Shown here: in pieces, positions 1 to 26,285 of the stretch | How the letters are laid out: each line of letters begins with the position of its first letter | How positions within the stretch are numbered: the first letter of the stretch is position 1 | Origin: a virus | DNA: 26,285 nt | Strand: one strand, 5' to 3' | Virus record (IMG/VR): IMGVR_UViG_3300017719_000162 | Coordinates: 1-26,285 of that record | Translations under genes and position numbers: made by a program | The notes under the pieces: model-generated | Database searches by the model: none | What the model saw: the letters and a program-made list of their open reading frames with translations, nothing else | Told to the model about the DNA's origin: nothing

Positions 1-724
1 CTAATGCCACAAATGGATGTGTTTCATCTGTACCTGCGCCACTATTCATTTCAAAACCAGGAGCTGTACTAACAATGCCAAATACATTAATGTCGCCGCC
101 GTCTGTAGTTTGTGTAATTTCATTCTCGCCGCCTAAAGATACCACTGTGCCAGCTTCATATACTCTATCTGCATGATAACGTTCTGCAAGATCGGCATAT
201 TCAGCACTAGTTGCAGTACCTCTAAACTTATAGTTTGCAGTATTATTCATTTGAATACCAGCCTGTATAACTGGAAACTGTGTGCTTAACGCTGTTACGC
301 CATCTTCTAAGTATTCGTTAGTTGAAGGCGTCCATGCTGTTGCGTCATCAGTTACGATAGTTACGATATTATCATCAACAATACTTTCAATAGTATAGTG
401 TGAAACTCCTAATGTGTCAAGACGTTGTCTAACCTCTACACGAGTTGTTCCTGCTGGACTACCAATTGTGTACCACTGTCCGTTATCAAAAATTTTCAAG
501 TAACTATTTGCAGTGTCGTACCATAGTTGTCCTTCTGTTGGATTAACAGGAGCACTCGCTGCTGCAAAGTTCTCCAACATATGTAACATGTTTTCGTTTA
601 GGTACTCACCAAATCTGCTGGTGTTTTTACCAATTAACTCTAAACTAGTACTAGTATCAATAGTACCATCGTTTACTATAATTGGTGTTTTACTACTCTC
701 TGAATAATCAATTGTATATGGCAT
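1..724 (-). CDS. Tail-fibre-like structural protein, N-terminal part (3' end outside window)
   Basis: The frame runs from an ATG at 724-722 leftward off the window edge, giving 241 codons without a stop. The start follows a clear AGGAAAAAG ribosome site. The first ~85 residues include the pattern ENMLHMLENFA followed by PTEGQLWYDT, and then a short beta-rich stretch (LKIFDNGQWYTIG). I recognise this layout from large tail-fibre or virion proteins of marine T4-like phages. Near residues 178-208 comes ATSAEYADLAERYHAD and then YEAGTVVSLGG, typical of the C-terminal, possibly self-processing domains of such proteins. It probably forms part of a fibre or baseplate-attached appendage. It lies 13 bp after the 199-residue structural gene, in the same direction, as the last visible gene of the baseplate block. 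The assignment as a phage structural protein is fairly safe; the precise role is inferred. Confidence 0.7.
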   Translation of the reverse strand, partial: MPYTIDYSESSKTPIIVNDGTIDTSTSLELIGKNTSRFGEYLNENMLHMLENFAAASAPVNPTEGQLWYDTANSYLKIFDNGQWYTIGSPAGTTRVEVRQRLDTLGVSHYTIESIVDDNIVTIVTDDATAWTPSTNEYLEDGVTALSTQFPVIQAGIQMNNTANYKFRGTATSAEYADLAERYHADRVYEAGTVVSLGGENEITQTTDGGDINVFGIVSTAPGFEMNSGAGTDETHPFVAL

Positions 725-734
725 TTCTTTTTCC

Positions 735-742
735 TATTTAAA
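735..742 (-). promoter_or_regulatory. Possible weak late promoter (TTTAAATA)
   Basis: On the minus strand this octamer differs from the T4 late consensus TATAAATA by one base. It overlaps the stop codon of the 199-residue gene (740-738) and lies 10 bp before the ATG at 724. That leaves a leader of only a few bases, so it may be chance in AT-rich sequence. Confidence 0.25.
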
Positions 743-1337
743 CCTCACTGTATGAAGTTCTTATTCTAACTGTGTATATTACTTGAATTTTTCTATTGGC
801 ACTTTTTTGTACCGGATGAAAAACAACATGCGTTAACATGTTATCGTTGGCTGTGAACAGACCTAGTTCATCGAAAACATAATCTCCGTTCATATTTGTT
901 GAATCGTCTAGTGTGTCTTGTCCTACTGGTACATTATAATCTAATGTACAAGTAACTACTGCATCACTATATAATTCGCCGTTGGTGTGTGAAACTTCTG
1001 TACCATTGGTTGCAGATCCTGAAACTGTTTCATCTACTGATTGACTATATGTTTGATTATATAGCGTACCTGTAGTGATACTAGTATTCGTTGCTTTATA
1101 TGTAACATTACCTGTTCCATCAATTGTAGTACCGCCGTTTCCGAATCGCATCGTTGCAATATGATGTGATCCTGTAGATCCTACTTCGTTTGCTAATAAA
1201 TTAGCAATTGCAATACTCATATTCTCAAAGTTAACGGCGTTACGTTTACGGGCCAATACTTCTCCTGTGTCTGGGTCTACTATTGTAATGTGACCTTCAA
1301 CACCTATCATTGTTTTTTCTATTTTTGATACACTCAT
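738..1337 (-). CDS. Phage structural protein, 199 aa, probably tail/baseplate
   Basis: This is a beta-rich, Thr/Ser/Asn-rich protein with no signal peptide or membrane segment. The N-terminal ~40 residues (GHITIVDPDTGEVLARKRNAV, then NFENMSIAIANLLA) and a late FDELGLF motif recur in small structural proteins of large-tailed phages. They fit a fibre- or wedge-associated beta-sandwich. I do not recognise a T4 counterpart by name; it is much shorter than T4 gp8 (334 aa). It starts 24 bp downstream of the giant structural gene, with GGAAATAGAG as a plausible ribosome site. It has its own consensus late-promoter octamer, so it may be made in larger amounts than the very long upstream gene would allow. 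A structural role is likely from context; the exact position in the particle is unknown. Confidence 0.6.
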   Translation of the reverse strand: MSVSKIEKTMIGVEGHITIVDPDTGEVLARKRNAVNFENMSIAIANLLANEVGSTGSHHIATMRFGNGGTTIDGTGNVTYKATNTSITTGTLYNQTYSQSVDETVSGSATNGTEVSHTNGELYSDAVVTCTLDYNVPVGQDTLDDSTNMNGDYVFDELGLFTANDNMLTHVVFHPVQKSANRKIQVIYTVRIRTSYSEV

Positions 1338-1357
1338 GTCTCTATTTCCATTTGTAG

Positions 1358-1365
1358 TATTTATA
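1358..1365 (-). promoter_or_regulatory. T4-type late promoter, exact TATAAATA
   Basis: The minus strand reads TATAAATA exactly, the consensus -10 element recognised by gp55-containing RNA polymerase in T4. It spans the stop codon (1363-1361) of the giant gene. Initiation about 6 bases downstream (near 1352) would give a leader of roughly 15 bases holding GGAAATAGAG before the ATG at 1337. gp55 is encoded in the same window, which supports the reading. Confidence 0.65.
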
Positions 1366-4300
1366 TCGTTCCGGGACCTGCATTTCTAATGAAAGCATGT
1401 TCTGGTGAAGTACCTGCCGAAGCGAGGCTTACGCCACTATCGTTATAGGCTAATCTTAGATTGTCACCGTAATGTGCAAAGTTTTCTAAAACTGGCATTG
1501 TTGGTTCATATCTTACTGTAGTACCAATTGGTGTATTAGTTAATACTGGTGTTCCGTGTGTGCCTCGAGTACAGTAAAATAATGTTGTGCCAAGGATAGT
1601 ACTTGGTCCTTTAGCACCATATTCTATTCTTTCGTTGCCCATCCAAATTACACCGCTATCAGGAAAGCCAGTAGCATCATCTACCATAATAGCATCATGA
1701 TCACTAGCAATAACTGATGCTGCTGTTACAGTTGATGTAGCATCAACAACGGCTGTACTTTCTTGTATGCGATATTGTTCCCAAATATTCATACGGAACG
1801 AACGTGTATCGGTAGTTTCTGTAGATCCACTAGCATTAGTTTGTACTAGTATACTAATATTCTCATGTATGTCTGCAGGATATAAACCATCTCTCCAACC
1901 TTCTTGTACTGGCTGAATAAACACATTGCCATCGTATACATCACTAAATGTTGTAGTAGTAAATGCTGTTTCGATTGTATCACTAAATGCTACTGTATTA
2001 AACTCTCCGCCAGATAGACTAATGTCTCCTTGCCAGCCAATGCGATTATCACCTTGTACAACTGATGGTGCAGGATACAACAATGTAATTTCAGTATCTC
2101 TTTGTTGTTCAGTAACTTCTGCTGAACATGCATCTAATGTTGTTACTGCTTCTGTTGTTGTCCTAATTTTAGTATGGAACGGCTTAATTGTATTTACAAA
2201 CTCTTCAACTACTCCAACGTCATATTTTTGATAAGTTTTAGACATTAGTACTGGATGATTTACATTTAATTTAATATATGTTGTTTTAAATGCAAAATCG
2301 TCTGTTGTGTTGTCTGTAACTGCTTGATACAGCATCTTGAACCAAAGTTTATTGTAGTAGACTCTAACAGATCCAACAAACACCTTACTTCTTAAATCAT
2401 CGAACAAGGATGCAAGTACATTACTTGAATCATCATCAAAACCAGATATATCAAAGCCTGTACTATCAAAGCCTTTGCCGTACTTTGATTGATTCCAAAG
2501 TTCTTCGCTAATTCTTATAGTACCTTTTTCTTTCCAGACTCTCTTATATGTTCTAAGTCCGTCTTCTAATACTACTTTATATATTTCAGGACGATTAATT
2601 CCATCTGGGTGTGTAACTGTTGATACATAAACATGTGATCCAACTGCATCTAAGAAAGGTTCGCCAAGTACTGGTTGCATATCAAATGTTGTTTCGTAAA
2701 TACGATCTGGTACTGTTTCACTATCGTAGTTATTTGCACTCCAATCAGCAAACGTCCAGTACTTGCTTACATCGTAAGTAATAGAACCTTCTGTAAATGT
2801 TTTATAAAATACATCTCTCCAATTTGGAGCTTGTCCTACTAGACAGATTTTAGCTAATAATTCGTTTGTTGCTTCAACAAAGTTTTGTCTTGCAGTAACA
2901 ACATCTCTGAATAAACTTTGAGCAGGTCTTGTTAAATGACCATATCTATTATATTCATGCAAGCTCAAATCCGGTACAGGCTGACTCATTAAGACATCAA
3001 TATCCATTTGCGGAGTGTCTTCTGGGAATGAATAGTCTATTAATTCTTTCCAATATGTTCCAGTTGTATCTGTACTAGGACTATTTCCTAAGTTACTTGC
3101 TACTCTGCTCATATAATATTTTCCAGCCTCTAGTACAACTGCATTAACTGCGTAACTTGTAGATGCTGAATATGTTTCAAAGCTATAGCGTTTACTTGCT
3201 TTGTTATATGAAACTAAGCTGTCACGTATTTTAATGTGCATGTATTCTGGAATTATACTTTCAGGATCACCGTCACTTAGTAATGTCCATTCTGTTAATG
3301 GTAATGTGTTACTTGATTGTATTTGATTAACCTGCACAACACTTGTATCACTAACTAAATTATCAATGTTAGTTAAGAATAATTTATCAGTACCACTTGC
3401 TGCACACCAAGAAATATTAAACGCACTTGGGTTTTCCAGTATAGTACTTAGTTGACTTATATTATAACGTCTTTCACCATTGAAATTAGTTTTGTTTTTA
3501 ACCCAGAAGAAATACTGAGTGCTGACTTGCTTAGTACGTGGATTATAAAAAGTAGTCTCAACCCATTGGTAAACTTTTTGATCATTGATAGTTTTAAAAT
3601 AGGCTTCACCTGTAGCAGCATTACCATCAATGATAGTCTCTGCATCTACTACATCTTTCCATTGTTCTGGAAGAACAGGACTGCGAGTCCACTCGTATAT
3701 ATCAATACTAGAACCATCAAATAGTCTTCCCCAGTTTGCTTGTTGATAATCTACACTACCTTGTTCATAATCTAAATAAACAGCGGTTGTTAAATCCCAC
3801 CAACGCTTGCCAACATGTAAATCGCCCCAAGCTCTTTGATTTTCTACAAAACCATCTAAATTGTTATAGTTGTAACTTGCAATATCTGCTGTTAATTTAA
3901 AGTCTATTTCAGATGATATATAACCTGGTATAATACCTTTTGACGGATCATAAGTTTCTAATGTAGTGATAAGTGTTTTACGATCAGCATCATATATTTT
4001 TACATTTTCTATTAGATCATTTCTAGCTTGCGCTTGATTAATTCTAACTTTTGTCCAACCTTCTGTTCCTACATGTCCACTTCCGTTGCTGTATGTTCCT
4101 GTGTAACGATACACCGCAGGATTTCCGCTATTGTCATTATCAATATAAGCATAAATTGGTTGTTGCTCATCGTTTTGTCTAACACCTGCAAAGTTGTATT
4201 TAAATAAGCCGTTGATAGTAGTATTAAATGAACTTATTAACTCAGATTCTGTACTAAAACGAACAGGACGCAATGGATATATATTGCCAGCATCGCCTTC

Positions 4301-7300
4301 TTTATCAATGTAAGCATCAATATAGAACTTTTTAATATCAGCTGTATCAACTTTAGTTACTTCATGTATTCCGTCAATACTAGGAACAGTGCTACTTCCT
4401 GTAATGAAAACATAATCACCTACAGCTAAATTGTGTGCTTGTGTTACACCTGAACCAATAGCGACTGTAATCTCTGCATCATCTGCATCATTTATCCCTG
4501 CACATGAATAGTTAATATACATATCAAAGTCCATTGTTTGATAAACTTGATATCCTAGGTTTACATTACTTGCAGTACTATTATCAGCTACCCATATACT
4601 AAAGATATTTGGATCATTTGACATTTCACGGAATACTTGATTGCCGTCACTGCCTACAATAGCATTGAATACATTGCTTACTGTTGTTTGTGTTGCACTC
4701 AATGTTTCTGCACTAAGACCAACTATTGTGTTTGCTGTGCCTGCTCCAACTATTAGTTGTTCATTGAGACTTGTTATTTTTAGTCTGTTGTTACTGTTGC
4801 TTGCTGTAACTCCTGTAATACCAGCAGAGTTAATTTTTTCAATAATATCAATCAATGAACTTGCAGTACTGATTGTAGTAGTACTAGTTGTTGCAGGTAC
4901 AATGCCTGTTCCAATTCCTATTGCATTATTTGCAGTTCCGTTACCAATGTAAAGTACACTGTTACTACTTAGAATTCTTAATAGTGCATTTGCAGGAGCA
5001 ACTGACTGTGCAGTAATACCAGCAATTTGTGCTGCATTAATTTGAGATATAACTTGATTAATTGTAAGATTTGGAGTTGTTGTTTGTACATAACTAGTTG
5101 CATTTGTAGTTGTAGTCGACGATGCAAATCCTACATCAGCATTTGCAGTAGCCGCACTAATTCTTAAACTAAATGCTACTGTATCTGTACTTGTAGTTTT
5201 TGTAAGTCTAATTGCGCCGCCCGATACACTTGCTGTTACATCTGAAATATTTGCAGCATTGATTCTATTACGAATAGCTTGTACATCGTAAACTTTAAAT
5301 CCTGATCCACTTTGTGTTGTTACAATAGTACTAGTTGCAAACACTGTATTAGGATTTGCAATTTTCCAATTTTTAATTGCAGTAATGTATTGTCCATTTT
5401 CTAATGCAGAACGTGCACTATTTTTATCTGTGTTGCTTATAGTTTCTGTACCGTTTGCAACGTTAGTTGCATTATAAGTTTTGTTTTGTATATTATTAAT
5501 AATAGTTACATCTGATGTAAGCAAACTTAACAGCTCACTACTCCACGAAGGTGAAGTACCGTATTCAGTTACTAGCTTGTTTATGTTTAATCCTGCATCA
5601 CTTGAACTATAATAATCTTGTAACCATGTGACCCAAGTATTACTACTATTTGCACTGATATATGCTACTCTTAGTGCATCCCACGCATTAATTCTATTAA
5701 TAGATTCTGCTGTAATGTTTCCTGTATTAGTAGTCCAACTAGCATTAAAGCCGTTTATAAATGCTGCTTGTGCACTAATATTAGTTGAAGTAGATTGTGT
5801 TTCGTTAAACATAACACTAGTATTATCAATGATTAATTCTTCTGTAGCACTGCCTGTAATGCTTGCATTAGCAACACTGCCATCAACAACGATATCATTG
5901 TAACGAGTGGTATTAACAACATTGCTAAATGTTATAGTTGAACTATTAACACTACTTTGACCAAGTATTAGTGTTGTGCCGTGTGCAATTACATTACTAC
6001 TGCTAATATCTTGTGTGCCAGTGGCTTGTATCAAATCTAGTGTTACTGTTTCAGCTGATTTTTCTAGTGTTACTACATTTCCATCTAATATAATTGTTGC
6101 GCCAGAAGTTGGAATAGTTGGAAGTGTAATTGTGCCTGTTATATTAATAGGATCATTTGGTCTTGTCAACCCACTACTTCCGTCTGGGTCTAACATTTCC
6201 CAAGTTTTACCTTGATACAGTACTTTATCTTGAAATTTGTATGATGTTTTATTATCCCAAGTCGTAACATCTTTCCATGCACCATAGAAGTTATAATCAT
6301 TACGTGTTTCTTCAGGGAATTTTTTGAAGTCATCTTTGTTTATGACTCTGTAGTCCGTTTCTGTCAGCAAAGGTAAGCCAGCAGTTACATAATCGTTTTT
6401 ATAAAGTTCTTCATCTTTAATTGTATCATAATCAGTGAATCCTCTAGCAGTACGTGCTACAAAGTTATTACCTGCTGTGCCTGTTACTAGAAGATCACTA
6501 CTGTTATCAATATCAATAACAACATCTGACAATACATCAACTCTAGGAGTACTAGAAAATCTAATAGGCTGTGGGTTTGTTGTTAGTAAAGACTTAGTAA
6601 GTTCAAATTCAATTGTATCTCTACTTCGCACATCTCCGTAATCACTTGTTCTAATAGCCCACTCTTCGTAAATATCTGCGTTACTGATACCACCTAGGAT
6701 ACTGTTATTTCTCATAAACGCATTTACACTAAGTCTTGTACCTTGGTATTTTCTACTACCTTTAACAAATTCATATATTGTATCATCATCTAAATCTACA
6801 AGGTCTTGTGCCCAACTTGGCTTATTGTAGCCTGTATTAAACCTAGCAGAATCAACTAACTGACTATTGTTAATATTTGTTCTATTTTCATAATACTGAT
6901 CGGCTTCACGAGCAGTTGTATCAAAGTTATTATAAATTGTATTACCGTCAATAATGTAGCCTGGAGCATAAAGTTTGCCGTTCCAGTCTTTTGTTCTGCT
7001 ACCACGCCATATAATATTTTTGTGCATTTGACCTAATGCAGGACTGTAAACTGTGTCGCTAAAGTCTGTTACATTGTCAAAAACAACAGCATGTTCCAGT
7101 GCAACTTTATACAGCCTTAAACCATATATGTTTGTATTTGTATCTTTTTGTGTAAATGTTGTAATAGGAGAACTTGTGTCTAGTAACTCTCTTGTAATCA
7201 ATACACTGTTAGATAGGATCTGTTTTCCTTCAGAATCTATTATATTATATAGTCCGTCATATTTTTTATTAACATTATCAAAATACCCAATCGTACCATC

Positions 7301-10300
7301 AGAAATACTAATACTTGTTGAATTCGGTATACCAACAAACGTGTTAGTTTCTTTACTGTTTGCCCACATAACAAAATCACTACCAACATCACTCCAAGAA
7401 TCAGTCCATCCAAAACTGTTTAAGTATTCGCCATAACCTAATATAAATGAATACACATCTTGTAAATTAGTTAAAACTGTGTTGTAGTAAAGTTTTTCTA
7501 CAGAGTCTTTATCATATAATTTGTATTTGTCAACTGTTGTATTTTGTATTCCAACAATAGTGTTAGCACCAGTAGTAATAGGTTTGAACCAATTGAAATA
7601 TTGTGTAGTTTCATCATATCCTGTAATGCTATATCCAGTAGAAACTTTTGCAATTTTTATACCGCCGAAAAATAGTTCTGCACTTGGCTGATTTAAGTAA
7701 AGTGTACTTGTTCTATTTTCTTCAGGTATAATTACTTTACCTTTGCCTTGGCTACTTGTTAAAATAAAGTCTTGATTAGATGGATTAATAAATCCTTGTG
7801 TTTGTATCAAAGGATTAAATGTTAAGTTTTCAAATCTTGTGTTAAGATCACTTGGTATTGTTCCATTATTTTTTGCGTATTCTACAATACTATTACTAAG
7901 TCCATTGAAATATTTTATTCCATCTATTGCTAGTTCTACATGTAAACTTACATTACCATCGTCACTTGTAATAGTCGGAATACTCTGATAGTTGCCGCCA
8001 GGGTTATCAACACTCATTGCTACAACACTACCAGTTTCAACTACGGCAGAAACATTTGCGCCATTGCCAAAGTTTGCATAAACTGTAAATTCAGAACTGT
8101 TTGTAAATGTATTATCGCTTGATACAACATCAACACTTGTAACAATACTGTCATTAAAACGTGTGTAAGAAAATTCAAACTTAGTATTATTTCCTAATAA
8201 TTTTGTATCATTGAAATAATACTGCATAGTAGAAATGCTCGAATTACTTGTTTTACGTCTTTGCGTACTTCTGAAGAATGTATTTGTCATCCATAATGGA
8301 CGTAATCTCATTAACGCTTCTGCTAAAGAAGTTTTGTACTCTGAGGTAATTCTCCAAATATATTCAATAGGCCCAATGTCTCCAAACGCAAATGGTTTTG
8401 CTGCATCAACTGATGTTGGAGTCGCTACAAGATTACTTGCAGTAGGGTCATTGAGATCACCGGAAGTTGTTACAATGTCGTTTGTGTCCCATATATAATT
8501 ACTATATGCATATGTAATATCATAAAGTTTCTGTGCTTCGCTTGGGTCATTGTAGTGTCCATATTTTAGTGCTTCGACTAGCGCATTACGTTTTGTAATA
8601 TTAGTCCAACTATAATTTGTATCCCACCATGATGGTTTTTTATTGTATCCCAACATCTCCCATGGATGTGTGTGTGGTCTATCAGTATTAAACCAATATG
8701 TATATAGTCCTCTCCAGCCGCCGATACCGCCACTTACACTACTGTAGTTCCAAGTCCACGGATTATTTGGATCATAGTAATCATCATCTTGAAGATTTAA
8801 AATGCCGTAGTTTGTTTTCCATTTATTAAATCCACTTTGCAATGCATTGGTTAAGTCTGTCCAACTATATGGAGTATCTCGATGAGCATTAGGCATAACA
8901 GTTTTATAATCTTGTACTGTGTTTAATTCTGTACTTAAATTATTAAAAATCCTGTGCTCTAAATCCCATATAGCCGCATCACTTATACTATAACCAGAGC
9001 TTGCTCTGTCATACAGTTCAGTGCCTTGTCTATAATAAATGCTACCGTCATGGCATAAAATGCCTCTAGATGTAGTAACACCATTGGATTCAATATCTAA
9101 ATTACTAACTAATTCAGGAGTATATGTTTTTACGAATCCTAGTTTTGCTGAACTCGGAGGAACAAAACTAACACTGTTAAATGGGAACCAGCGAACAAGT
9201 AAATCAACTCCGCCATCAACTGATGAATAAGTTGGATTGATTTCACTAATATTAAGTGTTATCTTATTTTTTGTAAGTGTATACTGTTTTCCTTCTTGAA
9301 TAGGGAACCATGTACCGCCAGTGACATAGTAATCTCTAACAAAGACTTGAATATGATTTTTTGTATCATTGTATGTGTTAATAGTTTTAGGCAAGTCAAA
9401 TACTTTACTATCGCTAGTAGTAAATCTATAACGAACGACTTCTGCATCTGTATACATTGCCATATCACTATTAGCAAATGCATTGGTATTATTTTTACCA
9501 ATGTTAATATCTTTAAGAGCTTGATCTACAATTTCATATGTACTTTTTTCTATTGCCATTGTATTATGTAACTGTCTTACTTTTTGTAAAAACTGTGTTC
9601 TAAAACGCTTATATTGTTTTGATACATACTTAATACTACTAAATGGATTGGTGTCTGTGTCCATTAGTGTTTGACTAATAAGTTCAGTACTAAATGGTTG
9701 TTGTCTAATTGTGCCGCCATATTCATGTACATGCGGAATCTCTTTATAATTATTTTGTCCAAAGAAGTCGCCACTAAAGTTTGGCATACCTGTCATTTGT
9801 TGACGCATATGTTCTTGTAAATCGCCAAAACTTGCAGTCGCTAACCAACTGTTTTGCGAATTATAAACATGCGTAGGTGCAGCCAGTTCTTTGCCATCTG
9901 CATCTATTACTTTGTCATCTGTACTATAGTAGATATCAATTACATTGTCAACTGCCGCAGTTGTACTAAGTGTAATGAATTTTCCACTTAGTGAATAAGT
10001 TGTTACTGGAACACCGTTATTATAAATTTTCATATCTTCGTTTAACGAATCATCTATAGGCATTAAAAGACCTTGCACTTTAGAACTTCCTACTTGTTTG
10101 TACAGTAGCGGATCTGTTTGTGCTTGTGCAACAGTTACCGTATAAGTCGGACCAGTAAGAACAACACTAACGTTAGAATTTGCTGTGCCGTCTAAATTAA
10201 CAAACTCTAATGATTCACTGAAATACTTGGTAAATTGATAACTTACGCCTTTTCTAATATATAATACAGGATTTACTTTTCCAATTGGTGTTAGTCTACG

Positions 10301-12580
10301 AACTTGGTTGTCTGTAGTGCTGAGTACATTAAACCCGCTACCTTTTTTAAATATCTTAAATCTAGACTCTTTTAGTTTAATGTCACTTGTTCCCAAGTTA
10401 AATGTCAATGACTTTGAAGGATCTGTAATAACATGTCTAATATGTCGTTGAACAGATTGTCCGTTACGTACAAAGTTCCAGCCATTATGATATTTTAGAG
10501 TCTCTATATTTTTATAGTAGTAGTACCCATTGATTTCATTAACTGTATTCGCACCAGTTTGAGCTTGATAGTTTGCATTATCGCTAATAACATTGTACTG
10601 ATAACGTGTTGCGCCTAATTCAAGGTCAAACATATATCCTGGATTATTTCCATAATCTGTGCGTTTAGGTGCAAAGCCAAGTGCTGTATCTATTGCGCCC
10701 GAACCCTTAGCATAATCAAATATTTTATCACCACGGAATGTACTGTTTGGATATACAGTATTACTATCTAGCTCAGTTAGGTTAATATCATATAATGTAA
10801 ACAGTGCGCCTTCACTTCTGTGATCTTTTTGTTGTCCATATCGCCATTTGTTTCCATTCCAATACCATTCACTTCCGCTATAGATATTATTAGGATATGT
10901 TTCACCAAATATTTCATTGTAGCCAATTACAGTTAAGATTTTGTCTCCTGCTACATAATTACTAGTATTAAGTACTTCTGTTAATGTAATGCTTGCGCCA
11001 ACACCATCTACACGGAATATTTTATTAGTGTAACTAGCATCAGACTCTAAGAACAAAATTGTGTCGCCTTTTGCAAGAGGTTTACGAACAACTTCTGTCC
11101 AGTATTCTCTGTTTTCAAAATAGCTTGGGTTTTTAGATCCTGCGTGTGTTTGTATACAATTCCAGTACGAAGGTTGACCACCAAGTGTAAACTTTACTAA
11201 TGCACCTTTGTTGTATCCGCTTTGTGATTGCCAATTATCAGTAATAGTATTTTGTGCAAGATCCCAACTTACACTGCCTACGATCTCTGTTGCAGGATTG
11301 CTAACATTATCAAACACATGAGTAACGTTAGCAATATGTCTTGTACCAAAATCATATTTTTGCATGTTAGCACGATATTCTATAATAGGTCGTATAGCTC
11401 TATATTCTTCTTTGATATAATCAACAGCCGCTAATCCAAGGAAGTCGCAAATTGTATGTATTACTTGCTCATGCATCCATAGGTTACTACGTGCCCATGC
11501 GCTCTGATCTTGACTCCATCTTTGTTCTACAACATATTCACGTGCAATGATTACAAGTTCACGTTGATCAAAAGGTCTATAGTCAAAACTTTCGCCTTCT
11601 GGATCAAACCTACTAGGTTGTCTGCCGCTGTATGTTGTTTGGTTTAACCAATTACGTGTTTCATATTCGTCGACACCTAGGCTTGCTGTAAATTGTTTAA
11701 TAAATTTAATACCTGTAGTATCGCCAACTCCATCAACAATAAACACATCATCTACTGCATAGTTAGTTCCCGATGTGTAAAAACTATGTATTTCTACTTC
11801 CTGGTTTAATGCAGGTGCTGTTGCTAAAATAACAATACCAGCAACATTGTCGTGATTGTAATCAGCAGGATCTACTATTAAGTTGTTTACATATACTTTA
11901 ACAGTAGTAGCACCTACTGCATTTGTGTTAAATCCTTTTACACCAGGTGTGGTTTGATGCACTTTGGTTATTTCATATGGACTAAATCTTATTCTCATAC
12001 CATTTCTAAGTTGTAGTGTTTTACTATTAGAAAGTTCTGGTGTAGTATAAGATAAATTTCCAGGAATAGTATCAATTGTAATTGGGTTTGTAGGAGTTGA
12101 AATAACATCAACTACTGGCATTTGATCAACCATAAAGAAGTAGTTATGATAGTTAATAAACATATCATAGTTAATCGGTATATCTAATGTATAACCTTCT
12201 TCATTGAGTTGGTGTGTTTTACCATCTAAATCTGTTTCGTTGTACTGTAGTGCATTAAGTAAATCTGCATAACTTAGTACATTTGAAATGTTATTATCAG
12301 ATGTACGATTAACAGCACCTGGGTTAAACTCAATACTATCATCATGTGGATCAGTTACTGAACCTGACAGCTTATATTCACCAATATGTGTGTTAATAGA
12401 TTGTAAGCTACCTGTTGACATTAGTTGTTCAAGTGTACTATCTAAAAACTTTTTGTTTACTGATGTTTGAAATATATTAGGAAGTAAATCTGTTACATTT
12501 CGTGTGCCTACATATTCTGAACTTTCGCCAGGTTTAGTTATTAGTGGTGCCACTATTGGTTTTGCACTATAGTCTTTCAT
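1361..12580 (-). CDS. Giant modular baseplate/tail structural protein, 3739 aa
   Basis: One uninterrupted frame covers more than 11 kb. The N-terminus (LLPNIFQTSVNKKFLDST near residues 32-49, then a segment ending in NYDMFINYHNYFF) matches the opening I know from very large virion proteins of marine T4-like phages. The rest is a mosaic. Chitin-binding-like W/Y-rich segments lie near residues 450-500, 2100-2140 and 3135-3185. A Gly-rich NPGGNYQSIPTIT module lies near 1500-1545. Tandem repeats of the type INAAxIxGITA...GTANxxIG lie near 2430-2630. A DDATGFPDSGVIWMGNE module lies near the C-terminus. No enzyme motif or membrane segment was seen. Its start shares one base with the gp6 stop (TAATG), with GGAG 10 bases upstream. 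It occupies the place where T4 has genes 7, 8, 9 and 10, so it may replace several wedge or fibre-attachment proteins; that is inference. Confidence 0.75.
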   Translation of the reverse strand: MKDYSAKPIVAPLITKPGESSEYVGTRNVTDLLPNIFQTSVNKKFLDSTLEQLMSTGSLQSINTHIGEYKLSGSVTDPHDDSIEFNPGAVNRTSDNNISNVLSYADLLNALQYNETDLDGKTHQLNEEGYTLDIPINYDMFINYHNYFFMVDQMPVVDVISTPTNPITIDTIPGNLSYTTPELSNSKTLQLRNGMRIRFSPYEITKVHQTTPGVKGFNTNAVGATTVKVYVNNLIVDPADYNHDNVAGIVILATAPALNQEVEIHSFYTSGTNYAVDDVFIVDGVGDTTGIKFIKQFTASLGVDEYETRNWLNQTTYSGRQPSRFDPEGESFDYRPFDQRELVIIAREYVVEQRWSQDQSAWARSNLWMHEQVIHTICDFLGLAAVDYIKEEYRAIRPIIEYRANMQKYDFGTRHIANVTHVFDNVSNPATEIVGSVSWDLAQNTITDNWQSQSGYNKGALVKFTLGGQPSYWNCIQTHAGSKNPSYFENREYWTEVVRKPLAKGDTILFLESDASYTNKIFRVDGVGASITLTEVLNTSNYVAGDKILTVIGYNEIFGETYPNNIYSGSEWYWNGNKWRYGQQKDHRSEGALFTLYDINLTELDSNTVYPNSTFRGDKIFDYAKGSGAIDTALGFAPKRTDYGNNPGYMFDLELGATRYQYNVISDNANYQAQTGANTVNEINGYYYYKNIETLKYHNGWNFVRNGQSVQRHIRHVITDPSKSLTFNLGTSDIKLKESRFKIFKKGSGFNVLSTTDNQVRRLTPIGKVNPVLYIRKGVSYQFTKYFSESLEFVNLDGTANSNVSVVLTGPTYTVTVAQAQTDPLLYKQVGSSKVQGLLMPIDDSLNEDMKIYNNGVPVTTYSLSGKFITLSTTAAVDNVIDIYYSTDDKVIDADGKELAAPTHVYNSQNSWLATASFGDLQEHMRQQMTGMPNFSGDFFGQNNYKEIPHVHEYGGTIRQQPFSTELISQTLMDTDTNPFSSIKYVSKQYKRFRTQFLQKVRQLHNTMAIEKSTYEIVDQALKDINIGKNNTNAFANSDMAMYTDAEVVRYRFTTSDSKVFDLPKTINTYNDTKNHIQVFVRDYYVTGGTWFPIQEGKQYTLTKNKITLNISEINPTYSSVDGGVDLLVRWFPFNSVSFVPPSSAKLGFVKTYTPELVSNLDIESNGVTTSRGILCHDGSIYYRQGTELYDRASSGYSISDAAIWDLEHRIFNNLSTELNTVQDYKTVMPNAHRDTPYSWTDLTNALQSGFNKWKTNYGILNLQDDDYYDPNNPWTWNYSSVSGGIGGWRGLYTYWFNTDRPHTHPWEMLGYNKKPSWWDTNYSWTNITKRNALVEALKYGHYNDPSEAQKLYDITYAYSNYIWDTNDIVTTSGDLNDPTASNLVATPTSVDAAKPFAFGDIGPIEYIWRITSEYKTSLAEALMRLRPLWMTNTFFRSTQRRKTSNSSISTMQYYFNDTKLLGNNTKFEFSYTRFNDSIVTSVDVVSSDNTFTNSSEFTVYANFGNGANVSAVVETGSVVAMSVDNPGGNYQSIPTITSDDGNVSLHVELAIDGIKYFNGLSNSIVEYAKNNGTIPSDLNTRFENLTFNPLIQTQGFINPSNQDFILTSSQGKGKVIIPEENRTSTLYLNQPSAELFFGGIKIAKVSTGYSITGYDETTQYFNWFKPITTGANTIVGIQNTTVDKYKLYDKDSVEKLYYNTVLTNLQDVYSFILGYGEYLNSFGWTDSWSDVGSDFVMWANSKETNTFVGIPNSTSISISDGTIGYFDNVNKKYDGLYNIIDSEGKQILSNSVLITRELLDTSSPITTFTQKDTNTNIYGLRLYKVALEHAVVFDNVTDFSDTVYSPALGQMHKNIIWRGSRTKDWNGKLYAPGYIIDGNTIYNNFDTTAREADQYYENRTNINNSQLVDSARFNTGYNKPSWAQDLVDLDDDTIYEFVKGSRKYQGTRLSVNAFMRNNSILGGISNADIYEEWAIRTSDYGDVRSRDTIEFELTKSLLTTNPQPIRFSSTPRVDVLSDVVIDIDNSSDLLVTGTAGNNFVARTARGFTDYDTIKDEELYKNDYVTAGLPLLTETDYRVINKDDFKKFPEETRNDYNFYGAWKDVTTWDNKTSYKFQDKVLYQGKTWEMLDPDGSSGLTRPNDPINITGTITLPTIPTSGATIILDGNVVTLEKSAETVTLDLIQATGTQDISSSNVIAHGTTLILGQSSVNSSTITFSNVVNTTRYNDIVVDGSVANASITGSATEELIIDNTSVMFNETQSTSTNISAQAAFINGFNASWTTNTGNITAESINRINAWDALRVAYISANSSNTWVTWLQDYYSSSDAGLNINKLVTEYGTSPSWSSELLSLLTSDVTIINNIQNKTYNATNVANGTETISNTDKNSARSALENGQYITAIKNWKIANPNTVFATSTIVTTQSGSGFKVYDVQAIRNRINAANISDVTASVSGGAIRLTKTTSTDTVAFSLRISAATANADVGFASSTTTTNATSYVQTTTPNLTINQVISQINAAQIAGITAQSVAPANALLRILSSNSVLYIGNGTANNAIGIGTGIVPATTSTTTISTASSLIDIIEKINSAGITGVTASNSNNRLKITSLNEQLIVGAGTANTIVGLSAETLSATQTTVSNVFNAIVGSDGNQVFREMSNDPNIFSIWVADNSTASNVNLGYQVYQTMDFDMYINYSCAGINDADDAEITVAIGSGVTQAHNLAVGDYVFITGSSTVPSIDGIHEVTKVDTADIKKFYIDAYIDKEGDAGNIYPLRPVRFSTESELISSFNTTINGLFKYNFAGVRQNDEQQPIYAYIDNDNSGNPAVYRYTGTYSNGSGHVGTEGWTKVRINQAQARNDLIENVKIYDADRKTLITTLETYDPSKGIIPGYISSEIDFKLTADIASYNYNNLDGFVENQRAWGDLHVGKRWWDLTTAVYLDYEQGSVDYQQANWGRLFDGSSIDIYEWTRSPVLPEQWKDVVDAETIIDGNAATGEAYFKTINDQKVYQWVETTFYNPRTKQVSTQYFFWVKNKTNFNGERRYNISQLSTILENPSAFNISWCAASGTDKLFLTNIDNLVSDTSVVQVNQIQSSNTLPLTEWTLLSDGDPESIIPEYMHIKIRDSLVSYNKASKRYSFETYSASTSYAVNAVVLEAGKYYMSRVASNLGNSPSTDTTGTYWKELIDYSFPEDTPQMDIDVLMSQPVPDLSLHEYNRYGHLTRPAQSLFRDVVTARQNFVEATNELLAKICLVGQAPNWRDVFYKTFTEGSITYDVSKYWTFADWSANNYDSETVPDRIYETTFDMQPVLGEPFLDAVGSHVYVSTVTHPDGINRPEIYKVVLEDGLRTYKRVWKEKGTIRISEELWNQSKYGKGFDSTGFDISGFDDDSSNVLASLFDDLRSKVFVGSVRVYYNKLWFKMLYQAVTDNTTDDFAFKTTYIKLNVNHPVLMSKTYQKYDVGVVEEFVNTIKPFHTKIRTTTEAVTTLDACSAEVTEQQRDTEITLLYPAPSVVQGDNRIGWQGDISLSGGEFNTVAFSDTIETAFTTTTFSDVYDGNVFIQPVQEGWRDGLYPADIHENISILVQTNASGSTETTDTRSFRMNIWEQYRIQESTAVVDATSTVTAASVIASDHDAIMVDDATGFPDSGVIWMGNERIEYGAKGPSTILGTTLFYCTRGTHGTPVLTNTPIGTTVRYEPTMPVLENFAHYGDNLRLAYNDSGVSLASAGTSPEHAFIRNAGPGTI
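4680..5300 (-). repeat. Tandem protein repeats inside the giant gene (hook-IN-like)
   Basis: Within about residues 2430-2630 of the giant protein, two good copies and one looser copy share a pattern. It runs: hydrophobic helix, INAA/INSA, GITA/GVTA, a beta pair (LRILSSNSVLYIGNGTAN; LKITSLNEQLIVGAGTAN), then IG/VG and a Thr-rich linker. The core resembles the flagellin hook IN motif family, in which a short helix precedes a GVTAS strand. The coding strand is Ser/Thr/Ala/Asn-rich here. The boundaries are approximate. Confidence 0.55.
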
Positions 12581-15500
12581 TATATGTTTGCTCCGGTATT
12601 TGCTGCTATACTTGTTGGATTAAGCAGAACATTGTCATTGACAACAATATTACTTGTACTAATTACAGGCATAAACATTTCATCACTGTTAGCAGGTATC
12701 TCAAATAATCCAATTTCACTTGTAGTTTCACTAATAGGATTTAGTGTTACTTGCGAGACTTGACCTATCATATTATTATGTATAAAGGCTGCAAGTTCTG
12801 TAAAGTAAAACGTTTCTCCAAAATCCCAATTATCAATATTGAAGTAACTTTGAATTAACTTAATAGTCTGCTGTTTAATTTCTGTATCACTCAGTGATGC
12901 ATTTGTAGTTTTTGTAATAACAAAGTTTGCTTGTAGCTCACTATTAGCTAAATCTCCGAACAGTAATTTATACTTAACTGGTCTATAAATTACTTGATCA
13001 CTTATGGACTTCTTAGCTTCAAGAGAAGTAAACATATTTGTTAGCATATTAACTGTGGGTGGATTTGGTTTCGTGTAACTTCGTCCGTCAAATGTTGCCC
13101 ATCTTCTAAAGTCTTGCTCATAACTTTTTAACAATACAAATGTATCAATGATGTTTGTTTGCGCAGGATCTATTAGCTGATTTAAGTCTGCTACTCTAGT
13201 AAATTTTGAATCAAGTACTGCTCTGCCGTTTACTACTGATGATCCGTTCTCATCATATACTGCATAATCATATCCGTGTTCATTAACAGTTCCCAATTTA
13301 ATTGTCTCATTTTGTATAATTTCGTCAAATGATGCTGGGTTGTCTGGGAAGCCGTCATTATTAGGATCTGCTAGTGTTAATCTAATCTTATGTGGATCCG
13401 TATATCCATCTGTGTATGTGAAATATCCAAACGCATTAAACTTATAATTTGTGTTTAGTGGTGTACTGTCTATACTACTTTTTTTGTTAATACCAAGTAT
13501 GGTAATATTATCTAGACTTGGTTTTAATGTTTCACTACTAAATGTTTCAGTAAAGTTTAAGTTATTGAATCTTATCTGCTTTTCACTACCAAATACATAA
13601 CGAGTCTTTCTAGTTAAGATCTCCCAATGTGTTCCTGTATAGTTTAATCTTATAATCCAACTATTGTCTAATCCAGTGCTACTAGTGTCGCCTTCTTTTA
13701 AACGACTCCAGTTAGCTACACTATTACTTGTAATATTGTTATTTGATAAATCACTACCAGTAACAATTTTCCATGTTTGTGAACTTGCATCATAACGTAA
13801 TCCAAAACTATTATTGTTGGTTAGTTCACTTATTACATCTGTCTTAATATTTGTTTCTAATGCAGGTTCCCAACTTGGAACAATGCGTTTAATACGAGCA
13901 CTACTTGGAATAGGCTTACTTAATACAACTGCACCTCTGCCTGTAATATCTAAACCCGACGGTGTTCCGACACTGTTGTCTTCACCAAGTCCAGTTTTGT
14001 TTAAACCTGTAACTCTAACCCATTCTGTATCTGCACTAGCAACAAATACTTTAGCACTAGCACCAGTGCCTCCGCCTCCGGAAAGTGTAATATTAGTTGC
14101 TTGGTTATAGTTTAAACCTTGTGTGTTAATGGTAATACTTACAACTTCTCCTGCTGCAATATTAGCTGTAGCTGTTGCACCTGATCCAGCACCTGTAATA
14201 GTTGCAGTTGGTGCACTAGTATATCCACTACCGCTAGTTACAACTTCGATAGTTTTAATATATCCGTTTGTCCAAGGCGTTGTAATGAATTCTATAAGTC
14301 CGTTTGTTTCTAATTTTCTTAGTGGGAAAGGTGCTGTTTCACCTAATCTTTGTACAACACTGTTGTATGTAAGATAACCTGTACAACTATTATTACTTTT
14401 GCTTACTTGATTCCAGCGATATACATTCAAGTCACTTCCATCAGCATTGTTATAATTTATACTAGCAGTTGTATCACTATAATGTAAGTTACCATTGAAT
14501 GAACTTTCAACACCATACCAATGTCTGTCATAGTAAAAATTCTTAACTTCAGGATTATTTAGAATAGGATTAATGTAACGCTGGAATATCTGTTCACTGT
14601 TTAAACTAGTTGGCAACGACACAAGTTGTCTTGCTGTAATTTCATCTTTGTAAAGATATCCGTCGGATAAAAATTGTGTTGCATCACTGTAAGTTGCAGT
14701 TGGATCATGAAAGTCTCTAAAACGACTGTGTCCACTGTGCACACGGTTGATACTTTTAATTTTGCGAATGTTTTCGCTTACTGTTACAGGAAATAAACTA
14801 TAATCATCACTAGTTACCATACGATCTTGTGTACCAAAGAAACGACTTGCATTTGCTTTAATACTGTCAATACTTTCTCTTGCACTTGCATTGTTAACAG
14901 TTTCTTTAAGACTTGCTGTAAACTGTGCACGATAACTATTGCCATCATTAGCAATATAATTAATTGAAAAACGTGATGATCCAAAGTTATCTGGAATCAA
15001 ACTGTAACTATTATTAAGTCCTGTGCGATACCATACACGAATAATTCCACGTGGAATATTTCCGAAGTTGCCATCGCTGAACACAACACTAACCTGATCG
15101 TCTTCACGACTTGATACAGTGTATATGTCACGTACATTATTATTAATACTGTTAAATGCTGAATTTAGTCCAAATAGTTTATCTACTCTAGTCCAATTTT
15201 TTTGTACTTGACCAACTTCGTCAATTGACTGTACCCACATATTTCCATTGGTTACATTTGATTCGTTAATATCTAGTACTAAGTTTGCAATACCCTTGTC
15301 GATATCAAAGTCTTTGTACTGCAACGATCCTTGTTTAAAACCTAAAAAGAATCCTGTGTTTGGACTACTAAATCCTGCATTATCATCTTTGTATAGTATA
15401 TCAAATACACCATAAGGATTAGGAGTTTTTTCTTCAATTCGATTAAGTGTTTGATTATAGTAAACACTATGCGCCGTAAACGCCGCACGTTGTCCACTAA

Positions 15501-16110
15501 GTATTCCATTAAATGGTAGTGTAACATCTGTGCTTGTACTATTAGTTCTGTATACTTCATTCTTTACATTATTACTTGAAAAACGTGCAAACGGTGAACC
15601 GAATTGACTACTACTTTGAAAGATGTTATTCATAATTGTTAAAAAGTTTTGGTAAGTGTTAGGATCTGTTACATCTTCAAACTGTACTTCAACATTTGCA
15701 AGACTTGTGCCGTCTACATCATAAATGTTTTGATTTGTAACAACGCTGTCTATCTTTAAATATCCACTGGCAACGATATTCCTAGTAGGTGTATAGTTTA
15801 AAAATTCAGCAATGCGTAAGGCGCTTTCTCTGCGTTCTGCTGTACTTAAAAAGTTCTCTCTTGTATTAAGATCATTTCGAAATGCTAAGTTATGACCTAA
15901 GAAAGCCATAAGTTCCATTAAACTTACAAATTCACTTGAACTAATCCAGTCATTAAAGTTTTCCGGATAGTTAGCGTTAATGTATTCTACCATACTGTTA
16001 CGTATAGTATCAAAATCATATGCCTTAAAATCTGCTTGTGCAAAACTTTCGTATACTACGCTGAAATCTTCTGCTGCAAACAAGCTACTCTGTCTTGCGC
16101 CTTGTGCCAT
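12580..16110 (-). CDS. 6: Baseplate wedge subunit gp6, enlarged (1176 aa)
   Basis: gp6 forms the inner ring of the baseplate that holds the wedges together and drives the change on contraction. The gp6/baseplate-J-like character is visible in residues 30-115 (NSMVEYINANYPENFNDWIS, then ENFLSTAERRESALRIAEFL, NYTPTRNIVASGYL) and in 430-470 (DDYSLFPVTVSENIRKIKSI). T4 gp6 is 660 aa, so about 500 residues are extra. Part of the excess is a Gly-rich beta module at ~617-690 (TSGSGYTSAPTATITGAG, then TLSGGGGTGASAKV). The C-terminal third (VIYRPVKYKLLFGDLANSEL, then YFNIDNWDFGETFYFTELAA) again looks like the conserved gp6 end. The gene starts in a TAATG overlap with gp25, with AGGTGAAG as ribosome site, and ends in a TAATG overlap with the giant gene. 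gp25 then gp6 is the normal T4-like order. Confidence 0.9.
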   Translation of the reverse strand: MAQGARQSSLFAAEDFSVVYESFAQADFKAYDFDTIRNSMVEYINANYPENFNDWISSSEFVSLMELMAFLGHNLAFRNDLNTRENFLSTAERRESALRIAEFLNYTPTRNIVASGYLKIDSVVTNQNIYDVDGTSLANVEVQFEDVTDPNTYQNFLTIMNNIFQSSSQFGSPFARFSSNNVKNEVYRTNSTSTDVTLPFNGILSGQRAAFTAHSVYYNQTLNRIEEKTPNPYGVFDILYKDDNAGFSSPNTGFFLGFKQGSLQYKDFDIDKGIANLVLDINESNVTNGNMWVQSIDEVGQVQKNWTRVDKLFGLNSAFNSINNNVRDIYTVSSREDDQVSVVFSDGNFGNIPRGIIRVWYRTGLNNSYSLIPDNFGSSRFSINYIANDGNSYRAQFTASLKETVNNASARESIDSIKANASRFFGTQDRMVTSDDYSLFPVTVSENIRKIKSINRVHSGHSRFRDFHDPTATYSDATQFLSDGYLYKDEITARQLVSLPTSLNSEQIFQRYINPILNNPEVKNFYYDRHWYGVESSFNGNLHYSDTTASINYNNADGSDLNVYRWNQVSKSNNSCTGYLTYNSVVQRLGETAPFPLRKLETNGLIEFITTPWTNGYIKTIEVVTSGSGYTSAPTATITGAGSGATATANIAAGEVVSITINTQGLNYNQATNITLSGGGGTGASAKVFVASADTEWVRVTGLNKTGLGEDNSVGTPSGLDITGRGAVVLSKPIPSSARIKRIVPSWEPALETNIKTDVISELTNNNSFGLRYDASSQTWKIVTGSDLSNNNITSNSVANWSRLKEGDTSSTGLDNSWIIRLNYTGTHWEILTRKTRYVFGSEKQIRFNNLNFTETFSSETLKPSLDNITILGINKKSSIDSTPLNTNYKFNAFGYFTYTDGYTDPHKIRLTLADPNNDGFPDNPASFDEIIQNETIKLGTVNEHGYDYAVYDENGSSVVNGRAVLDSKFTRVADLNQLIDPAQTNIIDTFVLLKSYEQDFRRWATFDGRSYTKPNPPTVNMLTNMFTSLEAKKSISDQVIYRPVKYKLLFGDLANSELQANFVITKTTNASLSDTEIKQQTIKLIQSYFNIDNWDFGETFYFTELAAFIHNNMIGQVSQVTLNPISETTSEIGLFEIPANSDEMFMPVISTSNIVVNDNVLLNPTSIAANTGANI

Positions 16111-16472
16111 TATTCTTCACCTATAAAATTTAGAAACAATTCTTCAGCTGTTCCTGTGTCATCATATAAAAGTTGTACTCTAACGTTTAGTGTATGATCA
16201 TTTGGTTTTTCTAAACGCAAGTCTTGAAATATCCATCTTGGATCACTTTCGATAATGCGTATTACATCTTTTTTAACTATACCTTCAGTAATTGGGTCTA
16301 AAGGATCAAATAGTATATCCCATATACTACATCCGAATTCTGGGTTCATAACTCTTTCACCTTTACGTGTATAAAAATGATTCAAAAGGTCACGAACAGC
16401 CAAGTCCTTATCAACAAGAACTCTGTTTCCGTTAGTAGAATTTACAGTACTATATCCAATGTATGTTGCCAT
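16110..16472 (-). CDS. 25: Baseplate wedge subunit gp25
   Basis: This is a 120-residue protein of the gp25/GpW family. It has the family core FYTRKGERVMNPEFGCSIWD at residues 33-52, then ILFDPLDP and a C-terminal beta strand (TLNVRVQLLYDD). In T4, gp25 joins gp6 and gp53 in the wedge core and resembles the sheath end that starts sheath assembly. T4 gp25 is 132 aa, so the length fits. The stop overlaps the gp6 start by one base, so the two are probably made in step. There is no obvious Shine-Dalgarno sequence before the ATG at 16472. A late-promoter-like GATAAATA lies immediately upstream, so initiation may be unusual or depend on readthrough from the 300-residue gene 35 bp away. Confidence 0.93.
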   Translation of the reverse strand: MATYIGYSTVNSTNGNRVLVDKDLAVRDLLNHFYTRKGERVMNPEFGCSIWDILFDPLDPITEGIVKKDVIRIIESDPRWIFQDLRLEKPNDHTLNVRVQLLYDDTGTAEELFLNFIGEE

Positions 16473-16477
16473 ACTAA

Positions 16478-16485
16478 TATTTATC
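16478..16485 (-). promoter_or_regulatory. Late-promoter-like octamer GATAAATA before gp25
   Basis: The minus strand reads GATAAATA, one base from TATAAATA, inside the only clear gap (16473-16507) in the middle of the baseplate block. T4-type late initiation falls about 6 bases after the octamer, which here is the A of the gp25 ATG. The transcript would then be leaderless. The rest of the gap holds no hairpin or ribosome site that I can see. Confidence 0.4.
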
Positions 16486-16507
16486 GTATAATTCTATGCT
16501 AAGTTAA

Positions 16508-17410
16508 TCAAATAGTAATACTGGTATCAATGATGTCGTTTTGATTGAGAGATTTAGTAATAGTTAAAACATTACCATCTATTGTGTAATCGTAAAAGTG
16601 CTGTATTATATCTCCGTTAACTTTAACTAATAATTTTTCAACAGGATCCATACTTGGACTACTTACTAAAGTAAAGTTAGTAGAGTTGCTATAAATGTAT
16701 TGCTTAGAAAGTATAGTACTATTATATTCCTTTGCTATGTCACGTTTAGTACTATCTGGAATATTAGGTAAAAACTTTAAAGTTTCTGCATAATAAGCAA
16801 ATCTTGCACGTTTCAACTCTTCTCCAACAATAGCTCCTAGTTCAGCTCGAGATCGAATGTTATAAAGACCTTCTGTTCTTAGTCTTTTTCGATTCTTAGT
16901 TTTTCCATAATCTGCTAAACGTAGTATTGTGGCTGCACGAACACATTTTTGTTTTTCAATTGTACTTCTCATAATCATACTTGCTAATGTATCCCAATCT
17001 TTGTTACGAATCGGCAACAATAGATCGTATATACCTTCAGTTGCATAAACTTCTAAAAAGTTATTAGTTACATAGCTATGAAATAATAATCCATCATATA
17101 CACATTGCGGCAACAAAAATATCTCTGATCTTCTCAACTTTTGATTAAACTGTGTTTGTTTTTTCTGAAAATCATCTTGCCAAGCATCGAATGCTTGTTG
17201 TTCTGTTACAGACGTAGTAACGTTGCCTTTTCCATATCCTTTAAGATTGTATGCATTCCACGAATTAAACCCAAGTGCTACATCAATGAGAGTATCTGTT
17301 GCACTTATAGTTCTAACATTTAGCATTGTATCAAATGAAGTTTGATCTTTAACAATAAAGTCGGACCAAACAGTTTGAAAATAAGTAGATACATTTATTA
17401 AATTTGTCAT
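16508..17410 (-). CDS. Hub-associated protein with degenerate T4-lysozyme-like (GH24) fold, 300 aa
   Basis: Residues 55-170 track the T4 lysozyme layout. KGYGKG (57-62) sits where lysozyme has IGIGH. SVTEQQAFDAWQDDF (67-81) matches ITKDEAEKLFNQDV. LLPQCVYDGLLFHSYV (99-114) matches the helix containing LDAVRRAALINMVF. EGIYDLLLPIRNKDWDTLA (125-143) matches NSLRMLQQKRWDEAA, and CVRAATILRLADYG (156-169) matches the final helices. At the positions of the catalytic Glu11, Asp20 and Thr26 I find no matching residues, so it is probably inactive. The last ~55 residues form a small beta domain (LLVKVNGDIIQHFYDYTIDG) of a type common in phage fibres. The gene overlaps gp5 by ATGA. In T4 the lysozyme domain is inside gp5; here gp5 lacks it and this separate gene follows directly. 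A structural role at the hub or wedge is likely. The fold call is by eye and moderate. Confidence 0.55.
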   Translation of the reverse strand: MTNLINVSTYFQTVWSDFIVKDQTSFDTMLNVRTISATDTLIDVALGFNSWNAYNLKGYGKGNVTTSVTEQQAFDAWQDDFQKKQTQFNQKLRRSEIFLLPQCVYDGLLFHSYVTNNFLEVYATEGIYDLLLPIRNKDWDTLASMIMRSTIEKQKCVRAATILRLADYGKTKNRKRLRTEGLYNIRSRAELGAIVGEELKRARFAYYAETLKFLPNIPDSTKRDIAKEYNSTILSKQYIYSNSTNFTLVSSPSMDPVEKLLVKVNGDIIQHFYDYTIDGNVLTITKSLNQNDIIDTSITI

Positions 17411-18711
17411 TGTGGGCCTACTTTCCCAGACGATGATTGGATATTAGATATGTCTATATCTTTTGCTGTTCTGTTTATTTTACTTGGTGCTTGAGATGCA
17501 ACTGCATTAGTATTTTCTAAATGCCCGCCCCAAGGTTCATGTTCTGGAACTCTAGGATTAACACTTTCTTTAATAGATGTGTTTGATGTTAAGCTGCCGC
17601 TTGTTGGTCCTACAGCACCAAATGCTTTTGGCCCATTTAGATCAATTAGTTTAGCAGTTGTTCTACTAAATCCTTCAGACTTTAAGTGCATATTAAGATC
17701 TGTTGTTAATCTTATATCTTTGTTTGATTTAAACTGCATAGGACCGTCAACTGTTTCTGCTTGTATTCCTGCTGCACCACGAGCTTTTATATTAAAAGAA
17801 TCTGCATCCATGTTAATATCGCCGCCTGCATAAAAATTAAAGTCTTCTTCTGCATGGTAACTTACACTGCCCTTTGCATAAACATCCATATTTCCGTTTT
17901 CATCAAGCTGAACCCAGCTAGTACCGTTTTGATTTATAACATAAACAATTCCAGCAGTATCGTTGATTAAAAATTGACCTCCTCCAGCACTACGAATTCT
18001 TATTAAGTTATTATCGCCGCCTGCTCTATTTTTATCAGGTGTGACACATTCTCCTTCTTCAAACTCTTTAGTACCGTCGTCCATTACAAGACTATGTCCG
18101 TTTGGTGTAAGCATACCAGCTACCCTACTAGGACTTTCTCGTCTAGCACCACTACTGCTTATACCTCTGATAGGATCTAAACCAAGTCCTTGTTCAGCAA
18201 TAGGTAAAACTATCGGATGTCTGGGTCGTTTATTACCTTTTTGTTCTTCGAAAGGAGTCACATCAAATGTAGGTTCTACTCCGTTATCTGTTTCACTAGC
18301 AGGAATACCAGGAAGCATAGAATTTCTATTGCTATCCCCTAATACACCTAGCAAATATCCTTCTTGTTCGCTGCCTGTAAATGCTACTAGTACTTCTGTG
18401 CCACGTGAAGGAGGCGGTGATGACTCTCCATAAGCTAAAGTAAAGTCAGGTCTTTGTATAGATCCGCCAAACTTTGATAATGATCTAATTTTGTGATACT
18501 TAGATCTGTCTTGTGCTGTATTTCTTTCTCCAATGGTTTGATGTCCTACAAGTTCTACTGTAATAGATCCTTGATAATCAATATCTACATTATCAACCAC
18601 TTTAGCAAGATACACACCCATAAGCGTGTTGTGTTCATCTTTTGGACCTTTTCGATGTATGTCGGGTATTCCAATCGACGGTAAGTTCTTTCCTGTAAAT
18701 CTATCTGCCAT
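17407..18711 (-). CDS. 5: Baseplate hub spike protein gp5 (OB fold plus beta-helix, no lysozyme)
   Basis: This is the gp5/VgrG-like spike that pierces the outer membrane. An N-terminal OB-type domain at about residues 28-130 begins HNTLMGVYLAKVVDNVD and ends with TEVLVAFTGSEQEGYLLGVL. A linker with a conserved HSLVMDDG leads into repetitive beta strands from ~225 to 365 (IRIRSAGGGQFLIND, then NMDVYAKGSVSYHAEEDFNF, INMDADSFNIKARGAAGI), which fit the triple-stranded beta-helix. T4 gp5 is 575 aa and has a lysozyme domain between these two parts; the 434-residue protein here has none. It starts 9 bp after the hub gene, with TAAGGT overlapping that stop as ribosome site, and ends in an ATGA overlap with the lysozyme-like gene. 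Identification is strong. Confidence 0.88.
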   Translation of the reverse strand: MADRFTGKNLPSIGIPDIHRKGPKDEHNTLMGVYLAKVVDNVDIDYQGSITVELVGHQTIGERNTAQDRSKYHKIRSLSKFGGSIQRPDFTLAYGESSPPPSRGTEVLVAFTGSEQEGYLLGVLGDSNRNSMLPGIPASETDNGVEPTFDVTPFEEQKGNKRPRHPIVLPIAEQGLGLDPIRGISSSGARRESPSRVAGMLTPNGHSLVMDDGTKEFEEGECVTPDKNRAGGDNNLIRIRSAGGGQFLINDTAGIVYVINQNGTSWVQLDENGNMDVYAKGSVSYHAEEDFNFYAGGDINMDADSFNIKARGAAGIQAETVDGPMQFKSNKDIRLTTDLNMHLKSEGFSRTTAKLIDLNGPKAFGAVGPTSGSLTSNTSIKESVNPRVPEHEPWGGHLENTNAVASQAPSKINRTAKDIDISNIQSSSGKVGPQ

Positions 18712-18720
18712 TTTATTACC

Positions 18721-21399
18721 TTACGTCATCATATTTCTAAGCCATGTGGGTGCAGGAATATCTCGTGTTTCGCCGCTTCCTCCCCAAAATGTGCCTCTAT
18801 TAGCACCGATGCTTTTTCCTACTGCAATATCAAAGTGTCCAGTATTGCCACTCATGTACCATTTATTCGTAGGATATCCGTGATTTGCCCAACCAATACT
18901 TGGTGTGTATCCTTGTGCAGTAGCTCTATCATGGAATTGTTGTGAGAATGATTGAATAATAGCTCTATCAGCAGGATTCCCAACACTTAGTCTACGACCG
19001 CCACTATAAAGTGCAATGTCATGTGCATCTCCATGATGTCTGCCACTACTAGATCCTGGACGTAGTCCACTTGTGCCATCAATTGTAACACCTGTTGCAT
19101 TTGCAGAATCTATTAAGAGTTGTCTCAAGTTTGAATCTGTTCGACTATCTAAGTTTGTATGACCTCCTGCATTATCAACTCCGTTTGCATTTTCTACTGC
19201 ACCAGTATCAGGAATATTAGGAGGTACTGCATCTGAATTATCTGTGCCGTCATTTTCAGTTTCGTTAACGCCTGTAGTTACATTATTTGTGCCTCTGGTT
19301 GCTCTATCAAATACATTACCAAATAGTAATTCTTCGTATAATGTGTTTACATTTGTATTCATATCTCTAAATGATGACAACATCATTGTAAATGATCCGT
19401 TGGCATAATTAGCTTGTAATTGATACACTCGATATACACCTGTAACAGCAAAATTTTGCTTTGCTGACATTAAGCCTGTTTGTTCATCTGGATACGTAGG
19501 GAAATTTAAATTTAGGAAATACTGTAAGCCACCTCTATCGTAGTCTGCTTGTGTGTTATTGTTATAGTTTCCTCTAGGTCTACCTAGCCAATAAGGATCA
19601 CCTCTGATATGTAGTGTTTGTTCTACTAAGTCAGCTAAACTATTCAAATTCATTTCTACTGCACCTAACATAACTGTGCCAACATCATCTTGTCCTTTGT
19701 CTGGACCCATAGTAGGCAAACTATCTACTGGTGCATATCTAAAGTTTAGCGGCAATAGATCTGTTAAGTCTTTTTCACTATACAAATCGGATTGTGTTAT
19801 GTAACGCTGTGCTAGTGATGGCAAATCAAGTCTATTATCTGTGTTACCTTTTTGCTCTTGATTAAACTCATTATATCTCTGATCGTATACTTGTTCTGCA
19901 AAAGTTCGCTGAGGTGCTAGTTCTCTAATTTGAAGTGAAAGTTCGTTATTTTCTGCTTCTAATGCTTTTATATCATCACCTAAACGAATAGCAGAGTCAG
20001 GCCCAGTAATTTTACTACCCAGCTCTTCAATTTTGGCTTGGTTAGAATCCATATTACTTCGCATAGAACTTATTCTGCTTCTTAAACTATTTCTGTCTCC
20101 ACGTAGTTGTGCAATTTCAAATTGAGCGTCAGATGCACTACTGTTGAATGAATTTTCTCTATGTTGTAAAGCGCCGCTGTTTATTGCTTGAATTTGATAG
20201 TATACATTATTAAGTTGTATGTCTAAATCTGTAACTTCTGTGTTAAGACCTGTATGTATATAATCAAATCTCTTTCTCAGTAATCCTTTGTCAAATATAT
20301 TTTGCAGACGCTTAGATTGCAAAGCTGAGGATCTTACTAATTTAGTGTAGCTATTAGGATCATGCACAACTTCAGGTGTTAAGTATGCACCACTAGTATA
20401 TGTTATTTTCTTTTGATAGTGTTTTAATACAAAGTCATAAGCTATATATTCGACTTGCGTATTGTATTTTACCCACTTAACTATATCTGCAAGTTGTGTT
20501 GCGTCAGCTTCGCCATCGTCTGGATCTTCTTTTGCAAATCCAGCGTCAGTAAGTAATTTTTTAAAATTTCTAGTTTGATAAAGTGCTAGACTCGTTGCAG
20601 ATGTTATTGCAGTACCAGCCGGAAATGCAAAACGTAGTGTTCCAGCACCACTTACACTGATACCACTATATTGCTGTAATCTAGATCCGGTTACGGCATC
20701 AAATTCGTATTCAAGCCATTCACTTACATCAGTCTTGAATTCGTATATAGTTGGCAATACTCGCCCGATTCCATTTTTAGCTTGTTCATCTGATTGTTCT
20801 TGTACTCTTGTTTGAAATTCTGTTAAGAATTGTCCGTAAGTAGATGCTTCGACTACAATATCAGCAGTTAAGTGAAACTCAAGTCTGGAATACGCATCTG
20901 TCATTGTTTCAATAAACGATCCTGCATATTTGCTTGCACCATCAGCATGGTCCATAGTTAATCCTGTGAGTGTAGTCATATAATAGTATGGGCCAATAAT
21001 AATAGGAACAGCTTGTCCGCTTTCGGTCCAACCTGTAAATTTAAGTTCTAAAAGATAGCATGCCTGTAGATGGTTTTCAATTCCTAATTGCTTTGCTGCT
21101 GTGTATATTCTAGTAAAAAATGTAGCGCCGCTGGTTTCGAGGAAGTTAAAAGTAAATTGGTTAGCAACACTATTTCTGTTTTGTTGTGCAAATGTAAGCA
21201 CTAAGTCTTGTGTTACATTTTCAATACTAATTTCATTTTCAACACCTGATTCGGCAAGTGTAATGACTCTATTCATATCTAATAGATTATCAAATTCATG
21301 TGCTTCCATCGGATGACACATGTGCACTGCCCAGCGATAAGTGTAACTTTCATACTGGTTTAGTATGTTTTCTTGATATAAGGATTCTAAACCTTTCAT
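18721..21399 (-). CDS. Large baseplate hub protein with coiled coil and C-terminal M15-like peptidase domain, 892 aa
   Basis: Four parts are visible. Residues 1-400 are a hub-like beta-rich region (TYRWAVHMCHPMEAHEF; GPYYYMTTLTGLTMDH). Residues ~395-515 include a charged coiled coil (LRGDRNSLRSRISSMRSNMD; IKALEAENNELSLQIREL). Residues ~540-690 carry IRGDPYWLGRP and NFAVTGVYRVYQLQANYANG, the pattern of gp27-type hub ends in marine T4-like phages. After a Gly/Asn/Asp-rich linker (700-750) comes a C-terminal domain with SGLRPG (777-782), RHHGDAHDI (787-795) and GHFDIAVG (854-861), ending PAPTWLRNM. This resembles zinc M15 DD-peptidases (SxHxxGxAxD plus a late His), but the first histidines sit closer to the Gly than in the usual motif. 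The gene lies between gp53 (TAATG overlap) and gp5. It is the best candidate for the gp27 role with an added peptidoglycan-cutting tip; T4 gp27 is only 391 aa. Confidence 0.7.
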   Translation of the reverse strand: MKGLESLYQENILNQYESYTYRWAVHMCHPMEAHEFDNLLDMNRVITLAESGVENEISIENVTQDLVLTFAQQNRNSVANQFTFNFLETSGATFFTRIYTAAKQLGIENHLQACYLLELKFTGWTESGQAVPIIIGPYYYMTTLTGLTMDHADGASKYAGSFIETMTDAYSRLEFHLTADIVVEASTYGQFLTEFQTRVQEQSDEQAKNGIGRVLPTIYEFKTDVSEWLEYEFDAVTGSRLQQYSGISVSGAGTLRFAFPAGTAITSATSLALYQTRNFKKLLTDAGFAKEDPDDGEADATQLADIVKWVKYNTQVEYIAYDFVLKHYQKKITYTSGAYLTPEVVHDPNSYTKLVRSSALQSKRLQNIFDKGLLRKRFDYIHTGLNTEVTDLDIQLNNVYYQIQAINSGALQHRENSFNSSASDAQFEIAQLRGDRNSLRSRISSMRSNMDSNQAKIEELGSKITGPDSAIRLGDDIKALEAENNELSLQIRELAPQRTFAEQVYDQRYNEFNQEQKGNTDNRLDLPSLAQRYITQSDLYSEKDLTDLLPLNFRYAPVDSLPTMGPDKGQDDVGTVMLGAVEMNLNSLADLVEQTLHIRGDPYWLGRPRGNYNNNTQADYDRGGLQYFLNLNFPTYPDEQTGLMSAKQNFAVTGVYRVYQLQANYANGSFTMMLSSFRDMNTNVNTLYEELLFGNVFDRATRGTNNVTTGVNETENDGTDNSDAVPPNIPDTGAVENANGVDNAGGHTNLDSRTDSNLRQLLIDSANATGVTIDGTSGLRPGSSSGRHHGDAHDIALYSGGRRLSVGNPADRAIIQSFSQQFHDRATAQGYTPSIGWANHGYPTNKWYMSGNTGHFDIAVGKSIGANRGTFWGGSGETRDIPAPTWLRNMMT

Positions 21400-21698
21400 T
21401 AATTGTTCCCTGGTGATCTATAACGCTTTGGCACAACAATATCAAGACCAGCTACAAAGTCATTGATCGGATCTTTGAGTTTATCTCTATTATAATGTAC
21501 TAGTACCCACCATAGTTTACTAGAGCCTAATAGATCATTTGCCATTAAGTCTGGACGTCTGTTGTACTTATTGCTGATAGCAACTAGTCTTGTTTCGTCA
21601 CTCAAATTTTCACTAGTTAGTACAGGAGAATAGTTTTCTAGATATTTCCTATTTGTTTTAGTGCTTACATAGTTGCTGTTAAGTCCGTATCTTGCCAT
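21399..21698 (-). CDS. 53: Baseplate wedge subunit gp53
   Basis: This is a 99-residue protein with the gp53 signature NLSDETRLVAISNKYNRRPD, then LMANDLLGSSKLWWVLVHYN and a terminal DPINDFVAGLDIVVPKR. The end resembles a LysM-like fold, as known for gp53. In T4, gp53 (196 aa) completes the wedge and binds the gp6/gp25 core, which lets wedges join round the hub. The short form here keeps the conserved core and is usual for marine relatives. Its start shares one base with the stop of the tail-tube-cap gene, and its stop shares one base with the start of the hub gene (TAATG at both ends), so all three are probably translationally coupled. The upstream GGAGATGG is a plausible ribosome site. Confidence 0.92.
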   Translation of the reverse strand: MARYGLNSNYVSTKTNRKYLENYSPVLTSENLSDETRLVAISNKYNRRPDLMANDLLGSSKLWWVLVHYNRDKLKDPINDFVAGLDIVVPKRYRSPGNN

Positions 21699-22300
21699 TA
21701 AATAAATCCATCTCCGTATGCTTGACCTGATAAAAATGATGATTTGCTAAATCTAAGTTTTTGTCTGTCAGGACTTTGTTGTACCATTAAGTCTAATGCA
21801 ACTGTCATAACGGCAGGAAGTGCTACTCCGTTTACTTCTATTAAGTCAGTATCTGTTTGCATAGGTAAACTGAATGTTCCGACTAGTACAGGTACAGCTT
21901 CGAACATAGTTTTTCCATATGCGCTAAATCTTAGCACAGGAGGCGGAGTGCCTGCTTCTGCGCCTCCGGCACCTCCGATATCATTGATGCCATAATACAT
22001 TTTGGTAACACTTCTTAAAAAGTGTATAACACCTTGTGTATACAAGTGCTCTTCTTGTGTTGAATGAGTAAACTGAGCCGTTATCTGAATGCTTGGACTT
22101 GGTGTTCCAGAATAGGCGTGGCTTGTATAGTTGGTATGTGTTAAACTATATGGACTATAGTTTGCACTCTGACTATAAACAACATCTGGTTGATTAGGAA
22201 ATATTATACCTCCTGTGCTTCTCAGTGCAGCAGCCGGGCCTTGGAAATATTGTGGAGCAGTTATTTGTAACTTGGTTCTATTTTCACTCGATATTGCCAT
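21698..22300 (-). CDS. 48: Baseplate tail-tube cap/initiator, gp48/gp54-like (200 aa)
   Basis: In T4, gp48 and gp54 sit on the hub and start polymerisation of the tail tube. The conserved order is visible here: PQYFQGPAAALRSTGGIIFP (16-35), SIQITAQFTHSTQEEHLYTQ (70-89) followed by GVIHFLRSVTKMYYG, then PPPVLRFSAYGKTMFEAVPV (119-138), and VMTVALDLMVQQSPDR near the end. T4 gp48 shares the C-terminal plan (a tube-like domain with a helix before a Gly loop, then long strands) but is 364 aa. A Gly/Ala/Pro-rich loop (DIGGAGGAEAGTPPP) may be a local insertion. The gene overlaps the upstream nucleotidyltransferase by 17 bp and gp53 by one base. gp48 is chosen over gp54 on context; the family is more certain than the number. 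Confidence 0.72.
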   Translation of the reverse strand: MAISSENRTKLQITAPQYFQGPAAALRSTGGIIFPNQPDVVYSQSANYSPYSLTHTNYTSHAYSGTPSPSIQITAQFTHSTQEEHLYTQGVIHFLRSVTKMYYGINDIGGAGGAEAGTPPPVLRFSAYGKTMFEAVPVLVGTFSLPMQTDTDLIEVNGVALPAVMTVALDLMVQQSPDRQKLRFSKSSFLSGQAYGDGFI

Positions 22301-22877
22301 TTAATTTACCTTTCACAAACTCATACACTTTAGGATTAAACGCTCCGAAGAAATCTTTAAATGCTTGTTTTCTTTTTTCTTCTTCAATGCCATCCATACG
22401 CATTATATTTCTAAACGTAGTAGCACTACGCCCATCATCCTTGACAGGTACAGTGTAAATATATCCTGCCTCATCACTTGATGTTAATTGTTCACCGTCT
22501 TTATACATACGTAAGTAGCCACCTGTTTTTAAACGTCCAGCATCTTTTTCACTGAATACTAACAGTACCGCAGTATTGTTTGGATCTTTACCAGTTGCAC
22601 TAACGTCAGGCTGATACGGACTAGTACGTATAATCTTATCAGCTGGTATATTAAACATGTCTGTCATAATACCTGTTTTTTCTTCGTAACTAAACGGATC
22701 CTTTTCTGGCTGTGCATTCTTTGCTATTGTAGTAGCGATAAATACGTTACCGGAACCAAACTTACGAACAAGATCCATATAAACTTGGTAATGGCCACTA
22801 TGCATAGGTTGAAATCTGCCACCATAAAATACGGCGATATCATTTGCTACAGCTTCAGTGAGTTGCGAATATCTCAT
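22284..22877 (-). CDS. Nucleotidyltransferase (NMN adenylyltransferase/cytidylyltransferase-like), 197 aa
   Basis: The N-terminal Rossmann-type motif FYGGRFQPMHSGH (17-29) carries the HxGH signature of the nucleotidylyltransferase superfamily. RSATTFR (150-156) matches the second nucleotide-binding motif (ISSTxxR type). NVFIATTIAKNAQPEKDPFS (44-63) is the expected second strand and loop. Such enzymes join a nucleotide to a phosphorylated substrate, for example NMN to ATP to make NAD. The substrate cannot be read from these motifs. It is the first gene of the leftward baseplate block, with a strong AGGAG site, and its end overlaps the tail-tube-cap start by 17 bp, so it is expressed with structural genes. 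Both active-site motifs are intact, so it is probably a working enzyme. Relatives occur in marine T4-like phages. Confidence 0.85.
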   Translation of the reverse strand: MRYSQLTEAVANDIAVFYGGRFQPMHSGHYQVYMDLVRKFGSGNVFIATTIAKNAQPEKDPFSYEEKTGIMTDMFNIPADKIIRTSPYQPDVSATGKDPNNTAVLLVFSEKDAGRLKTGGYLRMYKDGEQLTSSDEAGYIYTVPVKDDGRSATTFRNIMRMDGIEEEKRKQAFKDFFGAFNPKVYEFVKGKLNGNIE

Positions 22878-22896
22878 TATCGTTCTCCTATGCTAC

Positions 22897-22904
22897 TATT
22901 TATT
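22897..22904 (-). promoter_or_regulatory. Late promoter for the baseplate operon (AATAAATA)
   Basis: The minus strand reads AATAAATA, which differs from the T4 late octamer only at the first, least conserved base. Initiation about 6 bases downstream gives a leader of some 14 bases containing AGGAG, followed by the ATG at 22877. It is well placed to drive the whole leftward block. Confidence 0.55.
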
Positions 22905-22934
22905 GTTTGATTAAGTGCTACTATAACATCTCGG

Positions 22935-22963
22935 TTGACACAACACACAATAGATGCTATATT
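22935..22963 (+). promoter_or_regulatory. Sigma70-type promoter for gp55
   Basis: TTGACA at 22935-22940 is a perfect -35 box. After a 17-bp spacer, TATATT at 22958-22963 matches the -10 box at 5 of 6 bases. Transcription would start near 22970, leaving a short leader with AAGGA (22975-22979) before the ATG at 22987. This implies host RNA polymerase makes the late sigma factor before the late phase. Confidence 0.75.
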
Positions 22964-22986
22964 AACAGTAATTTAAGGAAAAGTTA

Positions 22987-23865
22987 ATGAAAAGACAAAA
23001 TTATCTTAATAATAAAGATATGCTAAAAGAGATACACAAGAGTAAGCTATCATTTTGCTATCTAATAGAAGAAGATCATGGAAGATTTGACATTATTGTA
23101 GAAGACTATGATGAAATTTCTAAACCAGAAATCATTCAACAAGCCAGAGAAAACAGAGCACATCAACTAAGTGCAGAAGGATATGAAGCAGCATACAACA
23201 AATGGTATGCAGGTCCAAGGCGTGCAAAAGACAAACCTAAGCAAGCTGACTCTAGAGTCGAAGCTGATGAGATTGATCCAAACTCACTAGTGTTTAGATT
23301 AATGACATTTGATCATGTACCGTTAGAACCAGGCAGAAAAAGTAAACCTAAGACTGTAGCAGATCATCATTCTAAATGTAACTTCCCACCATTTAAACAC
23401 TATACTCAAATTGACAACAAGATCAATGAAGTGTGTAGAAGTCACTGGGAAGGTGGTTTAGACAACGGAAAGTTTAATACACAACACGGTAATATTAGCA
23501 ACGAACTAGCAAAAATGTATATCAAACTATGTGAACGTTATAGTATGCGTAGCAACTGGCGTGGATACACTTATGTAGATGAAATGCGTAGTCATGCACT
23601 ACTACAGTTATCGCAAATTGGTCTACAGTTCAATGAGCTAAAAAGCCAAAATCCATTTGCATATTATACAGCCGCAGTAACTAATAGCTTTACTAGAGTG
23701 TTAAATTTAGAAAAACGCAACCAAAACATTAGAGATGATTTACTACAAGAAGCAGGTCAAATGCCATCATTCAGTAGACAGTTAGATCATGAAGCAAAAG
23801 AAAAAGCAAAGTATGATGAAAAAATGGAAAAAGAACGTAAAGAAGCCGCTGGCTCAAACTTCTGA
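22987..23865 (+). CDS. 55: Late-transcription sigma factor gp55, long form (292 aa)
   Basis: gp55 binds the host RNA polymerase core and directs it to TATAAATA late promoters. The N-terminus (NYLNNKDMLKEIHKSK) matches the T4 start NYVNNKELLQAI. Residues 171-243 (SNELAKMYIKLCERYSMRSN, WRGYTYVDEM, LKSQNPFAYYTAAVTNSFTR) match the T4 core containing FNFSGYTQSWKQEM and KNPHAYITQACFNAF. T4 gp55 is 185 aa. The extra ~110 residues lie between these parts (about 25-140) and include LVFRLMTFDHVPLEPGRK and a C/H-containing stretch (ADHHSKCNFPPFKHY). The C-terminus is a charged helix ending AAGSNF, and I see no clear match to the hydrophobic clamp-binding tail of T4 gp55. It heads a rightward unit with gp47 and gp46, behind a sigma70-type promoter. 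Confidence 0.88.
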   Translation: MKRQNYLNNKDMLKEIHKSKLSFCYLIEEDHGRFDIIVEDYDEISKPEIIQQARENRAHQLSAEGYEAAYNKWYAGPRRAKDKPKQADSRVEADEIDPNSLVFRLMTFDHVPLEPGRKSKPKTVADHHSKCNFPPFKHYTQIDNKINEVCRSHWEGGLDNGKFNTQHGNISNELAKMYIKLCERYSMRSNWRGYTYVDEMRSHALLQLSQIGLQFNELKSQNPFAYYTAAVTNSFTRVLNLEKRNQNIRDDLLQEAGQMPSFSRQLDHEAKEKAKYDEKMEKERKEAAGSNF

Positions 23866-23894
23866 TTGACATTTAATAACTTAGGTAGTATTCT
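23866..23894 (+). promoter_or_regulatory. Possible sigma70-type promoter before gp47
   Basis: TTGACA (23866-23871) begins directly after the gp55 stop codon. A 17-bp spacer leads to TATTCT (23889-23894), 4 of 6 matches to the -10 consensus. Initiation would fall about at the gp47 ATG (23901), so a transcript from here would be leaderless or nearly so. A weak TAAG just before the ATG is the only ribosome-site candidate. Confidence 0.45.
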
Positions 23895-23900
23895 GTAAGT

Positions 23901-24908
23901 ATGACATTTTTTAATCAAGCAGCCTGTTTCACTGACATTCACTTTGGTAACAAAAACAACAGTCATCAACACAATAAAGATTGTGAAGATTTTGTTGATT
24001 GGTTTATACAAAACAGCAAAGACTGTGAAACTTGTATATTTTTAGGCGACTGGCACCATCATCGTGCCGGCGTAAACGTAAGCACACTAAATTACAGCGT
24101 TAATAACGTTCGCAAACTAAGTGAAAACTTTGAACATGTGTATATGATTATGGGCAACCATGACTTATACTATCGAGAAAAGCGAGACCTTAATAGTTTG
24201 CCTTACGCTGGATTATTTGATAATGTAACTCTAGTAGAAGATACATTAATAAAAGACGACATTGCACTTGTGCCTTGGCTAGTTGGCAACGAATGGAAAT
24301 CCATTCATAAAATTAAATGTCGTTATATGTTCGGGCACTTTGAACTTCCGCATTTTAAAATGAATGCTATGGTAGAAATGCCCGATCACGGAGGACTAAA
24401 CACAGAGCATTTGTCTGCCCCTGAATATGTGTTTAGCGGTCATTTCCACAAGCGTCAGCATAAAGGTAATATTCATTACTTAGGATCTCCTTTTCCGCAT
24501 AACTATGCTGATGCTTGGGATGACGATCGTGGTATGATGAAACTTTCGTGGGGTGGTAAGCCAGAGTATATAGACTACGATGGGCCACGTTACAGAACAA
24601 CTCCGTTAAGCAGACTAATAGATGAACCTGATGTTATTCTAAACAGTAAAACATATTGTCGTGCTGTACTTGACGTAAACATTTCATATGAAGAAGCAAG
24701 TTTTATTAAAGAAACATTTGCGAATCAGTATCAATTGCGAGACATTACACTAATGCCTAGCAAAAAAGAAGAACATGCACAAGACTGGAGACAAGTAGAT
24801 GATTTAGAAGTTGAAAATGTAGACCAGATAGTGTATAATAGCTTAAACGCTGTAGACAGTGAAATGATTGACAAAAAATTACTAGTGGATATATATAACA
24901 ACCTATGA
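23901..24908 (+). CDS. 47: Recombination endonuclease subunit gp47 (Mre11/SbcD-like)
   Basis: This is the nuclease half of the gp46/gp47 complex, which resects DNA ends for recombination-dependent replication. All metallophosphoesterase motifs are present: TDIHFG (D12, H14), LGDWHHH (D50), MGNHD (N86, H87), GHFE (H146) and SGHFHKR (H181, H183). They supply the two-metal site. The length (335 aa) matches T4 gp47 (339 aa). The start ATG at 23901 lies 35 bp after gp55 with only a weak ribosome site. The stop overlaps the gp46 start as ATGA, so the two subunits are probably made together. The protein is intact and likely active. T4 also places 47 before 46 and near 55. Confidence 0.94.
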   Translation: MTFFNQAACFTDIHFGNKNNSHQHNKDCEDFVDWFIQNSKDCETCIFLGDWHHHRAGVNVSTLNYSVNNVRKLSENFEHVYMIMGNHDLYYREKRDLNSLPYAGLFDNVTLVEDTLIKDDIALVPWLVGNEWKSIHKIKCRYMFGHFELPHFKMNAMVEMPDHGGLNTEHLSAPEYVFSGHFHKRQHKGNIHYLGSPFPHNYADAWDDDRGMMKLSWGGKPEYIDYDGPRYRTTPLSRLIDEPDVILNSKTYCRAVLDVNISYEEASFIKETFANQYQLRDITLMPSKKEEHAQDWRQVDDLEVENVDQIVYNSLNAVDSEMIDKKLLVDIYNNL

Positions 24909-26285
24909 TTATCATCAAAGAGATTACAATTAAAAACTTCATGAGTGTGGGTAATGTTACCCAGGCTGTACGTTTTAACGACAACGGACTTACACTTGTA
25001 CTAGGAAACAATGTTGACTTAGGCGGCGATGGTAGCCGTAACGGTACTGGCAAAACTACAATAATTAATGCATTATCTTATGCAATGTATGGAAATGCAC
25101 TAACTAATATACGTAAAGACAACCTTATTAATAAAACAAACGGTAAAGGTATGTTAGTTACACTGAACTTTGAAAAAGATGGCGTACAGTATCGTATTGA
25201 ACGTGGACGTAAGTCTAATATTTTTAAGTTCTTTGTAGACAATGTCGATACAGAAGAAGGAAACGAAGCTCAAGGTGAGAATCGTCAAACACAAACAGTA
25301 GTCGAAAAACTATTTGGAATGTCACACGATATGTTTAAACATGTTGTGGCGTTAAATACATACACAGAGCCTTTCCTTAGTATGCGAGCTAACGATCAGC
25401 GAGCAATTATCGAGCAACTGCTAGGCATTACAATGCTAAGTGAAAAAGCAGAAGCTCTTAAAGAACAGCAAAGATATACAAAAGATGCAATCAAAGAAGA
25501 AGATTATCGTATTAAAGCAGTTGAAGATGCAAATCAAACAATTGAAAAAAGTATCAGTGACCTTGAACGTAGACAACGTCTATGGAACTCAAAAAAACAA
25601 GAAACACTGCAAGAACTAGAAATTGCGATAAACGTACTACAAAAAATTGATATTGAACAAGAACTAGCTAATCATAAATTACTAGCAGATTATCTAGCCA
25701 ATAAAAGTCGATTAGATGAAGCTAACCGATGGATTTCTAGAATCCAAGCTGATAATACAAAACTAGATAAACTTATAATTAAGTTAGAAAAAGAGATAGT
25801 ACTACTACATGATCATAAGTGTCATGCATGTGGACAAGAAATACATGACAACAGTCATGAAGAGTTGTTACGTAATAAAGAAGATCAACTAGCTGATGCA
25901 CGTATGCAAATTTTAACTAATGGTACACAAGAACAAGAACACATAGAAGTGATTACTGAAATAGGCGAACTAGGTCAATTACCAAGTACATTGTATAATA
26001 CAGAGCAAGAAGCATACGAACATCATAATCAAGTTGAAAGTTTACGTACAGAGCATAAAAATAAACAAAAAGAAATAGACACTTATCAAGAACAAATTGA
26101 TAGCTTGAAAGAAACTGCTCTACAAGAAGTTAGTTGGGATACAATGAATTCTCTAGTAGAATTAAAAGAACACCAAGACTTCCTGTACAAACTATTAACA
26201 AACAAAGATAGCTTTATACGTAAACGTATTATTGAGCAAAACTTACAGTATCTAAATTCTAGACTTGCTTACTATTTGACTAAAC
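24905..26285 (+). CDS. 46: Recombination endonuclease subunit gp46 (Rad50/SbcC-like), N-terminal part
   Basis: This is the ATPase half of the resection complex. The frame opens at the ATG at 24905, inside the gp47 stop (ATGA), and runs 460 codons to the window edge. Walker A is GSRNGTGKTT at residues 43-52, after the usual start IKEITIKNFMSVGN. A conserved signature-lobe region follows (EKLFGMSHDMFKHVVALNTY, then RAIIEQLLGITMLSEKAEAL). A long charged coiled coil is broken at the zinc hook, HKCHACGQ, with Cys306 and Cys309. Two hooks pair across a metal to join dimers. The returning coiled-coil arm is present, but the C-terminal lobe with Walker B lies outside the window. Identification is strong; T4 gp46 is 560 aa, so roughly 100 residues are missing here. 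Confidence 0.94.
   Translation, partial: MIIIKEITIKNFMSVGNVTQAVRFNDNGLTLVLGNNVDLGGDGSRNGTGKTTIINALSYAMYGNALTNIRKDNLINKTNGKGMLVTLNFEKDGVQYRIERGRKSNIFKFFVDNVDTEEGNEAQGENRQTQTVVEKLFGMSHDMFKHVVALNTYTEPFLSMRANDQRAIIEQLLGITMLSEKAEALKEQQRYTKDAIKEEDYRIKAVEDANQTIEKSISDLERRQRLWNSKKQETLQELEIAINVLQKIDIEQELANHKLLADYLANKSRLDEANRWISRIQADNTKLDKLIIKLEKEIVLLHDHKCHACGQEIHDNSHEELLRNKEDQLADARMQILTNGTQEQEHIEVITEIGELGQLPSTLYNTEQEAYEHHNQVESLRTEHKNKQKEIDTYQEQIDSLKETALQEVSWDTMNSLVELKEHQDFLYKLLTNKDSFIRKRIIEQNLQYLNSRLAYYLTK

Follow-up and report, generated by a model that had tools for sequence, protein, structure and literature searches.

A giant virion protein encoded directly after gp6: a probable gp7-like wedge scaffold in a jumbo-phage-type baseplate locus

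The locus described here raises the question of which baseplate role is held by a single protein of 3739 residues, whose gene directly follows that of the wedge protein gp6. A preliminary description of the window (the whole stretch of 26,285 nucleotides that was analysed, from IMG/VR record IMGVR_UViG_3300017719_000162) had reported an open reading frame at 1361–12580, covering more than 40% of the sequence, and had read it as a mosaic structural protein that fills the place of several T4 wedge genes. The frame is real: both ends and the length of 3739 residues were reproduced, on the minus strand, and it makes up 42.7% of the 26,285-base window. The translation, hereafter the giant, has a computed mass of 417 kDa and a pI of 4.8. 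The giant gene and the neighbors on which the argument turns are:

1361–12580, minus strand: giant virion/baseplate protein, 3739 aa, ATG start, PHROG 10938
12580–16110, minus strand: gp6-like baseplate wedge protein, 1176 aa (PHROG 10646, E = 2.4e-262; PHROG 219, E = 1.6e-21)
16110–16472, minus strand: gp25-like wedge protein, 120 aa (PF04965, 34.4 bits, cut-off 27.2; PHROG 261/43)
738–1337, minus strand: conserved partner gene, 199 aa (PHROG 11259, function not annotated)

In transcription order, a cytidylyltransferase-like gene and a virion structural protein (PHROG 12050) are followed by a gp53-like protein, a large structural protein (PHROG 11190), a gp5-like hub, a gene without family match, gp25 and gp6, and then by the giant, whose start codon shares one nucleotide with the gp6 stop codon (TAATG, the last base of the stop being the first base of the start). 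The gene stands directly after gp6 and among baseplate genes, in agreement with the position of the T4 wedge genes first ascribed to it. Beyond it lie the 199-residue gene and a gene truncated by the window end, and the opposite strand of the window carries a gp55-like late sigma factor and a gp47/SbcD-like gene. The window gp6 has 1176 residues, compared with 660 for T4 gp6; its extra middle part includes a Gly-rich module (residues 614–691) with matches to other phage tail and structural families. Elsewhere in the window, the last ~120 residues of an 892-residue structural protein (18721–21399) resemble what we take to be an M15-type peptidase motif, and Pfam gave no match for such a peptidase in this protein. 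A nearly identical contig (L006, 3640–11757; 99.9% across the C-terminal 1000 residues of the giant) extends beyond the window end, and its further genes, judged by eye, include cytidylyltransferase-like and radical-SAM-like ones.

The giant is no one-off: it adds to a family that is already known but has no assigned function. The only PHROG that the giant matches is 10938, annotated as 'virion structural protein' (E = 1e-224, 750 bits, in four stretches), the members of which come from Rak2-like and other jumbo phages and from many viral contigs. With the first 1933 residues of the giant as query, tblastn matched 60 phage records (GenBank and RefSeq copies counted separately), all at less than 60% identity; the window gp6 as query matched 61. 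The 40 tblastn matches listed all belong to phages with hosts in Enterobacterales, Pseudomonas, Xanthomonas and Agrobacterium, and 38 of these 40 records have lengths of 284–490 kb. The giant lies directly after gp6 in GAP32, PA5oct, Atu_ph07, RaK2, Vibrio 2.275.O, Phosso, 121Q and CBB, and in the same eight phages a gp25-annotated or gp25-sized gene precedes gp6. In 121Q, gp25 and gp6 are separated by a gene that the record describes as group I intron-associated (L289, 12232–12996).

The same arrangement recurs in viral contigs, in which at least 173 open reading frames contain a family block and at least 106 of these are complete. A set of 101 was defined, among the matches listed, as complete frames of more than 2600 residues with both the central and the C-terminal blocks; the five of the 106 left out are L259, two pieces of L177, one piece of L273, and L287, which has 5538 residues and no C-terminal block match. 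Among the matches listed, gp6 lies upstream of the giant in 100 of the 101 (which are loci rather than independent lineages, some contigs being near duplicates), the gap is 70 nucleotides or less in 99, and in 65 there is an overlap, like that seen in the window, between the giant start codon and gp6 or the gp6 stop; lengths range from 2608 to 5152 residues with a median of 4008. L259 (2193 residues) was considered as a minimal giant and rejected, as its frame is broken and an upstream frame holds the missing part. Two further contigs, L177 (3135–13780) and L273 (6339–14173), have the giant split into two frames, which in L177 lie 20 nucleotides apart after a stop, with the break between the central and C-terminal cores, and in L273 overlap by one nucleotide; either a real gene split or a sequencing error may account for them. 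The exception to gp6 lying upstream is Salicola phage SCTP-2, which has the same gp6 type and a 3807-residue giant at 127,770–139,193, about 92 kb from gp6. The 453-residue gene that follows gp6 in SCTP-2 was considered as a short counterpart and rejected. The giant of that genome lies elsewhere, together with the 199-residue partner and next to a further very large gene, which encodes 3096 residues (L292, 7771–19194 and 19272–28562).

An alignment of 151 complete and partial sequences, thinned to 119, resolves seven core segments of about 2,070 residues in all (1–180, 360–680, 840–1040, 1140–1440, 1560–2040, 2820–3110 and 3180–3480), each of them at least half filled in 110–118 of the 118 other members, with a mean occupancy of 0.77–0.97; despite lying in segment 360–680, residues 421–480 are filled in 48% of cells only. 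The core includes Trp and Gly positions that are invariant in a 15-sequence alignment. The word mosaic thus suits the inserted modules, which lie mostly between the segments, but not the ~2,070 residues that form a conserved core. Similarly, the N-terminus, first described as a conserved marine-myovirus one, is conserved within the family (residues 1–260 are at least half covered in 115 of 119 rows) but has no profile-level match to the giants of cyanophages. The inserted modules and the C-terminal barrel are:

6149–6262, minus strand: CBM5/12-like module, residues 2107–2144 (PF02839, CBM_5_12, 24.4 bits, cut-off 26.2)
3029–3184, minus strand: CBM5/12-like module, residues 3133–3184 (fold match; PF02839 only 11.1 bits)
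4676–5293, minus strand: three tandem repeats of 62–66 residues each, residues 2430–2635 (pairwise alignment against shuffles)
9179–9451, minus strand: small beta domain like phage fibre/adaptor domains, residues 1044–1134 (model comparison)
1505–1738, minus strand: C-terminal beta barrel, residues 3615–3692 (model comparison and hhalign)

Of the carbohydrate-binding-like segments proposed at the outset, two stand as CBM5/12-like modules, both below the Pfam cut-off, and a third stretch, at about residues 455–495, is similar by eye only and has no Pfam match, such that all three candidates miss the 26.2-bit cut-off of PF02839. Residues 3133–3184 of the AlphaFold model superimpose on a chitinase-type CBM (Z = 6.6, rmsd 1.2 Å over 45 residues), with several chitinase CBMs among the fold matches listed; the Foldseek list for the C-terminal model consists in large part of chitin-binding domains, at E values of 0.3 and above. 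As the CBM-like motif pattern occurs in 18 of the 119 members and at one place in the window, no wider claim is made. Tandem repeats and Gly-rich beta modules had also been described, and both were recovered. The three repeat copies give pair scores of 60, 70 and 102 against shuffle means of 30–32, with none of 500 shuffles reaching any pair; they are visible only by targeted alignment, a blastp self-comparison of the giant at E = 0.01 having returned no repeats, and at the DNA level the gene contains a single 12-nucleotide array only. The Gly-rich beta modules, near profile columns 1467–1568, match modules of cyanophage giants (hhalign 81–86%). Residues 1044–1134 resemble a phiKZ baseplate periphery chain (9xqd_G, Z = 7.4) and TSP4 (7rfv, Z = 7.3), at a Z level that is common for this tool, and score 22.3 bits with DUF7424 (cut-off 27). 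The barrel at 3615–3692 resembles 9in6_M (phage VP1, Z = 9.8) and 8rk3_b (JBD30 baseplate, Z = 9.1, rmsd 6.2), with F1-ATPase barrels at Z = 6.1–6.6 too, and its region matches a module of a cyanophage giant (hhalign 90–92%).

Structure prediction, which the preliminary description had suggested as a check, gave models for residues 845–2040 and 2790–3739, in which the conserved parts are:

6461–10048, minus strand: conserved central core, residues 845–2040 (AlphaFold2 pLDDT 84.4, pTM 0.79)
2081–4213, minus strand: conserved C-terminal core, residues 2790–3500 (modelled within 2790–3739)

The central model (74 sequences) is of mixed helix and strand, and the C-terminal model (58 sequences) is weaker, with a pLDDT of 77.5 and a pTM of 0.49. 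Foldseek searches of the PDB gave no match at E ≤ 0.001 for either; for the central model there was none better than E = 0.1, and the best for the C-terminal model had E = 0.14. In BFVD, 24 matches reached E ≤ 0.001, most of them to unnamed or uncharacterized phage proteins, and the best include a piece of an Atu_ph07 structural protein (2.2e-46). No relevant PDB entry was found by sequence, whether the query was the whole giant, one of three block alignments or the central alignment of 74 rows. The folds of gp7, gp8, gp9 and gp10 are not among the matches listed for the two models; as the VIA-align lists are filled by single small domains (model residues 200–291 for the central model, 346–389 and 825–904 for the C-terminal one), the absence of gp7 from them says little.

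Homologues of the giant are present in the virions of other phages, in support of the structural label given at the outset. Available sections of two virion studies report, by mass spectrometry, 21 unique peptides and 7.72% coverage for CBB_236, which by gene identity is the giant of CBB, and 13 unique peptides and 12.47% coverage for CBB_237, its gp6 (PMC5259590); and, for phAPEC6, 17 peptides and 7.6% coverage for gp245 (381.88 kDa), together with 21 peptides and 24.2% coverage for the adjoining baseplate wedge protein gp244 (131.18 kDa) (PMC7247149). The numbers of unique peptides do not give copy numbers. As the gene order and masses match those of 121Q (computed as 381.87 kDa for its giant and 131.21 kDa for its gp6), gp245 is taken as the giant and gp244 as gp6; the six Escherichia records listed do not include phAPEC6, and the assignment is by order and mass. 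The PA5oct record carries an 'ESI-MS/MS' note on its giant. In the available parts of PMC6102473, PMC7247149, PMC5259590, PMC10966104, PMC3004832 and PMC6892783, no position of these proteins within the particle was found reported and no assignment to the role of gp7 was found, although one may be in print elsewhere, and the available main text of the CBB paper contains no word starting gp7, gp8 or gp10 (PMC5259590).

The 199-residue gene accompanies the giant. Among the matches listed, a homologue lies within 2.5 kb after the giant in 88 of the 97 loci with at least 400 nucleotides of downstream sequence, and one is present in all nine jumbo genomes; T4, S-RSM4 and Cr30 gave no match. The protein has 39–77% identity to 51 aligned relatives, and a PDB sequence search with the family found nothing. 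In SCTP-2 the partner stays beside the giant though gp6 is distant, and in 121Q and CBB it is encoded on the opposite strand, at a distance of ~7 kb from the giant. Virion data again come from the available sections of the same studies, with two peptides for CBB_230 (PMC5259590) and two for phAPEC6 gp251c (21.95 kDa; PMC7247149), which equals 121Q_576 in mass (21,954 Da); PA5oct gp357 is a virion protein according to the note in its record. The partner is probably another virion component of the assembly to which the giant belongs.

Homology to T4 gp7, gp8, gp9 and gp10 was assessed at the profile level by comparing nine blocks of the 119-member alignment, using hhalign, with these four proteins, with gp8 of Cr30 and S-RSM4, with Cr30 gp7 and with the cyanophage giants. 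None of the nine blocks matched T4 gp7, Cr30 gp7 or the cyanophage gp7 core, and the trimmed termini of the giant gave no match to the gp7 references (PHROG 964, PHROG 17744 and T4 core 630–910; best 1.0%); the cyanophage N-terminus, as a positive control, reached 98.1% with Cr30 gp7 and 89.9% with the T4 gp7 core. Only block 3480–3739 exceeded 8%, through small modules that it shares with cyanophage giants (91–92%). Next best was block 840–1150, with 7.7% over 44 columns to a cyanophage giant and 3.5% to gp10, the latter being the highest value for any block with T4 gp8, gp9 or gp10, none of which gave a profile match.

Profile searches of related whole genomes covered sets that differ in size, with seven jumbo genomes for T4-type gp7 and for gp10, nine for gp9 and T4-type gp8, and six for Cr30-type gp7. 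The T4-type gp7 profile matched none of seven jumbo genomes and one of 14 control genomes (Bacteroides ihuae); because it misses S-RSM4 too, though the S-RSM4 giant contains a gp7 core, its miss in the jumbos means little. The absence of gp7 from the jumbos consequently rests more on the Cr30-type profile, which finds S-RSM4 (1.7e-15) and T4 (3.5e-6) and matched none of six jumbo genomes and none of ten viral contigs with the giant. The T4-type gp8 profile matched none of nine jumbo genomes. PHROG 438 (gp8), searched in seven jumbo genomes and ten viral contigs, matched Atu_ph07, Phosso and nine of the ten contigs, with its middle stretch only (~166–301) and in giant- or gp6-sized frames, except in contig G008 (836- and 385-residue frames); no gp8 was seen after the giant among the genes of the window or of contig L006. 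For gp9, none of nine jumbo genomes matched bar one marginal case (9.5e-4, in a 1603-residue frame of a Vibrio phage). For gp10, matches among seven jumbo genomes were confined to a Vibrio phage (marginal, 8.1e-4) and PA5oct, where the C-terminal domain, which is common to tail and tail-fibre families, matched a 582-residue frame (2.2e-17) and the middle part a 2243-residue frame (2e-9); one of the ten viral contigs, G008, gave a match at 6.9e-5. The T4-type gp6 profile matched all 12 genomes searched, including nine of nine jumbos, so T4-type profiles can detect a jumbo baseplate protein in at least one case. Separate homologues of gp7, gp8 and gp10, named in the preliminary description as the evidence that would speak against replacement, were therefore not found together in these genomes; for proteins as divergent as these, non-detection is weak evidence of absence. 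Of the preliminary reading, the baseplate position directly after gp6, the occurrence of homologues in virions and the binding-like modules within the chain are supported; kinship with gp7, gp8, gp9 or gp10 appears neither in the sequence nor among the fold matches listed.

The reading we favor, with a probability of about 0.6, is that the giant is a part of the contractile-tail baseplate, a wedge scaffold that sits next to gp6 in the place of gp7 and works like it. Its gene-7 position, its travel with gp6 and its virion homologues make a wedge scaffold doing the work of gp7 the simplest reading. It is most likely a gp7-like scaffold by position and partners, and not a demonstrable gp7 homologue. 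SCTP-2 bears on this in both directions: the gp6 type and the giant co-occur there even at a distance of ~92 kb, which speaks for this reading, and the giant is unlinked from gp6, which speaks against it. One long chain per wedge would dock on the gp6 pair through the conserved core, presumably at the wedge periphery, and the small beta, sugar-binding-like and repeat modules would be carried outward between core segments, lining the rim, where they might hold or supplement receptor-binding parts. A broader proposal, that one such chain per wedge and the 199-residue partner have non-homologously replaced T4 gp7, gp8 and gp10 across the jumbo supergroup, we consider doubtful, and the replacement of several wedge genes by the giant is a hypothesis. 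The only hints that the giant takes over the functions of gp8 and gp10 as well are the negative searches for these two proteins and a similarity in mass (417 kDa, against 394 kDa for T4 gp7 plus two gp8 and three gp10, from masses and copy numbers in the available sections of PMC3004832). S-RSM4, where gp8 is retained next to the giant, makes this less likely, as do the gp10-like stretches in PA5oct. If the broader proposal were true, the rearrangement that triggers contraction would take place within one chain, not among six.

A less probable view, to which we give some weight, is that the giant is a true gp7 orthologue beyond profile detection, swollen by insertions, with other, unrecognized proteins in the roles of gp8 and gp10. 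The cyanophage giants stand in the same gene position and do contain the gp7 core, S-RSM4 with gp8 as its next gene, and the failure of the T4-type gp7 profile even on S-RSM4 shows how such an orthologue could be missed; there is also a collinear N-terminal alignment, weak and insignificant at 0.3%, of jumbo residues 9–107 to cyanophage residues 14–112. Against it, the Cr30-type profile that recovers S-RSM4 and T4 finds none of the six jumbos or ten giant-bearing contigs, the 119-member profiles match small shared modules only, and a search of the PDB with the model of the central core found nothing at E ≤ 0.001. That the giant is mainly an adhesin or tail-fibre-like protein mounted on the baseplate, not a wedge building block, appears improbable: the predicted CBM5/12-like, fibre-adaptor-like and repeat modules and the wide spread in length (2608–5152 residues among the matches listed) would suit such a protein, but not a core of ~2,070 residues kept in 110–118 of 118 other members, with invariant Trp and Gly, or the tight linkage to gp6. 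The PHROG 10938 category label, 'head and packaging', is what speaks for a head or other non-tail protein; with baseplate genes upstream in the window and no head placement found in the available literature, this reading is very improbable indeed. A wedge scaffold in the place of gp7 would matter beyond this locus, since the giants are the largest gene products in the jumbo tail regions inspected and are labelled only 'virion structural protein' or 'hypothetical protein'; the gp7 position and the conserved partner provide a concrete hypothesis for a jumbo outer baseplate without recognizable gp7, gp8 and gp9.

The known systems differ in how closely they resemble this arrangement. As described in the available sections of PMC3004832, the T4 wedge assembles in the strict order gp11, gp10, gp7, gp8, gp6, gp53, gp25, with gp7 and gp8 as the platform for the gp6 pair, and gp7 is a 119-kDa monomer present in six copies. 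Like T4 gp7 (1032 residues) and Cr30-type gp7 (767 residues), the giant comes directly after gp6 and has the same presumed role, but it is 3.6 times as long as the former and 4.9 times as long as the latter and has no profile match to either; to T4 gp8 and gp10 no likeness was shown, with no profile match to any block. The giants of cyanophages S-RSM4 and S-SSM6a (PHROG 4406) are nearer, with ~3000–3500 residues and a place after gp6, and they share small Gly-rich and C-terminal beta modules with the giant of the window. Both Cr30 and S-RSM4 encode the gp7 core at this position, found in the cyanophage giants at profile columns 6–393 and 1784–1844, whereas the window giant has no detectable one; as S-RSM4 retains gp8 as the next gene, the presence of a giant after gp6 does not imply that anything besides gp7 has been replaced. 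Closest are the PHROG 10938 proteins of jumbo phages, which give the four-stretch profile match, have gp6 directly upstream and measure 3323–4555 residues in those inspected, and whose genomes encode the 199-residue partner either adjoining the giant or elsewhere; identity to the window giant is 22–29% over the aligned parts, and the insertions differ in length and content.

Follow-up and report, generated by a model that had tools for sequence, protein, structure and literature searches.

The window, by which we mean the whole 26,285-base stretch analysed here, is an IMG/VR virus fragment with a GC content of 35% and covers part of a genome only. From position 22877 its minus strand carries, in order, NMNAT-like, gp54-like and gp53 genes, a gene for an 892-aa protein, gp5, a gene for a 300-aa protein, gp25, gp6 and a giant gp7-like gene, and its plus strand carries gp55-, gp47- and gp46-like genes; the labels gp54-, gp55-, gp46-, gp47- and gp7-like were taken from gene order and from the annotation of syntenic isolate genes. 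The order of the baseplate genes is that of the jumbo myoviruses PA5oct, Serratia BF, E. coli 121Q and Klebsiella Kae01. The nearest isolate proteins were only ~51% identical for gp47 and ~40% identical for gp6, so no phage in the collection searched is closely related to the clade, which is probably marine. The genes that matter for the analysis are the following.

21399..21698, minus strand: gp53-like baseplate wedge protein, the gene-order anchor (phrog_7145, E = 3.4e-19)
18721..21399, minus strand: 892-aa baseplate protein, hub-type, with a C-terminal M15-like domain; flanked by gp53 and gp5 (phrog_11190)
17407..18711, minus strand: gp5-like spike of 434 aa with OB fold and beta-helix and no lysozyme domain (phrog_13211, residues 34-352)
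16508..17410, minus strand: conserved lysozyme-like protein of 300 aa without the catalytic Glu, probably inactive (ortholog comparison)
16110..16472, minus strand: gp25-like wedge protein (PF04965, E = 2e-8)

Residues 9-675 of the 892-aa protein matched phrog_11190, a 'virion structural protein' family (E = 2.7e-34), and the records of PA5oct and Kae01 state that homologs were detected in the virion by mass spectrometry. The gene sits beside gp5 in the baseplate operon (gp53-hub-gp5-lysozyme-like-gp25-gp6), and we named its product a putative baseplate hub from this gene order. No similarity between the hub core and T4 gp27 was detected by hhalign and a PDB profile search, both at the sequence level, so the predicted tail location rests on gene order and on mass spectrometry of distant homologs. 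The protein falls into three parts.

19330..21399, minus strand: conserved hub core, residues 1-690, with a coiled-coil at about 410-515 (367 IMG/VR relatives)
19138..19329, minus strand: low-complexity N/T/G/D linker, residues 691-754, varying in sequence among relatives
18724..19137, minus strand: M15/LAS-fold metallopeptidase-like domain, residues 755-892 (AF2 models, fold searches, hhalign)

The motif GDPYWLG was invariant in the core. Isolate homologs aligned to residues about 8-684 only, and the C-terminal domain was present in none of the seven isolate homologs inspected.

Sequence-based searches that started from one protein revealed little about this domain. Pfam and PHROG scans of the window domain alone returned no match, with no Pfam M15 model reaching the cut-off and PF08291 matching weakly in 4/50 relatives; phmmer with the single sequence against the PDB gave only beta-lactamases and other chance matches, which were rejected, and IMG/VR searches with the single domain or single hub sequence recovered 0 relatives. 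In the N4-like phage OLIVR1 (L009) tblastn gave a weak match (E = 0.3) to a structural protein that has the same motif as the window, and a two-sequence alignment of window and OLIVR1 retrieved 26 loci from IMG/VR. Those with enough sequence encode full-length orthologs of the window protein, about 34-44% identical and carrying the C-terminal domain; with such full-length orthologs present in uncultured viral contigs, we rejected a one-off fusion or assembly error. A wider alignment yielded 80 loci, other phage proteins among them: a domain of the window type also occurs in proteins of 250-330 aa on other phage contigs (L077, L078, L094, L095, L097, L101 and L102), as it does in the OLIVR1 structural protein.

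The earlier note on this DNA, made from the sequence alone, had described the minus-strand 892-codon frame, three motifs near its end and a flexible linker ahead of them, and each of these was present, the linker being rich in N, T, G and D and the motifs being SGLRPG, RHHGDAHDI (787-795) and GHFDIAVG. They are listed here with a fourth signature.

19054..19071, minus strand: SGLRPG, residues 777-782, an SG-x-R/Q motif ahead of the metal motif, read from the sequence
19018..19041, minus strand: RH788HGDAHD794, with the first two predicted zinc ligands, H788 and D794, in H-x5-D spacing (R, H, G and D invariant)
18853..18858, minus strand: Y848-M849, an invariant family signature seven and six residues ahead of H855 (64/64 domains)
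18835..18837, minus strand: H855, predicted third zinc ligand, within GHFDIAVG (854-861) and aligned with the third His of MepK

The SG of SGLRPG was conserved, the following R being typical of the subclade of the window and replaced by Q in most other relatives. R787, H788, G790, D794, Y848, M849, H855 and W872 were invariant in both the 35- and the 50-sequence alignments, and L804, G836 and L887 were additionally invariant in the 50-row domain alignment (A3). Because H788 is invariant and position 789 varies among relatives, H788 is the predicted first ligand and H789, which had been left as an equal choice, was rejected. The motifs exceed what chance would give: the pattern RH-x(1,2)-G-x(1,3)-D...YM-x5-H arose in 7 of 200,000 shuffles of the domain, a frequency that applies to a pattern picked post hoc, and the invariant residues carry more weight. 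The Asp or Glu that M15C enzymes carry three residues ahead of the third His was not conserved among the 64 domains, that position being N852 in the window and N, G, D, T, V, S or Q in the family. Candidates for the general base are the invariant Y848 and D857, the latter position being Asp in 50/64 domains.

Structure prediction placed the domain among the LAS-fold enzymes. The AlphaFold2 model of the window domain had a pLDDT of 73 and a pTM of 0.77, with D794 and H855 on predicted strands and the loop just ahead of H788 at a pLDDT under 50. In VIA-align its top four matches were all M15C endopeptidases (ChiX, Z 8.0; LysECD7, 7.1; EndoT5, 6.6; RB49 enzyme, 6.5), followed by hedgehog domains, VldE and Ply500 interspersed with a few designed or unrelated chains. 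A relative with the canonical motif, L046, gave a better model (pLDDT 85.5, pTM 0.84) that matched 1LBU, ChiX, LysECD7, LysB4, RB49, VanX, Ply500, MepA and hedgehog, with unrelated folds entering its VIA list only at about Z 5 and lower. The fold scores were modest, the best Foldseek E being 0.006-0.02 and no VIA Z exceeding 8, and the absence of MepK from the VIA match lists is uninformative either way.

Profile comparison pointed in the same direction. The 35-row domain profile (A6) matched the MepK/DUF882 profile (A7) at a probability of 82-91% (E 1e-5 to 1e-6), a score reached by 0/100 column-shuffled controls, and matched an M15C profile built from phage endolysins at 86% (E = 4.7e-6; reached by 0/60 shuffles), as against E 0.09-0.57 for profiles of three unrelated phage hydrolases. 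A PDB profile search likewise put two M15C enzymes first, at E 0.02-0.03 only, and hhalign of the domain gave no significant match when MepK was represented by one sequence, in contrast to the MepK family profile. These results, together with the invariant His/Asp/His, indicate that the domain is, on sequence and model evidence, an M15/LAS-fold (clan MD) metallopeptidase relative, in line with the resemblance to zinc M15 peptidases that had been proposed; the best structural matches were M15C endopeptidases and nearly all were LAS members rather than a non-peptidase fold.

The best profile match, MepK/YcbK (DUF882), is an M15A-like enzyme of E. coli, a peptidoglycan L,D-endopeptidase described as preferring 3-3 cross-links (PMC9249393, PMC12729407). 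MepK and the hub domain have in common H-x-x-G-x-A-x-D, G-x-G...Y-x6-H-x-D, a Tyr seven residues ahead of the third His, no acid at the position three before it, and a Trp near the end. They differ in that MepK is a free exported host cell-wall enzyme and the hub domain is fused to a virion protein and has additional YM and WGG motifs, its spacing in the window being H-x5-D. The M15C L-Ala-D-Glu endopeptidases EndoT5, LysECD7, RB49 endolysin, ChiX and Ply500 share fold and motif with the hub domain, but they are free proteins that carry the Asp or Glu missing from the virion fusion.

Neither of the neighbouring genes offers an evident muramidase. The window gp5 matched gp5 families in its OB and beta-helix parts only and returned no lysozyme match, as the earlier note had supposed, whereas the gp5 proteins of 121Q and BF end in a T4-type lysozyme. 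The 300-aa protein itself had no Pfam match, but its L050 ortholog matched PF00959 Phage_lysozyme (E = 1.1e-4), and Glu at the GH24 catalytic position was absent in all compared orthologs so far as a difficult alignment places it. It is thus probably a non-enzymatic lysozyme relative, a view that depends on that alignment and agrees with the lysozyme-like yet apparently inactive neighbour described before. The protein consists of a degenerate lysozyme fold and then a conserved C-terminal part, and it occupies the site at which 121Q and BF have a separate lysozyme.

We assessed how constant the fusion is by scanning IMG/VR with the hub core, the tail being excluded from the query, and retained the best 80 of the 367 relatives returned. 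Among the 54 non-redundant hubs from these best 80, 49 carried the M15 tail and five did not. Four of the tail-less hubs (L113, L116, L121 and L123) have a T4-type lysozyme at the N-terminus and the fifth (L151) has an N-terminal NNPGN domain, and further hubs carry both an N-terminal head and the M15 tail. Heads matched either PF00959, at E values of 1e-15 to 3e-20, or the 'Phage tail lysozyme' model PF18013, at 1e-23 to 1e-26, apart from the NNPGN head, which had no relevant Pfam match and which we tentatively take to be lysozyme-like. The NNPGN(I/M) domain spans ~110 residues and stands at the hub N-termini of L058, L065, L070, L039 and L151. When HMMs of the four modules (T4-type lysozyme, phage tail lysozyme, NNPGN and M15) were run over the neighbourhoods examined, at least one module was found in 89/89 hub ORFs and none matched any non-hub ORF. 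The hub-core tree requires a minimum of seven changes of head and three changes in tail presence. A head was present in 5/5 tail-less and 17/49 tailed hubs (Fisher p = 0.008), cases that are not independent because four of the five tail-less hubs are close relatives. This distribution accords with a requirement that each hub carry one or more hydrolases.

We consider it probable that the C-terminal domain is a zinc-dependent M15-type (LAS-fold) peptidase, tethered by the linker to a hub-like core, which serves as the tail-associated peptidoglycan-cutting enzyme replacing the gp5 muramidase, with H788, D794 and H855 binding the metal. One zinc would be held by these three residues; the flexible linker would let the domain reach the wall after tail contraction, and the domain, presumably placed at the tail tip, would cleave the stem peptides of peptidoglycan or its peptide cross-links as the contracted tail encounters the wall, standing in for the muramidase that T4 carries on gp5. 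The idea of a peptidase in place of a gp5 muramidase, already put forward in the earlier note, is favoured by the predicted fold, the profile matches, the invariant His/Asp/His, the kept fusion and the presence of at least one predicted hydrolase on every hub of the clade that was examined.

It is unlikely, by comparison, that the M15 fold and metal site have been kept with cutting lost, so that the domain acts as a peptidoglycan- or metal-binding anchor. Hedgehog proteins use an M15-type fold for binding, and hedgehog structures were among the fold matches; the domain also has no conserved acid ahead of the third His, its metal motif is shortened in the window, and L105, L107, L131 and L058 bear a second, clearly lytic or lysozyme-like domain. 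Against this, most hubs have no other hydrolase and tail-less hubs always have a lysozyme-type head, a substitution that an enzymatic need explains better than binding. The acid is likewise missing in MepK, which is described as an endopeptidase (PMC12729407, PMC9249393), so its absence alone does not mean inactivity.

Opening of the wall might instead fall to a different enzyme, whether the lysozyme-like neighbour, gp25 or one outside the fragment, with the M15 domain as an accessory, and we regard this as rather improbable. The fragment is only part of a genome, T4 gp25 bears the annotation 15k lysozyme, and PA5oct and SCTP-2 have neither a gp5 lysozyme nor a hub M15 domain; yet the neighbour lacks the Glu at the expected place in all compared orthologs, and no hub without a hydrolase was seen among those examined in the clade. 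In PA5oct (L003) and SCTP-2 (L006) the region as a whole shows no evident entry enzyme. A further observation from this survey is that gp5 of Agrobacterium phage Atu_ph07 (L007:8689-11286) has a C-terminal trypsin-like protease domain (PF13365, E = 6e-17).

L053-L055, a distant clade, carry the M15 domain at the C-terminus of gp5, after an apparent internal lysozyme, and in L055, where the hub is in view, the hub has no M15 domain; the domain therefore occurs on both of two neighbouring proteins. The earlier note had spoken of a peptidoglycan-cutting function that may have moved to the end of the hub protein: the domain does lie there, but with L053-L055 carrying it on gp5 and L055 on a long branch the order of events is not polarised. 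The apparent internal lysozyme of these gp5-like proteins (L055:7105-9384; also L053 and L054) is of the T4-gp5 type (KESSGF...NGYGT), and the gp5-like gene adjoins one for a 212-aa protein matching Phage_lysozyme (E = 4.3e-13). The distribution of the domain over two tail proteins also bears on whether the 892-aa protein is some other baseplate or virion component, with the enzyme elsewhere in the particle. The lack of detectable similarity to T4 gp27 and a PHROG label that says merely 'virion structural protein' would allow this. We judge it rather improbable too, as gp53 and gp5 flank the gene in the window, in many relatives and also in jumbo phages including PA5oct, BF, 121Q and Kae01, and the domain's occurrence on the 892-aa-type protein and on gp5 in different clades suggests a common tail-tip location.

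The predicted metal motif of the window is one residue shorter between H788 and D794 than in standard M15 enzymes, the difference in spacing that had been noticed before. H-x5-D occurred in 9/64 domains of the tree (the window, L010, L131, L141, L145, L146, L154, L165 and L171) and H-x6-D in the other 55/64. The nine form one well-supported group of 13 with the closest relatives of the window, L105, L107, L110 and L153, which are 51-55% identical and have H-x6-D within a canonical RH(T/V)HG(N/D)ASD; at least two changes of spacing are required by the domain tree. Because nine domains share the short form and the nearest relatives of the window have the long one, the contraction is a tolerated local variant and not the defining feature of a new site: the proposed variant metal site thus stands as a real difference in spacing, but one local to part of a subclade. 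The short spacing could distort the metal site of the window domain, and a decaying window copy, its zinc site damaged by a one-residue deletion with its relatives still active, would accord with the canonical motif of those four relatives and the low model confidence for that loop, but it is decidedly improbable given the eight other hubs in the subclade with short spacing and the remaining motif residues intact, an intact ORF and conservation of the rest of the domain.

More tentatively, and with slightly less than even confidence, we suggest that in this large, uncultured, probably marine myovirus clade the hub-type protein is an exchangeable two-ended holder of wall-cutting enzymes, and that its M15 module represents a subfamily not described before, active in the absence of the usual acid and tolerant of a zinc motif contracted by one residue. 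In phages like that of the window this module would be the sole enzyme for entry.

The architecture resembles that of Tal in the siphophages TP901-1, Tuc2009 and 80alpha, a gp27-like hub with a C-terminal wall-lysing extension (PMC7291167, PMC7048315). The window protein fits this plan in bearing a C-terminal extension on a hub-type protein, as known here from sequence and models, and our best reading is that it is a predicted Tal-like tail-associated peptidoglycan endopeptidase. Tal belongs to siphophages of Gram-positive hosts that have no gp5 spike, whereas the window encodes a gp5/gp6/gp25/gp53 myovirus baseplate with an M15 domain, and in its clade, unlike in Tal, the hub also takes extra N-terminal modules. 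With respect to function and infection stage, the expected counterparts are the gp5 lysozymes of T4 and RaK2 type, internal in T4 and terminal in RaK2 (PMC3622015), 121Q and BF, and missing from the window gp5. In P1 gp5 likewise lacks a lysozyme and the muralytic domain is on the tape measure protein, as in T5 and TM4 (PMC9024508), rather than on the hub-type protein. A literature search of partial coverage found no paper reporting a myovirus hub protein with an M15 domain.

These findings point to a likely site for the entry enzyme in phages whose gp5 spike is bare, and would extend the Tal principle, known from siphophages that infect Gram-positive hosts, to phages with contractile tails and a T4-type baseplate. 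They also define an M15 subfamily missed by Pfam. The natural domain swaps provide a ready set for asking which bond in peptidoglycan a phage has to cut on entry, and the short motif is a natural test of how far H-x6-D can shrink.

Several features of the surrounding region stand apart from the hub. RNA folding around the hub/gp5 junction showed nothing notable. The gp7-like baseplate protein (1361-12580) has 3739 aa, which is very large for a wedge protein, and its orthologs come after gp6 in relatives. A Cytidylyltransferase/NMNAT-like gene (22284-22877; PF01467, E = 1e-6) lies within the baseplate operon; it is missing from that site in PA5oct and 121Q and is kept there across the clade at ~55-68% identity.
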